Notes under the pieces: model-generated
Databases searched by the model: none
The model's input: the letters and a program-made list of their open reading frames with translations, nothing else
Told to the model about the DNA's origin: nothing
Program-made: the position numbers and the translations under genes
Shown: positions 1 to 64,000 of the stretch, piece after piece
Layout of the letters: each line of letters opens with the position of its first letter
How positions within the stretch are numbered: the first letter of the stretch is position 1
Assembly: GCF_013408425.1 (NCBI RefSeq)
Contig: NZ_JACBYV010000001.1
Location: 2,852,001-2,916,000, forward strand
DNA: 64,000 nucleotides
Direction: 5' to 3'
From: Pseudomonas flavescens
Lineage (GTDB): Bacteria > Pseudomonadota > Gammaproteobacteria > Pseudomonadales > Pseudomonadaceae

Positions 1-928
1 TGTGCGCGTATTCGTCGAGCGTGCTGCCGCCACGCTGGTAGAGATCGCGGCGCTGGGTCTGGTTGCGTGCCAGATCCTTGAAGGTTTCCCGCAGGGCAGC
101 CCCCTGCAGCCCGGCGAGCTGCTCGATGACGTTCGCCGGCAGGGACAGGTCGTCGATGTTGTCCATCAGGCTGGCGCTGCCGATATACCCCGTGCCGCAC
201 GACTCGAAGTCCGCCATCACCTCGGCGACCGGCAGCGTCGACCAGTGCTCGTTGAGCAACTCGTGGGCAAGGTAACAAGGGTCGTCCTGCAGGCTGCGCT
301 CGATATGCCCGGCTACTTGCCGATCATGGGCGAACAACCCCGCACCACTCGCGCACAGACGCTGCAGTGCACGCAAGGCTTCGACGACGCGTTGCGCGGA
401 AGAGCCGCAGAGGGTCTGTGCGTATTGCTGCACGAAACGTCGAGGCGCCGCGAAGAAGTCCAGCCCGGGCTGTGCCATGTAGCCGAGGAATACGATGCCA
501 TCCGGCTTCAGTTGCCGCTCGACGAACTGCCGGAGCCGTTGCCGATCCGCCGAGGGAACCCAGGAGTACACGCCGTGCAGGATGATGAAATCGTATCGTG
601 GCGATGGGCTGGCGTTCTCCAGCATGGCCTGGAAACTGTCTTCGACGAACTCCACGTTGCTCACGCCTGCGGCCTTGGCCAACGCTCGGGCGTGGGCGAT
701 GTGCCGAGCATTGAAGTCCACTCCAACGAAATGCCCATGGGGGTTGGCCACAGCCTGCAGCACGGTGGCGAAGCCCTGACCGCAACCCAGCTCGCAGGAC
801 ACGAATGGCTGACGCAAGTCGGGGCTCGCACGCCCCAGCGCACGGGCCGCGAAACTCAGCCAGATCGGCGTGGTTTCCCGCTGGAAGAAATGCGGATAGG
901 GAACGTCGGTGATGTACTCGGCAGCCAT
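1..928 (-). CDS. SAM-dependent methyltransferase with regulatory-type C-terminal region (partial, 3' end outside window)
   Basis: A class I SAM-dependent methyltransferase read from ATG at 928 towards position 1, where the window cuts it off after about 309 residues. The SAM-binding motif I is clear (ELGCGQG near residue 46), followed by an acidic motif II (GVDFNARHI). An FIILHGVYSWV stretch then fits the motif IV/V area of the fold. The part beyond the catalytic domain resembles the 'methyltransferase regulatory domain' family. The substrate cannot be told from sequence. It lies 69 bases after the pirA stop on the same strand, but a strong terminator hairpin sits between them, so it may be only partly cotranscribed with pirA. 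The long plus-strand frame over this region is a high-GC shadow. Confidence 0.8.
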   Translation of the reverse strand, partial: MAAEYITDVPYPHFFQRETTPIWLSFAARALGRASPDLRQPFVSCELGCGQGFATVLQAVANPHGHFVGVDFNARHIAHARALAKAAGVSNVEFVEDSFQAMLENASPSPRYDFIILHGVYSWVPSADRQRLRQFVERQLKPDGIVFLGYMAQPGLDFFAAPRRFVQQYAQTLCGSSAQRVVEALRALQRLCASGAGLFAHDRQVAGHIERSLQDDPCYLAHELLNEHWSTLPVAEVMADFESCGTGYIGSASLMDNIDDLSLPANVIEQLAGLQGAALRETFKDLARNQTQRRDLYQRGGSTLDEYAH

Positions 929-950
929 GGATCTCGATCCGTAGAAACGC

Positions 951-983
951 GAAAAGCCATCGCCCTGTGCAAGGGGCGATGGC
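951..983 (-). terminator. Intrinsic terminator after pirA
   Basis: On the minus strand a perfect 10-bp stem (GCCATCGCCC / GGGCGATGGC, 965-956 against 983-974, 8-base loop) is followed by TTTT. It sits directly after the pirA stop and only about 23 bases before the methyltransferase start. Confidence 0.8.
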
Positions 984-997
984 CTGGATGCGACTAG

Positions 998-3292
998 TCA
1001 GAACGAGGTGGTCGCGGAGACATAGAACGCTCGACCTGGCTCGTTGTAGTTGTTGGCGCCTTCGGCACCGGAAATGCTCTCGCGGCGGATCTGCTTGTCG
1101 AACAGGTTGCTGACACCAGCCGCGAAACGCCAGTTTTCGCTCAGCTCGTAGTTGGCCCCCAGACCGACCAGCGTGTAGGGATCACGTGCCCGCAAGGCAT
1201 CGCCGCTGGCAGCGCCACCATCGGTGGTCAGACGTCGCGGTTCCTGTTTGCCGTAATGGGTGACGATCAGCGACAGATCCAGCGCCTGGGTGACGCTCCA
1301 GTCGAGCATGGAGTTGACGGTGTACTTCGGAATCACCGACAGCGGCTCGCCGGTGCTCTTGTTCTTGTTCTGGATCATGTAGGTGAAATTGGTATTCCAG
1401 CTCAGGGTCTCGCCCTGGGTGCCGAGCAGCGGGACCGTGAGGTTCCCTTCCCAGCCGGATACGATGGCCTTGGGGGCGTTTTCCCACTCGAAAACCTGTG
1501 CGACATTGGTACCCGTACCAGGAATGAGCTGAACCGGACCGCTGCCGTTGCCCATGCCGGCGACGATCTTGTCCTTGTAGTCGTTGTGGAAGTAGGTCAA
1601 CCCCGCGATCCAGCCCGCGTCATCGAACGCGATGCCGATTTCCTTGTTGATGCTGGTCTCGGCATCGAGATTCTCGTTACCCAGGATGTAGCAACCGGCG
1701 CCCTGATTCGGGGAGTTGATCGGGCAGCCATTACCCATCGAGAAATACACGTAGTTGGGGTTGGACTGATACAGATTGGGCGCCTTGAACGCCTTGGCCA
1801 CTCCCCCCTTGAGGGTAATGGTGTCGGTCAGTTTGTAGGAGCTGTTGAGGCTCGGGCTCCAGTTGCTGCCGAAGATGCTGTTGTCATCGAAGCGCAGGCC
1901 AGGCGTCAGCGTCCAGTCCGGCGTCAGCTCGATATTGTCCTCGATATAGAGCGCATAGTTGTCGGCGTCCGACTCCCCGCTGCGCCCACCGGCACTCATG
2001 CCTGGCAGCGTTGCGCCGTTGTAGCTACCCGACTGGCTGTTGGAGTACGGATCGTCCAGTTCTTCGCGCACGAACTCACCACCGACCGTCAGGGTCTGGT
2101 GGAAACCTAGCTCCAGCGGCAGGTTGAGCTCACCGAAGAGGCGGTAGTTCTGCAGCTCGGAGGTCGCCTTATCCGTCCCGTTGATACCGGTTTCCGGCCC
2201 ACCGGCAAGGCCTTCGGACATGCGACGGTTGCGAGTGTTCTCGTAGGAAAGACCGAGCTGCGAGGTGCCGAAATCCCAATCACCACGGTGGGTAACGCCG
2301 GCAGTCTGGCGGTACATGGTGTTGGTTTCCCGGCCCAGCAGGCCGGTGGTATTGGCGATCGTACTGGGGTGATCCTGGGCGCGCTCGCCAGCGTAGATGT
2401 TGCCCTGACGGCTAAAACCGCTTTCGAACTCCAAAGTTTGCTGATCATTCATATCCCAACGCAGCAGCGCATTGAGATCCTTGTTGCGCACGCCCTCACG
2501 CCCTGCAGGAGCCGGATTGGTACCGGCCGCATGCTCGCCGTTGAGCGTCGGCTCATCGGCGTCAGTCTTGTTGAAGTTGCCATAGACACGGTAGGACAAA
2601 TCTTCTGTCAGCGGCCCTGCTGTGTTGAAACTCAAGCGACGGGTCGCGCCCTCATCGCTGTCTTCCGGAATGTTGGTATATGCAGTGACGGAGCCTGAAA
2701 CCGTTTTGCCAGGCGCCTTGGTGATGATATTGACCACACCACCTGCGGCACCCGAGCCATAACGCGCAGCAGCCGGGCCACGCAGCACTTCGATGCGATC
2801 AACCGCCTCGGCCGGTACCCAATTGCTGTCGCCGCGACCGTTACGCTCGCCGGAGCGGCCCATGCGCACCGAATTACGCGAGGTGACGGGCTTGCCATCG
2901 ACCAGGATCAAGGTATTTTCCGGGCCCATGCCACGCAGGTCGATCTGCCGGCTGTTGCCGAATTGCCCACTGGCGCTATTGCCTGTCAGGTTTACGCCAG
3001 GCATGCGTCGAATGATTTCCGAGAGGTCGTTGGCAGGCGGGTGACGCTGAATGTCGTCAGCAGTGATCACCGACACCCCGGGGGCCTGCTTGAGCTCCTG
3101 CTCGGCCGTACCAATGACCCGGGTCTCGCCGATTTCCAGTGCGCGTGTTCCCTCGGCAGAAACGCTGCCTTCGCCGCTGGCTGCCGCCTCGTCGAGGGTA
3201 ATTTCGGTCACTTGCGCATACACCGCCGCTGGCGCGCTGAACGCCAGCATGATGGCCGTGGCTAGCAGATTCGGTTTGTACTTCGGATTCAT
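998..3292 (-). CDS. pirA: TonB-dependent catecholate siderophore receptor, PirA/PfeA (FepA family)
   Basis: Outer-membrane TonB-dependent receptor of 764 residues, the usual size for FepA/PfeA/PirA. It has a signal peptide (cleavage likely after VYA, residue 26), a TonB box around ETRVIG and a plug domain with RGMGPENTLILVDGKP and VLRGPAAARYGSGA. The beta-barrel ends in the terminal Phe typical of outer-membrane proteins. The start ATG at 3292 has a good Shine-Dalgarno (AAGGGA). The upstream pirR-pirS genes on the same strand, with divergent gacS beyond them, match the pirRSA arrangement remembered from P. aeruginosa (PA0928-PA0931). That is why pirA is preferred over the close paralogue pfeA. 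The expected substrates are ferric enterobactin or related catecholates. Ligand specificity is inferred from family only. Confidence 0.85.
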   Translation of the reverse strand: MNPKYKPNLLATAIMLAFSAPAAVYAQVTEITLDEAAASGEGSVSAEGTRALEIGETRVIGTAEQELKQAPGVSVITADDIQRHPPANDLSEIIRRMPGVNLTGNSASGQFGNSRQIDLRGMGPENTLILVDGKPVTSRNSVRMGRSGERNGRGDSNWVPAEAVDRIEVLRGPAAARYGSGAAGGVVNIITKAPGKTVSGSVTAYTNIPEDSDEGATRRLSFNTAGPLTEDLSYRVYGNFNKTDADEPTLNGEHAAGTNPAPAGREGVRNKDLNALLRWDMNDQQTLEFESGFSRQGNIYAGERAQDHPSTIANTTGLLGRETNTMYRQTAGVTHRGDWDFGTSQLGLSYENTRNRRMSEGLAGGPETGINGTDKATSELQNYRLFGELNLPLELGFHQTLTVGGEFVREELDDPYSNSQSGSYNGATLPGMSAGGRSGESDADNYALYIEDNIELTPDWTLTPGLRFDDNSIFGSNWSPSLNSSYKLTDTITLKGGVAKAFKAPNLYQSNPNYVYFSMGNGCPINSPNQGAGCYILGNENLDAETSINKEIGIAFDDAGWIAGLTYFHNDYKDKIVAGMGNGSGPVQLIPGTGTNVAQVFEWENAPKAIVSGWEGNLTVPLLGTQGETLSWNTNFTYMIQNKNKSTGEPLSVIPKYTVNSMLDWSVTQALDLSLIVTHYGKQEPRRLTTDGGAASGDALRARDPYTLVGLGANYELSENWRFAAGVSNLFDKQIRRESISGAEGANNYNEPGRAFYVSATTSF

Positions 3293-3407
3293 AGACGTCC
3301 CTTCAACCCCATACGCGTCATGCCCAAGCGGGCAGAAATCGGCGGACGGGGATGTCGGAACTGATTACTCAGGCAGCCATTCTAGAGGCGTCCCCGCCGT
3401 CATAACG

Positions 3408-3454
3408 GCGCAAATGATAGTAAATATCATATGAGAGTAAACGTCATTTACACT
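3408..3454 (-). promoter_or_regulatory. pirA promoter/operator region with two inverted repeats
   Basis: The pirS-pirA gap is AT-rich unlike its surroundings. It holds two dyads: ATGATA-N5-TATCAT (3414-3430) and GTAAA-N5-TTTAC (3437-3451). TTTACT occurs twice on the minus strand 17 bases apart, which could be response-regulator half-sites. The first dyad overlaps a weak Fur-like match (11 of 19). An iron- and PirR-controlled promoter here is inferred. Confidence 0.5.
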
Positions 3455-4810
3455 CTATACACTTTGCTCCCGGAGCTCGGCGGCTGGCAGCAGCAGATGC
3501 ATGTGCAGGCCGCTGCCGGGGGGGCTTTCGGCCCACAGGCGGCCGCCCTGCAAGGCGATGGCACTACGGGCGATACTCAGGCCGAGGCCAAAGCCACCGT
3601 CACCGGGTCGTGCGCTGTCCAGCCGCGAGAAGGGCTCGAAGATGGTCTCCAGATAACGGACATCGATGCCCGGCCCGTCGTCGACCAGGCGCAGGTGCCA
3701 GCTATCCCCTTCCAGCTCTCCCAGCAAACGCACCCTGCCGTCGGCTGGCGAATGGCGGATGGCATTGCGCAGCAGGTTCTCCAGGGCCTGGGCGAGGCTG
3801 GTCAGGTTGGCGGCGACCAGGCAGCTCTCATCCACCTGGAACTGCAACTGGTCGCTCGACCAGCCCGTTTCGAAACAGGCATCCTCGACCAGCATGTCCC
3901 AGAGCTGCACCAGGCGAATCGGCTCACGGGCGAACTGCGGGCGTTCGGAATCCAGCCAGGCCAGCTCCAGAGAGTTTTCCACCAGGCGTTGCATGATGGT
4001 GATTTCACGATCCAGACGCTGGCGCAGCACCTGCGGGTCGCTCTCGCCGTCAGCGGCAACGCGCAGGCGACTCAAGGGCGTTCGCAGCTCATGGGACAGG
4101 TCGCGCAGCAGGCGGCGCTGGTAGGCAACGGTGCCCTGCAGGCGCTCGGCCATGTGATCGAAAGCCCGTCCCAGCTCACCGAGCTCGTCCTTGCGAGCCG
4201 CCACCGGTGGCCCCACGCGAGCGCTCAGGTCCCCGGCGCTCAGGGCATTGGCCTGGCGGCGCAGGATCACCAGCGGCGCGATGAACAGGCGGTACAGCAA
4301 GGTGCCAAGCAGTATGGCGAGCGAGGCCGGCAGCACCTGGCGCAGGAAAAACTCCCACAGCGGCTGGTAGTAGCGCGGGTCCAGCCGTGGCGGCAGCTCC
4401 ATCACCAGACGGGTATGGCCGTCACTGAAGGGCACGTAAAAGGTCGGCCGCCCGCCTGGCCGCCCGACCTTCTGATCGAGGCTGCGCACGAAGTCCAGGC
4501 GTAGCGCCTCCTCTCTAGTGAGCGCCTGCGAGGACAGCGACCGGTGATCGTCATTCACCACCATGGCCCAGACCTCCTCGCGCTCGCGCAACTCACGGAG
4601 AAAATCATCCAGCCCCGGGGTTCCTCGCTCTGTCCAGGCGCTTTCGGCCTCCTGCGCGAAGCCGCGCATAGCCCGCTGGCTGGAGTCGGACAAAATGGAC
4701 ATCGAGTCGTAGACACGCTTGTCGAGATCCACATGCAGGCTGATGATCAGCAGGCAGAACAGCGCCAGCCCGACGACCAGTTTCCAGAACAGCGAGTGCC
4801 GGCCGGGCAC
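3455..4810 (-). CDS. pirS: Sensor histidine kinase PirS (catecholate siderophore sensing)
   Basis: Membrane sensor kinase of 451 residues starting at GTG 4810, one base after the pirR stop. Transmembrane helix 1 is at about residues 8-25 and a periplasmic sensor domain runs to about 155. Helix 2 is at about 160-178, then a HAMP domain. The HisKA box LSHELRTPL carries the phospho-accepting His240. The ATPase domain has N-box NLLRNAIRHS, VDDGPGID and a GFGLGLSIA glycine box. It is paired with pirR and sits immediately upstream of the receptor gene, so it most likely reports the presence of the PirA ligand. Signal identity is inferred. Confidence 0.85.
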   Translation of the reverse strand: MPGRHSLFWKLVVGLALFCLLIISLHVDLDKRVYDSMSILSDSSQRAMRGFAQEAESAWTERGTPGLDDFLRELREREEVWAMVVNDDHRSLSSQALTREEALRLDFVRSLDQKVGRPGGRPTFYVPFSDGHTRLVMELPPRLDPRYYQPLWEFFLRQVLPASLAILLGTLLYRLFIAPLVILRRQANALSAGDLSARVGPPVAARKDELGELGRAFDHMAERLQGTVAYQRRLLRDLSHELRTPLSRLRVAADGESDPQVLRQRLDREITIMQRLVENSLELAWLDSERPQFAREPIRLVQLWDMLVEDACFETGWSSDQLQFQVDESCLVAANLTSLAQALENLLRNAIRHSPADGRVRLLGELEGDSWHLRLVDDGPGIDVRYLETIFEPFSRLDSARPGDGGFGLGLSIARSAIALQGGRLWAESPPGSGLHMHLLLPAAELREQSV

Positions 4811-4811
4811 C

Positions 4812-5522
4812 TCAGGATTCCCGACCGGTCAGCACGTAGCCTTTGCCCCAGACCGACTCCAGGCGCATGCCGGTGTAACCGATCTGCTTGAGTTTGCGGC
4901 GCACGTTGCTGACGTGCATGTCCAGGCTACGGTCATGCTGGGCATAACCGCGGTGCAGCACATGCTGATAAAGGAAGGCCTTGCTGAGCACCTCCTCGGC
5001 ATGCCGGGAGAAGGTTTCCAGCAGACGGTACTCGGTAGGTGTCAGCAACGCCCAGTGACCGTCATGGCAGACATCGGAACGGTCTTCGTCATATTTCAGC
5101 GCGCCTTCCTGCAAGGGCGGCGGCTGCTCACGCCGCTCGTAGGCCACCCGACGCAGGATCGCCTCGATACGCACGCTGAGTTCGCCGAGGCTGAATGGCT
5201 TGGGCAGGTAGTCGTCGGCCCCCTTGCTGAACCCGGCGATGCGATCCTGCTCGGCGCCCAGCGCAGACATCAGGATCACCGGCACATGGCGCCGCTCGCG
5301 AAGGCGCTGCAACACATCCAGGCCGTTGCTGCCGGGCAGCAGAATGTCCATCAGGATCAGGTCGAAATCCTGCTCCTGAGCCAGGCGCAACCCCTCGCTA
5401 CCGTCGCGGCTGACGGTAACCTCGAAACCGCAACCCTGCAGATGAGCCTGCAGGTGGGAGGCGAGAGCCGGGTCATCTTCGACCGCGAGAATCCGGATGG
5501 CGTGGGTGGCTGAGGACATCAT
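4812..5522 (-). CDS. pirR: OmpR-family response regulator PirR
   Basis: Response regulator of 236 residues with an N-terminal receiver: acidic pocket VEDDP, phospho-acceptor Asp59 in LILMDILLPG, and the switch Lys in YLPKPF. A C-terminal winged-helix DNA-binding domain follows (LTPTEYRLLETF, SLDMHVSNVRRKL). Adjacent ATGs lie at 5522 and 5519. I use 5522, though the open frame extends to 5573 without a family match. It is the first gene of pirR-pirS-pirA and is divergent from gacS, with 134 bases between the starts. It probably activates pirA when PirS is stimulated. Confidence 0.85.
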   Translation of the reverse strand: MMSSATHAIRILAVEDDPALASHLQAHLQGCGFEVTVSRDGSEGLRLAQEQDFDLILMDILLPGSNGLDVLQRLRERRHVPVILMSALGAEQDRIAGFSKGADDYLPKPFSLGELSVRIEAILRRVAYERREQPPPLQEGALKYDEDRSDVCHDGHWALLTPTEYRLLETFSRHAEEVLSKAFLYQHVLHRGYAQHDRSLDMHVSNVRRKLKQIGYTGMRLESVWGKGYVLTGRES

Positions 5523-5656
5523 GACGAGAGCGCTCTGAAAGCAAATGTGAACGATTCTACCTATTAGCGGCATACCCGGTAAGCAGTCGAACGCCAGGCA
5601 AGCGTCTGCACGGCGGAATCGCTACACTGCCTGGCATCGTGGAAAGGGGACGTCGC

Positions 5657-8398
<2,742 letters not shown>

Positions 8399-8401
8399 AC
8401 G

Positions 8402-8427
8402 GCGGAACACCACTGCAGGTGTTCCGC
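8402..8427 (+). terminator. Stem-loop just after gacS
   Basis: A perfect 10-bp inverted repeat GCGGAACACC / GGTGTTCCGC with a 6-base loop begins 4 bases after the gacS stop. It has no T-run, so it may be a Rho-dependent or weak terminator, or a mobile-element end. Confidence 0.5.
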
Positions 8428-8564
8428 AAGGCCCTTACCAGGCCTGATGCAGCCCTTCGCCTCGCCGGCCTGGCGCTGGCGGCAGCCCCCCCAACCGCAT
8501 GCAGCGCTCATACACCAATTGAGCGCGCATGACAAAACTCTATCAACTTAGTTCAGATTTGCTG

Positions 8565-8583
8565 CATAATGAGAATCATTAAC
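8565..8583 (+). promoter_or_regulatory. Fur box overlapping the promoter of the Tad-region two-component system
   Basis: The sequence CATAATGAGAATCATTAAC matches the 19-base Fur consensus (GATAATGATAATCATTATC) at 16 of 19 positions. It overlaps a plausible -10 element (CATAAT) and lies 90 bases before the response-regulator ATG. Iron-Fur repression of the following genes is inferred. Confidence 0.75.
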
Positions 8584-8590
8584 ACTAAAA

Positions 8591-8605
8591 TTAAGAATTC
8601 TTAAC
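8591..8605 (+). promoter_or_regulatory. TTAAG-N5-TTAAC direct repeat, putative response-regulator site 1
   Basis: TTAAG-AATTC-TTAAC lies 8 bases after the Fur box. The same architecture recurs at 10782, 22020 and 40136. Half-sites in direct repeat with a 5-base gap are typical of OmpR-family regulators, for example PmrA/BasR boxes. Autoregulation by the regulator encoded at 8673 is inferred. Confidence 0.55.
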
Positions 8606-8672
8606 TCCTGCCTCCTCGTCCGGCCTGTTAAAAAGGCGCTCGCGAAGAAGGAGTCGGGGCGAGGAACAGTTC

Positions 8673-9338
8673 ATGCGTGTGCTCGTAGTCGAAGACGATG
8701 TAGCCGTCAGCCGCTGGATCAGCAGCAAACTTCACGCATCCGGCCATAACTGCAAAATGGTCGACAATGGCGAAGGTGCACTGCAGATCATCCAGACCGA
8801 GGCCTTCGATGTGGTGGTGCTCGACCGCATCCTGCCGAAGATGGACGGCATCGAAGTGCTGACCCGCCTGAACGGTCGCAGCCATCCACCGATCCTGATT
8901 CTCTCGGCCAACGACCAGACCTCGGATCGTATCGAAGGCCTGCGCGCCGGTGCCGACGATTACCTGGGCAAACCCTTCGACTTCACCGAACTGCTGCTGC
9001 GTCTCGAGCTGCTGATCCGCCGCCGACCGCAGGCACAAGCGGGCGACAGCCTGCACATCGAAGACCTGCGCATCGACCTGGGCCGCCGCGAGGTCTCGCG
9101 TTCGGGACAGCGCATCGACCTCACCGACAAGGAATTCAAGCTGCTCCAGGTGCTGGCCGAGAACCGTGGCCAGACGGTGACGCGCAGCATGCTGCTGGAA
9201 AAGGTCTGGGGCTATCACTTCGATCCGCAGACCAACCTGATCGACGTGCATCTGTCGAAATTGCGCAACAAGATCGACAAGGACTTCAAGCCCGCCTTGC
9301 TCCGCACCATCAGGGCGATCGGCTATGTACTTGGCTAA
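8673..9338 (+). CDS. OmpR-family response regulator of the Tad/adhesin region
   Basis: Response regulator of 221 residues. The receiver has acidic pocket VEDD, phospho-acceptor Asp51 (VVVLDRILPKMDG) and Lys in YLGKPFDF. The winged-helix output domain includes LTDKEFKLLQVL and NLIDVHLSKLRNKID. The Shine-Dalgarno GAGGA lies 7 bases before ATG 8673. It overlaps the following kinase gene by 14 bases, so the two are translationally coupled. The promoter carries a Fur box and a TTAAG-N5-TTAA repeat. Its position in front of flp-tad suggests it is the local activator of the pilus and adhesin operons. It is not PprB, the known P. aeruginosa flp-tad regulator, which has a different output domain. Confidence 0.88.
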   Translation: MRVLVVEDDVAVSRWISSKLHASGHNCKMVDNGEGALQIIQTEAFDVVVLDRILPKMDGIEVLTRLNGRSHPPILILSANDQTSDRIEGLRAGADDYLGKPFDFTELLLRLELLIRRRPQAQAGDSLHIEDLRIDLGRREVSRSGQRIDLTDKEFKLLQVLAENRGQTVTRSMLLEKVWGYHFDPQTNLIDVHLSKLRNKIDKDFKPALLRTIRAIGYVLG

Positions 9339-10758
9339 CAACCGCCTGCATCAACTACTCAATACCAGCAGTTTCCGCCAGGCCACGACGGTGGCTTTCA
9401 TCTGCCTGCTGGTTGCCCTGGCCTCCATCATCCTCAGCAACCACCTGCTCGAAATCATCATGCGCAACCATGTTCGCGACATGATTCTGCTCGACATCCG
9501 CACCCAGCAGATGCACGGCCGCCTGGCCAACGCGCCTCAGGTCGCCTCGGCACTGCGCTACCGTCAGCCAATGGAGATACGCAAGGACCGCCACTCCATC
9601 GTGCTCGACAGTCAAGGCACAGCGCTGTACGGCGATGCCCATCTGTTTCCCAGCGACTGCCCTGCCCCCTGCGAAACCAACTGGCGCCATGCGGAGTTAC
9701 TGGACGCTCAGGGCAACCCCAGTGAAATGCTCGGTCTGGTGGTCCCGCTAAACGACGGCGGTCAGTATTTCAGCGCCTACGACCTGCGTCCCATGCTCGA
9801 GCGCACACGCATCATCCCGCTGATGGCTGGTGCCGGCCTGCTGATCATTCTGCTCTCGATCCTGATCATCAGCCTGCCGTTCAGCCTGCGTAACCTGTAT
9901 CGCATCAACCGTATTCGCGATGCCCTGGTGCTCTATGCCGGTGGCGACCACAGCGTGAAAGTGCCCTACGACCATCGCGGCGACGAGTTCGATCAGCTCG
10001 GCGAAGAGATCAACCACGCCCTGCTGCGCATCAACCGGCTGATGGACGAGGTGCAGAACATCACCAGCCATATCGCCCACGAACTGCGCACACCGCTTAC
10101 CCGCCTGCAGAACCGCCTGCTGAATGTCGCCGAGACCCTCGAAGGCGAGCCGCGCGAAGAGCTGTTACGCGCCGTGCAGGACAGCGAACGCATACAGAAC
10201 CTGTTCCGTGCGGTCATGCGGGTGGCCGAGGTGGAGACCGGCCGCTGCGCCCACCAGTTCAGCTCACTCGGGGCACGCCAGTTGCTCGAAGACATCTGTG
10301 ACTACTACCTGCCTCTGGCAGAGGAGCGCGGCTGCGAACTGAAGATCAGGCACAACGACTTGCTGTTGTATGGCGACCAGGCCCTGCTGTTCCAGGCGCT
10401 GGCCAACCTGATCGATAACGCCCTCAAGTACGCCCCGGCCGGCCGGCCCATCACGCTCAGCGCCTATGGCCAGGCCGGTTGGGCGCACCTGAGCGTGGCC
10501 GACAGCGGACCCGGCATCGCGCCAGAGCTCAACGGCAAGGCCATCGAGCGCTTCCAGCGCCTGCACCTCAACGCGGATATTCCCGGCAATGGCCTGGGCC
10601 TGACCTTGACCAAGGCGATCGCCGAGCTGCACGGCGGAGAACTGCTTCTGGAAGACAACAAGCCCGGCCTGCGCGCCATATTACGTCTCAAGGCCGCCGC
10701 CAGACCGCTGCCCGACAACGCAGTGACAGACCCCGCGAAACACGCCTCGATCGCCTGA
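9325..10758 (+). CDS. Sensor histidine kinase paired with the Tad-region regulator
   Basis: Membrane histidine kinase of 477 residues. Transmembrane helix 1 is at about residues 20-42 and a periplasmic domain at about 43-165 contains a close Cys pair (DCPAPC), which might bind metal or form a disulfide. Transmembrane helix 2 is at about 166-190, followed by HAMP. The HisKA box HIAHELRTPLTRL carries His252. The ATPase domain has NLIDNALKYAP, DSGPGI and GNGLGLTLTKAI. Start ATG 9325 lies inside the regulator gene. The stimulus is unknown. The Fur box upstream and the heme oxygenase at the far end of the region point to iron or heme, but this is inference only. Confidence 0.88.
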   Translation: MYLANNRLHQLLNTSSFRQATTVAFICLLVALASIILSNHLLEIIMRNHVRDMILLDIRTQQMHGRLANAPQVASALRYRQPMEIRKDRHSIVLDSQGTALYGDAHLFPSDCPAPCETNWRHAELLDAQGNPSEMLGLVVPLNDGGQYFSAYDLRPMLERTRIIPLMAGAGLLIILLSILIISLPFSLRNLYRINRIRDALVLYAGGDHSVKVPYDHRGDEFDQLGEEINHALLRINRLMDEVQNITSHIAHELRTPLTRLQNRLLNVAETLEGEPREELLRAVQDSERIQNLFRAVMRVAEVETGRCAHQFSSLGARQLLEDICDYYLPLAEERGCELKIRHNDLLLYGDQALLFQALANLIDNALKYAPAGRPITLSAYGQAGWAHLSVADSGPGIAPELNGKAIERFQRLHLNADIPGNGLGLTLTKAIAELHGGELLLEDNKPGLRAILRLKAAARPLPDNAVTDPAKHASIA

Positions 10759-10781
10759 TTGCAGCCGCCCGGCAACCTTCC

Positions 10782-10796
10782 TTAAGCATTCTTAAT
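10782..10796 (+). promoter_or_regulatory. TTAAG-N5-TTAAT direct repeat, putative response-regulator site 2 (flp-tad operon)
   Basis: TTAAG-CATTC-TTAAT lies 88 bases before the flp ATG and is followed by GAAGCGCCGCTTG. The 28 bases starting here match the site upstream of tadG (22020) at 26 positions, although the two flanking regions are otherwise unrelated. This argues for a selected operator. Confidence 0.6.
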
Positions 10797-10819
10797 GAAG
10801 CGCCGCTTGAAGCTCAATT

Positions 10820-10838
10820 GATAATGAATCCTAATATC
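10820..10838 (+). promoter_or_regulatory. Possible Fur box upstream of flp
   Basis: GATAATGAATCCTAATATC matches the Fur consensus at 13 of 19 positions, with both ends (GATAATGA and ATATC) well kept. It lies between the TTAAG repeat and flp and would cover the likely -10 region. The core is degraded, so confidence is modest. Confidence 0.4.
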
Positions 10839-10883
10839 ACTCTCTATTAATCACCCTCCAAATGCATCCAAGGAGTTGTGCCC

Positions 10884-11084
10884 ATGGCCAACCAACTGAA
10901 GAAATTCCTGGCCGATGAAAGCGGTGTGACCGCCATCGAATACGGCATTCTCGCCGCCGCCATGGCCGCAGCCATTGGCGTGATCTTCGGCTCGGACGGT
11001 GTGTTCGTCACCGCTCTCAAGGAGCGTTTCTCGTCGATCGCCGACCAGATCACCAATACCAACAATCCCGGCAGCAGCAAGTAA
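10884..11084 (+). CDS. flp: Flp-family type IVb pilin
   Basis: Major subunit of the Tad pilus, 66 residues. The leader MANQLKKFLADESG ends in Gly14, and the mature N-terminus VTAIEYG carries the Glu(+5)-Tyr pair diagnostic of Flp pilins. A hydrophobic helix rich in Ala follows, then a short soluble tail ending GSSK. ATG 10884 is preferred over GTG 10878 because AGGAG lies 8 bases upstream. It is the first gene of the tad operon and probably the most highly expressed. TadV should remove its leader before assembly by TadA/B/C. Confidence 0.95.
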   Translation: MANQLKKFLADESGVTAIEYGILAAAMAAAIGVIFGSDGVFVTALKERFSSIADQITNTNNPGSSK

Positions 11085-11105
11085 GCATCCAGGCTGGAGC
11101 ACCCC

Positions 11106-11669
11106 ATGGACACGGATACCTTCAGCCTTTTAGTCCTGCTGCCGGCGCTGGCTTTCGTCTGCGCCTCGGACCTGCTCTACCGGCGCATACACAACCTGCT
11201 GATTCTGGTGCTGCTGGCACTGTGGCTGATATTGCCGGTCTGCGCGCCGTTCGGTTTCGGCCCCTGGGGCGACCTGAGCGGCGGCGAACTGCTGGAGCGC
11301 ATCGCCCGCAACCTGCTGGGTGCCACGCTGGTGATGCTGGTGGGCTACGGCCTGTTCTGTCTCGGTCGAGTCGGTGCGGGGGACGTCAAGCTGATGGCAG
11401 TCATCTGCCTGTGGATGGGACAGGGCAATCAAGTGACCTTCCTCATCGTCACCGCATTGGCCGGTGGCCTGTTGGCACTGGCCCTGCCCTTGCTCGCGAC
11501 GCTGGAGACCGCACTGGCGCAGGCCTGGCAACGCCTCGGCGCCAACTGTCCATCCCTGCAGATACCTACGCCAACGGTACTGACCGACGACAGGCCTGCC
11601 GGAATCCCGTACGGCCTGGCCATCGCGGCGGGTGCCCTCTACACGCTGTTAGGCCCCATTCACTACTGA
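11106..11669 (+). CDS. tadV: Tad prepilin peptidase (TadV/CpaA, A24 family)
   Basis: Integral-membrane aspartic prepilin peptidase, 187 residues, which removes the leader of Flp and of pseudopilins TadE and TadF. The two catalytic aspartates are visible: one in the N-terminal CASDLLYRRIHN motif and one in GAGDVKLMA (GxGD family signature). About five hydrophobic segments follow the usual A24 layout, without the long N-terminal methylase domain of PilD. It starts 21 bases after flp, so both are in the same transcript. Confidence 0.9.
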   Translation: MDTDTFSLLVLLPALAFVCASDLLYRRIHNLLILVLLALWLILPVCAPFGFGPWGDLSGGELLERIARNLLGATLVMLVGYGLFCLGRVGAGDVKLMAVICLWMGQGNQVTFLIVTALAGGLLALALPLLATLETALAQAWQRLGANCPSLQIPTPTVLTDDRPAGIPYGLAIAAGALYTLLGPIHY

Positions 11670-11684
11670 GTGCACGGTTCAACC

Positions 11685-12605
11685 ATGAAAACCCCTTCCG
11701 TCCTTCTTCTGGCCGGCACCCTGCTGGTTGCCGGTAGCGCTGCGCTGCTGGCTCGCGTACTGCTCACCCCACCACCGCCCCCTCCACAAGTGGTCGAGAG
11801 CAAGCCCGTGGAGCAGCCCAAGCCCAGGCACCCGGCAATTCTGGTCGCCAGCCGTGACCTGCGCCCAGGGGATTTCATCGACCCGTCGGCGCTGCGCTGG
11901 CAAGCCAGCGATACGGCCCATGACGATCGCCTGTATTTCGTCGAGGGGGGTGAAGAAAGCCGCCTGCTGACCGGTGCCAGCGTGCGCCAGCCGATTGCCG
12001 CCGGTGCCGCGCTGACCAGCAACCTGGTGGTCAAGGCCAACGAACCCGGCTTCATCGCGACCGTGGTCAAGCCAGGGATGCGTGCCATCGCCGTACCGAC
12101 CAGCAACAGTGCCAGCCTGTACAGCATGCTCAGCCTGGGCGACCGAGTCGATGTGCTGGTCAACCTGCAGCGCGATCAGGAACAAGCCCAGGGCGACGCT
12201 CAGCAGACGCCGCGCCTGGCAGCACAGACCCTGCTGCAGGACGTGCGCGTGCTGTCGATCAACAACCGCGTGCGCAGCCCGCTGCAGCCGATGCCGGTGG
12301 CAGACGCCAAGGCTCAGAAGAAGGGCCCGGACGCCTACCCTGACTCCTACCCGGAAATCGTCACCCTGGAAGTCCCGCCCGTGTATGCCGAACGCCTGGC
12401 CCTGGCCAGCCAGATCGGCACCTTGCAACTGGTTCTGCGCAGCAGCCTGGAAGCCAGCGACGGGCAGGCCAAGCTAGGCACTGACCGGGTCACCACGCTG
12501 GCCCAGACCACCAGCGTCTACAAGGCGTCGGCGCAAACCTCTACACCGAACGTGCAGACCTTCCGTGGCGATGCAGCCACCGCCGTGCAATTTGGCTCCC
12601 GGTGA
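11685..12605 (+). CDS. rcpC: Flp pilus assembly protein RcpC/CpaB
   Basis: Periplasmic protein of 306 residues with an N-terminal membrane anchor (VLLLAGTLLVAGSAALLARVL), a Pro-rich linker, and an SAF-type domain starting ILVASRDLRPGDFI. A second conserved block (FIATVVKPGMRAIAVP) is typical of RcpC/CpaB. It is thought to modulate the secretin channel, possibly through glycan binding. ATG 11685 is chosen over the in-frame GTG at 11670. Neither has a strong Shine-Dalgarno. The stop overlaps the start region of rcpA. Confidence 0.9.
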   Translation: MKTPSVLLLAGTLLVAGSAALLARVLLTPPPPPPQVVESKPVEQPKPRHPAILVASRDLRPGDFIDPSALRWQASDTAHDDRLYFVEGGEESRLLTGASVRQPIAAGAALTSNLVVKANEPGFIATVVKPGMRAIAVPTSNSASLYSMLSLGDRVDVLVNLQRDQEQAQGDAQQTPRLAAQTLLQDVRVLSINNRVRSPLQPMPVADAKAQKKGPDAYPDSYPEIVTLEVPPVYAERLALASQIGTLQLVLRSSLEASDGQAKLGTDRVTTLAQTTSVYKASAQTSTPNVQTFRGDAATAVQFGSR

Positions 12606-12628
12606 GCCGGCCAACCGAGATACCGAGA

Positions 12629-14182
12629 ATGAAGTTCGCGTATACCCCTCTCGCCCTGTCCCTGACCTGTCTGCTCGCCGCCGGCAGTCTCGCCTCCGGG
12701 TTCGCACAAGCGCAAACACAGGAAGAACTCGATCTGCCGGTTGCAGAGCCGGCCGATTACAACCCGGATCTGGATCTGCAGTTCGCCCGCGAGTACTACG
12801 CGCAGAATGGCATGGCCAGCCCCGCCGAGGCGGCAAGCCCCACGCCAAAACCTGCTCCACGCCCGGTGCGCAAGCAACTTGTGCAGGTCGACGAAACCGA
12901 AACCGTGCAACTGATGCTCAACCAGGGCCGCCTGCTGCAACTGCCACGCGCCGCCGCCACCGTGATGGTGGCCAACCCCGAAATCGCCAGCTATCAGGTG
13001 CCGACGCCGGGTAGCGTCTTCGTGTTCGCCAAGGCCCCCGGTACCACCACGCTCTACGCGCTGGATGGCAACGATGAAGTGATTTCCGCCATCCGCCTGG
13101 TAGCCAGCCAGGATATGGCAGCACTCGGCCGCCTGGGCGACCAGATCGCCCACGAGATTCCCGGCGCCAAGGTCGAGTTTCTGCCGTCCGGCAGCAGTCT
13201 GATCGTACGCGGCAGCGTACGTACCCCGCAGCAGGCCAAGCAGGTGATGGACAGCGTGGAGGCCAACCTCGGCGCAGCATCCAGCAGCGCGGGCGGCAAT
13301 GCCCGTGCACCGCAGGGCGGTCAGCAGGGGCAGACACCCGCACCCAGAGTGATCAACCAGCTAAAGGTCGAGCTCTCCGCCCAGGTCAACATCAGCGTGC
13401 GCATCGTCGAAGTCTCTCGCAGCCTGAGCACTTCGCTGGGGCTGAACTGGGACGTCGCGCTGAAAGACGGCAACTACTTCCTGCGCAATGGCGCGTCGCT
13501 GTTCGACGCGACCACTGGCGCCTTCAGCGGCGGCACGGCCACCAACGCGGTGGCCGGCGGCTTCCACCGCAACGGCTCGACCACCGTGGCCGGCCTGCTC
13601 ACCGCTCTTTCCGAAGACGGCCTGGCTACGGTGCTGGCCGAGCCGAACCTGACCGCGATGTCCGGCGAAACCGCCGGTTTCGCTGCCGGTGGCGAGGTGC
13701 CGATCGTGACCTTCGTCAACAACAGCGTGAACATCGATTACAAACAGTACGGCGTGATCATGCGCATGACGCCAACCCTGCTGTCGCCCAAACGCATCAG
13801 CCTGCACGTGGCACCCGAGGTCAGCGACCTGTCCAACGACGGCGCGGTGGAGCTGGACGGTTTCACCATCCCGGCCTTCAAGGTGCGCCGCGCCGATACC
13901 ACGGTGGAACTGGCCAGCGGCCAGAGTTTCGCCCTCGCCGGCATGCTGCGCAGCAACCTCGCGCAACAGATCAATGGCGTGCCCGGGCTGAAGAGCATTC
14001 CCGGCCTCGGCCGCCTGTTCGAGACCGAAACCAACACCCAGGAAGACACCGAACTGGTGATCATCGCCACCGCCTATGTGGTCGAGCCCACCGCTCCCGG
14101 CGATCTGCAAACACCTGGCCGCGGCATTCGTGCGCTGGATGCCCAGCTACCTGCCCAGGCCACCGCCGGCTATCTGTTCTGA
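12629..14182 (+). CDS. rcpA: Tad secretin RcpA/CpaC
   Basis: Outer-membrane secretin that forms the pore for the Flp pilus, 517 residues from ATG 12629. GTG 12602 also fits but would add nine residues before the signal peptide. The signal peptide ends near GFAQA. The N-terminal pilus/secretin domain has the RLLQLPRAAATVMVANPEIA pattern, and a BON-like segment follows (VRGSVRTPQQAKQVMDSVE). The secretin core starts around residue 240 and includes VLAEPNLTAMSGETA, EVPI and VPGLKSIPGLGRLF. Its partners are the CpaD lipoprotein next door and the inner-membrane TadA/B/C motor. Confidence 0.93.
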   Translation: MKFAYTPLALSLTCLLAAGSLASGFAQAQTQEELDLPVAEPADYNPDLDLQFAREYYAQNGMASPAEAASPTPKPAPRPVRKQLVQVDETETVQLMLNQGRLLQLPRAAATVMVANPEIASYQVPTPGSVFVFAKAPGTTTLYALDGNDEVISAIRLVASQDMAALGRLGDQIAHEIPGAKVEFLPSGSSLIVRGSVRTPQQAKQVMDSVEANLGAASSSAGGNARAPQGGQQGQTPAPRVINQLKVELSAQVNISVRIVEVSRSLSTSLGLNWDVALKDGNYFLRNGASLFDATTGAFSGGTATNAVAGGFHRNGSTTVAGLLTALSEDGLATVLAEPNLTAMSGETAGFAAGGEVPIVTFVNNSVNIDYKQYGVIMRMTPTLLSPKRISLHVAPEVSDLSNDGAVELDGFTIPAFKVRRADTTVELASGQSFALAGMLRSNLAQQINGVPGLKSIPGLGRLFETETNTQEDTELVIIATAYVVEPTAPGDLQTPGRGIRALDAQLPAQATAGYLF

Positions 14183-14193
14183 GGAGCGTCACC

Positions 14194-14847
14194 ATGTCCA
14201 TTCGATCGCTGCTGCCGCTGCTGGCAGTTTCACTGCTGGTCTCCGGCTGTGACCGGCACATCAACCAACTGCGCGAACAACGCCTGGCCCCGTACGAAAC
14301 CGCGCCACAGGCCAGCGTCGCCCCCTCCGCGCTGGTCGCCTCACTGCAGGCCAGTGGCAACGGCAGCTTCACGGCCGAGTCACTGGACAACCTCAACACC
14401 CTCCTGCGCGCCCAGGGCCGGCTGTCACAGCAGACGCTGACCCTGCAGCCCTATACCCCGAGCGGCGAGCGCCTGGCTCAGCGGCTGGCCAGCGTACTGC
14501 GCGAACAGGGCGCGCCCGCGCAGCAGGTGATCGTCATGCCGTCGCGCCTGGAAGCGGCCAATGGTGGTGACTGGGATCTGCAGGTGGTCTCCGAAGCCCT
14601 GGTCGTGACAGTGCCGGACTGCAGCATCGCCAACCAGAAAGCCTGGACGGTCAAACCCTACGAGGCCGTTGGCCCGCTGGGCTGCGCCACCCGCGCCAAC
14701 CTCGCCCGCATGGTCTCGGACCCACGTGACCTGATGCGTCCTCAGGCGCTGGATGCCGGCGACGGCATGGCTGCCGTGAATGCGGTTGGCCGTTACCACG
14801 ACGACGAGATCCGTGAACTGCTCGACATCGACTTCCAGGAAGACTGA
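14194..14847 (+). CDS. cpaD: Tad pilus lipoprotein CpaD
   Basis: Lipoprotein of 217 residues with lipobox LLVSGC (Cys22). Features of the CpaD family are the late CATRANLARMVSDPRDLMRP block and the paired cysteines in DCSIANQKAW and LGCATRANL. It probably acts as a secretin-associated pilotin or periplasmic component. A strong Shine-Dalgarno (GAGGAG) precedes ATG 14194, 11 bases after rcpA. Confidence 0.9.
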   Translation: MSIRSLLPLLAVSLLVSGCDRHINQLREQRLAPYETAPQASVAPSALVASLQASGNGSFTAESLDNLNTLLRAQGRLSQQTLTLQPYTPSGERLAQRLASVLREQGAPAQQVIVMPSRLEAANGGDWDLQVVSEALVVTVPDCSIANQKAWTVKPYEAVGPLGCATRANLARMVSDPRDLMRPQALDAGDGMAAVNAVGRYHDDEIRELLDIDFQED

Positions 14848-14879
14848 GCCCCCGGGCCCGGCGCAGAGAGAATCGCGAC

Positions 14880-16106
14880 ATGAACGACACCTCGATCCAC
14901 AGCCAAGCCACGGCGAATCTCATGCTGTTCGCCGTCGACAGCGAACAGGCCGGGCATTACGGCGAACGCCTCGCCCGCCTCGGCCTCGGCGCCGAACAGG
15001 CGCGTACCGGAGGCCTGGCCGCCGCCATCGCCTGGAGTCGCGGCAACCCGTCACCGGAGCTTCTCGTCGTCGATCTGGATGACGATCCGCTGCCCCTGCA
15101 GTCACTGGCCGAACTGGCCGAAGTCTGCGACCCCGCCTGCCATATCGTCGCCCTGGGCAGCAAGCAGGACGTCGACCTGTACCGCAGCCTGCTGCACGGC
15201 GGCGTGTTCGATTACCTGGTCAAGCCGGTGCCGCTGGATCTGCTCGCCGCGACCCTGAACCGCGCCCGCACCCTCGGCCACAGCGACCCGCATGGTGTGC
15301 GCAGTGGTCGTACCATCGCCGTCACCGGCGCATCCGGCGGCTGCGGCACCAGCACGGTGGCCGCCGGCCTCGGCTTGCTGTTGTCGCAACAACGCCACAC
15401 GGCCACTGCGATCGTCGACTTCGACCGCAGCAACGGCGATCAGAATCTGCTGCTCGGCTATGACGGCGAGGCCGGCCTGGCCGGCGCGCTGTCCAGCAGC
15501 GAGATCGACACCCGCCTGCTGCAACGGGCCATGGGACAAATCAACGAGCGCCTGCACCTGTTGGCCCAGACACCCGTGCTGCGTGCCGATGCCGCGCTCG
15601 ACCGCGAGCACCTGCTGAACCTCGGCGGCAACCTCTGCCGTCTGTTCAACCAGGTGATCTGGGATCTGCCGGCCAGCCAGCCGCCAGGCAGCCTCGATGT
15701 GCTGGCCCACGCCCAGACGCGCATCGTCATCACCGACCTGAGCGTACAGGACGCTCGCAACCTGCATCGCCTGCTGCGCGAAATCGGTGACGAGAGCGAC
15801 GGCCAGCAATTGCTGGTGGTCGCCAACGCCGCTCGCGGCCATGCCTCGGCGGTCGTCGAACGAGAGCAGTTCGAGGCGTTCATCGAGCGCCCCATCGACC
15901 TGCTGCTGCCCCATGCCGCTGGCGCTCTGGCCGGCAGCCTGCTGAGCGGGCCACTGAGGCTGGACGATGCAGCCGGGTTCAAGGATGCGCTGCTGGACCT
16001 GGCCGACCTCGCCACCGGTCATTCACCGAAACGCGCTGCCAGCGTCTCGGGCAGCCTGCTGGCACGCCTGCGCCAGGTCTTGAACCGTCAGCGCCCTGCG
16101 GCCTGA
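14880..16106 (+). CDS. tadZ: Tad polar localisation ATPase TadZ/CpaE
   Basis: Protein of 408 residues with an N-terminal receiver-like domain lacking a canonical phospho-site (about 14-130) and a C-terminal ParA/MinD-type ATPase. The Walker A region is TGASGGCGTSTVAAGLG, with Thr/Ser in place of the signature lysines, which is characteristic of TadZ. A following IVDFDRSNGDQNLLLGYD block fits the switch region. TadZ usually places the Tad machine at the pole. It lies between cpaD and tadA in the standard order. Confidence 0.9.
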   Translation: MNDTSIHSQATANLMLFAVDSEQAGHYGERLARLGLGAEQARTGGLAAAIAWSRGNPSPELLVVDLDDDPLPLQSLAELAEVCDPACHIVALGSKQDVDLYRSLLHGGVFDYLVKPVPLDLLAATLNRARTLGHSDPHGVRSGRTIAVTGASGGCGTSTVAAGLGLLLSQQRHTATAIVDFDRSNGDQNLLLGYDGEAGLAGALSSSEIDTRLLQRAMGQINERLHLLAQTPVLRADAALDREHLLNLGGNLCRLFNQVIWDLPASQPPGSLDVLAHAQTRIVITDLSVQDARNLHRLLREIGDESDGQQLLVVANAARGHASAVVEREQFEAFIERPIDLLLPHAAGALAGSLLSGPLRLDDAAGFKDALLDLADLATGHSPKRAASVSGSLLARLRQVLNRQRPAA

Positions 16107-16119
16107 GAGGATACCGTCG

Positions 16120-17487
16120 ATGCTTATCCGCCATCCCACCCGCAGCCGCGAAGCGCGCAAGACCACTGCGCCGCAAGCGACCCCCGAAGCAACCCAGGAC
16201 GTGCGCGCCACCAGCGTGCAGCGCACTGCACAGGCACGCCCCACCGATAGCCTCGGAGCACAGAATCGCAAGCTGATTCGCGGCTACCTCTACGACCAGA
16301 TCGACCCTCTCAAGGCGGCGGCCATGGGGCGCGACAAGTTGCGCGGGCAGATCGAGTCGATGATCCGCCGCATCTGCGACGACAATCGCCTGCAGCTGTC
16401 GCGCCAGGAAGAGGAAGCCATCGGCGAGGAAATGCTCAACGAGATGGTCGGTATCGGGCCCATCGAGCCGCTGCTGGCCGACGACTCGGTGAACGATATT
16501 CTGGTCAACGGCGCCGGCCAGGTGTTCGTCGAGCGCTTCGGCAAACTGGAACTGTCGTCGATCACTTTCGTCGACGAGGAACACGTCTTCAATACCGCCC
16601 AACGCATCGCTGCCGCCGTGGGCAGGCGCATCGACGAAAGCCATCCGATGGTCGATGCGCGCCTGGCCGACGGCAGCCGGGTCAACGTCATCACCTACCC
16701 ACTGGCGATCGACGGCACGACCATTTCGATCCGCAAGTTCATGCGGCGCAACATGTCGCTGGAGATCCTCGCCGAACGCGGCGCGCTGTCCATGGAGATG
16801 GTCGAGGTGTTGCGCCGGGCGATGGTCGCCAAGCTCAACATCATCGTGTCTGGCGGCACCGGCGCGGGCAAGACCACGCTGCTCAACGCCCTGTCGCAGA
16901 AGATCAGCTTCGATGACCGCATCATCACCATCGAAGACGCAGCGGAACTGCAACTGCAACAGATTCACGTGGTGCGCCTGGAGACCCGCCCGGTCAGCGC
17001 CGAAGGCACCGGCAAGGTCGACCAGCGCGATCTGGTACGCAACGCCCTGCGCATGCGCCCGGACCGCATCATTCTCGGCGAGGTGCGCGGCGGTGAGAGC
17101 TTCGACATGCTGCAGGCAATGAACACCGGCCACGACGGTTCGCTCTGCACGGTGCACGCCAACACCCCACGCGACGCCATCATGCGTATGGAAAACATGG
17201 TGATGATGGCCAGCATGCAGCTCCCTCTGGAAGCCATTCGCCGGCAGATCGCCAGTGCCGTGAACCTGATCGTGCAGGTCGAACGCATGCGTGACGGCGG
17301 TCGACGGATCGTCTCCATCACCGAGGTGTGCGGCATGGAAAACGACGTGATCCAGACTCAGGAATTGTTCGCCTTCAAGACCAGCAGCATCGATGCCCAG
17401 GGGCGCCTGGTCGGGCAGTACGTGGCCAGCGGGCAGCGCCCGCAGTTCTACGGCACCCACGCACACCTGTTCGAAGGCCAGCACTGA
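16120..17487 (+). CDS. tadA: Tad pilus assembly ATPase TadA/CpaF
   Basis: Cytoplasmic secretion ATPase of the PilT/VirB11 superfamily, 455 residues, powering Flp pilus extension and possibly retraction. Walker A GGTGAGKTTLLNAL begins at about residue 245. Walker B-like RPDRIILGEVRGGESFDML and the His-box GHDGSLCTVHANTP follow. The N-terminal domain (about 45-210) includes LADDSVNDILVNGAGQVFVE, typical of CpaF. The Shine-Dalgarno is GAGAGG. The stop codon overlaps the tadB start (TGATG). Confidence 0.95.
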   Translation: MLIRHPTRSREARKTTAPQATPEATQDVRATSVQRTAQARPTDSLGAQNRKLIRGYLYDQIDPLKAAAMGRDKLRGQIESMIRRICDDNRLQLSRQEEEAIGEEMLNEMVGIGPIEPLLADDSVNDILVNGAGQVFVERFGKLELSSITFVDEEHVFNTAQRIAAAVGRRIDESHPMVDARLADGSRVNVITYPLAIDGTTISIRKFMRRNMSLEILAERGALSMEMVEVLRRAMVAKLNIIVSGGTGAGKTTLLNALSQKISFDDRIITIEDAAELQLQQIHVVRLETRPVSAEGTGKVDQRDLVRNALRMRPDRIILGEVRGGESFDMLQAMNTGHDGSLCTVHANTPRDAIMRMENMVMMASMQLPLEAIRRQIASAVNLIVQVERMRDGGRRIVSITEVCGMENDVIQTQELFAFKTSSIDAQGRLVGQYVASGQRPQFYGTHAHLFEGQH

Positions 17488-18476
17488 TGGACGCCGTACT
17501 CGACCTGCTGACCCTGCTGGTATTCGTCGCCGTGATTCTCGCCGTGCTCGCGGCCCGCAGCCTGTCCCGACGCGGTCAGGGCGACAAGGCCGTGCACCTG
17601 CGCCTGTTGAAGCTCAAGGCGACGCTGGACGGCCAGGCTCGTCAGGACAGCAGCCTGCCGACGGTAGACGGCATTCTGCGCGACATGGAGCGCACGCCAT
17701 TCGCCGACCTGCCCCTGCTCGGCCCGCATATCGCCCGTATCTGGCTCGGCCTCAGCGTGCTGGGCTGGCAGAAGAACCTCGGCATGCGCGTGACCCTGAC
17801 CGCATTCGCCAGCTTGATGATCGGCGTGCTGCTCGGCCGCGAAACGCCCTTCCCCGTGCTCGGCAGCCTGCTGCTGGGCCTGTTCGCCTTCGCCGTACTG
17901 GCCCTGCTGGGGTACCGCAGCGGCATGGCCAAGCACCTGCACGAACTGAAGATGAGCCTGCCGGAAGCCATCGACGCGGTGACCCGTACCGCCCGTGCCG
18001 GGGTGCCGGTCAGCAATGCCTTCGCGCTGGTCGGACCAAACCTCACAGGCCCCCTGGCCCTGGAATTCGCCCTGATCGACAACTGGCTGCGCCTCGGCGT
18101 GCCGTTGCGCCAGGCCATGCAGGATTCGGCACGGCGCATTCCGCTCAACGAGTATCGGTTCTTCGCGGTGATCCTGATCATCAACCAGGAAGCCGGTGGC
18201 CGTCTTGGAGAAACCCTCGACCGCCTCTCCGCCACTTTGCGCGACCGCCAGGAACTGCACCTGAAGATCCAGGCCAAGACCTCCGAGGCACGTGCATCGG
18301 CAAAGATCGTCGCCTCACTGGTGCCCTTCGCGCTGGGCTACATGTACCTCAATTCGCCAAAGGACTTTCACTTCCTGCTCAACGACCCGACCGGCAATAT
18401 CGTGCTCTTCTACGCCTTCGGTAGCGTCGCCCTGGGTCTGACGATCACCCAACTGATGGTTCGGAGGGTGTCATGA
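17487..18476 (+). CDS. tadB: Tad inner-membrane platform protein TadB
   Basis: Polytopic membrane protein of 329 residues, type II secretion F (GspF) family. Helices lie near the N-terminus (LLTLLVFVAVILAVLAARSL), in the middle (two near 115-150) and at the C-terminus (IVLFYAFGSVALGLTITQL). The GspF domain spans about 155-280, with EAIDAVTRTARAGVPV and IINQEAGGRLGETLDRLS. ATG 17487 overlaps the tadA stop, and its own stop overlaps tadC. With TadC it forms the platform on which TadA works. Confidence 0.93.
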   Translation: MDAVLDLLTLLVFVAVILAVLAARSLSRRGQGDKAVHLRLLKLKATLDGQARQDSSLPTVDGILRDMERTPFADLPLLGPHIARIWLGLSVLGWQKNLGMRVTLTAFASLMIGVLLGRETPFPVLGSLLLGLFAFAVLALLGYRSGMAKHLHELKMSLPEAIDAVTRTARAGVPVSNAFALVGPNLTGPLALEFALIDNWLRLGVPLRQAMQDSARRIPLNEYRFFAVILIINQEAGGRLGETLDRLSATLRDRQELHLKIQAKTSEARASAKIVASLVPFALGYMYLNSPKDFHFLLNDPTGNIVLFYAFGSVALGLTITQLMVRRVS

Positions 18477-19444
18477 CCAACTGGCTCGATGACCCGCTGG
18501 CCAGCGTCGCCCTGGCCATTCTGCTCGCTGGCATCGGCCTGCTGCTGATCGCCCTGCACCAGCGTTCGAGACCGGCGGCACTGCGTGAACGGCTGTTGCC
18601 CGGCAGCCAGCGGAGCAGCCCTGCTCTGGGAGCGGCTCAAGTCAACGACATCTTGCGCCAGCAGGGCATGCAACTGCCGCCACGCCTGCAGGCCTTGTTG
18701 CTGCCGGTGGCGCGCGTGGGTGAAACGCTCGCCGGCACCGACCAGGATCGCCAGAAACTGCGGCGGCTGCTATCCATGGCCGGCCTGCGCAACCGCGAAG
18801 CGCTGGGCCTGCTGCTGGCCGGCAAATATGCACTGGGTCTGCTGCTGGCCGGTATCGTGCTGTTCGGTGTGCTCGAACCTGGTTCGCGGCTGGGCCTCAA
18901 CGGCCTGGCAGGCGGTCTGATCGCGCTGTTCGTCGGTACCACCCTGCCGGAAGTCTGGCTCAAGCTGCGCAGCGCTCAGCGCGGCGAACGCCTGGAACGC
19001 AGCCTGCCGGACGGCCTCGATCTGATGGTGATCTGTGCCGAAGCCGGTCTGCCCCTCGGCCGTGTGCTGCAGGTGGTCTCCAAGGAGCTGACCCTCTCGG
19101 CCCCGGAGCTGGCCGACGAGCTGCGCTACACCTATGCCGAGCTGCAGATCCTCAGCGATCGCCCGCGCGCCTTGCTCAATCTCGCCGAACGCACGGGTGC
19201 CAAAGGTATCGAGAGCATGGTCGCGACCCTGATCCAGGCCGAACGCTACGGCACGCCGCTGTCTCAGGCGCTGCGCACCATTTCCGAGGAAAGCCGCAAG
19301 ACCCTGATCCTCACGCTCGAAGAGCGCGCCGGCAAGCTGCCTGCCCAACTCAGCGTTCCGTTGATGACCCTGATCCTTCCCCCCATCGTGGCGATGATGG
19401 GTGCACCGGCCATGGTGCGCATCGTCCGCCTGCTCAGCCAATGA
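18473..19444 (+). CDS. tadC: Tad inner-membrane platform protein TadC
   Basis: Second GspF-family platform protein, 323 residues, starting within the tadB stop (ATGA). The N-terminal helix is at about 10-27, paired helices at about 115-165, the GspF domain at about 175-300 (DGLDLMVICAEAGLPLGRVL, RYGTPLSQALRTISEESR), and a C-terminal helix near PPIVAMMGAPAMVRIV. This is the usual TadB/TadC tandem. Confidence 0.93.
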   Translation: MTNWLDDPLASVALAILLAGIGLLLIALHQRSRPAALRERLLPGSQRSSPALGAAQVNDILRQQGMQLPPRLQALLLPVARVGETLAGTDQDRQKLRRLLSMAGLRNREALGLLLAGKYALGLLLAGIVLFGVLEPGSRLGLNGLAGGLIALFVGTTLPEVWLKLRSAQRGERLERSLPDGLDLMVICAEAGLPLGRVLQVVSKELTLSAPELADELRYTYAELQILSDRPRALLNLAERTGAKGIESMVATLIQAERYGTPLSQALRTISEESRKTLILTLEERAGKLPAQLSVPLMTLILPPIVAMMGAPAMVRIVRLLSQ

Positions 19445-19457
19445 ATCGAGACCTGCC

Positions 19458-20309
19458 ATGCACCTGATCCGCCCTCTTCTCCTGCCTGCCCTGCTGGTCC
19501 TGGCACTCAGCGGCTGCGCCAGCATCGGCTTGCCGAACGCCAATCCCTCACTGGGCAAGGAAGCCAGGGAAGCCCTGCATCTCGCCCACACCCTGCGTGA
19601 CAATGGCCGCCTGCAGGCGGCTCACGCGGTCTATGCGCGCATGGACGAACGCGGCCAGCTCGATGGCAGCTACCTGCTCGAATACGCCAGCGTCGCCAGT
19701 GCCGTGCGACCTGCGCAGGAAGCCCTGGCCTTGTACCAGCGCGCTCAGCTGGCGCTCGCCAGCGACAGCAGCCGCTTGCCGAACGAGCAACGTCTGGCGC
19801 TGTGCAACGGCACGGGGCGCGCACGCCTGGCACTGGGTCAGGCCACCCAGGCAGAACGGGACTTCCGTTGCGCCCTGGAGGCCAGCCCCAACGATGCCAC
19901 GGCCCTTAACGGCCTGGGCGTGGCGATGAACCTGCAAGGCCAGAACGATCAGGCGCGCCAACAATTCGAACTGGCCCTGCAAAACGCCCCTGGCTACAGC
20001 CCGGCGCTGAATAATCTGGCACTGTCCTGGCTGGCCAATGGCGACAGCAGCCGGGCCATTGGCCTGCTCAACGGCGCACGCGGCCAAGGCGATATTTCAC
20101 TGCAGCTCAACCTCGCCCTGGCCTATGTGATTTCCGGCCATGACGACACCGCGAAACGGGTCCTGCTCGACAATCTGGAAGAGGAATACGCCACGCGGAT
20201 TCTCGACGGCTTCCGCGCCGCCCGCGAACGCATTCAGGGTGGCGCGCCGCTGGCAAGCGAACTGCTGGCCGCCAGTCAGCAGCCTCTGTCACTCAAGGAG
20301 CAGGACTGA
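19458..20309 (+). CDS. tadD: Tad TPR lipoprotein TadD
   Basis: Lipoprotein of 283 residues with lipobox LALSGC. Tetratricopeptide repeats follow, for example DATALNGLGVAMNLQGQNDQ and YSPALNNLALSWLANGDSSR. It is probably a periplasmic assembly factor for the secretin complex. ATG 19458 is chosen because the longer frame (from 19401) runs through the end of tadC and would bury the signal peptide. Confidence 0.9.
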   Translation: MHLIRPLLLPALLVLALSGCASIGLPNANPSLGKEAREALHLAHTLRDNGRLQAAHAVYARMDERGQLDGSYLLEYASVASAVRPAQEALALYQRAQLALASDSSRLPNEQRLALCNGTGRARLALGQATQAERDFRCALEASPNDATALNGLGVAMNLQGQNDQARQQFELALQNAPGYSPALNNLALSWLANGDSSRAIGLLNGARGQGDISLQLNLALAYVISGHDDTAKRVLLDNLEEEYATRILDGFRAARERIQGGAPLASELLAASQQPLSLKEQD

Positions 20310-20313
20310 AGCC

Positions 20314-20823
20314 ATGAATGCCAAGGCGTTGCTGCGCGAGCAGGATGGCGTCACCGCCGTGGAGACCGCGCTGATCCTGCCGGTCCTGCTGTTCGGTGTG
20401 ATGATGATCTTCGAACTGGCGCGCATCGCGCTGATGATCGGCGTCGGCAGCCTGGCGCTGGAGCGCTCGCTACAGGATTTCCGCCAGGATCGCGCCTTCT
20501 ACCAGCAGAGCCCGGAAACCCTTCAGGAGGCCATCGAGACCCGCCTGGTCGAAGGCTCCTATGGCCTGCTCGACCAGAGCGACCTGCAGGTCGAGCTGCT
20601 GGCCTTCGACAACCTGCGCCAGTTCGGCGGCGGCCAGCCCAATGCCGAGCTCGATGATGGGGACGCTTCGCCCCAAGTACTGAGCGTCACCGTCGATATG
20701 ACCCAGCATTTCATCACCCCACTGCCGGCCCTGTTCGGCCTGGGTGACGCCTTTCAATATCAGTACCGCCAACTGCTGGGTAACCTGACCAGCGAGCGTG
20801 AAGCGGAGCAGCAAGAACGATGA
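20314..20823 (+). CDS. tadE: Tad pseudopilin TadE
   Basis: Pseudopilin-like protein of 169 residues. The leader MNAKALLREQDG precedes VTAVETALILPVLLFG, with Glu at mature position +5 as in Flp, so it should be a TadV substrate. A hydrophobic helix follows, then a soluble domain. ATG 20314 lies just after tadD. The end overlaps tadF by four bases. Confidence 0.88.
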   Translation: MNAKALLREQDGVTAVETALILPVLLFGVMMIFELARIALMIGVGSLALERSLQDFRQDRAFYQQSPETLQEAIETRLVEGSYGLLDQSDLQVELLAFDNLRQFGGGQPNAELDDGDASPQVLSVTVDMTQHFITPLPALFGLGDAFQYQYRQLLGNLTSEREAEQQER

Positions 20824-21407
20824 GCAACAGCCTCAAGCGTCAGCGCGGCAATGCCCTGGTCGAAGGCGCCCTGAGCCTGCCATTGCTGATCGGCGCAGCC
20901 CTGTTGATCGGCGATCTGTACAACATCAACCTGGCTCGCGCCCACCTCGAACAATCGGCCCATGGCATCGCCAGCACGCTGGCCATGCAGAACCGTCTTG
21001 ATCAGGACGGCCTGCAGGCACTTATCGATCAGGTCGCTGCGCCGGATATCCTGGGCGATTACGAACTGTTGATCAGCAAGGTGAACCTCGACCGCAGCAT
21101 GACCTGGCGCCCACTGCGACGGGGCAATCTCGAAGGGCTGTGCGCCGAGAACTCGGAAGGCGAGCGCTACACGGGCGAACTCCCCGAGGAGATAGAACGG
21201 ACAGCGGCAGAAAGCGAAGAGACCGCGGCCAGCAGCGCGTCGATACTGGTCGTGCAGCTCTGTCGCAACAGTGACAACCTGGCACTGAGCAATGGCCTGC
21301 TGCTGGACAAGGACATGCAGGCCATCGCCTTTGGGCGAATGGTCTACAGCGAAGTCGCACTGGACCGGCTGCTGAGCGAGGAAGTCGGCGTGGATTATCA
21401 GGACTGA
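20820..21407 (+). CDS. tadF: Tad pseudopilin TadF
   Basis: TadE/F-like pseudopilin of 195 residues. The leader MSNSLKRQRG is followed by NALVEGALSLPLLIGAALLI, again with Glu at +5. The soluble part is acidic (about 100-140, rich in Glu/Ser) and has two cysteines. It is the last pilus gene of the first tad operon. Confidence 0.82.
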   Translation: MSNSLKRQRGNALVEGALSLPLLIGAALLIGDLYNINLARAHLEQSAHGIASTLAMQNRLDQDGLQALIDQVAAPDILGDYELLISKVNLDRSMTWRPLRRGNLEGLCAENSEGERYTGELPEEIERTAAESEETAASSASILVVQLCRNSDNLALSNGLLLDKDMQAIAFGRMVYSEVALDRLLSEEVGVDYQD

Positions 21408-21497
21408 GACGCCCCCACCGCAAACATGAAGCCCTCTTAACTTGATGGCCAGCGGCACGTCTCTTTAACTGCGCGCTCTCCAGAACGGATTCTCGCC

Positions 21498-21953
21498 ATG
21501 ACCGCCAACACCTCCCGGGATGCTTCCGACGCCAGCCGGCAGCCGCCGATGAGTCGCATCAAACGCATGGCCTATCTGCTGCTCGCTTACCTAAGCCTGA
21601 GCTGTGCGATTCTCGGCGTACTCCTCCCCGGCCTGCCAGCCACCGAGTTCGTGCTGCTGGCCGCCTGGGCGTCTGCCAAGGGCTCGCCTCGACTGCATCG
21701 CTGGCTGCTGCAACACCGCCTGTTCGGTGCCCTGCTGCGCGACTGGCAGGTCGGGGTGGTGGCACGTAGAACCAAATGGGCAGCGAGCCTGAGCATGCTG
21801 CTGTGTCTGGCCGTGCTGCTCTGGCATCAACCGCCGCTATGGCTACTGCTGACTGCCGGTGGCGGCATGTCATGCGGGGCACTGTGGCTGTGGTCACGTA
21901 CGGAGCCACAACGCCCGCAGCAGGTCGTTCACGCAGAGCTGGAAAGCCACTGA
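21498..21953 (+). CDS. YbaN-family (DUF454) inner-membrane protein
   Basis: Membrane protein of 151 residues with the DUF454/YbaN hallmark LGVLLPGLPATEFVLLAAW, in which a helix is broken by Pro-Gly. Two further helices lie at about 95-135. RRTKW and RLHRWLLQH match the family pattern of a basic cytosolic loop. The function is unknown. It sits between the two tad operons, 90 bases after tadF, and has no obvious role in pilus assembly. The start at 21498 has a weak Shine-Dalgarno, and ATG 21549 is an alternative. Confidence 0.8.
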   Translation: MTANTSRDASDASRQPPMSRIKRMAYLLLAYLSLSCAILGVLLPGLPATEFVLLAAWASAKGSPRLHRWLLQHRLFGALLRDWQVGVVARRTKWAASLSMLLCLAVLLWHQPPLWLLLTAGGGMSCGALWLWSRTEPQRPQQVVHAELESH

Positions 21954-22019
21954 GCCCCTGCATCACCTTCGAACGACCTCCCTGACGCACGGGCCTGCAG
22001 TCCCACTGCACAGCGCTCA

Positions 22020-22034
22020 TTAAGCATTCTTAAT
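22020..22034 (+). promoter_or_regulatory. TTAAG-N5-TTAAT direct repeat, putative response-regulator site 3 (tadG-adhesin operon)
   Basis: TTAAG-CATTC-TTAAT followed by GAAGCGGCGATTG is nearly identical to site 2. It lies 169 bases before tadG. The AT-rich stretch after it (about 22050-22080, with GATATT, TTATTCTTATC and TTTATACC) could hold the -10 element. The 250-base gap between the YbaN gene and tadG otherwise shows no gene. Confidence 0.6.
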
Positions 22035-22202
22035 GAAGCGGCGATTGCCTGATATTGGGAATTATTCTTATCTTTATACCCATTCTGGCACCTCCCACCA
22101 GCATCGCCCACGGATCGCTCGCCTACCCTCCATGACAGCCGCCCACCTCTGCCTCAACTGCCCTCTCATCCTCAGCTGCACTCTGCGTGAGGATCGCCGC
22201 CC

Positions 22203-23807
22203 ATGATGCGCCGCACGCAGCAGCGTGGCAGCGTCGCGCCCTTCATGGTGCTGGCCATCGGCGGCGCGCTGCTGGCCACCGCCTATGCGCTGGACACCAG
22301 CCGCATGACCAACAGCGCCAGCCAGATCAAACGCGCGACCGATGCTGCGGCGATGGCGGTGGGTAACGAGCGTCTGCTCAATGGTGAGCAACCCCTGGAA
22401 AAGCTGCAGCTGCTGGCCGAGGGCTACGTACTCAACAACCTCGGCATGGACAGCGCTCTGGGCGAACAGATCAGCAGCGAGGCCATCGTGCTGAGCCAGC
22501 AAACCGATGACCAGCAACGCACGCGCTACAGAGTCGAGGTGGTCTTCGAGGCCAGTCCGGAACTGCTCGGTGGCGAGGTGGAAGAGATCCGCGTGCACTC
22601 CACCGTCGAGGTGCAACCCAGCGGCCTGGAGGTCGCGCTGGCCTTACCCAACACGGGCTCGGAAAACGAAAGCAATCTGCGCGTACTGCGTCGCCAGAGC
22701 ATGCGCTTCGCCCGAAAGCTGGTAGAGGGGCGCGACGATGCCTGGCTGGCACTGGTGCCTTACAGCCAGGCGGTCAACGTCTCGCCGGATTACACCAACC
22801 CGACGTCACGAACCCCGCCGGGCCCCAGCGCCAACCATGCGCGACGCCTGAACGGTTGGGCAATGACCGGCGCCCTGCGCCCGGTGGAACTGACCACACT
22901 GTTCCGCAGTGGCTACGCGGGTCTGCAGGATCGCCGCATTCCGGATCGCCGCGCCAATCTGCTGTGCATGTACCGCGGCCTGGGCCGTGGGCAGAACTAC
23001 TTCTGGGATCGCGCGCCCAGTGGACAATTCCGTATCTACTATCGCGATGACCTGCCAGAAAACGGCAGCCCCGGCGCCACGCCAATCAGCTGGATCGGCC
23101 CTCCGCCGCTGGATGGCCAAGCCACCGGCACCAACGATACCCGCTGGATGGTCGCCGACAAAGGCTGCCCCTCGGCCCCCCTGCTGCCACTGAGCAATGA
23201 CCTCGACAAGATCGAAGAGCGCCTCGATCAGATGTCCACGCGTTTCAATGTCAATTACGCCATTGCCATGGGCTGGAGCGCCATGGCGCTGGCTCCAGCC
23301 TTCCGGGGCAGCAGCGGTTGGGATCTGCCGGACGAGCTGCCCAAGGACTTCAAGGACGATGGCGGCGACAGTTACAAGGCCATCGTCATGCTGGTCAACA
23401 CCACCGGCCAGCGCTGGTTCGACAGCGATTCCTACAACGCCGAGACGGCCCAGGCCATCGATGGCGAGGCTGGCACTGACGGCGAAAACCAGAGTTTGAG
23501 AACACAGCGCTTCGCCCGGCTGTGCGACAGCTTTCGCCAACGCAAGCTGCGCTTCTTCATGATCGCGATCGGCCAGGACGAAATCGAGAACAACGACCTG
23601 GGCGCCGAAGGCACGCTGATCAACGGCGCCTCCGAGTTCCGCCGCCTTGCCGGCCCCGGCCTGGCCCGCTGCGCCGAACAGGCGGGCGACATCACCTACC
23701 TGCCCGGCTTCGACTTCACGACCGCCGAAGGCGGCATACAGGATCGCCTCGACAAGATTCTCGAAGAGATACGCAGGCAAGGCTCCTACGTCCGGCTGGT
23801 CGAGTAG
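22203..23807 (+). CDS. tadG: TadG-like pilus-associated protein
   Basis: Protein of 534 residues with the TadG-type N-terminus QRGSVAPFMVLAIGGALLATAYALDTSRM and the IKRATDAAAMAVGN block. This is a membrane anchor followed by a large extracytoplasmic domain with von Willebrand factor A-like character (VMLVNTTGQRWFDSDSYN). TadG is a putative minor component anchoring or capping the Tad apparatus. Unlike the other tad genes it has its own upstream operator. It is followed after only 56 bases by the giant adhesin gene, so it probably leads the adhesin-exporter transcript. Confidence 0.87.
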   Translation: MMRRTQQRGSVAPFMVLAIGGALLATAYALDTSRMTNSASQIKRATDAAAMAVGNERLLNGEQPLEKLQLLAEGYVLNNLGMDSALGEQISSEAIVLSQQTDDQQRTRYRVEVVFEASPELLGGEVEEIRVHSTVEVQPSGLEVALALPNTGSENESNLRVLRRQSMRFARKLVEGRDDAWLALVPYSQAVNVSPDYTNPTSRTPPGPSANHARRLNGWAMTGALRPVELTTLFRSGYAGLQDRRIPDRRANLLCMYRGLGRGQNYFWDRAPSGQFRIYYRDDLPENGSPGATPISWIGPPPLDGQATGTNDTRWMVADKGCPSAPLLPLSNDLDKIEERLDQMSTRFNVNYAIAMGWSAMALAPAFRGSSGWDLPDELPKDFKDDGGDSYKAIVMLVNTTGQRWFDSDSYNAETAQAIDGEAGTDGENQSLRTQRFARLCDSFRQRKLRFFMIAIGQDEIENNDLGAEGTLINGASEFRRLAGPGLARCAEQAGDITYLPGFDFTTAEGGIQDRLDKILEEIRRQGSYVRLVE

Positions 23808-23863
23808 CCCCGACTCTCATCCCACTCTTTCATTTTCACCGCCCCTTGTCCTGGAAGACTGCC

Positions 23864-26800
23864 ATGACCACACGCAAGCACTCGCAACGCTATTTCCGGG
23901 CTCTGGCTCTGGAGCCGCGCATCCTTCTGGATGCCGCTGCAGTGGCCACCGCCGCGGACGTGGCTGCCCAGGTTGATGCGACCGCCGAGGCGCCCGGGGT
24001 CAAGGCGACGCCGCAGAACAGCGTAATCACCATTACCGGCAGCACCGACAGTTTTCCGCCGGTGGACCTGTTCAAGAACGTCGACGTTACCCTGGCCGCC
24101 GACAATGAAGAGCTCAAGGAGCTCGTCGTCACCCTCGACACCAGCGGCGCCAACCAAGGGCTGCACGTCGATGGCCAGCTGCTCGCCCTGGAAAACCAGT
24201 CGGGCTTCACGAACGCCAACGGCTATCGCTACACCGTCGAGGTCAGCGGCGCGACGACAACTATCCGCCTGAACTTCGAAGGGACCTCAAGCGCTGTCAC
24301 GCCCGAGCAGATCGAAACCCTGATCGACAGCTTGCAGTACCAGGCCCGGGACACCACGGTCGAAGCCGGCGATCGCCACATCACGCTGCAAAGCCTCAGC
24401 GACACAGGTGAGAGCACCAGGCTGGACATCAGCGCGACCGTTACCCTGGACAACCGGATCAATGCCGCACCGGTGCTGGTCAACGACCAGTCGCTCACAC
24501 CCCGTGAGTCGTTCAGCCCCGAGCAACTGGGCATTGGCGGCGCGACCGAGGTGGTTTATTCCAGCGATGGCAAGTACGCCTACGTGGCGGGCAGCGGCGC
24601 CATCACTTCATTCTCGGTGGACAGCAGTGGCCGCCTGACGCTGGTCGCAACCCTCACCGTCGAGGGGATGAACACGGCCACCGAAATGGTCATCAGCGCC
24701 GATGGCCGCTCGATCTACCTGATCGATACCCTGGGCGCCGGCCAGTTTGAATACAACCCTGATTACATCTACGTTCTCAACGTCAACGGCGGTGCAATCG
24801 AGCATGCCGCCAAGGTCAACAGCAGCAATGGCGGCACGACCGGCGGGTTGGCGCTTTCGCAAGACGGCAGCTACCTGTACGTCGGCACGTCCAGCAACGA
24901 TGTCGCCATCTTCAGCCGTGATGTCGCAACCGGCGGCATCACGTTCCTGGCCCGTGCCGAGGGTGAAGGCGGGAGCAACAGCCGAAACGGTTCGGTCACC
25001 GTCTCCGGCAACCATGTCTATGTGATTTATTCGGGCACCGCCCATGTGCTGATCAGCTACCAGCGCAACGACAATGGCACCCTTACCAAAGTGGCCAGCC
25101 TCAACAGCAGCGCCGCCGGCTTCGCCGCGGTCGACTACAGCCTGACGGTGTCCCAGGATGGTCGCTACCTCTACATCGCTCACCCAGGCAACGGCACCAT
25201 CGACGTCTACGCCACGGGCAATGAGCTTTCGCTGGTAGCAACACAGTCCTTGCCTCGTGTCAGCGACATTGCCCTGAACAGTGACGGCAGCCTGCTCTAT
25301 GCCAGCAGCCGCGATGGCGGTGTGATGGTTTACAAGGTCGCCGCCAATGGCACCCTGAACCTTTTGAGCAGCATCGCCACCCAAACCGATATCCGCGACA
25401 TCGCGCTTTCCGCCGATGGCCGCTCTGTATTGGTGTCAGCCAGCGAAGGCGTCACCCGCTACAGCGCCGTGCAGACCCTGAACATTGGCGAAGCCACGAA
25501 AGTCGCCTCTGGCATCACCCTCAAGGACAGCAACTTCGACGCCCTCGCCAATGGCAACGGTAACTACAACGGTACCGACTTCACCCTCGCTGCCAGTGTT
25601 TCGAGTGGAAGTTTTGGCTTCGCCAATGAAAACGGGCTGGCGCTGTCTGGCACCTCGATCACCCTGAACGGCAACGTCATCGCCACGTTCAGCGTGGCAG
25701 GCGATGGCAAGCTCACCGTTCGTTTCACTGGCGACACGAGCAAGGCCGTTGCCAACCAGGTACTGCACCAGGTCACCTACAGCAGTGCCGCCAGCCTCAC
25801 CGCCGGCAGTTTCGTCAGCCTGACCCTGCAGGGCAGCGATGGACTGTTGGCCAGCAACACCGAGGTGTTGCAGCTATGGGCCAATAGCGCCCCACGCGGT
25901 AATGCCGATGGCTATCGTCCGCCCAAGGCCACCAGCGAAACAGCCTATGAAATCACTCTGCCTGCCGGCCTGTTCACCGACGCCGACGGTGGCAAGCTGA
26001 CCTGGCAGATCAGCGGGTTGCCCGCTGGCCTGCACTTCAACCCGTTGACACGCACCCTCTCCGGCAGCACGACGCAAACAGGCACGCACACCCTGACCCT
26101 CATCGCCACCGACAGTGACGGCAAGAGCGCCGAGCTGGCGTTGGTGCTGGAGGTCGAACAGATCGCCAACCGCGCGCCGGTGGTCAGTGCAGATGCCATC
26201 ACCGCCTTGCCTTCCGTGGTGGTCGGCACCGCTGGCTACAGCCAAGAGTTGCCCGCCGAGCTGTTCGGCGATGCCGACGCCCTATACAGCGACAGCACCC
26301 TGACCTGGAGCGTCAGTGGGCTGCCAGCGGGCCTGAGTTTCGACCCGGCGACCCGCACGCTCAGTGGCGCGCCGAGCGCGGTCAATGATTACGCCCTTGT
26401 CGTGACCGCTACCGACGAACACGGCGCTAGCGCCCAACACACCGTGGTACTTCGTGTAATCAGCCAGGCGGAGGCCGATAACCGCCCGCCCTCCGTTTCA
26501 CCGGGCACCAGTGGGCTGATCCACACCTCGGATGGGCGTATCAACGGCTACAGCGCATCTGTCTACAGCATTGAAATATCCGACGACGGTCGAACCGTGA
26601 TCGTATTGGGTAATGACTCGACTCAACACGCCTTGAATCCAACCGGAAACAGCACGCTCACCGTCTACAGCCGCGACCCGGCGACCGGCGCTCTTACCCA
26701 GCTACAGCGGTTCGTGCAAGGCGCCAGCAACGATGGCAACAACGGCAATGGCATTGAGGTCGATGGTCTGCGCGTCTCTGCCTCAGCCGCCTATTCCGCC

Positions 26801-29800
26801 GACGGCAAGTACCTGTATCTGGTTGGCCAAAAAGAAGGCCAGACAGGCTATGTCCTGAGTAAATTCACCGTGAATGCCGACGGCACACTCAGTGCAACCG
26901 GCGAGAGCGTGACGCTCGGAAATACGCAGGTCAAATACCTGGCCACCTCGGCTGACGGCCATATCTACGCGGTCGCAGGCAATACGCTTTATGCCTACGC
27001 GATCGGCGCGGATGGCACCCTAGGCACAGCAGAGACCTTCACCGACCAAACTTTCGGCGGCACCGGCTACGCCATTGCGATAGACGCCCAGAGCCGCGTG
27101 TTCGTAACCGGTACCAACTCACTGGTCATTTATGAGCGCAATGCGGATGGGCAACTGGTCAGAGTTGCCAGCCACACCGGCAATATCGGCAACTTTGTCC
27201 GCACCATCGCGGTTTCCGACGACGGCTATGTCTACATTTCGACCGGTTCCCCCGGAAGCATCCTGACCTTCCATTACGACACCAGGGCAAAAACGCTCAC
27301 CACGCCCAGCGCTCTTTCCGCCAGCCAGGTCTGGGGGCTGCAACTGTCTGACGATGGAAAAACGCTTTACGCAGGCAACAACACCGGAGCGCTGCACATC
27401 TACAGCATCGGCAGCGATGGCAAGCCAACGCTGGTCAAGACCGTGGGGTACAACGGTGCCAACGGCGACTACCGTGCCCTACGGATCGCAATAGCCCCTG
27501 ACGGTTCGTCGGTCTACGTCGGGTCTTTCTACAACTTCAAGGGGCTAGGCCATATCGCCGTCGAAGACGCGATATCCGTGCCCTATACCGAGAAACAAAC
27601 CACTACCCCAGCCAGTGGCCTGACCCTCTCCGACACCGAGTTCGACGCCCAGGCCAACGGCACCGGCAACTACAACGGCGCCACCCTCACCCTGCAACGC
27701 GAAGGCCGTGCCAATACCGATGACAGCTTCGGCCTCAGCGCAAGCAACGGCCTGAGCTTGGTTGGCGAGGAAGTCCGCCTCGATGGCCAGAAGATCGCCA
27801 GCCTGAGCAACGTCGACGGCAAGCTGACCATCGTCTTCACCGCCGACGTCAGCACCGCCACCGCCAACGCCGTTCTGCGCCAGATCACCTACACCAACGC
27901 AAGCGCCGACCCCGGCGCCAGCATCCGCCTCACCCTGGGCGTGAAAGACCAGTTCACCAGCGGCACCGACAGCATCACCCTGGCCCTGGCCGTCACCCAG
28001 ATCAACGACGCCCCGCAGGCCAGCGCCACGCCACGTCCCAACCTCAGCCAGGATGCCGGGCGCGCCGCTGTGACACTGTTCAGCGGTGCAGCCATCACCA
28101 CCACCGAGCAAGGCCAGCTGATCAACGGCCTCACCTTCACCGTCTCCGGTCTCAAGGATGGCGCCAACGAAACCCTGCGTATCGATGGCAGCAGCATTGC
28201 CTTGGTCGCGGGTAGCGGCACCACCCGCGGTGGCCATGCCTGGACCGTGACCCTCGATACCACCACCGGTGCGGCCACGGTGACGTTGTCCAGCGCTGCC
28301 GGGCTGACAGGCGCCCAAGCCAGCGCCCTGGTCAGCGGGCTGGGCTATGCCAACCTCGACAAGGCCACCGGCACCACGGGCGAGCGCACCGTCACCCTGA
28401 CCAGCATCAAGGACAACGGCGGGAGCGCCAACGGTGGCCAGGACACCGCTCAGTTGCAGATCAGCAATACCCTGCAAGTGACGGTTAACCAAAGCCCGAC
28501 CCTGGGCGCCGAAGTCGGCGCAGGCGAAGTGGCCGAAATCATCAGCTCCAGCGACTACCCAAGCCCGTACGACGGTACCAAGAGCGTCATCCAGGTAGGC
28601 GACAAGGTGTATGTGGTGCGTACCACTACCGTGTGGAACTCGGACGCCCTCGCCGACGTACCGATCAGCACCCTCCACGTCTTCCAGCGTGGCGCGGACG
28701 GTACGCTGCAACTGCTGTCGAGCCTCGATTCGAACGACCAGAACGGCCTGCTCAGCGCCAGCGGCCTGGGGGTATCGGCTGACGGTACTACGCTGTACGC
28801 CATCACCGACAAAGGGATCGCCCTGTTCGCCCGCGACAGCGAAACCGGTGCCCTCACCGCCCTCGGCGCGATCGGTGCAGACCTCGGCTTGGTCAACGAC
28901 CTGCACATCAGCGAAAACACCGCCTACGTCAGCAGCTCCAGCGGCGTGACCGTGTTGCAGCGCGGCGCCGACGGCTGGGTAGCCGGCAGTACCTTCGCGC
29001 CACCGGGCGACAGTAGCTTCACCGACCTGCAAATGTCTGCCGACGGCAGCTTCCTGTATGTCGCCACCACCGGCGGCAATACCCTGCTCAGCGTGTTCAG
29101 GGTCGGCAGTGACGGCGCCCTCACCCGCGGCCCTGATGTGCAAGGCAATGGGCAGGAGCATTACGTCAGCCGCCTGGCGCTGTCCGCAGACGGCAGGTCG
29201 CTGTACCTCATCGACAACGATGAAAGCCTGCGCAGCCTTTCGATATCGGCAAGCGGCGAGTTGACCCTCAGCGGCAACGTGGTTGACGTGCAGAGGCCGA
29301 TCAAGCAACTGCTCGTCAGCCCAGACAGCCAATTCCTGGTCGTCGTCGGCGGAAAACAGGTGACGCTGCATGCCCGTGCCAGCGACGGCTCGCTGGGCGC
29401 CGCACGTGCACTCACCCGCCTTGCCGATAACGGCACCGAGCTGCGTGGCGCCAACTTCAGCACCGATGGCACGCAGCTCTACGTGACCGGTTCGTTCTCC
29501 TGGAACGAGGGGCTGCTGGTACTCGACCTCAAGCCCGCCAGCGTGAGCTATGTAGAGGCGGCAGACGCTTCGGTCCTGCTTCCGGACGCCAGCTACAGCG
29601 CCGCATTGACTGCCGGTGCGAGCATCGTGATCGAACGCACTGGCGGGGCCCAGGGCACCGATCGCTTCACCTTCCTGGAAGATAACGCCCTGAGCCTGGT
29701 CAACGGCCAGATTCTGAATGGCACCACGGTGATCGCCGACTTCGTTCAGGCCAATGGCACGCTGACCCTGACCTTCACCCGCGAGGCCACGCAAACCCAG

Positions 29801-32800
29801 GCCGAGAACATCCTGAGTCAGATCGCCTACGACAACCTGTCTGGCGAGCCGGCCAAGCAAATGAGCTTCTCGGTCAGCATCAACGAGGGTGGGGTGAGCT
29901 CGGCCCAAACCGCCACCCTGAACCAGGTCGTCGCGCTGCTGCCTGGCGGTACCCTGTCCGACCCGCAACTGGATGCGCTGAACAACGGCGCCGGTAACTA
30001 CAAAGGCTCATCCATCGTGATAAGCCGTGACGGCCAGGCCAATGCCGATGACGTATTCGACTTCCTCGACGGCAGCGGCCTGCAGTTCAGGAACGGCGCC
30101 ATCTGGCTTGGCAACATGAGCCTTGCCACCCTGGCCTCGGCCAACGGCACGCTGACCGTGACCTTCACCAGCGACGTCAGCCGTGCCGACGCGCAGAACG
30201 TGCTGCGCGGCATCGCCTACCGCAACGCCAGCGACGACCCTACCGCCGGGGGTAGCAAGGCCACCTTCAACCTGACATTCAACGATGGCAGCGGCTTCAG
30301 TGACGAGCGCACCCTCGAGGTCAACCTGGTGGGCGTGAACGACACCGCCATCATCGACACCACCGCACTGACCCCAACCTTCAATGCCGAAGGCGAGCGG
30401 GTGCCACTGTTCGAGAACACCACCATCGACACCGTCGAGGCGGGCCAGAACATTCACCGGGTCATCGTCACCATTACCGGCGTAACCGCAGGCGACGTGC
30501 TGGGTGTGGACGGCGGCAGGGTCGACCTTGCCCGGAGCATCGACGGCAGCGTATTCGTCGGCCGAAGCGCTATCCAGTACATGGTCAGCTACAACGCCGG
30601 CACCGGGACCACCACGGTCACGCTCTACGTAGCCCGCTCTGCCGCGGCCACCACCGAGGTCATCGACAGCCTCAGCTACGGCCACACCGGCAATGAGAGC
30701 AGCGGTCAACGCAACATCAGCCTGAGCATCGTGGAAAGCGTGGCCGACTGGCGCGAAAACGACACCACCGTGGTACAGCGAAGTGCCGTGGTGAACCTTA
30801 CCGCCGCCACTGAGCCCAACACGCCACCCACGCTGGGCGGTATTTCAGGCTCCGTACCCTACACCGAGCAGCAGGAACCGGTGCTGATCGCGCCGGGCGC
30901 AAGCATTGGCGATACTCAACTGGACCGTTTCAATGGCGGTGCCGGCAACTACGATGGCGCCACGCTCACCATCACCTTGGGTGACGGCAAGAGTTCCGCC
31001 GACAGCCTGGGCTTCAAGGCCGGCAACGGCCTGACCCTGGCGGGCAACGCCCTGCAAAAGGATGGCAAGGTGATCGGCAGCGTAACCGTTGCCGATGGCG
31101 TGATGACCATTACCTTCACCGATGCCCACAGCGCCATCCCGACCACGGCCGACGTACAGAACACGCTGCGCCAGGTCACCTACGCCAACAGCAGCGACGC
31201 ACCGCCCGCCAGGGTCGAGGTGAGCATCAAGCTGGCCGACCAGCGCGGCCTGGCGTCAACCGCGCAAGACCTGAACATCGCGATTACCGCCGTCAACGAC
31301 GCGCCAGCCATCAACGATGACCCGATCCTGTCGCTGGGCGACCTCGAACGCCTGCAAGACCTGACCAACATTCCCGGCCTTTCGACACCCACCACCAGCG
31401 TGGTGTCCAGCGATGGCAGCCGCGTCTACGTGGCCGACAGCCAAGGCAACATCGCGCTGTTCAGCCGCAATACCGAAACGGGCGAACTGACCCATGTGCA
31501 AACCCTCCCAGGCCAACAGGAGGTCGTAAGCCTGCAACTCAGCGCCGACGGCAACAGCCTGTACGTGCTGAAGGTCGACGGCAACGCCAACACCATCGCC
31601 TGGTTCACTATCGGCACCGACGGCACCTTGCAGGTGCAGGGTTCATTCTCCGAGTCGCTGTGGAATATCAAGGGCCTCGCCCTGTCCGACGATGGCAAGA
31701 ACCTGTACCTGATCCACACCACCAACCTGTACGTGTACAACCGCGACCCGGTAACGGGTGCAATCAGCCTGGCCACCACCCTCGAAGGCTCCATGACCAG
31801 CGCGCCTTACCTGTGGGATCCACAGGAAATCGTCGTCAGAGGCGAGCTGGTGTTCGTCGTCACGCACCCCAGCAATGGCTCGACCCTGCTCGTCTACAAG
31901 CGTGATGCCAACGGTGGCCTCAGCTCACTGGGCCATATCCACTCAGGCGAAACCGACGCCACCGGCAAGACCATCACCCTGGACCGCGTTCAGCACATCG
32001 CCGTCAGCGCCGATGGCCGTACCATTATCATCGCCAACAGCCGCACCACCACGACTGAAGGCGGTGGCGGGGATGGCACGCCGGTAACCACCATCATCCA
32101 TGACCACCCGCAGCAGATCGACGCCTTCCGTCTCGACCCCGCCACCGGCGCCCTCACCCACCAGGGCACCCTCAACGACACCCCGACGGTCGAAGACATC
32201 GCCGTCTCCAGCGACGGCAAGGCCCTGTTCGTCATCCGTGCCGACGGCTCGGTGGCGTACTACTCGGCCATTACCCTGGAGAAGCTCGACTCCTCGCAGA
32301 ACGGCTTGCAAGGGACCAGCCATATCTCGGTGTCGGCCGATGGCGGCGTTATCGTCACCGGCAGCAAACTGCTGGTGCTCAATGCACCTGCGGTGCCAGG
32401 CCCTACCGTCGAGGTCAACGGCGCACCTGTCGTGCTGTTCCCAGCGCTGACCCTGAACGATGCCGAACTGGATGCCGCCAATGATTACCAGGGCGCCAGC
32501 GTCACCATCAGCGGCCAGAGCGGCGATCAGTTCGGCTTTCTCAACAATGGCACCTACCATCTCGATGGCGAGCGCATTGTGCGTGGTGATGTAGACGTCG
32601 CAACACTGACGCAGAACGGCAATAGAGCGGTACTGAGCTTTGGCGTTGGCGTGACCCAGAGCGAAGCCACCGCACTGCTGCGCCAGGTGACCTACACCAG
32701 CACCTCGGCTGTGCCAGGCAGCCACGCTGTCAGCATCGTGCTCAATGATGGTGCCGTGAACAGCCAGGCGCGCAGTGTCGACGTCACCCTGCTGGCGCCG

Positions 32801-34138
32801 AACCAGGCGCCCTTGATCAACGACGCGCACCGCGACTACGCATTGAACCAGGCCAAGGCCGGTCAGGCCTACAGCATCACGCTGCCGGCCAACCTGTTCA
32901 GCGATCCCGAAGGCGACAGCCTGACCTGGACGGTGACGGGTCTACCTGCGGGGCTGAGCTTCAACCCGACCACCCACGTCATCTCCGGCAACACGACCGT
33001 AATGGGTGAGCACAGCGTGGTGGTCACGGCCAGAGACCCGAGCGGCGGCGCCGTCTCGCTGGAGCTGACGCTGAACGTCAGCAACTCCGCGCCGGTCGCT
33101 GGTAGCGATTACAGCCTGGACAGAACAGCTCCCGGGGAAAGCTACAGCGTTACCCTGCCGCAAAATCTGTTCAGCGACGCCAATGACAGCGACCTGACCT
33201 GGGAACTCGAGCTGCCCGAGTGGCTGAGCTATGACGCGGCCACCCGCACCCTGTCTGGCACCGCGCCGGATGTGGCGGGCAATCATTCGATTACCATCAC
33301 CGCCACCGACCCACATGGCGCGACGGTTTCTCGCACGCTAACCCTGGCGGTGGCCCTGCCCCCGGTACAAGACACGGGCGAAGCCGCCCTGCCGGAGCTG
33401 AACACCGGCTTCGCGCAGCAGGCGAACACGACGCCAACTGCCAGCTTCGGCGGCCAGGCCCTGAACGCCCCTCTGTTCGGAGCCAGCGATGTAACGGCCA
33501 ACACCCCGGCCGAAGCGCCTACCTCCGCGCAACCGGCACCAACGGTGCAAAGCCTGCTGCGCAGCAGCGGTAACGGCCTGGCCGACGGACGCGGTTCGCT
33601 GAGCCAGCAACTGGCCAACGCCGACACGGTGCTCACCGATACGGGCCACCAGAACAGCGCAGGCAGCTTCAGCGTCGAGGGCTCGCGCCTGAGCGCAAGC
33701 GTAGACCTGAGCTCGGGCGGTGCCCGCAGCATCACCCTCGAACTGCCCGGGGAATTGCCCGATGGCAGTGCACCGCAGCGCATCACCCTGGCCAACGGCC
33801 TGCCGCTGCCGAGCTGGGCATCGTTCGATGCGCGCAGCGGGGAGCTGCGCATCGATCGTGAGCGCCTGCAGCGCGATGGCGTGCTGCGCCTGACCCTGAT
33901 CAGCCGCGATGGCGAGGGCCACGAACAGCGTACGCCCATGGACATTCGTGCCGAGGGCGCGGCGGCGCAAAGCACCAGTGAAGCGCTGCAGCAACCCGCT
34001 CCCGCAGCAGAGTCGCTGCCGGAGCGGATACGCCAGGACACCTCGAGCGCGTTGCTCAGCGAAGCGCTCGAGCTGCTCGAGCAATTGAGCGACCTGGCTG
34101 GGGAGCCGGTCGCTGTCACCACACGCCATATCGCCTGA
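23864..34138 (+). CDS. Giant LEPR-XLL-type adhesin with beta-propeller, cadherin/Ig-like and novel repeats (3,424 aa)
   Basis: Very large surface or secreted protein. The N-terminus has no ordinary signal peptide but has LEPRILLDAA at residues 16-25, the LEPR-XLL motif seen at the start of giant adhesins. Four lactonase/YVTN-like beta-propeller modules are visible (about 222-540, 882-1235, 1559-1892, 2485-2845), with repeating SADGRxxY patterns. Between them are at least six copies of a ~130-residue repeat (about 543-672, 1245-1382, 1899-2022, 2022-2155, 2332-2475, 2855-2975) with NGxGNYxGA and LRQVTYxN motifs. Putative Ig/dystroglycan-like domains (about 682-865 and 2982-3162) carry LTWxVSGLPAGLSF. 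No RTX nonapeptides were found. The C-terminus is low-complexity. ATG 23864 has a GGAAG Shine-Dalgarno. The four genes after it encode the probable exporter. Confidence 0.85.
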   Translation: MTTRKHSQRYFRALALEPRILLDAAAVATAADVAAQVDATAEAPGVKATPQNSVITITGSTDSFPPVDLFKNVDVTLAADNEELKELVVTLDTSGANQGLHVDGQLLALENQSGFTNANGYRYTVEVSGATTTIRLNFEGTSSAVTPEQIETLIDSLQYQARDTTVEAGDRHITLQSLSDTGESTRLDISATVTLDNRINAAPVLVNDQSLTPRESFSPEQLGIGGATEVVYSSDGKYAYVAGSGAITSFSVDSSGRLTLVATLTVEGMNTATEMVISADGRSIYLIDTLGAGQFEYNPDYIYVLNVNGGAIEHAAKVNSSNGGTTGGLALSQDGSYLYVGTSSNDVAIFSRDVATGGITFLARAEGEGGSNSRNGSVTVSGNHVYVIYSGTAHVLISYQRNDNGTLTKVASLNSSAAGFAAVDYSLTVSQDGRYLYIAHPGNGTIDVYATGNELSLVATQSLPRVSDIALNSDGSLLYASSRDGGVMVYKVAANGTLNLLSSIATQTDIRDIALSADGRSVLVSASEGVTRYSAVQTLNIGEATKVASGITLKDSNFDALANGNGNYNGTDFTLAASVSSGSFGFANENGLALSGTSITLNGNVIATFSVAGDGKLTVRFTGDTSKAVANQVLHQVTYSSAASLTAGSFVSLTLQGSDGLLASNTEVLQLWANSAPRGNADGYRPPKATSETAYEITLPAGLFTDADGGKLTWQISGLPAGLHFNPLTRTLSGSTTQTGTHTLTLIATDSDGKSAELALVLEVEQIANRAPVVSADAITALPSVVVGTAGYSQELPAELFGDADALYSDSTLTWSVSGLPAGLSFDPATRTLSGAPSAVNDYALVVTATDEHGASAQHTVVLRVISQAEADNRPPSVSPGTSGLIHTSDGRINGYSASVYSIEISDDGRTVIVLGNDSTQHALNPTGNSTLTVYSRDPATGALTQLQRFVQGASNDGNNGNGIEVDGLRVSASAAYSADGKYLYLVGQKEGQTGYVLSKFTVNADGTLSATGESVTLGNTQVKYLATSADGHIYAVAGNTLYAYAIGADGTLGTAETFTDQTFGGTGYAIAIDAQSRVFVTGTNSLVIYERNADGQLVRVASHTGNIGNFVRTIAVSDDGYVYISTGSPGSILTFHYDTRAKTLTTPSALSASQVWGLQLSDDGKTLYAGNNTGALHIYSIGSDGKPTLVKTVGYNGANGDYRALRIAIAPDGSSVYVGSFYNFKGLGHIAVEDAISVPYTEKQTTTPASGLTLSDTEFDAQANGTGNYNGATLTLQREGRANTDDSFGLSASNGLSLVGEEVRLDGQKIASLSNVDGKLTIVFTADVSTATANAVLRQITYTNASADPGASIRLTLGVKDQFTSGTDSITLALAVTQINDAPQASATPRPNLSQDAGRAAVTLFSGAAITTTEQGQLINGLTFTVSGLKDGANETLRIDGSSIALVAGSGTTRGGHAWTVTLDTTTGAATVTLSSAAGLTGAQASALVSGLGYANLDKATGTTGERTVTLTSIKDNGGSANGGQDTAQLQISNTLQVTVNQSPTLGAEVGAGEVAEIISSSDYPSPYDGTKSVIQVGDKVYVVRTTTVWNSDALADVPISTLHVFQRGADGTLQLLSSLDSNDQNGLLSASGLGVSADGTTLYAITDKGIALFARDSETGALTALGAIGADLGLVNDLHISENTAYVSSSSGVTVLQRGADGWVAGSTFAPPGDSSFTDLQMSADGSFLYVATTGGNTLLSVFRVGSDGALTRGPDVQGNGQEHYVSRLALSADGRSLYLIDNDESLRSLSISASGELTLSGNVVDVQRPIKQLLVSPDSQFLVVVGGKQVTLHARASDGSLGAARALTRLADNGTELRGANFSTDGTQLYVTGSFSWNEGLLVLDLKPASVSYVEAADASVLLPDASYSAALTAGASIVIERTGGAQGTDRFTFLEDNALSLVNGQILNGTTVIADFVQANGTLTLTFTREATQTQAENILSQIAYDNLSGEPAKQMSFSVSINEGGVSSAQTATLNQVVALLPGGTLSDPQLDALNNGAGNYKGSSIVISRDGQANADDVFDFLDGSGLQFRNGAIWLGNMSLATLASANGTLTVTFTSDVSRADAQNVLRGIAYRNASDDPTAGGSKATFNLTFNDGSGFSDERTLEVNLVGVNDTAIIDTTALTPTFNAEGERVPLFENTTIDTVEAGQNIHRVIVTITGVTAGDVLGVDGGRVDLARSIDGSVFVGRSAIQYMVSYNAGTGTTTVTLYVARSAAATTEVIDSLSYGHTGNESSGQRNISLSIVESVADWRENDTTVVQRSAVVNLTAATEPNTPPTLGGISGSVPYTEQQEPVLIAPGASIGDTQLDRFNGGAGNYDGATLTITLGDGKSSADSLGFKAGNGLTLAGNALQKDGKVIGSVTVADGVMTITFTDAHSAIPTTADVQNTLRQVTYANSSDAPPARVEVSIKLADQRGLASTAQDLNIAITAVNDAPAINDDPILSLGDLERLQDLTNIPGLSTPTTSVVSSDGSRVYVADSQGNIALFSRNTETGELTHVQTLPGQQEVVSLQLSADGNSLYVLKVDGNANTIAWFTIGTDGTLQVQGSFSESLWNIKGLALSDDGKNLYLIHTTNLYVYNRDPVTGAISLATTLEGSMTSAPYLWDPQEIVVRGELVFVVTHPSNGSTLLVYKRDANGGLSSLGHIHSGETDATGKTITLDRVQHIAVSADGRTIIIANSRTTTTEGGGGDGTPVTTIIHDHPQQIDAFRLDPATGALTHQGTLNDTPTVEDIAVSSDGKALFVIRADGSVAYYSAITLEKLDSSQNGLQGTSHISVSADGGVIVTGSKLLVLNAPAVPGPTVEVNGAPVVLFPALTLNDAELDAANDYQGASVTISGQSGDQFGFLNNGTYHLDGERIVRGDVDVATLTQNGNRAVLSFGVGVTQSEATALLRQVTYTSTSAVPGSHAVSIVLNDGAVNSQARSVDVTLLAPNQAPLINDAHRDYALNQAKAGQAYSITLPANLFSDPEGDSLTWTVTGLPAGLSFNPTTHVISGNTTVMGEHSVVVTARDPSGGAVSLELTLNVSNSAPVAGSDYSLDRTAPGESYSVTLPQNLFSDANDSDLTWELELPEWLSYDAATRTLSGTAPDVAGNHSITITATDPHGATVSRTLTLAVALPPVQDTGEAALPELNTGFAQQANTTPTASFGGQALNAPLFGASDVTANTPAEAPTSAQPAPTVQSLLRSSGNGLADGRGSLSQQLANADTVLTDTGHQNSAGSFSVEGSRLSASVDLSSGGARSITLELPGELPDGSAPQRITLANGLPLPSWASFDARSGELRIDRERLQRDGVLRLTLISRDGEGHEQRTPMDIRAEGAAAQSTSEALQQPAPAAESLPERIRQDTSSALLSEALELLEQLSDLAGEPVAVTTRHIA

Positions 34139-34161
34139 ACACTGCCAAGGATCATCGATCA

Positions 34162-35868
34162 ATGAACCGCAAAACCTTCGACCGTTCCACCCTGCGTCTG
34201 GCCATCGCCTGTGCCGCGCTGGGCCTGAGTGCCTGCGCGGTCACCCCGCAAGAGCTGACACCCGAGCAGCAACTGGCCGACGCGCAGAAAGATCGCAGCG
34301 CGATGTTCGACGATCAGGAGCCGGTGACGCGCGCCATCAGCCTGGACGAAGCCATGGCCCGCGCCGTGAAGTACAACCTGCAACAGCGCCTGGGCCTGAT
34401 GCAGCGCGCCCTGGAAGACAACAGCCTGAGCGTCGCCAACCTCAGCCTGCTGCCTCAACTGGCGGCCAGTGCCGGGTGGAAGGGACGCGACAATGTCGCC
34501 GGTTCATCCAGCGAATCGGTCACCACCGGGCGGCAATCCCTGGAGCCGTCGACCAGCAGCGACCGTTCCAGCCGCGACGCCAACCTGCGCCTGTCGTGGA
34601 ACGTACTCGACTTCGGGGTCAGCTACTTCAGCGCCAAGGCCCAGGCCAACAAGGTACTGGCCGCCGAAGAGGCGCGCCGCAAGGTGGTCGCCGATATCGT
34701 TCAGCAGGTTCGTGACGCCTATTGGCAGGCCGCCAGCGCCGAGCGCCTGCAGCCGGAGGTGCAACGCGCCTTGAGTGATGCCCGCGGCGCTCTGGACCAG
34801 GCCCGGCAGACCGAGCGCCAGCGCCTCGTTGCGCCCCTGGAATCGCTGCGCTACCAGAAGAGCCTGCTGGAAATGATCCGCCAGCTCGAAGTGGTGGAAG
34901 GTGAACTGGCGGTGTCCAAGGCGCGCCTAGCCAGCCTGATGAATCTGCCGCCGGCGACGACCTTCAGCCTGGTTCTGCCGGACGAATCGAGCTACACCCA
35001 ACCGGCCCTGGCCTACAACCTGGCGGATCTCGAAGTGACCGCCATGACGGAGCGCCCGGAGATTCGCAGCGAGAGCTATCAGGCACGCAATGCCGTGCTG
35101 GAAACCAGAGCCGCGATGCTCAAGCTGCTGCCGGGAGCCAACCTGTTCGTCGGCGCCAACTACGACAGCAACAGCTATCTGGTCAACGACAACTGGGCCG
35201 ACGCCGGCATGCAGGTGAGCTGGAACCTGTTCAACGTCCTGGCTTACCCGGCCATCAAGAAAACCGGTGAAACCCGCCTGCAGGTCGCCGAGCTGCGCCG
35301 CCAGGCCATGCGCATGGCGGTGCTAACCCAGGTCAACGTGGCCTGGCGCGAGTACGAGCGTTCCAGCCAGGTGTTCGCCCGTTCCAATGAACTGCAGCAG
35401 GTGCAACGCGGCATCTTGCGGCAGAGTGAAAGCGCCTTCTCCAGCCAGGCGCAGAGCCGACTGGAGCGCGTACGCACGGCAACCGAAACGGTACTGGCGA
35501 CCCGTACCCGCGACCGCGCCTTCGCCGAACTGCAGGTCGCTCACGGCGCCGTCTACCAGGCCGCCGGCCTCGATCCGCTGCCCGAACGCATCGCTGGCAG
35601 CAGCGTCGATGAGCTGACCCGCGCCATCGCAGGCAACTCCATGCGCCTCAACCAGGGCCAGGGTGCCGTGCCGGCCGGCATCGCCGCCACGCAACAGGTT
35701 CATTACGCTACCTCCACGCCGCTGGTGACGGCTGCGGCAACGAGCGCGCCACTGGTAGCCCAGCGTGCACAGCCACCCGCCAAGACCCTGCGCCTGGATA
35801 TGTGGGAAAGCCTCGGCTCGTTGCGGGGCGCCGAGCTGGTTCCGGTGGAGCAGGCCAATGGCCGCTGA
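34162..35868 (+). CDS. TolC-family outer-membrane efflux lipoprotein (adhesin exporter)
   Basis: Outer-membrane factor of 568 residues with lipobox LGLSAC. Two long helical halves typical of the OEP/TolC fold are visible: ISLDEAMARAVKYNLQQRLG starts the first and LAYNLADLEVTAMTERPEIR the second, with RLSWNVLDFGVSYF and QVSWNLFNVLAYP as the paired strand regions. The C-terminus has an extra Ala/Thr-rich tail. AAGGA precedes ATG 34162, 23 bases after the adhesin stop. It should provide the outer-membrane channel for the adjacent HlyD-type adaptors. Confidence 0.88.
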   Translation: MNRKTFDRSTLRLAIACAALGLSACAVTPQELTPEQQLADAQKDRSAMFDDQEPVTRAISLDEAMARAVKYNLQQRLGLMQRALEDNSLSVANLSLLPQLAASAGWKGRDNVAGSSSESVTTGRQSLEPSTSSDRSSRDANLRLSWNVLDFGVSYFSAKAQANKVLAAEEARRKVVADIVQQVRDAYWQAASAERLQPEVQRALSDARGALDQARQTERQRLVAPLESLRYQKSLLEMIRQLEVVEGELAVSKARLASLMNLPPATTFSLVLPDESSYTQPALAYNLADLEVTAMTERPEIRSESYQARNAVLETRAAMLKLLPGANLFVGANYDSNSYLVNDNWADAGMQVSWNLFNVLAYPAIKKTGETRLQVAELRRQAMRMAVLTQVNVAWREYERSSQVFARSNELQQVQRGILRQSESAFSSQAQSRLERVRTATETVLATRTRDRAFAELQVAHGAVYQAAGLDPLPERIAGSSVDELTRAIAGNSMRLNQGQGAVPAGIAATQQVHYATSTPLVTAAATSAPLVAQRAQPPAKTLRLDMWESLGSLRGAELVPVEQANGR

Positions 35869-36628
35869 TCAGCCGCGCGCCACGGAACGCTTCTGGCCCT
35901 CCGTCCTGGCGATACTGGTCGCCACGGCAGCCAACCTCGCCCATGCCGATGAAACGAGCAACGAGCTGCGTGTGCAGCTCAGCCCGGTCCGTCAGACGGT
36001 GCTGTCCAGCGAGCTCAGCGGCAAGCTCACCGAGTTGGCCGTCAAGGAAGGTGATCGTTTCAAGGAAGGCCAGCGCCTGGCCGCCTTCGATTGTTCGGTG
36101 CAGCGCGCGCAACTCAACCGCAGTGAAGCGGTGCAGCGCGGTGCGCAGAAGAAGCTCGACGTCGCCAAGCGCCTCGATGCCCTGGAATCCATCAGCCAGG
36201 CCGAGGTCGCCCAGGCCCAGGCCGACATGGCCGTGGCCCAGGCGGAAAGCGGCGTGGGCCGCGCCATGCTGAAGCGCTGCAATCTGGATGCGCCCTTTGC
36301 CGGACGTGTTTCGCAACGCATGGCACAGCGCTTCCAGCACGTCGCCGAAGGCACCGAGTTACTGGCGATCTATGACGACAGCGCCTACCAGCTGGAACTG
36401 ATCGCCCCCTCGACCTGGATGACCTGGCTCAAGCCCGGCGTCGAGTTCGAGGTCAAACTGGACGAAACCGGGCAACGCTACCCCGCGCAGATCGAACGGC
36501 TCGGCGCGGCCATCGACCCACTCAGCCAATCGCTCAAGGTATTCGCGCGCATCACCGGCGACAACGCGGGTCTGCTCCCGGGAATGAGCGGCGTCGCGCT
36601 GCTGCAACCGCCGGCAGATGGCTCATGA
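35858..36628 (+). CDS. HlyD/RND-type periplasmic adaptor protein
   Basis: Small membrane-fusion protein of 256 residues. A signal peptide ends near NLAHA, then a biotinyl-lipoyl-like half-motif (SSELSGKLTELAVKEGDRF), a short helical hairpin (about 80-135), the second lipoyl half (CNLDAPFAGRVSQR) and a beta-barrel (DDSAYQLELIAPSTW). It starts at ATG 35858 inside the tolC-like gene (11-base overlap) and overlaps the next gene by four bases, so the exporter genes are tightly coupled. The longer upstream frame is ignored because it lacks a signal peptide start. Confidence 0.85.
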   Translation: MAADQPRATERFWPSVLAILVATAANLAHADETSNELRVQLSPVRQTVLSSELSGKLTELAVKEGDRFKEGQRLAAFDCSVQRAQLNRSEAVQRGAQKKLDVAKRLDALESISQAEVAQAQADMAVAQAESGVGRAMLKRCNLDAPFAGRVSQRMAQRFQHVAEGTELLAIYDDSAYQLELIAPSTWMTWLKPGVEFEVKLDETGQRYPAQIERLGAAIDPLSQSLKVFARITGDNAGLLPGMSGVALLQPPADGS

Positions 36629-37980
36629 ACGCCAGTGTCACCACCCTGCCTGACAAACGCGCCGAGCGCATGGCGCTGTTGCTGCAACTCGAGCGTCGCG
36701 CCCGCGCCCAGAACGACGTGGCCGGCCTCGGTTTCCTGATGGTCAACGATACGCGCCAGCTACTCGACTATCAGGAAGCCTTTCTGTGGGATGCCGACAA
36801 GGGACGTATCAGCGCCTGCTCCGGGCTCGCCCAGGTAGAGGCCAATGCTCCCCTGATGCTGTTTCTGGGCCGCCTCTGTTCGGGCTGGGATAGCCAGCCC
36901 CGGGCGGCCGAGTTGCGTGATCTGAGCACCGCCGATGCCCCCGCTGCTCTGCAGGCCGGATGGTCGGAATACCTGGCGCCCCGCCTGCTGCGCCTGCCTC
37001 TGAAAGACCGCGACGGCCAGGTGCTCGGCAGCCTGCTGCTGAGCCGCGAACCCGCGCTGGCACGTCCGGAACGGGCGCTGCTGGAGCTACTGCTGGACGC
37101 CTACGGGCATGCCTGGGCCAGCCTCATGGGCGGCAAGAAGCGCTCGTTGGTCAATCGCTTGCGCAAGCGACCACGGCGGATCGCGCTGGTCGCCTGCGCC
37201 CTGGCACTGTCGACCGCGCTGCTGCCGGTGCATCAGACGGTACTGGCCCCGGCCGAAATCATGCCGCGCAACCCGGCGGTGCTGCGTGCCCCGCTGCAGG
37301 CGGTGGTCGAACGCATTCTGGTGCAACCCAACCAGGAGGTGAAGAACGGCGATGCGCTGGTACAGCTGGACAAGCGCGAGCTGGAAAGCCGACTGGAATC
37401 GTCCCGGCAAACCTTCGCGGCGGCCGACGCCCAGTTGCGCCAGACGCGCCAGCAGGCACTGTTCGACGAGCGTGCCAAGGCCGCCCTGGCCGAACTGATC
37501 ACCCGTCGCGACCAGGCCCGCGCCGACCTGGCCTTCATCGAAGACAACCTGCAGCGCAGCCTGATTCTGGCCCCCCGTGATGGGGTGGCGATCTTCGACG
37601 ACCCCAGTGACTGGATCGGCCGGCCGGTCAGCCTCGGCGAGCGCATCATGCAGGTCGCCGATCCCCACGACGCGCGCCTGGAAATCCAGCTACCGGTGGC
37701 CGATGCCATCGCCCTGGAGCCGGGTGCCGAGGTGCTGCTGTTTCTCAACAGCCAACCGGGCAGCCCCCTCCCCGCCAGCCTCGAGCGCTATGGCTATCGT
37801 GCCTCAGCGAGTGCGGACGGCAGCATGGCTTACCGCCTGCAAGCGGGCTTCAGCGAGGCCGACCCGCGCCTGCGCGTCGGCCTCAAGGGCACGGCCAAGC
37901 TATATGGCGAACGTACCTTGCTGATTCACTACCTGCTGCGCCGCCCCCTGGCAGCGCTGCGCGTCCACCTGGGCTGGTAG
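36625..37980 (+). CDS. GAF domain-HlyD fusion adaptor
   Basis: Inner-membrane protein of 451 residues. A cytoplasmic N-terminal GAF-like domain (about 16-165; AGLGFLMVNDTRQLLDYQEAF, LRLPLKDRDGQVLGSLLLS) is followed by a basic linker, one transmembrane helix (about 185-203) and a periplasmic HlyD domain. In the latter, LRAPLQAVVERILVQPNQEV and LILAPRDGVAIFDD are the lipoyl halves and a coiled coil lies between them (about 250-305). GAF domains bind small ligands or act as dimerisation modules, so the adaptor may be gated by a cytoplasmic signal. It overlaps its neighbours at both ends. Confidence 0.82.
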   Translation: MNASVTTLPDKRAERMALLLQLERRARAQNDVAGLGFLMVNDTRQLLDYQEAFLWDADKGRISACSGLAQVEANAPLMLFLGRLCSGWDSQPRAAELRDLSTADAPAALQAGWSEYLAPRLLRLPLKDRDGQVLGSLLLSREPALARPERALLELLLDAYGHAWASLMGGKKRSLVNRLRKRPRRIALVACALALSTALLPVHQTVLAPAEIMPRNPAVLRAPLQAVVERILVQPNQEVKNGDALVQLDKRELESRLESSRQTFAAADAQLRQTRQQALFDERAKAALAELITRRDQARADLAFIEDNLQRSLILAPRDGVAIFDDPSDWIGRPVSLGERIMQVADPHDARLEIQLPVADAIALEPGAEVLLFLNSQPGSPLPASLERYGYRASASADGSMAYRLQAGFSEADPRLRVGLKGTAKLYGERTLLIHYLLRRPLAALRVHLGW

Positions 37981-40131
37981 ATGAACGCACCGCTCGCTCT
38001 GCCCTCCACGAATCGCGCACCACGCCTGCCCGATCTGCGCCGGACCCTGCGCCTACACCCAGGCCCTCGCTCGCGAGACGGCGCGCCAAGCTGGACACTC
38101 GAAGACGCTGCCCGCGGGCGTTTCTACCGGATCGGCTGGGCCGAAGCGGAAATTCTCGCCCGCTGGCAGATGGGCAGTGCCCAGGCAATCGCCGAAGCAA
38201 TTAACCGGGAAACCACACTGGCCCTGAGCCGTGAGGACGTCGACGCCTTCAGCCAGTTCCTGCGCAGCATGCAACTGGTCGAAGTCAGTGGTGACGCAGC
38301 CCTGGCCGATCTGCGCAAACGCGGCGAAGCGGGCAAGAGCAGCGGTTGGAGCGCCTGGCTGCTGAGCAACTACCTGTCGATCCGCATTCCGCTGCTTCGT
38401 CCGGATCGCTTCCTGTCGCGCAGCTATCGCCACGTCGCCCCGCTGTTCAGCCGCAGCTTCGCACTGGCCACGCTCACGGCAGCAGTGCTTGGCCTGTATC
38501 TGGCGGCGCGCCAGTGGGACAGTTTCTTACACACCTTCCTGCATTTCTTCAGCCTGGAAGGCGCGCTGCTGGCAGCCGTAACGCTGAGCCTGACCAAGGT
38601 GCTCCACGAATTCGGACATGCCTACACCTGCAAACGCTATGGCTGCCGAGTGCCGACCATGGGCGTGGCCTTTCTGGTCCTGTGGCCGGTGCTCTACACC
38701 GACGCCAGCGGCGCCTGGCGGCTCACCTCACGACGTCAACGGATGGCCATCGGCGCTGCCGGCATGGGCGTGGAACTGTGTCTGGCCGCCTGGGCGACAC
38801 TGGCCTGGAGCTTTCTACCGGATGGCATGCTGCGCAGCGCGGCATTCATGCTGGCCAGTACCACCTGGATACTCACCCTCGCGGTGAATCTCAATCCGCT
38901 GATGCGCTTCGACGGCTACTTCCTGTTCTCCGACCTGCTCGACGTACCCAACCTGCAGGAGCGCGCCTTCGCCCTCGCCCGCTGGCGCATGCGCGAAACC
39001 CTGTTCGGCTTCGGCGATGCGCCTCCCGAACACTTCGCACCGGCGCTGCGGCGCGTGTTGCTGGGCTACGCATTCGCCACCTGGGTGTACCGCTTCTTCC
39101 TGTTTCTGGGCATCGCCCTGCTGGTCTATCACTTCGCCTTCAAGCTGCTCGGCGTGCTGCTGTTCATCGTCGAGATCGTGCATTTCATTCTCCGCCCGAT
39201 CATCGGCGAGCTGCGCCACTGGCACCAACGCCGCAAGGACTACCGCATGAACCGCAACACCCTGATCTGCGCCAGCGTATTGCTGGTCGCACTCTTTCTG
39301 CTGGCCTGGCCGTGGCGCAGCCGAATCGAGGCGCCAGCCCTGTTACGCGCAGAACGACAGGCGATTCTGCTCACCCCGGCGGGCGCCAGGCTGGAGCGTA
39401 TAGAGGTGCAGCCGGGGGAACCCGTACGTGCTGGGCAAACGCTGTTTCGCCTGCACTCGGCGCAGCTGCAGCACGACCTGCAAGGCCTCGAGCGAGAAAT
39501 CGAGCAACTGCGCCAGCAAAGCAGCCTGCAGGTTCGCGCCAGTGAAGGATCCGCCCGCCAGTCGATCGCCCGGGAAGAATTACAGGTGGCGCTCGAGCGG
39601 CGTCTTGCCCTGCAGGAGCGAATGGCGCAACTGCAGGTCAAGGCACCGTTCGATGGCGTGCTGGTCGATAGCGCCGCTCCGCTGGCCGCAGGTGAATGGT
39701 TGCCTGCAGGCGAATGGCTGGGCACGGTCGCCAATGCAGGCAGCGAACGGGTCGAAGCGTTCGTCGGCGAGGCGGATCGCGAGCGCCTGCAGGTCGGCGC
39801 TCAGGCCTGGTTCCTGCCAGAAGATCCGGGGCGCCCGCGCCGCCTGCTGCAGGTCGAGGACATTGGCCAGACCGCAGTACGCCAGCTCACCTCTGCCCCG
39901 GAACTGGCGTCGGTTTATCAGGGCGCGCTGGCGGCGCAACTCGATGAGCAGCGTGTACCGGTTCCCGAACAGGCGCTGTATCGTGTGCAACTGCGCCCTC
40001 TGGACAACCACAGCGAAGCGATGCCGATCACCCTGCGTGGCAATGCCTCGATCAGTGGTGATGCCCGCAGCCCGCTGATGCAGGCGTGGCGCCGCGTGCT
40101 GACTATTCTGATACGTGAATCGGCGTTTTGA
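37981..40131 (+). CDS. M50 zinc metalloprotease-HlyD fusion (exporter core)
   Basis: Polytopic protein of 716 residues. The N-terminal cytoplasmic region (about 1-120) has a winged-helix/peptide-recognition-like look. An M50 site-2-protease-type core carries the zinc motif HEFGH (209-213) and the distal NLNPLMRFDG motif (303-312) supplying the third ligand. At least six hydrophobic segments lie between 155 and 410. A transmembrane helix near 425 leads into a periplasmic HlyD domain (about 450-716; LTPAGARLERIEVQPGEPVRAG, LQVKAPFDGVLVDS). No ABC ATPase is found in the operon. Similar M50-HlyD proteins occur with peptide exporters. Here it may process or translocate the LEPR-XLL adhesin. Confidence 0.85.
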   Translation: MNAPLALPSTNRAPRLPDLRRTLRLHPGPRSRDGAPSWTLEDAARGRFYRIGWAEAEILARWQMGSAQAIAEAINRETTLALSREDVDAFSQFLRSMQLVEVSGDAALADLRKRGEAGKSSGWSAWLLSNYLSIRIPLLRPDRFLSRSYRHVAPLFSRSFALATLTAAVLGLYLAARQWDSFLHTFLHFFSLEGALLAAVTLSLTKVLHEFGHAYTCKRYGCRVPTMGVAFLVLWPVLYTDASGAWRLTSRRQRMAIGAAGMGVELCLAAWATLAWSFLPDGMLRSAAFMLASTTWILTLAVNLNPLMRFDGYFLFSDLLDVPNLQERAFALARWRMRETLFGFGDAPPEHFAPALRRVLLGYAFATWVYRFFLFLGIALLVYHFAFKLLGVLLFIVEIVHFILRPIIGELRHWHQRRKDYRMNRNTLICASVLLVALFLLAWPWRSRIEAPALLRAERQAILLTPAGARLERIEVQPGEPVRAGQTLFRLHSAQLQHDLQGLEREIEQLRQQSSLQVRASEGSARQSIAREELQVALERRLALQERMAQLQVKAPFDGVLVDSAAPLAAGEWLPAGEWLGTVANAGSERVEAFVGEADRERLQVGAQAWFLPEDPGRPRRLLQVEDIGQTAVRQLTSAPELASVYQGALAAQLDEQRVPVPEQALYRVQLRPLDNHSEAMPITLRGNASISGDARSPLMQAWRRVLTILIRESAF

Positions 40132-40135
40132 ACGG

Positions 40136-40150
40136 TTAAGCGTTCTTAAT
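40136..40150 (+). promoter_or_regulatory. TTAAG-N5-TTAAT direct repeat, putative response-regulator site 4 (heme oxygenase)
   Basis: TTAAG-CGTTC-TTAAT starts four bases after the M50-HlyD stop and 90 bases before the heme oxygenase ATG. The following GATCCGCAGATTG resembles sites 2 and 3. A weak Fur-like stretch (TGAGAATC core, 11 of 19) lies at 40194-40212. Confidence 0.55.
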
Positions 40151-40225
40151 GATCCGCAGATTGCCCTGCACCCGGGTTCTCGCCATCATCGGCCTCATTG
40201 AGAATCTTGCACCGGAAGCCCAACG

Positions 40226-40819
40226 ATGACAGCCATCGCCCACCCCACCGCGCAACTGCCCCTGAGCAAACGCCTGAAAGCCGGCACCAGCCGCGACCAT
40301 GACAGCGTCGATACACTGGTCATGCAGGCCCGTCCGTTCGAGAGCCTGCTGCGCTATGGCTATTTCCTGCGCCTGCAGCATCGCTTCCATGGTTCCATCG
40401 ACGCGCTGTATGACGATATCGAACTCAATCGTCTGCTGCCGGGCTTGAGTGAGCTGCCGCGTTTCGAAGCGGTGTGCGCGGATATGGCCGACCTGGATCT
40501 GGTGGTGCCATCCGCCCCGCCAGCGGTGGCCCCCACCAGCACCCATGCAGCCCTGGGCTGGCTGTATTGCAGTGAAGGTTCCAACCTGGGTGCGGCCTTT
40601 CTGTTCAAGGAAACCCAGCAGATCGGCCTCGATGCCGAGAACGGCGCCCGCCACCTGGCGGCCCACCCGGATGGTCGCGGCTTGCACTGGCGCCAGTTCG
40701 TCGCCCTGCTCGACGGCCTTGAGCTGACCGAGCCCCAGCGCGAAGAAGCGGTCAGCGGCGCCGTTGCGGCATTCGACTTCTATCGTGCCGCGCTACGCGA
40801 GATCTTCCCAGCGGCCTGA
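40226..40819 (+). CDS. Biliverdin-producing heme oxygenase (HemO/PigA-like)
   Basis: Protein of 197 residues related to bacterial heme oxygenases that open heme to biliverdin, CO and iron. The candidate proximal heme ligand is His25 in TSRDHDSVD, aligned with the His of NEPHQRLE in P. aeruginosa HemO. The distal-helix signature ALGWLYCSEGSNLGAAFLFK and the GARHLA and FVALLDGLEL blocks match HemO closely. No heme-uptake genes (phu, has) are adjacent. It has its own promoter region with the TTAAG repeat shared by the pilus and adhesin operons, so it appears to belong to the same regulon. The Shine-Dalgarno GGAAG is at 40213. Confidence 0.85.
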   Translation: MTAIAHPTAQLPLSKRLKAGTSRDHDSVDTLVMQARPFESLLRYGYFLRLQHRFHGSIDALYDDIELNRLLPGLSELPRFEAVCADMADLDLVVPSAPPAVAPTSTHAALGWLYCSEGSNLGAAFLFKETQQIGLDAENGARHLAAHPDGRGLHWRQFVALLDGLELTEPQREEAVSGAVAAFDFYRAALREIFPAA

Positions 40820-40912
40820 AGAGCCAAGGGTGGAACGTGATCAAACAGCGTTTCACCGCCCCGCCCTCCCCAATCGCGGCCTGCTAGAATGCCCTCCTCA
40901 CCCGGAGGAACC

Positions 40913-41350
40913 ATGGCCGAACACGATTTCCGCTACAACCTGCTCAACCCCGAACACACCCTGATCGAGTGCCGCGCGCTGGCTCCCGGCCGTTATCAGG
41001 TCACCGGTAACGGCGGCTCGATCAAGAGCAACGACGCCCTGGTGGTCAGCCTCAAAGGCAGCCGTGACCTGAGCATGCGTCTGCAGGTCGACAAGGTTCG
41101 CCACCTGATCAATCCTCCCGGCCAGTGGGTTGCGGTCGCCCACGGGCCTGCCTTTACCGAACTGTCGATCTTCAACTGGCAAGTCACCTGCGACGGTTGC
41201 GGCAAGCAACTGGACTTCGAATTCGCGGTCGATAGTGCGCTGGGCAAGAAAGCCCAGACGCCCGCTGCCGATGCTCGCCTCGTGGAGCTGGGCTGGCGTA
41301 AACAGCAGGACAAACACCTGTGTCCTGCGTGTCTGAAAAAGGAGGCCTGA
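40913..41350 (+). CDS. Conserved hypothetical protein with C-terminal CxxC pairs
   Basis: Protein of 145 residues, not assigned to a named family. The N-terminal two-thirds looks like a soluble beta-rich domain (ALVVSLKGSRDLSMRLQVDK). The end has CDGCGK and CPAC, two Cys pairs about 50 residues apart that could bind zinc. A perfect GGAGG lies before ATG 40913. A TAGAAT at 40885 could be its -10. It overlaps the META lipoprotein gene by one base, forming a two-gene operon. This pair marks the return from the accessory region to conserved sequence. Confidence 0.75.
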   Translation: MAEHDFRYNLLNPEHTLIECRALAPGRYQVTGNGGSIKSNDALVVSLKGSRDLSMRLQVDKVRHLINPPGQWVAVAHGPAFTELSIFNWQVTCDGCGKQLDFEFAVDSALGKKAQTPAADARLVELGWRKQQDKHLCPACLKKEA

Positions 41351-41751
41351 TGAAACCGCTTCTCGCCCTGGGCTTGGCGACCGCCGCCCTGGCTGGCTGC
41401 GCCGGCAAACCGGTGCAACTGGAAACCGAGCGCGTCTACCGCGTCGAATGGATTGGCGAACGTCCGCTGATCGACAACAGCCACCTGACCATCACCCTGG
41501 ATGACGACGGTCGCGCCTATGGCAACGCCGGCTGCAACCACTGGTTCGCCAGTTACCAGCGTGAAGGCGACAAGCTGACCTTCAGCCAGGCCGGCAGCAC
41601 CCGCAAAATGTGCGCACCGGCACTGATGGAACAGGAAAGCCGTTTCCTGCAGAGCCTGAGCACCATCGAACGCTGGGATATCTCGCCGATCGAGCAACTG
41701 CGCCTGTGGCCAGCCAGCGGCAAACCGATCCGGCTGTGGCCTGACGAATAA
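41350..41751 (+). CDS. META-domain lipoprotein (HslJ-like)
   Basis: Lipoprotein of 133 residues with lipobox ALAGC and a META/HslJ domain (YRVEWIGERPLIDNSHLTITLDDDGRAYGNAGCN, then KMCAPALMEQESRFLQSL). Such proteins are outer-membrane or periplasmic stress-related lipoproteins of uncertain function. The start ATG 41350 overlaps the previous stop, with GGAGG 4 bases upstream. Confidence 0.82.
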   Translation: MKPLLALGLATAALAGCAGKPVQLETERVYRVEWIGERPLIDNSHLTITLDDDGRAYGNAGCNHWFASYQREGDKLTFSQAGSTRKMCAPALMEQESRFLQSLSTIERWDISPIEQLRLWPASGKPIRLWPDE

Positions 41752-41789
41752 GAGCCGGGGCCGACGTGGCGATCGGCGGAAAACCTTGA

Positions 41790-41880
41790 TCGCCCGCAAG
41801 CGGGCTCCTACATGGTGCTGTGCCTGGCAACTGCTGTGCACAGACAACACGTAGGGGCTGGCTTGCCGGCGATACGCTTT
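41790..41880. repeat. REP-type palindromic repeat pair
   Basis: TCGCCCGCAAGCGGGCTCCTA (41790-41810) is followed about 40 bases later by the inverted-orientation relative GTAGGGGCTGGCTTGCCGGC (41852-41871). The first copy recurs at 62012. This is the common Pseudomonas REP style, in the convergent gap between the META lipoprotein gene and dinB. Confidence 0.7.
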
Positions 41881-41907
41881 GGGGACTACTGGCGCAGCTC
41901 TGCCTAT

Positions 41908-42978
41908 TTACGACTCAACGGGCGTGAACAGATCCAACTGCTCATGCTTGCCACGCAAATCCTGCAAACGCACGCCCACGCCCAGCAAACGTACCGGTCG
42001 GTTGCCGCGCGCATGGGCGTTGCTGAGCAGGGCTCGATAGCTGTCCAGATCACGGGCGGCGCCGGCCTGTTCGAGGGTGGTCTGGGTGAAGTCGTGGAAC
42101 TTGACCTTGACGAAGGGCTTGCCCACCCGATAGCTGCCGTCCAGGCGGGTCATGCGCCGCTCCAGCTCTTCCAGCAGCGCAGGTAGTTGCGCCAGGCAGG
42201 CTTCCAGGTCTGGCAGATCCTGATCGTAGGTGTTTTCCACGCTCATCGACTGACGGCGACTGTCCGTCTGCACCGCGCGCTCGTCGATGCCATGGGCCAG
42301 GCTCCACAGGCGCTCGCCAAAACTGCCGAACTCACGCACCAGGCGCAGCTTGTTCCACTCGCGCAGGTCACTGCAGGTGCGTATGCCCAGGCGGGTCAGC
42401 TTGTCGGCGGTCACCTTGCCGACACCATGCAGCTTGGTGACCGGCAACTCGGCGACGAAGTCCTCGACCTGATCGGGGGTAATCACGAATATGCCATTGG
42501 GTTTGCGCCAGTCGCTGGCGATCTTGGCCAGGAACTTGTTCGGCGCGACCCCTGCCGACACGGTGATATGCAGGTCGCTGGATACCCGGCGTCGAATGTC
42601 CTGGGCGATACGTGTGGCGCTGCCGCCGAAGTGTTGGCAGTTGGACACGTCGAGAAAGGCCTCATCCAGGGACAGCGGCTCGATCTGATCGGTGTAGTCG
42701 CGAAAGATCGCGTGAATGTCCAGGGATACGGCGCGGTAGACATCGAAGCGGGGTTTGACGATCAGCAGGTCCGGGCACAGCTTCAGCGCATGCCCCGAGG
42801 CCATGGCCGAGCGCACCCCATAGGCACGCGCCTCGTAGTTGCAGGTGGCGATCACTCCGCGCCGATCCGCCGAGCCGCCCACGGCCATGGGCTTGTCGGC
42901 CAGGGCCGGGTTGTCGCGCATTTCGACGGAGGCGTAGAAGGCGTCACAGTCGATATGGATGATCTTGCGCTGTGCCAT
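41908..42978 (-). CDS. dinB: DNA polymerase IV (DinB)
   Basis: Y-family translesion polymerase of 356 residues, the normal DinB length. Catalytic acidic residues are in HIDCDAFYASVE (Asp10) and SLDEAFLDV. The steric-gate region CDAFYA and the helix-hairpin-helix LPVTKLHGVGKVTADKL are present. The C-terminus lacks an obvious terminal clamp-binding pentamer, but RLLGVGVRLQDL and EQLDLF near the end fit the beta-clamp motif (QLDLF). A LexA box lies 66 bases upstream, so it is SOS-inducible. Confidence 0.95.
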   Translation of the reverse strand: MAQRKIIHIDCDAFYASVEMRDNPALADKPMAVGGSADRRGVIATCNYEARAYGVRSAMASGHALKLCPDLLIVKPRFDVYRAVSLDIHAIFRDYTDQIEPLSLDEAFLDVSNCQHFGGSATRIAQDIRRRVSSDLHITVSAGVAPNKFLAKIASDWRKPNGIFVITPDQVEDFVAELPVTKLHGVGKVTADKLTRLGIRTCSDLREWNKLRLVREFGSFGERLWSLAHGIDERAVQTDSRRQSMSVENTYDQDLPDLEACLAQLPALLEELERRMTRLDGSYRVGKPFVKVKFHDFTQTTLEQAGAARDLDSYRALLSNAHARGNRPVRLLGVGVRLQDLRGKHEQLDLFTPVES

Positions 42979-43043
42979 AGACCTGAAAACGAGAGAGCTG
43001 GCCGACCATGAACAGCGGCGGGCAAAGGTGGATGGGCACCTTA

Positions 43044-43059
43044 CTGTATATAAGAACAG
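43044..43059 (-). promoter_or_regulatory. LexA (SOS) box upstream of dinB
   Basis: CTGTATATAAGAACAG fits the LexA consensus CTG-N10-CAG with the preferred TATATA core. It sits 66 bases before the dinB start on the minus strand. Confidence 0.85.
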
Positions 43060-43220
43060 CCTTCCAGCTCGACGTTGCGCATTTCATCGCCCTGCATGCC
43101 ATGGGCGCTGACGCCATAAAACCGCCTGAAAGGCCCGCATGGCAGGGGCTAGACTGTCTACGACACGTGCGCAGCGCTGCTAACTGATTGAACGGAAAAC
43201 AGTTTTTTCCCAGATAAGCG

Positions 43221-43248
43221 TTGACAGCATGCCTCAGATGAATAGAAT
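43221..43248 (+). promoter_or_regulatory. Promoter of tRNA-fMet copy 1
   Basis: -35 TTGACA (43221-43226), 16-base spacer and -10 TAGAAT (43243-43248). Only six bases separate the -10 from the tRNA 5' end. Confidence 0.8.
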
Positions 43249-43254
43249 GGCGAC

Positions 43255-43331
<77 letters not shown>

Positions 43332-43340
43332 GATACTCAG

Positions 43341-43375
43341 AAAGGCCACTCAATCGAGTGGCCTTTTTGTTTTTC
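43341..43375 (+). terminator. Terminator of tRNA-fMet copy 1
   Basis: Stem AAAGGCCACT / AGTGGCCTTT with 6-base loop, followed by a T-rich run (TTGTTTTT). Confidence 0.85.
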
Positions 43376-43417
43376 TGCCCTATTGATTTAACTAATTGAT
43401 TGAAAAGCATAAATCGA

Positions 43418-43445
43418 TTGACAGATGTCCGTTTCCATATAGAAT
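43418..43445 (+). promoter_or_regulatory. Promoter of tRNA-fMet copy 2
   Basis: -35 TTGACA (43418-43423), 16-base spacer and -10 TAGAAT (43440-43445). The layout matches copy 1 but the spacer sequence differs. Confidence 0.8.
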
Positions 43446-43451
43446 TGCCGG

Positions 43452-43528
<77 letters not shown>

Positions 43529-43535
43529 GATACTC

Positions 43536-43572
43536 AAAAAGGCCACTCAATCGAGTGGCCTTTTTGTTTTTC
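43536..43572 (+). terminator. Terminator of tRNA-fMet copy 2
   Basis: Same AAAGGCCACT / AGTGGCCTTT hairpin and T-rich tail as after copy 1. Confidence 0.85.
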
Positions 43573-43614
43573 CGCTCTGTCGATTTAACTAATTGATTGA
43601 AAAGCACAAATCGA

Positions 43615-43642
43615 TTGACAGATGTCCGTTTCCATATAGAAT
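43615..43642 (+). promoter_or_regulatory. Promoter of tRNA-fMet copy 3
   Basis: -35 TTGACA and -10 TAGAAT with a 16-base spacer, a near-identical duplicate of the copy 2 promoter displaced by 197 bases. Confidence 0.8.
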
Positions 43643-43648
43643 TGCCGG

Positions 43649-43725
<77 letters not shown>

Positions 43726-43732
43726 CCTTCGA

Positions 43733-43776
43733 AACGAAAGCCCTGACAGCCTAGCTGTCGGGGCTTTCGTTTTATG
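43733..43776 (+). terminator. Terminator of tRNA-fMet copy 3
   Basis: A stem formed by AACGAAAGCCCTGACAG and CTGTCGGGGCTTTCGTT, followed by TTAT. It differs from the terminators of copies 1 and 2. Confidence 0.8.
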
Positions 43777-43967
43777 GGCGCCTGAAAACGTCCGGGCACC
43801 ACCTGCACACACTCTCTTCAGGCACTATCCTCTTCTGCAGATAAATCTTTCCCGGTGTCAGGCATGCACACCTTGAAGCGGCACGCCTGTACCCATACAT
43901 TATTTGTCACACAAAGAAACTTGGCTTCCGCCTTCCAATCTGAGCCGCACTACCCAAGAGGTATCCG

Positions 43968-46598
43968 ATGCGCGCCAGCTCCGACGCTACTGCCCCACCT
44001 TCCCTGCCCAAATCTCAACTGCTGCTATGGCGCCAACGCCTGGACCGATACCGCCAGCCGCTGGGGCTGAGTGCCGCCCTGCTGCTATTCGTGGTGGCGC
44101 TGCTCGCCTGCCGGCATCTGCTCGATGAACTCGACCCGAGTGCGCTGCACCAGTCCATACTGGCGGTGCCGACCGTGAATCTGTTCGGCGCCGTTGGCCT
44201 GACCATACTGGGCTTCATCGCCCTGCTCGGTTACGAATGGTCGGCCAGTCGCTACGCAGCCGTCAGCCTGCCAGCCCGCACACTGGCCACCGGCGGCTTC
44301 TGCGCGTTCGCCATCGGCAATGCGGTCGGCCTGTCGATGCTTTCCGGGGGCTCGATTCGCTATCGCCTGTATGCCCGCCATGGCATCGGCGCCGGTGACG
44401 TGGCGCGCATGACGGTATTCGCCAGCCTGTCACTCGGCTGCGCCCTGCCCCTGCTGGCAGCCCTCGCAGCCTTGGCGGATCCTGGTGCAGCGGCCGCCGC
44501 CCTGCACCTACCAACACCGGTATTGATCGCCCTCTGTTTGGTTCTTCTGGCCCTCGGCGCGGCGCTGCTTCTGGCTTTGCACCGCGCTCGCCTGGCGGAA
44601 AGACCAGCCCCGGACTGCGTCACCGTGCGCCTGCACAGGCACCTGCTGCGCCTGCCCGACACACGCCTGACCCTGCTTCAGGTACTGATCACCCTGGTCG
44701 ATGTCAGTGCCGCAGCAGGCGTGCTGTATCTGCTGCTGCCCGAAGCGCCGCCCTTCACCACCTTCCTGCTGGTCTATCTGCTGGCGCTGGCCGCTGGCGT
44801 GCTCAGCCACGTGCCCGGCGGCGTAGGGGTGTTCGAGGCGGTGCTGCTGGCAGCCTTCGCCAACGAACTGGGCGCTGCCCCCCTGGCTGCAGCGCTGCTG
44901 CTGTATCGCCTCATTTATATCGTGCTGCCATTGCTGGTGGCCTGCCTGCTGCTGCTGGCCATCGAGCTGCGCCGTCTGGTGGATGCCCGCCAGGCGATTC
45001 GTGCGGCCAGCGGCCTGGCCGCTCCAGTTCTGGCGCTGCTGGTGTTCATCTCGGGGATGGTGCTGCTGTTCTCCGGCGCGACACCGAGCCTGGACGAACG
45101 CCTGGAGATTCTCGACTTTCTCATTCCGCACCGACTGATCGATGCCTCGCACTTCGGCGCCAGCCTGATCGGCCTGCTCTGTCTGCTGCTGGCCCAGGGG
45201 CTGCGCCGCCGTCTCTCCGCGGCCTGGGCGATGACCCTTGGGCTGTTGGTCACCGGTGCGGTGCTTTCGCTGCTCAAGGGCTTCGACTGGGAGGAAGCGT
45301 TGCTGCTGAGCATCACCGCTGGCCTGCTGGCCCTATTCCGCCCCTACTTCTATCGCCCCAGCCGCATCATGGAGCTGCCGTTCTCACCCTGGCACCTGGC
45401 GGCCAGCGCCTGCGTGCTCGGTGCCTCCATCTGGCTGCTGTTCTTCGCCTATCAGGACGTGCCCTACGAACACCAGTTGTGGTGGCAGTTCGCGGTCAAC
45501 GCCGATGCACCACGGGGCCTGCGTGCCGCCCTCGGTTGCGTGCTGCTGCTCGGCGTGGTCTTCCTTGCCTGGCTGCTGCGCGCCGCACCACCGGCCATCA
45601 CCCTGCCAAGCAGCGAAGAACTGGATCGCGCAGCGCAGATCATCAAGGCCTCCGACCAGGCCGATGGCGGCCTCGCACTGACCGGCGACAAGGCCCTGCT
45701 GGTACACCCGCAGGGCGATGCCTTTCTGATGTACTCGCGCCGCGCCCGCAGCATGGTCGCCCTGTTCGATCCAATCGGCACCACGCAGCGGCGTGCCGAG
45801 CTGGTCTGGCAATTCCGCGATCTGTGCGACCGCCACCACACCCGCCCGGTGTTCTATCAGGTGCGCGCCGAGAACCTGCCGCTGTACATGGACATCGGCC
45901 TCACCGCCATCAAGCTGGGCGAGGAAGCCCGGGTCGATCTGAATCGCTTCGACCTGGACAGCACCGGCAAGACCATGAAGGACCTGCGCTACACCTGGAA
46001 CCGCGGGCAGCGCGACGGCCTGGTGCTGGAATTCTTCGAGCCCGGCCAAGCGCCTCTCGACGAACTGCGCGGCATCTCCGATGCCTGGCTGAACGGCAAG
46101 CAGATGCGCGAGAAAGGCTTTTCCCTCGGTCGTTTCGACCCCGCCTATCTGCGTCACTTCCGTATCGTCGTCGCGCGGGTCGAGGGCCGTGCCGTGGCCT
46201 TCGCCAACCTGCTGGAGACCGACAGCCGCGACCTCGCCACTCTCGATCTGATGCGTGTGCTGCCGGATGCGCCAAAGCTGACCATGGAATTTCTCATGCT
46301 CGGCCTGATCCTGCATTTCAAGGCAGCCGGCTTCGCCCGCTTCAGCCTCGGCATGGTACCGCTCTCCGGCCTGCAGCCGCGTCGCGGTGCGCCACTGGCC
46401 CAGCGCCTTGGCGCCCTGGTGTTCCAGCGCGGTGAGGCGTTCTACAACTTCCAAGGCCTGCGTCGCTTCAAGGACAAGTTCCAGCCGGACTGGGAACCCC
46501 GCTACATGGCCGTACCTGCCGGGCTCGATCCGCTGGTGGCGCTGACCGATACCGCCGCGCTGATCGCCGGCGGTTTTACCGGACTGGTGAAACGTTGA
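43968..46598 (+). CDS. mprF: MprF-type aminoacyl-phosphatidylglycerol synthase/flippase
   Basis: Bifunctional membrane protein of 876 residues. The N-terminal flippase region has about 13-14 hydrophobic segments (to about residue 540; LSHVPGGVGVFEAVLLAAF is a family hallmark). The cytoplasmic C-terminal DUF2156 transferase domain (about 550-870) has LTGDKALLVHP, FYQVRAENLPLYMDIG, WRNRGQRDGL-like and FSLGMVPLSGL. It transfers an amino acid from aminoacyl-tRNA to phosphatidylglycerol, altering surface charge and resistance to cationic peptides. The close Pseudomonas homologue makes alanyl-PG. AAGAGG precedes ATG 43968. The stop overlaps the acvB-like gene, matching the PA0920-PA0919 pair as remembered. 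Confidence 0.92.
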   Translation: MRASSDATAPPSLPKSQLLLWRQRLDRYRQPLGLSAALLLFVVALLACRHLLDELDPSALHQSILAVPTVNLFGAVGLTILGFIALLGYEWSASRYAAVSLPARTLATGGFCAFAIGNAVGLSMLSGGSIRYRLYARHGIGAGDVARMTVFASLSLGCALPLLAALAALADPGAAAAALHLPTPVLIALCLVLLALGAALLLALHRARLAERPAPDCVTVRLHRHLLRLPDTRLTLLQVLITLVDVSAAAGVLYLLLPEAPPFTTFLLVYLLALAAGVLSHVPGGVGVFEAVLLAAFANELGAAPLAAALLLYRLIYIVLPLLVACLLLLAIELRRLVDARQAIRAASGLAAPVLALLVFISGMVLLFSGATPSLDERLEILDFLIPHRLIDASHFGASLIGLLCLLLAQGLRRRLSAAWAMTLGLLVTGAVLSLLKGFDWEEALLLSITAGLLALFRPYFYRPSRIMELPFSPWHLAASACVLGASIWLLFFAYQDVPYEHQLWWQFAVNADAPRGLRAALGCVLLLGVVFLAWLLRAAPPAITLPSSEELDRAAQIIKASDQADGGLALTGDKALLVHPQGDAFLMYSRRARSMVALFDPIGTTQRRAELVWQFRDLCDRHHTRPVFYQVRAENLPLYMDIGLTAIKLGEEARVDLNRFDLDSTGKTMKDLRYTWNRGQRDGLVLEFFEPGQAPLDELRGISDAWLNGKQMREKGFSLGRFDPAYLRHFRIVVARVEGRAVAFANLLETDSRDLATLDLMRVLPDAPKLTMEFLMLGLILHFKAAGFARFSLGMVPLSGLQPRRGAPLAQRLGALVFQRGEAFYNFQGLRRFKDKFQPDWEPRYMAVPAGLDPLVALTDTAALIAGGFTGLVKR

Positions 46599-47857
46599 TG
46601 ACCCGTACTGCCAAACGCCTGATACCGATACTGATCCTCCTGCTCGTGCCGCTCGCTGGCGGCCTCTACTACTGGCTGCGGCCGCCCGCCGAAGCCAGCC
46701 TGGCACGCCAGCCACTGGCCTCCGGCGGCGATCTGGTGCTAGTCACGCCGGGTGACAGGGTGCAACGTCGCGTGCTCCTGGCCCTGCCCACCGACCAGCA
46801 ACTCAGCGATGCCGAGCTGTTGGAACTGGCGCAATCCAATCACGCCATGATCGGCCAGTACCAGGCCATAGCGCAGAGCTGCGAGGTCCAGGCCAAACGT
46901 CTGCAAGAGGCCACCGCCCAGATGGACGGCCCAGTGAACCTGTTCGCTGGCAGCGACAATGCCGCCATGCTCGCCTGGCGCTGGCTCGCCACCCAGAATG
47001 ATGACAAGGCCCAGGCGCTCTCCGTTGGCTTCTCGCTGGACAAACCCGATTGCGATACGCCGCCACCTACGAGCAGCGCACAGGGTCACTGGCTGGCCGT
47101 GTGGAACGACAACCCGGATGACGCCAGCGCGCGCTTCGTGCGCCAGCAGAGCAATGCCGAAACCCTGATCGGCGACTACCAGACCGCGCCCAAGGCGCTG
47201 CTCACCGCGCAACTGCGTCGCCTGCTGCAAGGCGCCAGCGATGCCCTGCCGGTGGTCGAAGTGCCGGCAACCCAGCCCGGCGAGACCGTGAGCCTGTTCT
47301 ACTCGGGTGATGGCGGCTGGCGTGACCTGGACAAGGCAGTCGCCGAACAGATGGCCGAACGGGGCTACCCGGTGGTTGGCGTCGACACCCTGCGCTACTT
47401 CTGGCAGCGCAAGAGCCCCGAACAAGCCGCCAGCGACCTCTCCGAACTGATGCGCGAGTACCGGGAGAAATGGCACGCCAAACGCTTCGTGCTGATTGGC
47501 TACTCATTCGGCGCCGATGTGATGCCGGCGCTCTACAACCGCCTGCCCGACAGCGACAAGCGCCAGGTCGACGCCGTGCTGCTGCTGGCCCTGGCGCGCA
47601 GCGGCGCCTTCGAGATCCGCGTTCAGGGCTGGCTCGGCAAAGATGCCAGCGAAGCGGCCACCGGGCCGGAGCTGGTCAAGCTGCCGGCGGAAAAGGTGCT
47701 GTGCGTCTATGGCAGCGAAGAGGCGCCGGAAAGCGGCTGCACGCAAGAGCAGAGCGTCGGTGAGAAACTACAGTTGCCCGGCGGGCATCACTACGACAAG
47801 GATTACCCGGCGCTGGCCGAGCGGCTCATCGGGGCGATCCAGAAGCGCCAGAAGTAG
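46598..47857 (+). CDS. AcvB/VirJ-family periplasmic hydrolase (aminoacyl-PG hydrolase)
   Basis: Protein of 419 residues with an N-terminal membrane anchor or signal (ILILLLVPLAGGLYYW). A first domain (about 60-215) is followed by a VirJ-type alpha/beta-hydrolase domain with SLFYSGDGGWRDLDK and nucleophile elbow GYSFGAD (Ser303). The likely catalytic His lies in PGGHHYDKDYP. AcvB-type enzymes hydrolyse the aminoacyl-phosphatidylglycerol made by MprF, so the two genes form a make/remove pair. ATG 46598 overlaps the mprF stop (TGATG). Confidence 0.85.
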   Translation: MTRTAKRLIPILILLLVPLAGGLYYWLRPPAEASLARQPLASGGDLVLVTPGDRVQRRVLLALPTDQQLSDAELLELAQSNHAMIGQYQAIAQSCEVQAKRLQEATAQMDGPVNLFAGSDNAAMLAWRWLATQNDDKAQALSVGFSLDKPDCDTPPPTSSAQGHWLAVWNDNPDDASARFVRQQSNAETLIGDYQTAPKALLTAQLRRLLQGASDALPVVEVPATQPGETVSLFYSGDGGWRDLDKAVAEQMAERGYPVVGVDTLRYFWQRKSPEQAASDLSELMREYREKWHAKRFVLIGYSFGADVMPALYNRLPDSDKRQVDAVLLLALARSGAFEIRVQGWLGKDASEAATGPELVKLPAEKVLCVYGSEEAPESGCTQEQSVGEKLQLPGGHHYDKDYPALAERLIGAIQKRQK

Positions 47858-48010
47858 ACACAACTGAGCCTCTGAGGTGAGACCAGGCGTCGGCGTGCAG
47901 CACGGCCCGTCGGCAGTGCTGGCAAAGTCTCGCGCTCGCCGCTAGAATTGCGCACTTTTTGATCAGAGGCGCCCGAGCGCCCGCATCATCTCAGCCTGAG
48001 GTTCGCCCGC

Positions 48011-49336
48011 ATGACCACCACCGCCACCCCGAAAGTTGGGTTCGTCTCCCTTGGCTGCCCGAAAGCCCTGGTCGATTCCGAACGCATCCTCACCCAGTTG
48101 CGCATGGAAGGTTATGAGGTCGTGCCGACCTATCAGGATGCCGACGTGGTGGTGGTCAACACCTGTGGCTTCATCGACAGCGCCAAGGCCGAGTCGCTGG
48201 AAGTGATCGGTGAAGCGATCAAGGAGAACGGCAAGGTCATCGTCACCGGCTGCATGGGCGTCGAAGAAGGCAGCATCCGTGACGTGCACCCCAGCGTGCT
48301 GTCGGTCACCGGCCCGCAGCAATACGAGCAGGTGGTCAACGCCGTGCACGACGTAGTGCCACCGCGCCAGGATCACAACCCGCTGATCGATCTGGTGCCG
48401 CCCCAGGGCGTCAAACTCACCCCGCGCCACTACGCCTACCTGAAGATTTCCGAAGGCTGCAACCACAGCTGCAGCTTCTGCATCATCCCGTCGATGCGTG
48501 GCAAGCTGGTCAGCCGCCCGGTGGGTGACGTGCTGGGCGAGGCCGAGCGCCTGGTCAAGGCCGGCGTCAAGGAGCTGCTGGTGATCAGCCAGGACACCAG
48601 CGCCTACGGCGTCGACCTCAAGTACAAGACCGATTTCTGGAACGGCCAGCCGGTCAAGACACGCATGAAAGAGCTCTGCGAAGCGCTCTCCAGCATGGGC
48701 GTATGGGTGCGCCTGCATTACGTGTACCCGTACCCCAACGTCGACGACATCATCCCGCTGATGGCCGCCGGCAAGATCCTGCCTTACCTGGACATCCCCT
48801 TCCAGCACGCCAGCCCGCGCGTCCTCAAGCTGATGAAGCGCCCGGCCTTCGAAGACCGCACCCTGGCGCGCATCAAGTCCTGGCGCGAGCAGTGCCCGGA
48901 CCTGACCATCCGTTCGACCTTCATCGTCGGCTTCCCCGGCGAAACCGAAGAAGACTTCCAGTACCTGCTCGACTGGCTGACCGAAGCCCAGCTCGACCGC
49001 GTCGGCTGCTTCCAGTACTCGCCGGTGGAAGGCGCGCCGGCCAACGACCTGGACGTGGATATCGTCCCGGATGACGTCAAACAGGATCGCTGGGATCGCT
49101 TCATGGCCCACCAGCAGGCCATCAGTACCGCACGCCTGCAGATGAAGATCGGCCGCGAAATGGACGTACTGATCGACGAAGTCGACGACCAGGGCGCCGT
49201 GGCCCGCTCCTGGGCCGATGCCCCGGAAATCGACGGCAGCGTCTTTATCGAAGGCACCGACTTCCAGCCGGGCGACAAGGTACGCGTGCGTATCGTCGAT
49301 GCCGATGAGTACGATATGTGGGCTGAGCGGGTTTAA
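48011..49336 (+). CDS. rimO: Ribosomal protein S12 methylthiotransferase RimO
   Basis: Radical-SAM methylthiotransferase of 441 residues that modifies the conserved Asp of ribosomal protein S12. An N-terminal UPF0004 domain has cluster-binding Cys in [19 protein letters not shown] and TGCMGVEEG. The radical-SAM motif CNHSCSFC (Cys150, 154, 157) and C-terminal TRAM domain ([19 protein letters not shown]) are in the normal order. It has its own promoter region (about 47930-48000) and a strong terminator after it. Confidence 0.96.
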
Positions 49337-49351
49337 GCCCCTTCCCTCACG

Positions 49352-49409
49352 AAAAACGCCCATTGGGCCGGAATGACGCACCGCGTCAGCCCGGCTCAAT
49401 GGGCGTTTT
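49352..49409 (+). terminator. Terminator after rimO
   Basis: Long stem AAAACGCCCATTGGGCCGG paired with CCGGCTCAATGGGCGTTTT, with minor mismatches. Runs of A before and T after make it usable on both strands. Confidence 0.88.
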
Positions 49410-49443
49410 AGTATCGGGCCCTTCGACAAAGAGCAGAGAAATC

Positions 49444-49605
49444 ATGAACCGCCGCAAGAAGATAAAGCAGCTGTTAGAGGCCCACGCCAAAAAGGCCAAC
49501 GCCAAGCTGGCGCCGAAGAACAAGCCCAAGTACATCTGCAAGGCCGACAGGCTGAAACTGGCCAATGAAGCGGCCGAGGCGCCAGCCGTTTTGCCTGAGA
49601 GCTGA
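49444..49605 (+). CDS. DUF2986-family small basic protein
   Basis: Protein of 53 residues, strongly basic at the N-terminus (MNRRKKIKQLLEAHAKKANAK) with KPKYICKADRLKLANE. It matches the DUF2986 family of short gammaproteobacterial proteins. The function is unknown, and a nucleic-acid or ribosome association is a guess from charge. ATG 49444 is chosen because the family begins MNRRKKI. Confidence 0.8.
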   Translation: MNRRKKIKQLLEAHAKKANAKLAPKNKPKYICKADRLKLANEAAEAPAVLPES

Positions 49606-49694
49606 GTACTCGCTGACGCCTGTGGCTAATACGCCATACTGCTTTTGGGCGCGGGCAAAAGTGCCTCAACCAAACGTCGGCCGTAGAGGTAGTC

Positions 49695-50282
49695 ATGTGC
49701 AAGCCATGGAAGATAAGCACTGTTTATGCGCTTTGTTTTTTGCTCAGTGCCTGCATCGGTTCAACACCGCCTCAACCCTGGTTCGAGGGCGAGGCCGCAT
49801 GGCCGAGTATTCACAGGTTTGAAGTGACCACTGACGGAAAACCACAGCCCTTCGAAATCGCCACGAAAATCCATTATGTAGACACGTCCAGCACCTGGAT
49901 CTACCTGTATGTGAATGACTTCAAAAGAGGCTCAGCCCCAATAAGTTATTCGGCCAAAGGTGCCTACATGGAAAAGGAAAACGGCGAACGCCTTACACCA
50001 ACGCTCTATATCACCAGCCCGCATGCAGAAAACATATCGCCGGGCCTTCCGTGGGCAGGGAAAATTCCGGATATCGCCGTACACCAACCGGCAGTGAACC
50101 CCAACGATAGCGGCGGAGTGCATGGCGGCGTTGACTTGCGTTTCGATACATCGCCACCAGAGGCAGGATCACGATGGACCTTGCACCTGGGCAAAGTGAG
50201 CATCGCCGATGCAGATGTCGAAATCCCGAAACGAACGATAATTCTCAGAGCCAGGCAGTGGTACACGGTGCCCGTACAATGA
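49695..50282 (+). CDS. Hypothetical lipoprotein
   Basis: Protein of 195 residues with lipobox FLLSAC (Cys20). I do not recognise a family. The rest looks like a beta-rich extracytoplasmic domain (WIYLYVNDFKRG, GGVDLRFDTSPPEAGSRW). Its base composition is slightly more AT-rich than its neighbours, suggesting accessory origin. The start codon region lacks a strong Shine-Dalgarno. Confidence 0.6.
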   Translation: MCKPWKISTVYALCFLLSACIGSTPPQPWFEGEAAWPSIHRFEVTTDGKPQPFEIATKIHYVDTSSTWIYLYVNDFKRGSAPISYSAKGAYMEKENGERLTPTLYITSPHAENISPGLPWAGKIPDIAVHQPAVNPNDSGGVHGGVDLRFDTSPPEAGSRWTLHLGKVSIADADVEIPKRTIILRARQWYTVPVQ

Positions 50283-50384
50283 CTAGATAGCCCGGACATA
50301 TAGGGTGGATAGGGTCGCGTAGCCAACGCTAAGCTTGTCCACCGCGCTCCTCACTGAACCACTCTTTCAAGATTCAATGCGCCT

Positions 50385-50774
50385 ATGAAGTACATCGTAC
50401 CCATCAGTGAACAATCATGCCCCGACGGTCTCTACACCGGCCCGGTCGCGCCAGAAGACGCTGGCTACCTCACCCGCTGCGTGATCCCTCATCTGCAACC
50501 GCTGAGCGAGGAGGACTATCTCGACGGGCCGGCGGCGATACTGCAAACCGGCGCTCGTTACAGTTACATACTCAGCGCAGGAGCCATCTACTGGTGCGTC
50601 GAATGGCAACCGGGTCTTGTCGTGGTGAGGTTCTCGCCCGATACCAACATGGCCTGGGTAGCGTTGCGCTCGCCCGTGCCTGACTTCGCAGGCCGTGTCG
50701 CCCTGGAGGTCGATACTGCCCACTACGATGAAGACGCCGAGGACCATCAATACAACCTGGTGTTCAGAAGCTGA
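50385..50774 (+). CDS. Hypothetical protein
   Basis: Protein of 129 residues with no signal peptide and no recognised domain. Acidic overall, with conserved-looking aromatic residues (YSYILSAGAIYWCVEWQPG). It ends at TGA 50772, but the same frame stays open for another 65 codons (see next entry), so this may be a full gene or the front part of an interrupted one. Confidence 0.5.
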   Translation: MKYIVPISEQSCPDGLYTGPVAPEDAGYLTRCVIPHLQPLSEEDYLDGPAAILQTGARYSYILSAGAIYWCVEWQPGLVVVRFSPDTNMAWVALRSPVPDFAGRVALEVDTAHYDEDAEDHQYNLVFRS

Positions 50775-50972
50775 GACGCGCAGTTCGACGAAGACCATAG
50801 GGTTCGGGGCGCCTTTGAACCTGCCTCTGCCAGCGAAGAGGCTTCGTTCAACGCAGCCATAAGGCACGCCAACAGACTGTCGAATCAGGATCACAGCAAT
50901 GACATGGAGCGCCGTGATCGTCTAGAGCGTTTTACCGCCCGCTGCGGCGAAGGCATTCGGGTGAAACATTAG
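50775..50972 (+). pseudogene. In-frame open extension after the 50385 gene
   Basis: After TGA 50772-50774 the same frame runs 65 codons to TAG 50970 and encodes a charged, helical-looking stretch (RRDRLERFTARCGEG near the end). It has no Shine-Dalgarno or ATG at its front. It could be the tail of a gene interrupted by a stop, or chance. Confidence 0.25.
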
Positions 50973-50976
50973 CGCC

Positions 50977-51390
50977 ATGCTGAAGCGTCCCAAGCAAACG
51001 CCGTGCGGACATACCGGCGAACCGACAAGCAGCACCGTCAATGGCCGTCGGAGAAATCCAAGAGCGTTGGTGGCATGCCTGGCCTACAACCTATTCAACT
51101 CGGCTCTGTTTTCTCTATTCGTCAGAGAGGCGCTGATGATCCGCGGTGATGGGCCTGGGGGCTTTGGTGAACTGATACTCAAGCTACTGATGTCTCATAT
51201 GGCGCTCGCACTGCTAGCGCTGGGGTTGATTGCCTCCTTCAAGGTGTTCTGCACCGAAAAGCGTGGTTGGGGCTCGATAACGGCTTGCGTTGTGGCGACA
51301 TTGGTCCTCATCGGCTTCTCCGCAATCGCGGTCGCGGAAGCCTGCATGGATGATCGCGGGCATTGCCGCAATTGGCACTGGTACACGTAG
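50977..51390 (+). CDS. Hypothetical membrane protein
   Basis: Protein of 137 residues with three hydrophobic segments (about 31-50, 68-87, 97-117) and a Cys/His-containing C-terminus (CMDDRGHCRNWHWYT). No family recognised. The Arg-rich N-terminus before the first helix suggests a cytoplasmic start. No clear Shine-Dalgarno. Confidence 0.5.
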   Translation: MLKRPKQTPCGHTGEPTSSTVNGRRRNPRALVACLAYNLFNSALFSLFVREALMIRGDGPGGFGELILKLLMSHMALALLALGLIASFKVFCTEKRGWGSITACVVATLVLIGFSAIAVAEACMDDRGHCRNWHWYT

Positions 51391-51557
51391 CCTTCAAGGT
51401 CAACCATTAGGCTATCGGCAGATCTGCTGTCCGCGGCACGTTCCAACAGACACTCCAAGTTCCCAACCCACGCGACCAGCCTGTCTCACTTTGTCCAACC
51501 TTCCTCGCCATGGATGCATACGATTCGCGCCTGCAAACGATTCTTAAGGAACACTCC

Positions 51558-53522
51558 ATGCACGCGCCCTTCCCTCGCCGCCGTATTGGCACCCTGATTC
51601 GCCTGGCGACCTTCTGCCTGGCCACTGGCAGCACCTTCGCCCATGCCGACACCGTCGAACTGGACGACATGGTGGTGACCGCCTCCGGCTTTGCCCAGAA
51701 TCTGGAAGACGCCCCGGCGTCGGTCACGGTGATCAGCGGTGATGATCTGCGCAAGCGCTCGGTGCAGAACCTGAGTGATGCGGTACGTGATGTGGAAGGT
51801 GTGGTGGTCAACGGTGGCGCCAACGAGACCGACATCCAGATTCGCGGCATGCCTGGCGACTACACGCTGATTCTGGTCGACGGTAAACGCCAGAGCGGGC
51901 GCGACTCACGGGTCAATGGCAACCGGGGTTATGAGCAGAGCTTCGTGCCGCCCACGGCAGCCATCGAGCGCATCGAGGTGGTGCGCGGACCGATGTCGTC
52001 GCTGTACGGCTCGGATGCCATCGGTGGGGTGATCAACATCATCACCCGCAAGGTATCGCCCGAGTGGGGCGGTAACATTTCCTATGACTACTCGGCACGC
52101 CCGAATAGCGATCAGGGCAATGCCCGCAACACCCAGTTCTATCTCAATGGCCCGCTGATCAACGAAGTGCTCGGCCTGCAGGTTTGGGGCAGCTACCTCG
52201 ACCGCCAGGCCGATGACGACGTCGAAGCCAACGAAGGCTTCGCCAAGTCCGACAACAAGAGCCTGACCGCTCGCCTGGCCCTTACGCCGACCGAGAATCA
52301 TGACTTCCTGCTCGAAGCGGGCGCCTCGCGCCTGAAGAACGGCGATGGTCTCAGCGCCAACTGGTCGACCCGCGAACAGAAGAACAACCGTGATCACTGG
52401 TCGCTGACTCACGAAGGCCGCTGGGGCTGGGCGGATTCGACACTGTCGTTCGCCGAAGAAACCACCAGCCGCGAAGGCAAGGCGACACCGGCGCAGGCCG
52501 ACGTGTTCGGGCGCAAGCCGAAGATCCGCAACCGCGTGCTGGACGGCAAGCTGGTGATCCCTACCGACTATCACGTCACCACCACCGGCGTGCAGTGGAA
52601 CGAAGCCACGCTGACCGACTGGAACCAGGCCAACCGCGGCACCTCTCGCGAGCGCGAGAACGAGGAATACTCGGTGGTACAGAAGGCCCTGTTCGCCGAA
52701 GACGAATGGTCGCTCACCGACGATTTCGCCCTCACCACCGGCGTGCGTCTGGATCATCACGAGCAGTACGGCAGTCACGTCAACCCACGTGTCTATGGCG
52801 TCTGGCACCTGAATAACGAGTGGACGCTGAAAGGTGGCGTGGCCCGCGGTTTCAAGGCGCCGGAACTGCGCGCGGTAATCGACGACTACGCCGTGGTGCG
52901 CCGCAACCGCTTCGTGCAGTTCGGTAATTCCAACCTCAAACCCGAGAGCAGCACCAACTACGAGTTGAGCGCGATGTGGTCGAACCGTGACGACCTGTCG
53001 GCTGGCGCCACGCTGTTCTACAACGACTTCAAGGACAAGCTGTCCACGGTCACCACCACCGAACAGTGGCAGGGCCTGACCGTGATGGAGCGGGTCAACG
53101 TCGACAAAGCGGTGATCCGTGGCCTGGAGTTGAACGGCAGTTGGCAGGCGCTGGCCAACGTGGCGATCAAGGGTAACTTCACCTACCTGGATTCCGAGCA
53201 GAAGAGCGGCGTCGACAAGGGCCGGCCGCTGTCCCTGACACCCAAGCGCAAGGCGAGCCTGCGTGCCGACTGGGATATCAATGACCGGACCCTGGCCTGG
53301 GCTGCCACCAACTACAGCGGCGAGGAATATGGCGCTACGCTGACCGGCCAATCGTCCCGCGCCTACACCACTGCCGACATCGGTGGCTCGTACAAGCTGA
53401 CGCAGAACCTGACACTCAACTCGGCCGTCTACAACCTGGGTAACAAACGCCTCAACGACGAGGACGACGGCACGGTCAATTATGGCCGTACCTACTGGCT
53501 GGGTGCGTCGCTGGACTTCTGA
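51558..53522 (+). CDS. TonB-dependent receptor, CirA-like
   Basis: Outer-membrane receptor of 654 residues. The signal peptide ends near TFAHA and the TonB box is DDMVVTASG. The plug has DAPASVTVISGDDLRKR, IRGMPGDYTLILVDGKR and VVRGPMSSLYGSDAIGGVINII, close to the colicin I receptor CirA group, which takes up linear catecholates. The barrel ends LGASLDF with terminal Phe. ATG 51558 follows AAGGA. The frame extends to 51510, but that start lacks a signal peptide at the N-terminus. I could not find a convincing Fur box in the 167 bases upstream. Confidence 0.87.
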   Translation: MHAPFPRRRIGTLIRLATFCLATGSTFAHADTVELDDMVVTASGFAQNLEDAPASVTVISGDDLRKRSVQNLSDAVRDVEGVVVNGGANETDIQIRGMPGDYTLILVDGKRQSGRDSRVNGNRGYEQSFVPPTAAIERIEVVRGPMSSLYGSDAIGGVINIITRKVSPEWGGNISYDYSARPNSDQGNARNTQFYLNGPLINEVLGLQVWGSYLDRQADDDVEANEGFAKSDNKSLTARLALTPTENHDFLLEAGASRLKNGDGLSANWSTREQKNNRDHWSLTHEGRWGWADSTLSFAEETTSREGKATPAQADVFGRKPKIRNRVLDGKLVIPTDYHVTTTGVQWNEATLTDWNQANRGTSRERENEEYSVVQKALFAEDEWSLTDDFALTTGVRLDHHEQYGSHVNPRVYGVWHLNNEWTLKGGVARGFKAPELRAVIDDYAVVRRNRFVQFGNSNLKPESSTNYELSAMWSNRDDLSAGATLFYNDFKDKLSTVTTTEQWQGLTVMERVNVDKAVIRGLELNGSWQALANVAIKGNFTYLDSEQKSGVDKGRPLSLTPKRKASLRADWDINDRTLAWAATNYSGEEYGATLTGQSSRAYTTADIGGSYKLTQNLTLNSAVYNLGNKRLNDEDDGTVNYGRTYWLGASLDF

Positions 53523-53525
53523 TGC

Positions 53526-54209
53526 CCTGAGCGTTCCGCGCCCGCTACCGCACCTGAGTCGCACGCGGAGCGTGAGGAACGATCGATGTGGTGGGCTGAA
53601 GCCCACCCTACTCCCCAGAAGCATGAACCGTAGGGTGGGGCTTTAGCCCACCAAAGCCATTCAACGCCGATGGTGGCTGGCTATTCGATCATTCCCACGC
53701 GGAGCGCCCGCTACCGCACCTGAGTCGGACGCAGAGCGTCCTGCAAAATCACTCCCACGCGGAGCGTGAGGAACGATCGATGTGGTGGGCTGAAGCCCAC
53801 CCTACTCCCCAGAGGCATGAACCGTAGGGTGGGGCTTTAGCCCACCAAAGCCATTCAACGCCGATGGTGGCTGGCTATTCGATCATTCCCACGCTCCGCG
53901 TAGGAACCGCTCCGCGCCCGCTACCGCACCTGAGTCGGACGCAGAGCGTCCTGCGAAATTATTCCCATGCGGAGCGTGAGGAACGATCGAGGTGGTGGGC
54001 TGAAGCCCACCCTACTCACCAGGGGCATGAACCGTAGGGTGGGGCTTTAGCCCACCAAAGGCATTCAACGCCGATGGTGGCTGGCTATTCGATCGTTCCC
54101 ACGCTCCGCGTAGGAACGCAGCACTGGGCGCTCCGCGCCCGCTACCGCACCTGAGTTGGACGCGGAGCGTCCTGCAAAGGCATTCCCACGCGGAGCGTGA
54201 GGAACGATC
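53526..54209. repeat. Array of palindromic intergenic repeats (REP/BIME-like), cluster 1
   Basis: This 690-base gene-free stretch is built from repeated parts. TGGTGGGCTGAAGCCCACC begins at 53589, 53783 and 53993. Each is followed by the complementary-style partner GTAGGGTGGGGCTTTAGCCC. Between them are copies of a second family (GGACGCAGAGCGTCC; CCCACGCGGAGCGTGAGGAA; CGCCCGCTACCGCACCTGAG). Units recur every ~195-210 bases. Each palindrome could form a stem-loop. No coding signal was found. Confidence 0.88.
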
Positions 54210-54210
54210 A

Positions 54211-55548
54211 CTAGTGACTGGCCAGCACCACCCTCGTCCCCTCTTTCGCCTCCGGCGTGGCGCGCGTGCTCATCTTGTCGGCCTGCTTACCCAGGTACCA
54301 GCCGAGCACTCCCCATACCAATGCGCAGAGCGCACCCACGGTCGCCACCAGCACCGCACCCTGGCCGAGCATGTCCAGGCCACTCTTCAACCAGCCACTG
54401 ATTGCGTCACCTGCCCGGTAGACGACCGTGTCGATAAACCCCTTCGCCTTGTACTTGCTCTCGGCATCCAGCGGTGCGAAGAGCATTTCCCGGCCGGGCC
54501 TGACGAAGGCGTACTCACCGATGCGCCTGACGACCATCAGCGCTGCCAGCATGGCGAACGTCGGCGCCAGGGCAAGCCCGATAAAGCCAACGCAGACCAA
54601 TATCGGCACGATCGCCAGCAGCATGCGCACGCCCATTTTCTGCGCGATGCGCCCGGTGATGAACACCTGCGACAGCAAGGCACCGGCCTGCACGACCACA
54701 TCGATGATGCCGAATACCCGGATCTGCGACTCGCGGTCGGGAAAGCGTTCGGCCACCAGGCGCGCCTGCTCGAAGTACAGAAAGGTCGTCACGGTCGCGA
54801 GCAGCACCACGAATCCGGCAATCGCCAGCAGATAAGGTGATTGCAGGACTCGCGTCAGACCACTGAATGGATTGCCCGTCACCGGCTTGCGAGTGCTTTC
54901 GATGGATGCAGCGCCCGGTCTGCCGGCGCCACCCACGTCCCGCCAGCGCATCAACGGCGCCTTGAGCGCCAGGGCGATGCCGAGCAGTACACCTGCCAGC
55001 AGGACCAAGCCGGACTGGCCGACGATGCCGACCAGCAGCGCGCTCATGGCCGGCCCGACCAGGCCGCCGACACTGGCGCCGGCCGCGATGAAGGCGAACA
55101 ACCGCTTGGCCTGGTGCCCGTCGAACACATCGGCCATCAGGCTCCAGGCCACCGACACCACGAACAGGTTGTAGACCGAGATCCACACGTAGAACACCCG
55201 CGCCAGCCAGACGTTGTCGTCACCGAGCTGAAACAGCCCGGCGAATGCCAGCAGGTTCACGCAAAAGAACCCGTAGACCCAATCCACGAAGTGGATACGC
55301 GGCACCCGAGAGCTGAGCCAGGCGAACGACGGCACAGCCACCAGCATGACCACAAAGGTGGCGGTGAACAGCCATTGCAGGTTCTCGATACCGGCCATGA
55401 TGCCCATCGACTCGCGGATGGGCCGCAGCATGAAATAGCCGGAGAACAGACAGAAAAACAGGGCGAACCCCGCAAGCGCGGGATTCAGTTCGTGGCGTTC
55501 GGCGTTGATGGCAGCGCCGAGACGCTGCGTCAGGGTTGCTGAGAGCAT
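54211..55548 (-). CDS. MFS-type transporter (ATP/ADP-translocase-like fold)
   Basis: Inner-membrane protein of 445 residues with about 11-12 hydrophobic segments. GYFMLRPIRESMGI near the start and the SLMADVFDGHQAKRLFAFIAAGASVGGLVGP block resemble the bacterial MFS branch often annotated NTP/NDP exchange transporter. The substrate is unknown. ATG 55548 has AGGAGT six bases upstream, and an upstream in-frame extension to 55587 lacks support. It lies 22 bases after the SDR gene on the same strand, so both are likely in one operon controlled by the divergent LysR gene. Confidence 0.82.
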   Translation of the reverse strand: MLSATLTQRLGAAINAERHELNPALAGFALFFCLFSGYFMLRPIRESMGIMAGIENLQWLFTATFVVMLVAVPSFAWLSSRVPRIHFVDWVYGFFCVNLLAFAGLFQLGDDNVWLARVFYVWISVYNLFVVSVAWSLMADVFDGHQAKRLFAFIAAGASVGGLVGPAMSALLVGIVGQSGLVLLAGVLLGIALALKAPLMRWRDVGGAGRPGAASIESTRKPVTGNPFSGLTRVLQSPYLLAIAGFVVLLATVTTFLYFEQARLVAERFPDRESQIRVFGIIDVVVQAGALLSQVFITGRIAQKMGVRMLLAIVPILVCVGFIGLALAPTFAMLAALMVVRRIGEYAFVRPGREMLFAPLDAESKYKAKGFIDTVVYRAGDAISGWLKSGLDMLGQGAVLVATVGALCALVWGVLGWYLGKQADKMSTRATPEAKEGTRVVLASH

Positions 55549-55570
55549 GATGACACTCCTGCCACGAGGC

Positions 55571-56620
55571 TCAACGGTAGCTGACACCGGTCAACCGCTC
55601 GGCAACCTGCCACAGACGAGCCGCTGCGTCGATGTCCTTCGCCGCGGCTGGCACGCTGGCCAGGCCAAGCGGCCCGCGCTTCTCCTCTTCGCCGATTGGC
55701 CCATAGTAGGCACCGCCCTGCGCGTCTGGCGCGGTGGCCGCGTACAGGGTCGGCAATGCCCCCTGGGCAGCGGAGTGGTAGCGCTCACGATCCTTGGCCC
55801 AGTCACGTCCGAAGTCGCTTTCCAGGCCAGGGCCGCGCTTGATCAGCTCGGTTACGGCAACCCCCGGGTGCGCGGCGATGCTCTGGATACCCCACCCCTG
55901 CGCCTGGCTGCGGCGCTGCAGCTCGAAAGCCCACATCAGCACGGCCAGCTTGGACTGCGCGTAGGACGCATAGGGGTTGTAGGCCTGCTCGGATTGCAGG
56001 TCCTCGAAGTTGATGCTGCCCCGTGTGACCGCGATGCTGGAGAGCGTGACGACCCGAGGCGAGCTACTCTTGCGCAACAGCGGCAGCACATGGCCGGTCA
56101 ACGCGAAATGCCCAAGATAGTTGGTGGCCAATTGCAGCTCGAAGCCATCGGCCGACGTGCCACGTTCTGGCGGCGCCATTACCGCGGCGTTGTTGATCAG
56201 CCCATCGAGGCGCGGCAAGGTGGCATTGAGGCGTTCGCCCAACGCCTTGACCGACGCCAGGTCAGCCAGGTCGACCGCTTCGAACTGCACCTGGGCCCCA
56301 CGGACTTCCTGCTTGATGCGAGCGATGGTTTCCTTGCCGCGCTGTGGATTGCGTGCGGCAATCACCACCTCGGCACCAGCCGCTGCAAGCGCCTTGGCAT
56401 CCTCATAACCCATGCCGCTGGTGCCACCGGTGACCAGAAAGATACGCCCGCTCTGCGATGGCATATCCGACAGGCTCCAGTCAGGCTTCGGCTGACTCTG
56501 GGCACTGGACACGCCGGATTCCAGCACGCAACTCAGGGCCAGACCGATGGTTGCCAGGCCTTTGCGCCAGGCCGCGCTGGCAGCGTTTGTGGGGTCCATC
56601 TGCAGGGTTGTGTCTGTCAT
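55571..56620 (-). CDS. Short-chain dehydrogenase/reductase with N-terminal hydrophobic extension
   Basis: NAD(P)-dependent oxidoreductase of the SDR family, 349 residues. The Rossmann motif is VTGGTSGMGY (TGxxxGxG form), NNAAV follows, and the catalytic Tyr/Lys lie in YAQSK with an upstream VVTLSS Ser. About 50 extra residues precede the fold, including a hydrophobic stretch (LATIGLALSCVLESG) and AQSQ, like an export signal. That is unusual for an SDR. ATG 56620 follows GAGGA. The N-terminal frame beyond it is not supported. The substrate is unknown; the family resembles retinol/protochlorophyllide-type reductases. Confidence 0.82.
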   Translation of the reverse strand: MTDTTLQMDPTNAASAAWRKGLATIGLALSCVLESGVSSAQSQPKPDWSLSDMPSQSGRIFLVTGGTSGMGYEDAKALAAAGAEVVIAARNPQRGKETIARIKQEVRGAQVQFEAVDLADLASVKALGERLNATLPRLDGLINNAAVMAPPERGTSADGFELQLATNYLGHFALTGHVLPLLRKSSSPRVVTLSSIAVTRGSINFEDLQSEQAYNPYASYAQSKLAVLMWAFELQRRSQAQGWGIQSIAAHPGVAVTELIKRGPGLESDFGRDWAKDRERYHSAAQGALPTLYAATAPDAQGGAYYGPIGEEEKRGPLGLASVPAAAKDIDAAARLWQVAERLTGVSYR

Positions 56621-56734
56621 GGTTCGATCCTCACGTAGGGAATGATCTGACGGACCGCGGCAAGGCGGCACGTCGACGTGAGGCATTGTTCACCGTTGAA
56701 TTACCGGTGATAAGCCGCACAAAAATGGACGCTA

Positions 56735-56752
56735 TGTACGCCCATTCGTACA
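56735..56752. promoter_or_regulatory. Putative LysR operator between the SDR and LysR genes
   Basis: Perfect dyad TGTACG-N6-CGTACA in the 160-base divergent gap, 28 bases before the LysR ATG. It contains a T-N11-A LysR-type core. Autoregulation and control of the SDR-MFS operon are inferred. Confidence 0.55.
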
Positions 56753-56780
56753 ATCCAGTTTTCCTTTCTGGAGTTCGGCC

Positions 56781-57677
56781 ATGCGCCAGCCCAACCTGAC
56801 GGATGTCGCCCTGTTTGCAGCGGTCGTGGAAGCCGGCGGCTTCAGGGTGGCGGCGCAGAAACGCGGCATGTCGGCGTCATCGATCAGCGATTGCGTGCGC
56901 CGGTTGGAGAGCGACTTGGGCGTCAGGTTGCTCAACCGCACCACTCGCAGCGTATTTCCGACCGAAGTCGGTGCTCGCCTGCTGGAGCGGCTGCGCCCTG
57001 CCCTCGACGAGATAGGCGCCGCCTTCAGCGACCTCGATAACGATGCGCGACACCCGGTCGGCACGCTGCGCCTCAATGTCCCGGTGCCGATTGCCCGCTT
57101 CGTGCTGCCGCAGCTGATCCCCACTTTTCTGGAGCGCTATCCCGGCGTGAGCGTGGAAGTGACGATGGACAACACCTTCATCGACGTGATCGCTGCCGGC
57201 TACGACGCGGGAGTGCGCTACGAAGAAAGTGTCGCCAAGGACATGATCGCAGTACCCATCGGGCCTCGTCGGCAGCGCTTCGTGGCAGCCGCATCGCCTG
57301 CTTATCTGGAGAAAAACGGCATGCCGCTACATCCCCGCGACCTACTCGAGCATCGCCTGATCGGCCATCGTTTCGAGAGCGGCAAGCTGGGTGTTTGGGA
57401 GTTCGAAAAAGACGGCGCCATCGTGCGCGTACCGCCACAGGGCCCGCTGCTCTCCTCGTCCCAGGATCTTGAAGTGGGTGCCGCCATCGGTGGCGTTGGC
57501 CTCATCTACACCTTCGAGGAATACCTCGGCCCACTGTTCGCACAGGGAGCACTGATACCGGTACTGGAGGACTGGTGGCAGGCATTCGATGGCCCCTATC
57601 TGTATTACAACGACCGCCGCCACGTGCCCTCGCCGCTCAGAGCATTCGTGGATTTTCTCAAGGCCGAAACAGTTTGA
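56781..57677 (+). CDS. LysR-family transcriptional regulator
   Basis: Regulator of 298 residues. The N-terminal winged HTH (LFAAVVEAGGFRVAAQKRGMSASSISDCVRRLESDLGVRLLNRTTR) and the substrate-binding fold (about 90-295) with VGTLRLNVPVPIARFVLP are typical of the GcvA/AaeR-like branch. It is divergent from the SDR-MFS operon, which is its likely target. The effector is unknown. Confidence 0.9.
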   Translation: MRQPNLTDVALFAAVVEAGGFRVAAQKRGMSASSISDCVRRLESDLGVRLLNRTTRSVFPTEVGARLLERLRPALDEIGAAFSDLDNDARHPVGTLRLNVPVPIARFVLPQLIPTFLERYPGVSVEVTMDNTFIDVIAAGYDAGVRYEESVAKDMIAVPIGPRRQRFVAAASPAYLEKNGMPLHPRDLLEHRLIGHRFESGKLGVWEFEKDGAIVRVPPQGPLLSSSQDLEVGAAIGGVGLIYTFEEYLGPLFAQGALIPVLEDWWQAFDGPYLYYNDRRHVPSPLRAFVDFLKAETV

Positions 57678-57679
57678 TC

Positions 57680-58310
57680 GCTCCCACGCTCCGCGTGGGA
57701 ATTCGGCCCTGGGCGCTCCGCGCCCGCCACTGCACCCGGATTGGACGCAGAGCGTCCTACGCAGGCATTCCCACACGGAGCGTGAGGAACGATCGGAGGG
57801 TTGAGCGCTTGGATTTGGTGGGCTGAAGCCCACCCTACCCCCAGGGGCATCAACCGTAGGGTGGCGCTTTAGCCCACCAAAGCCATTCAACACCGATGTT
57901 GGCTGTAGGTTCAGAACATGCGGTTCAGTGCTTCGGGCTGTGGCCGTTGTGGTGGTGGGCTGAAGCCCACCCTACTCCCAGAGGCATGAACCGTAGGGTG
58001 GGGCTTTAGCCCACCAAAGCCATTCAATGCCATGGTGGCTGGAGTTTCAGAGCATGCGGTTCAGTGCTTCGGGCTGTGGGCGCTTTGGGTGGTGGGCTGA
58101 AGCCCACCCTACTCCCAGAGGCATCAACCGTAGGGTGGCGCTTTAGCCCACCAAAGCCATTCAACGCCGATGTTGGCTGTAGGTTCAGAACATGCGGTTC
58201 AGTGCTTCGGGCTGTGGCCGTTGTGGTGGTGGGCTGAAGCCCACCCTACGGGCTGAGCGTCCTGCGAAGGCATTCCACGCGAAGCGTGAGGAACGATAGG
58301 AGCACTGCCG
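57680..58310. repeat. Array of palindromic intergenic repeats, cluster 2
   Basis: The 640-base gap after the LysR gene holds the same elements as cluster 1: GGTGGGCTGAAGCCCACC near 57817, 57953, 58090 and 58227, and CCGTAGGGTGGCGCTTTAGC-type partners. It adds a further spacer repeat (GTTCAGTGCTTCGGGCTGTG, three copies). CCCACGCTCCGCGTGGGA at 57683 and GGACGCAGAGCGTCC at 57743 are the second family. No gene seen. Confidence 0.88.
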
Positions 58311-58321
58311 GGCGGCGCAAC

Positions 58322-59680
58322 TCAAGGGCCCCCGGCCGGCAAACGCACTACCGCACAGAGGCCGGCGGGCGGGCGGTTTTCCAGGGTCAGTTCACCACCG
58401 TGGGCCTGCACGCACGCACGCGCGATGGCCAGGCCGAGCCCTAGCCCGCTCGCACCGTTCTCCGCATTCAACTGCACGAACGGCTCGAACACCTGTTCCA
58501 GTCGCGCGGGATCAATGCCCGGCCCATGATCGAGGACCTCCAGGCTTATCTCGCCCGTTGCGGTACGCTCCAAGCTGATCACGGCATCCCCACCATGCTG
58601 CAGGGCGTTGTCGATCAGGTTGGTGAGCACGCGTTTGAGCGCCAACGGTCGGCAACGACAGAAGACCTCGGGCCCGCTCTGCCAACTGACCGGTTGCCCC
58701 AAGGTGCGATAACGTCGCGCCAGATCATCGAGCAGCGCGGTCAACGACAGGCGCACCGTCGGTTCCTGCACGGCATCGTCGCGGATGAAGTCCAGCGTCT
58801 CGGCGACCATCGCACGGAGCTCGTCGAGGCTGTCGAGCAGGTCCTCGCGCAAGGGGCCGTCATCGAGCAGTTCGAGCTGCAAGCGCAGCTCGGTCAAGGG
58901 TGTATTGAGGTCGTGGCTCAGCGCTGCGAGCATTCGCGTGCGCCCCTCCACATGGCGAGCCAGGCGCTCCTGCATCAGGTTGAAGGCTCGGCTCAGCTCC
59001 TGAGCCTCGCGCGGGCCCGACAGCGACAGGGGGGCGATGCGCTCGCCCCGGCTGATGCGTTCGGTGGCCGCGGCCAGCGTCCTGAACGGGCGCACCACCC
59101 GGGCCATGAAAAACAGCAGGATCAACAGAATCGGCACGATGCTCACCGGCAAGGCATATGCCAGCAGGCGGCTCCATTCATAGGCACCGGATGGATGCTG
59201 CAGGGCATTGAGGTACTGCCCCGACGGCAGCCTGATACTGCTGCGCAGGCGTAACGGCTCCCAGCCGGCAGGGCTCAGCACGTCTTCGCGCGCGGGCCCG
59301 CCGCCGATGCGTTCGAGCTGCATGTGGATCAGCTCTGCAGGCGCCTGTAGCTCATTGGCCAACTCGGCGGTCAGGCGCAACTCTTCCGGGTGCATCTCGA
59401 AGCTTGGAACATCCGCCTCGGCGGCGATCCAGAAACGCGCCTCGACGCCGCCCATCGATATCAACAGGCGCTCGCCATCGCCCTGATTCAATTCCACGGC
59501 CGCGTGGTAAGCGGTACCCAGACGCTCCAGTATCTGGGCACGGGACAGCGGATGCACCAGCGCGCCGGTGCGCTGCAGCAGCAGGACGGCAATGCCGTGG
59601 GAAGCCAGCAGCGCGAGGATCAGCAACACCGCCAATTGATGAATCAAACGCTGCGGCCACAGGCGCGCCAGCCACCTCAT
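58322..59680 (-). CDS. Sensor histidine kinase
   Basis: Membrane kinase of 452 residues. Transmembrane helices lie at about 13-32 and 170-190, around a periplasmic domain, then HAMP (about 192-245). The HisKA box is ALSHDLNTPLTEL with His256. The residue after DL is Asn259, where HDLRTPL is usual. The ATPase domain is complete (NLIDNALQHGG, DHGPGID, GLGLGLAIARA). ATG 59680 overlaps the regulator stop (ATGA). The signal is unknown. There is no obvious target gene beside it. Confidence 0.87.
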   Translation of the reverse strand: MRWLARLWPQRLIHQLAVLLILALLASHGIAVLLLQRTGALVHPLSRAQILERLGTAYHAAVELNQGDGERLLISMGGVEARFWIAAEADVPSFEMHPEELRLTAELANELQAPAELIHMQLERIGGGPAREDVLSPAGWEPLRLRSSIRLPSGQYLNALQHPSGAYEWSRLLAYALPVSIVPILLILLFFMARVVRPFRTLAAATERISRGERIAPLSLSGPREAQELSRAFNLMQERLARHVEGRTRMLAALSHDLNTPLTELRLQLELLDDGPLREDLLDSLDELRAMVAETLDFIRDDAVQEPTVRLSLTALLDDLARRYRTLGQPVSWQSGPEVFCRCRPLALKRVLTNLIDNALQHGGDAVISLERTATGEISLEVLDHGPGIDPARLEQVFEPFVQLNAENGASGLGLGLAIARACVQAHGGELTLENRPPAGLCAVVRLPAGGP

Positions 59681-60429
59681 GAGCGCGTCACCTCCGCGAC
59701 CAGCATGTAGCCGCCGCCCCATACGGTGCGCAGCAGGTCCTCACAGCCGGCGCTGTCGATCAGTTTGCGGCGCAGGCGGCTGACCTGGCGGTCGATGGTG
59801 CGATCGAACACATCGCTGTCCGGGCGAGCCGTCAGGTCGATCAGTCGGGCGCGATCCAGTACCTGGTTCGGATGGTCGAGAAAGACCTGCAGCAAACGCG
59901 CTTCCGCCGTGCTCAGACGGGTCGACTGCCCGCTGCTGTCGCTCAGGCTGCCACTGCCGCTGGCGAACGCCAGGCCGGCGAACTGGTAATGGCGCAGCAG
60001 CGGCTGCGGCGTCGGTTCGAACAGCGCAGGCTCGGCGCTGAGCGGGCCGCGCCGACGTAGCACGCTGTTGATGCGCGCCACCAGCTCCCGGGGTTCGAAG
60101 GGTTTGGTCAGGTAATCATCGGCGCCCAGGTCCAGCCCACGGATGCGGTCGCGGGTGGTATCGCGGGCGGTCAGCAATATCACCGGCACGCCGTTGCGCC
60201 GGTGCAGGCGGCTGCACAGCTCGAAGCCATCGCCGTCCGGCAGCATCACATCCAGCACCACCACGTCGAAGCACTGGGCGTCGAGCAACTGCCACATGCC
60301 CTCGGCGCTCTCCGCGGTACGCACGTCGAAGGCGTGCTTGCGCAGATAAACGGCCAGCGGCTCGCGAATCTTGCGATGGTCGTCGACCACCAGAACGCGC
60401 GGTGCGGAGAGTGGAGAAGTCGGATTCAT
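59677..60429 (-). CDS. OmpR-family response regulator
   Basis: Response regulator of 250 residues. Receiver with VVDDH, phospho-acceptor Asp60 (VVVLDVMLPDGDG) and YLTKPFEP. A Ser/Gly-rich insertion (ASGSGSLSDSSGQS) lies before the winged-helix domain (LSTAEARLLQVFLDHPNQVL, DRTIDRQVSRLRRKL). It is cotranscribed with the kinase at 58322 and divergent from xseA. The regulon is unknown. Confidence 0.88.
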   Translation of the reverse strand: MNPTSPLSAPRVLVVDDHRKIREPLAVYLRKHAFDVRTAESAEGMWQLLDAQCFDVVVLDVMLPDGDGFELCSRLHRRNGVPVILLTARDTTRDRIRGLDLGADDYLTKPFEPRELVARINSVLRRRGPLSAEPALFEPTPQPLLRHYQFAGLAFASGSGSLSDSSGQSTRLSTAEARLLQVFLDHPNQVLDRARLIDLTARPDSDVFDRTIDRQVSRLRRKLIDSAGCEDLLRTVWGGGYMLVAEVTRS

Positions 60430-60612
60430 GATGGCTCGGGGCAGTCGCAGCCTGAACCAACAGGCCGCCTGTGCGGAGGATTATCATTTGCATGCCGATG
60501 ATACGCCAGAGCCCGCTGCAACTGCAGCGGCGTCGCGTCGCAGGCTGGCGTATCTGCTTCATTTGATGACGCACGGTTTCGGCCACACGCGCCTCGGCTT
60601 ATGATGCCGTCC

Positions 60613-61992
60613 ATGATCAAAGACCCGTTCCAACGTCTGAACCTCGACCGCGAGGTGCTCAGCGTCAGCCAGCTCAACAACCGTGCGCGCCTGCTGCTCG
60701 AAGATGTCTTCGGCGGCATCTGGGTCGAGGGGGAGATTTCCAACCTCGCACGGCCAGCCTCCGGGCATGTCTACTTCACCCTCAAGGACAGCCAGGCTCA
60801 GGTGCGCTGTGCGCTGTTCCGGCAGAACGCCGCACGGGTACGCCAGGCGCTGCGTGATGGTCTGGCGGTCAAGGTGCGCGGCAAGGTCTCGCTGTTCGAG
60901 GGCCGTGGCGACTATCAGCTGATTCTCGACGCCGTGGAGCCGGCCGGTGACGGTGCCCTGCGCCTGGCCTTCGAGGCCTTGAAGGAGAAGCTCGGTGCAG
61001 AAGGCCTGTTCGCCGCCGAACGCAAGCGCCCTCTGCCGGCTCACCCGCGGCGTATCGGCATCATCAGCTCGCCCACCGGCGCAGTGATCCGCGACATCAT
61101 CAGCGTGTTTCGTCGCCGTGCTCCGCAGGTCGAACTGAGCCTGATCCCCACCGCCGTACAGGGCCGCGAGGCCACGGCACAGATCGTTCGGGCCTTGAAG
61201 CTGGCTGACGCCCAGGGCTTCGATGCGCTGATCCTCGCCCGTGGCGGCGGCTCGCTGGAGGACCTCTGGTGCTTCAACGAAGAAGCCGTGGCACGCGCCG
61301 TGGACGCCTGCGTCACGCCCATCGTCAGTGCGGTCGGTCATGAAACCGATGTGTCGATCAGCGATTTCGTCGCCGACGTGCGCGCTCCTACGCCGTCAGC
61401 CGCGGCGGAACTGCTGGCGCCCCATAGCGATGACCTGGTGCAGCGGGTCACGGTGCTGCAACGTCGTCTGACCCTGGCCATCAACGGCCGCCTGGCCCGT
61501 GAACGCATGCGCCTCGAAGGCCTGACCCGGCGCATGCGCCATCCCGGCGAACGGCTGCGTCAGCAAGCCCAGCGCCTCGACGATCTCGACATGCGTCTGC
61601 GCCGTGCCTATACGCATCAGGTCAATCAGCGTGCCCACAAGCTCGCGCAGTTGCAGGCGCGCCTGGCCGGGCAGCATCCGGGCCGTCATCTCAAGCTGCT
61701 GCGCCAGCGTCTCGACAGCCTCGCCGAACGTCTGCCTAGGGCCATGAAGGAAGGCCTCAAGGCCCGCCGCCTGCTGCTGCAGAGTCAGATGCAGACGCTC
61801 CACGTGGTCAGCCCCCTGGCGACCCTCGGACGCGGTTACAGCATCCTGCTCGACGACCGTGGCCAGGCCATCCGCAGCGCTGCCGCCACCCAACCGGGGC
61901 AGCGCCTCAAGGCGCGCCTTGGTGAAGGCGAGCTGGACGTACGCGTCGAGGACAATCATGTCGCGCCCGTCACGCTTTCGCTGCTGGACTGA
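60613..61992 (+). CDS. xseA: Exodeoxyribonuclease VII large subunit
   Basis: Protein of 459 residues that degrades single-stranded DNA with XseB. An N-terminal OB-fold (GIWVEGEISNLARPASGHVYFTLKD) and catalytic domain (RIGIISSPTGAVIRDI, LILARGGGSLEDLWCFNEE, PIVSAVGHETDVSISDFVAD) are followed by a long coiled-coil region and LATLGRGYSIL. Family members start MIKDPF, so ATG 60613 is preferred over 60601/60604. No strong Shine-Dalgarno for any of them. Confidence 0.95.
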   Translation: MIKDPFQRLNLDREVLSVSQLNNRARLLLEDVFGGIWVEGEISNLARPASGHVYFTLKDSQAQVRCALFRQNAARVRQALRDGLAVKVRGKVSLFEGRGDYQLILDAVEPAGDGALRLAFEALKEKLGAEGLFAAERKRPLPAHPRRIGIISSPTGAVIRDIISVFRRRAPQVELSLIPTAVQGREATAQIVRALKLADAQGFDALILARGGGSLEDLWCFNEEAVARAVDACVTPIVSAVGHETDVSISDFVADVRAPTPSAAAELLAPHSDDLVQRVTVLQRRLTLAINGRLARERMRLEGLTRRMRHPGERLRQQAQRLDDLDMRLRRAYTHQVNQRAHKLAQLQARLAGQHPGRHLKLLRQRLDSLAERLPRAMKEGLKARRLLLQSQMQTLHVVSPLATLGRGYSILLDDRGQAIRSAAATQPGQRLKARLGEGELDVRVEDNHVAPVTLSLLD

Positions 61993-62011
61993 AGATCATG
62001 GCCACGCTCGC

Positions 62012-62035
62012 ATCGCCCGCAAGCGGGCTCCTACA
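62012..62035. repeat. REP-type repeat, single copy
   Basis: ATCGCCCGCAAGCGGGCTCC and the following TACA are identical to the element at 41790. It lies in the gap between xseA and the M23 peptidase gene. Confidence 0.7.
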
Positions 62036-62167
62036 GGTTGCCGAAAACTCACGTGGAAGTCCGGGGCGCCTGGTTCTTGCTGGCGATTGGTGGCCGTATC
62101 GCGGTTTCGCAGAACGCCCCTCACCCTGAAAGAGCCCCTCTCAAGCCTCGATAAAAAAGGAAAATCA

Positions 62168-62989
62168 ATGCGCTCCCTGCTGTTGCTGCTCACCCTCTGC
62201 CTCGCCCTGCCCGCTCACGCCGAAGGCTTCATCAGCCGCCTGCTGAACAAGCCGGTACCGGGTGGCGTCGCCGTGGTCGAACTCGGTGCCTCGGCCAGTG
62301 CACCCAGCGCCACCTACCAGGGCAAGCCGGTCTTGGTGGTGCATGAAGATCAGCAGCGCTGGATCGCCATCGTCGGCATTCCGTTGAGCGTCAAACCCGG
62401 CACCCAGCAGATCGAAACGGGCGGCCAGCGTCTGAGCTTTCAGGTGGGCAGCAAGACCTACGTCGAGCAGCGCATCACCATCAAGAACCAGCAGCAGGTC
62501 AACCCCAACGCCAAGAACCTCGCGCGCATCGAGCGGGAACTGGCCGAGCAGACCCGTGCCTACCAGCAGTTCAGCCCACGGCAGCCGAGCAACCTGATGT
62601 TCGACAAGCCGGTCAACGGCCCGCTGTCGAGCCCCTTCGGGCTGCGCCGGTTCTTCAATGGCGAGGAGCGCAACCCGCACTCCGGGCTGGACTTCGCCGC
62701 CAATCGCGGCACACCGATCAAGGCACCCGCGGCCGGCAAGGTGATTCTGGTGGGCGACTACTTCTTCAACGGCAAGACCGTTTTCGTCGACCACGGCCAG
62801 GGCCTGATCAGCATGTTCTGCCACCTGTCGGAGGTCGGCGTGAAGGTCGGCGACGAGCTACCCCGCGGCGGCGTGCTCGGCAAGGTCGGCGCCACCGGAC
62901 GCGCCACCGGGCCGCACCTGCACTGGAACGTCAGCCTCAACGATGCACGGGTCGATCCGGCGATCTTCATTGGTGCGTTCAAGCCTTAG
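62168..62989 (+). CDS. M23-family peptidase (LytM/NlpD-type)
   Basis: Exported peptidase of 273 residues. Signal peptide ending PAHA, a middle domain (about 25-140) and a C-terminal M23 metallopeptidase domain. The zinc ligands are visible: His171 and Asp175 in HSGLDFA, and His252 in HLHW, with His250 nearby. All core residues are intact, so it is likely an active cell-wall endopeptidase. AAGGA lies before ATG 62168. The long upstream frame is not used because the signal peptide marks the start. Confidence 0.92.
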   Translation: MRSLLLLLTLCLALPAHAEGFISRLLNKPVPGGVAVVELGASASAPSATYQGKPVLVVHEDQQRWIAIVGIPLSVKPGTQQIETGGQRLSFQVGSKTYVEQRITIKNQQQVNPNAKNLARIERELAEQTRAYQQFSPRQPSNLMFDKPVNGPLSSPFGLRRFFNGEERNPHSGLDFAANRGTPIKAPAAGKVILVGDYFFNGKTVFVDHGQGLISMFCHLSEVGVKVGDELPRGGVLGKVGATGRATGPHLHWNVSLNDARVDPAIFIGAFKP

Positions 62990-63090
62990 CCAGCGCCGGG
63001 CATTGACGTGTAGAGTGGCGATCACTGGCTGATCGCCCTGAACGCAGCGCTTCATGGATGGCTATCGCCCCCTCACGACCAGGAGCCACG

Positions 63091-63759
63091 ATGATCACCG
63101 TCCATCACCTGAACAATTCGCGCTCGCAGCGCATCCTCTGGCTGCTCGAAGAACTGGGCGTGGAGTATCAGATCAAGCGCTACGAGCGCGACTCCAAGAC
63201 CATGCTGGCCCCGCCGGAGCTGCGCGCCGTGCACCCCTTGGGCAAGTCGCCGGTGGTTACCGACGGCGACCTGACCCTGGCCGAGTCCGGCGCCATCATC
63301 GACTACCTGGCCAACCGTCATGGCCCGGCCCTGTTACCGCCAGCAGACAGCCCCGAGCGTCTGCGCTGCAACTACTGGCTGCATTATGCGGAAGGCTCGG
63401 CGATGCCGCCTCTGCTGCTCAAGCTGGTATTCGACAAGGTGGAAAACAGCCCCATGCCCTTCTTCGTCAAACCCGTCGCCCGCGGCATTGCGCAGAAGGT
63501 CAAGAACCTGCTGATCAACCCACAATTGAAACTGCATCTGGACTATCTGGAAGGCGAGCTTGGCAAGAGCACCTGGTTCGCCGGTGAGCAATTCAGCGTG
63601 GCCGATATCCAGATGAGCTTTCCACTGGAGGCGGCCACTTCGCGAGGCGGGCTGGATGCCAGCCGCCCTCGGCTGAAGGCTTTCCTCGAACGTATCCATG
63701 CCCGCCCCGCCTACCAACGCGCCCTGCAACGAGGCGGAGAATACGCCTACGCCAACTGA
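63091..63759 (+). CDS. Glutathione S-transferase
   Basis: Protein of 222 residues with a thioredoxin-fold N-terminal domain (ITVHHLNNSRSQRILWLLEELGVEYQ, HPLGKSPVV, LAESGAIIDYLA) and a helical C-terminal domain (WFAGEQFSVADIQMSFPL with the N-capping Asp). The Ser in NNSRSQR is the probable glutathione-activating residue. ATG 63091 follows AGGAG. Substrate unknown. Confidence 0.93.
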   Translation: MITVHHLNNSRSQRILWLLEELGVEYQIKRYERDSKTMLAPPELRAVHPLGKSPVVTDGDLTLAESGAIIDYLANRHGPALLPPADSPERLRCNYWLHYAEGSAMPPLLLKLVFDKVENSPMPFFVKPVARGIAQKVKNLLINPQLKLHLDYLEGELGKSTWFAGEQFSVADIQMSFPLEAATSRGGLDASRPRLKAFLERIHARPAYQRALQRGGEYAYAN

Positions 63760-63895
63760 GGCACGCCGGTCGGCGGCTCGGGGTAGTGCAGGCAGTCGGA
63801 ATCAGGGTCGAACCGAACCCGCCTGAACTGGGTGATTGATGGGTGCCGCTTATCATCTGGCAACCCGCGGCATTGCAAAGAACCGCCGCGGGAAT

Positions 63896-63914
63896 GACAA
63901 TGCGAGGAATTATC
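63896..63914 (+). promoter_or_regulatory. Possible Fur box before the FecI-like gene
   Basis: GACAATGCGAGGAATTATC matches the Fur consensus at 13 of 19 positions, with both arms kept and the centre degraded. It is 20 bases before the sigma-factor ATG. Confidence 0.45.
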
Positions 63915-63934
63915 AGACTCACTCCTGGCTCTTC

Positions 63935-64000
63935 ATGTCAGCCCTCGACTCACCTCAGCGCACCGTCATCCACACGCTCTACAGCGACCATCATGGTTGG
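63935..64000 (+). CDS. FecI-like ECF sigma factor (partial, 5' end only)
   Basis: Only 22 codons are in the window: MSALDSPQRTVIHTLYSDHH then GW. The LYxDHHGW pattern is the start of many Pseudomonas iron-responsive ECF sigma factors (FecI/PvdS-like). A possible Fur box precedes it. A FecR-like anti-sigma gene and a TonB receptor would be expected just past the window edge. Confidence 0.65.
   Translation, partial: MSALDSPQRTVIHTLYSDHHGW

What the first reader, a model, noticed from the sequence alone, without database searches (positions are those of the whole stretch)
23864..40131. Giant LEPR-XLL adhesin with a dedicated exporter that has no ABC ATPase
Directly seen: a 3,424-residue repeat protein with N-terminal LEPRILLDAA is followed, with gaps or overlaps of 23, -11, -4 and 0 bases, by a TolC-like lipoprotein, a HlyD adaptor, a GAF-HlyD protein and an M50-HlyD fusion. 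Established: type I adhesin secretion uses an ABC ATPase, an adaptor and TolC, normally with C-terminal RTX/secretion signals. Neither an ABC transporter nor RTX repeats are present here. Inference: the M50-HlyD protein replaces the ABC component, giving a distinct secretion or processing pathway for LEPR-XLL proteins. What powers it is unknown.
Basis: partly seen in the sequence, partly recalled or inferred. Interest (0 to 1): 0.78.

Follow-up and report, generated by a model that had tools for sequence, protein, structure and literature searches.

The report
Giant adhesin with leader-peptidase exporter
A very large predicted bacterial surface protein is encoded with its own export genes, which lack the usual energy-supplying ATPase and instead include a protease joined to a tag-recognising part, hinting at an undescribed way to process and export giant proteins.

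Summary
In detail: a 3,424-residue LEPR-XLL protein, then TolC-like lipoprotein, HlyD, GAF-HlyD and M50-HlyD, with exactly the stated gaps. It is a conserved module. In 198 Pseudomonadaceae genomes M50-HlyD (>300 bits) and a LEPR start (E<1e-3) occur together in 78, M50-HlyD alone in 2, LEPR alone in 0, neither in 118. NCBI's own LEPR model shows the association too, less cleanly: 17 both, 9 and 8 alone, 151 neither, of 185.

(1) M50-HlyD begins with a PqqD/RRE-like domain: RRE, intramembrane protease and adaptor in one; an RRE-fused intramembrane peptidase is described as the remover of daptide leaders. (2) Many giants share a C-terminal motif. (3) The module occurs in 3 of 30 genomes without a recognisable type I ABC ATPase. 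(4) In this branch it sits beside Tad/Flp pilus genes.

Best reading: LEPR-XLL is a leader bound by the RRE and cut by M50; the adhesin leaves through the HlyD/TolC-like conduit. Shown: co-occurrence, domains, intact catalytic residues, terminal motifs. Inferred: binding, cleavage, transport. Unknown: energy. M50 replacing the ABC is not shown.

The parts
8673..23807 (+). two-component pair (8673-9338, 9325-10758) followed by a Tad/Flp pilus locus: prepilin peptidase, CpaB/RcpC, secretin, CpaD, TadA-type ATPase, T2SSF protein, TPR protein, TadE-like, DUF454, TadG-like
   Evidence: Pfam (TadE and Tad hits are just under Pfam's cut-offs). Names TadZ, TadB and TadF for 14880-16106, 17393-18424 and 20820-21407 rest on position, recalled; Pfam found nothing in these three
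22203..23807 (+). TadG-like protein, 56 bp upstream of the giant gene; a relative lies upstream of the module on the same strand in 17 of 31 genomes tested
23864..34138 (+). giant LEPR-XLL protein, 3424 aa, beta-propeller (Lactonase) and Ig-like (He_PIG, Big_9) repeats, no RTX
23909..23938 (+). LEPRILLDAA, residues 16-25: proposed leader recognition motif
33995..34105 (+). conserved C-terminal motif of the giant (degenerate SLPERIRQ here) and following LL-rich stretch
   Evidence: E 1.1e-7 in G000, which is also a row of the profile
34162..35868 (+). TolC-like outer membrane factor (OEP), lipobox LSAC
   Evidence: lipobox read by eye
35858..36628 (+). HlyD/RND-type periplasmic adaptor
   Evidence: TIGR01730 118.9 bits, over cut-off
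36625..37980 (+). GAF-HlyD: GAF (about residues 9-172, 36649-37140), a helix at 183-198 taken as the TM segment, HlyD adaptor
37981..40131 (+). RRE(PqqD-like)-M50-HlyD fusion
38047..38268 (+). PqqD/RRE-like domain, residues 23-96, predicted beta-beta-beta-alpha-alpha-alpha
38605..38619 (+). HExxH of the M50 domain (residues 209-213); presumed third ligand Asp311 at 38911-38913
   Evidence: invariant in 60 of 60; the equivalents invariant in 15 of 15 distant relatives; ligand role recalled
40226..40819 (+). heme oxygenase gene downstream, also found downstream in four related loci
   Evidence: functional link not tested

Best explanation
The five genes form one substrate-specific processing and export module. 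The N-terminal LEPR-XLL segment of the giant protein is a leader: it is bound in the cytoplasm by the PqqD/RRE-like domain of the M50-HlyD protein and then cut by its intramembrane protease domain. The C-terminal motif shared by many of the giants is a second export signal. The three adaptors (HlyD, GAF-HlyD, M50-HlyD) and the TolC-like lipoprotein form the conduit to the surface, and GAF may sense a cytoplasmic ligand. No dedicated type I ABC ATPase is part of it; the energy source is unknown. Shown: gene order, co-occurrence, domain content, conserved catalytic residues, both terminal motifs. Inferred: binding, cleavage, transport and its direction.
For: Co-occurrence: 78 of 198 genomes have both M50-HlyD (>300 bits) and LEPR (E<1e-3), 2 M50-HlyD only, 0 LEPR only, 118 neither. 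Of 109 such M50-HlyD loci, 95 have a LEPR hit (E<0.05) on the contig and all 95 are within 27 kb on the same strand. The independent model NF012209 in 185 gammaproteobacterial genomes, at its curated cut-off: 17 both, 9 M50-HlyD only, 8 LEPR only, 151 neither, p 4.8e-12; at E<=0.005: 14, 12, 2, 157. In 79 named loci phmmer finds GAF-HlyD in 76, HlyD in 63 and OEP in 59, flanks being cut. RRE: Pfam PqqD matches 6 of 15 distant M50-HlyD proteins at E<=0.05 (best 7.2e-7) and two M50-HlyD places over the cut-off; hhalign against PqqD gives probability 84.7, E 6.6e-6 for the window branch and 96.2 for the distant branch; the branches are homologous over full length (E 3.5e-99). HExxH and Asp invariant. 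Daptide peptidase model NF041824: 168.5 bits over residues 42-400. In daptides an RRE is N-terminally fused to a site-2 protease, precursors carry an N-terminal ELExMEAP motif, and MpaP is described as the RRE-dependent intramembrane peptidase that removes the leader (PMC10036551, passages). C-terminal motif: all 37 hits with E<=0.0065 in 198 genomes lie in M50-HlyD genomes, 35 within 25 kb of that gene. G162, G340 and G344 have the module but no recognisable T1SS-type ABC.
Against: No binding, cleavage or secretion was tested. The window's own genome has T1SS-type ABC genes elsewhere. NF041824's cut-off (300 bits) is not reached. The RRE call for the window branch is moderate: Pfam PqqD matched none of 16 of its members at E<=0.01, its profile found only chance-level rows in the PDB, and G009's protein, over the PqqD cut-off in the genome search, is under it in the protein scan (21.9 against 23.4 bits). 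With NF012209, 9 of 26 M50-HlyD genomes have no LEPR hit and 8 of 25 LEPR genomes have no M50-HlyD match; some are low-scoring or fragmented, but this was not resolved. The C-terminal motif is in only part of the giants: 35 of 69 by regular expression; 37 of 80 M50-HlyD genomes at E<=0.0065, a cut set just below the first hit outside; at E<=0.05, 45 of 57 genomes with a hit have M50-HlyD and 12 do not. Model A2 was built from M50-linked proteins. A Vibrio giant with LEPR-XLL and C-terminal RTX is in print (PMC10868602, passage).
Confidence: 0.5

Rival explanations
1. The module is a type I secretion system whose ABC ATPase is supplied in trans; M50-HlyD only processes the substrate.
For: The window genome has LssB-type ABCs at 345110 and 4594841 and a PrtD-type one at 4917942, all over cut-off, and a full-length HlyB-like match at 1819979 (588.6 bits, under the LssB cut-off). 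LssB-type ABC over cut-off in 25 and PrtD-type in 18 of 30 module genomes. A shared C-terminal motif resembles the logic of type I substrates.
Against: G162, G340 and G344 carry the module (all five genes seen in G162 and G340, four in G344) without an ABC over either cut-off; their best PrtD scores (223-231 bits) and LssB scores (293.5 and 316.7 bits; E 1.2e-84 in G344) are in the range of general ABC exporters. A HlyB model was not run; only part of the candidates in each genome was scored; MsbA- or MacB-like exporters were not excluded. ABC-like ORFs in 3 of 79 neighbourhoods.
Confidence: 0.2
2. Retention and release switch: LEPR-XLL holds the exported giant at the inner membrane, and M50 cuts it, under GAF control, to release the adhesin, as LapG does for LapA (recalled).
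For: RRE, protease, sensor (GAF) and adaptors are combined in two neighbouring proteins. Catalytic residues are intact. No LapG-type peptidase family was hit among the 26 window proteins scanned with Pfam.
Against: It does not say how the giant crosses the membranes. The daptide homologue is described in leader removal, not release.
Confidence: 0.2
3. The giant enters the periplasm by Sec, with LEPR-XLL part of an atypical signal, and then leaves through the TolC-like channel.
For: Basic N-terminus (positive net charge before the motif in 52 of 57) followed by an Ala-rich stretch.
Against: No 19-residue stretch reaches mean hydropathy 1.6 in any of 57 N-termini. This control is imperfect: the window HlyD, probably a Sec substrate, reaches only 1.43. 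The motif keeps a charged E and R in the middle.
Confidence: 0.15
4. The module serves the Tad/Flp pilus: the giant is a pilus-associated component and the Tad machinery helps to export or display it.
For: A TadG-like match lies 8-14.5 kb upstream of M50-HlyD, same strand, in 17 of 31 genomes tested; Tad genes on both sides in Marinomonas.
Against: 14 of 31 genomes tested have no TadG match at E<=1e-5, so the module occurs without this TadG.
Confidence: 0.08

Closest known systems
Daptide leader peptidase MpaP (RRE fused to an intramembrane site-2 protease; NCBIfam NF041824)
   Same: RRE-like N-terminus, M50 HExxH membrane domain, neighbouring substrates with a conserved N-terminal motif containing LE (PMC10036551 passages)
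   Different: A HlyD adaptor is added; substrates are giant proteins (frames of 1,672 aa in L062 to 13,848 aa in G053), not short peptides; 168.5 bits against a cut-off of 300
Type I secretion of giant adhesins (LapA/LapBCE, SiiE, Pectobacterium MRP)
   Same: HlyD adaptors, TolC-like channel, one giant repeat protein encoded beside them, C-terminal motif in the substrate
   Different: No ABC ATPase in the locus, no RTX in the window giant, N-terminal LEPR motif, M50 and GAF fusions. PMC6963963 (section 19 part 1) names LapG together with MRP, which speaks for another system; I did not locate MRP in a genome
LEPR-XLL domain family NF012209
   Same: N-terminal LExRxLL motif on giant proteins
   Different: Only two papers of the library hold the name; the one passage I read gives no partner. 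Here it is tied to M50-HlyD
Pectobacterium flp/tad cluster with adjacent two-component system (PMC3767616)
   Same: Two-component genes plus flp/tad, reported also in Brenneria and Marinomonas, matching this branch
   Different: HlyD, hemolysin and heme oxygenase have 0 occurrences in its text, and the passages seen do not mention the giant or its exporter

Membership tests
Type I secretion system | ABC ATPase encoded with the adaptor | tested here: not met
   0 of 184 window ORFs by pattern; 3 of 79 named neighbourhoods and 1 of 40 stretches L001-L040 hold any ABC-like ORF
Type I secretion system | T1SS-type ABC ATPase somewhere in the genome | tested here: inconclusive
   Present in the window genome and most others; not recognisable by LssB and PrtD models in G162, G340 and G344 of 30
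Type I secretion system | HlyD-family adaptor and TolC-like channel | tested here: met
RTX adhesins | RTX nonapeptide repeats | tested here: not met
   0 matches in the window giant; no RTX Pfam family. Some giants of the distant branch have 8-12 matches (L006, L008, L011)
RRE-fused intramembrane peptidase (daptide type) | N-terminal RRE/PqqD domain | tested here: met
   topology. Only moderate for the window branch itself (hhalign 84.7; no Pfam PqqD match in 16 members)
RRE-fused intramembrane peptidase (daptide type) | HExxH and downstream Asp | tested here: met
RRE-fused intramembrane peptidase (daptide type) | NF041824 curated cut-off (300 bits) | tested here: not met
   168.5 bits
RRE-fused intramembrane peptidase (daptide type) | cuts a leader off its substrate | not testable with these tools
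   needs biochemistry
LEPR-XLL (NF012209) | curated cut-off 17 bits | tested here: inconclusive
   13.1 bits in the protein scan, 25.5 bits and over cut-off in the genome search
Tad/Flp pilus locus | TadA-type ATPase, secretin, CpaB, prepilin peptidase, TadE/G beside the module | tested here: met
   (TadE and Tad models just under cut-off)

The most novel reading that the evidence does not exclude
An ABC-independent export pathway for giant surface proteins, widespread in Pseudomonadota, in which a RiPP-like leader (LEPR-XLL) is read by an RRE domain, cut by a fused intramembrane protease, and coupled directly to a HlyD/TolC-like conduit; in one branch it is built into Tad pilus loci.
Probability: 0.4. 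Interest if true: 0.9.

Novelty: new variant of a known kind. Interest (0 to 1): 0.78.

Why it matters
LEPR-XLL giants carry a database label, and the paper searches here found no partner or role for it. Tying the motif to an RRE-protease-adaptor fusion turns the label into a testable leader hypothesis. It would move RiPP-type leader recognition from short peptides to some of the largest bacterial proteins, and would show a HlyD/TolC-like system working without a dedicated ABC ATPase.

Tried and rejected
Pectobacterium MRP as the same system: judged different because PMC6963963 (section 19 part 1) names LapG together with MRP; I did not check the MRP locus itself. Vibrio CabH and Dickeya hlyD papers: seen in passages, not related. 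Fold searches of the whole M50-HlyD model return HlyD adaptors and barely test its N-terminus; the N-terminal profile against PDB sequences gives only chance rows; RRE was then tested by Pfam PqqD and hhalign. Promoter scan: none found; terminators below the shuffle mean, so operon limits were not settled. A plasmid search gave only partial matches and was not followed up. The viral library, E. coli genomes and phages were not searched.

Rows dropped and cuts: five rows under 300 bits (G216, G187:C144, G289, G239 and the second G361 piece) are left out of the 80-genome count. LEPR hits weaker than E 0.0241 were not pasted into. The E<=0.005 cut and the E<=0.0065 cut for the C-terminal motif were chosen after seeing the tables; counts at NF012209's curated cut-off and at E<=0.05 are given beside them. 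For one search, 31 of the 79 loci were given. For the ABC test, 30 of the 80 M50-HlyD genomes were given. One search kept the best 80 of 552 confirmed relatives. Some 'decoys' are, by position, edge-truncated giants that the script labelled as other. Six of the 198 genomes gave rows to A2 and six to A8. The 38 of 40 N-termini with the motif were fetched because a LEPR profile had hit there.

Print claim: searches showed no paper that describes M50-HlyD with LEPR-XLL, judged from listings and from passages of a few papers; the library lacks most subscription journals.
Full report
WHAT IS THERE. The window lies at 2852001-2916000 of a one-contig 5.95 Mb genome. The closest named relatives of its M50-HlyD protein are Pseudomonas/Phytopseudomonas (84% Phytopseudomonas dryadis; 92% Pseudomonas flavescens). 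The giant has Lactonase-type beta-propeller and He_PIG/Big_9 Ig-like repeats and no RTX match. No ORF of the window passes a pattern screen for ABC ATPases (184 ORFs); Pfam's ABC_tran touches only the TadA-type ATPase, under its cut-off.

CO-OCCURRENCE. In 198 Pseudomonadaceae genomes, 80 have M50-HlyD above 300 bits (109 loci) and 78 have a LEPR N-terminus at E<1e-3; 78 have both, 2 M50-HlyD only (each with a weaker LEPR hit), 0 LEPR only, 118 neither. Of the 109 loci, 95 have a LEPR hit (E<0.05) on the same contig; all 95 are within 27 kb and on the same strand, 43 upstream and 52 downstream of M50-HlyD. The other 14 have none on their contig; in 6 of them the giant's C-terminal motif is on the contig (one by a hit of E 0.0086). 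Because model A2 came from M50-linked proteins, I repeated the test with NCBI's NF012209 in 185 gammaproteobacterial genomes. At its curated cut-off: 17 both, 9 M50-HlyD only, 8 LEPR only, 151 neither, p 4.8e-12. At E<=0.005: 14, 12, 2, 157, p 2.7e-12. So the association is strong but not exclusive with this short model, which also passed its cut-off in 1 of 14 control genomes. M50-HlyD relatives are found in 78 of 249 genomes of a phylum sample and in 79 named loci (the best of 552 relatives) from alpha-, beta-, gamma- and zetaproteobacteria and desulfo-groups. In these 79 loci phmmer finds GAF-HlyD in 76, HlyD in 63 and OEP in 59; an ABC-like ORF occurs in 3. Against exclusivity in print: a Vibrio giant of about 8,000 aa is described with LEPR-XLL and C-terminal RTX (PMC10868602, passage).

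TWO SIGNALS. Of 40 N-termini fetched at LEPR hits, 38 show the motif in an open frame. Among 57 N-termini with the motif, the residue after D/S, left free by the search pattern, is G or A in 57 of 57. Many giants also share a C-terminal motif, roughly G-[KR]-x-[GAS]-[FL]-[ST]-x-Q-[LF]-R. A regular expression finds it in 35 of 69 giants and 29 of 812 other ORFs. A profile trained on 31 giants hit 19 of 38 held-out giants at E<=0.1, plus 14 frames labelled 'other' that by position are truncated or unlinked giants; the first hit that I would call unrelated is at E 0.22. In 198 genomes all 37 hits with E<=0.0065 are in M50-HlyD genomes (37 of 80), and 35 lie within 25 kb of that gene; six of the genomes gave rows to the profile. 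At E<=0.05, 45 of 57 genomes with a hit have M50-HlyD. In the window the motif is degenerate (SLPERIRQ).

ENERGY. In 30 M50-HlyD genomes with few contigs, chosen from 80, the LssB-type ABC is over its cut-off in 25 and the PrtD-type in 18. G162, G340 and G344 have neither, and their scores against both models are in the range of general ABC exporters; a HlyB model was not run. G340 and G344 are single-contig, 99-100% complete genomes; G162 has about 60 contigs. In G340 and G162 all five genes were seen; in G344 four, the plain HlyD gene not being detected in the gap where it is expected. So a dedicated T1SS ABC does not seem to be a general requirement, but the window genome has several, and other ATPases were not excluded.

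TAD CONTEXT. Upstream in the window lies a two-component pair and a Tad/Flp pilus locus ending in a TadG-like gene 56 bp before the giant. In 17 of 31 tested genomes a TadG-like match lies 8-14.5 kb upstream of the M50-HlyD match on the same strand, 17 of 17, including Pectobacterium, Brenneria, Pantoea, Serratia, Corticibacter, Bordetella ansorpii and Marinomonas; 14 of 31, of the more distant branches, have no match. The flp/tad cluster with its two-component system is described in Pectobacterium (PMC3767616, passages); the passages seen do not mention the giant or its exporter.

MECHANISM AND STANDING. The nearest experimentally studied relative is the daptide system: RRE N-terminally fused to a site-2 protease, precursors with an ELExMEAP motif, and a statement that MpaP, an RRE-dependent intramembrane peptidase, removes the leader (PMC10036551, passages; NF041824 168.5 bits). 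By homology the LEPR segment is best read as a leader for the RRE-M50 part, with HlyD and TolC-like parts as conduit. Binding, cleavage, transport, energy source and the role of GAF are inferred or unknown. It works partly like type I secretion but fails its defining ABC feature in the locus, and it resembles but does not reach the cut-off of the daptide peptidase family. I therefore call it a new variant that joins two known kinds, and hold the stronger claim of a separate pathway at 0.4.

Noticed in passing
window 40226-40819; L041, L042, L046, L057: A heme oxygenase gene lies downstream of M50-HlyD in the window and four related loci, while many of the best structural matches of the GAF domain are bilin-binding phytochrome GAF domains; a bilin link is speculation.
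   Followed up: partly
L062, L063 (Marinomonas): Tad genes lie on both sides of the adhesin-exporter module, TadG upstream and prepilin peptidase to TadA downstream.
   Followed up: partly
G053:C1:429854 and 474843: Two giant LEPR-XLL frames in tandem (13,848 and 3,186 aa) upstream of one M50-HlyD gene.
   Followed up: no
L002/L003 (G162), L034, L095, L119, L185: Gene order varies: the giant can sit between HlyD and GAF-HlyD or downstream of M50-HlyD, yet the same components stay together.
   Followed up: partly
G192, G247, G330, G213, G198, G285, G306: One in-frame stop codon is reported inside the M50-HlyD match in several genomes; open frames of 697-699 aa suggest it lies near one end of the match. 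Not examined.
   Followed up: no
window 21498-21953; L057: A DUF454 gene sits within the Tad block, and beside the heme oxygenase gene in L057.
   Followed up: no
L006, L008, L011: Giant frames beside distant-branch M50-HlyD genes hold 8-12 RTX-like nonapeptide matches, so RTX and the M50-HlyD module can occur together.
   Followed up: no
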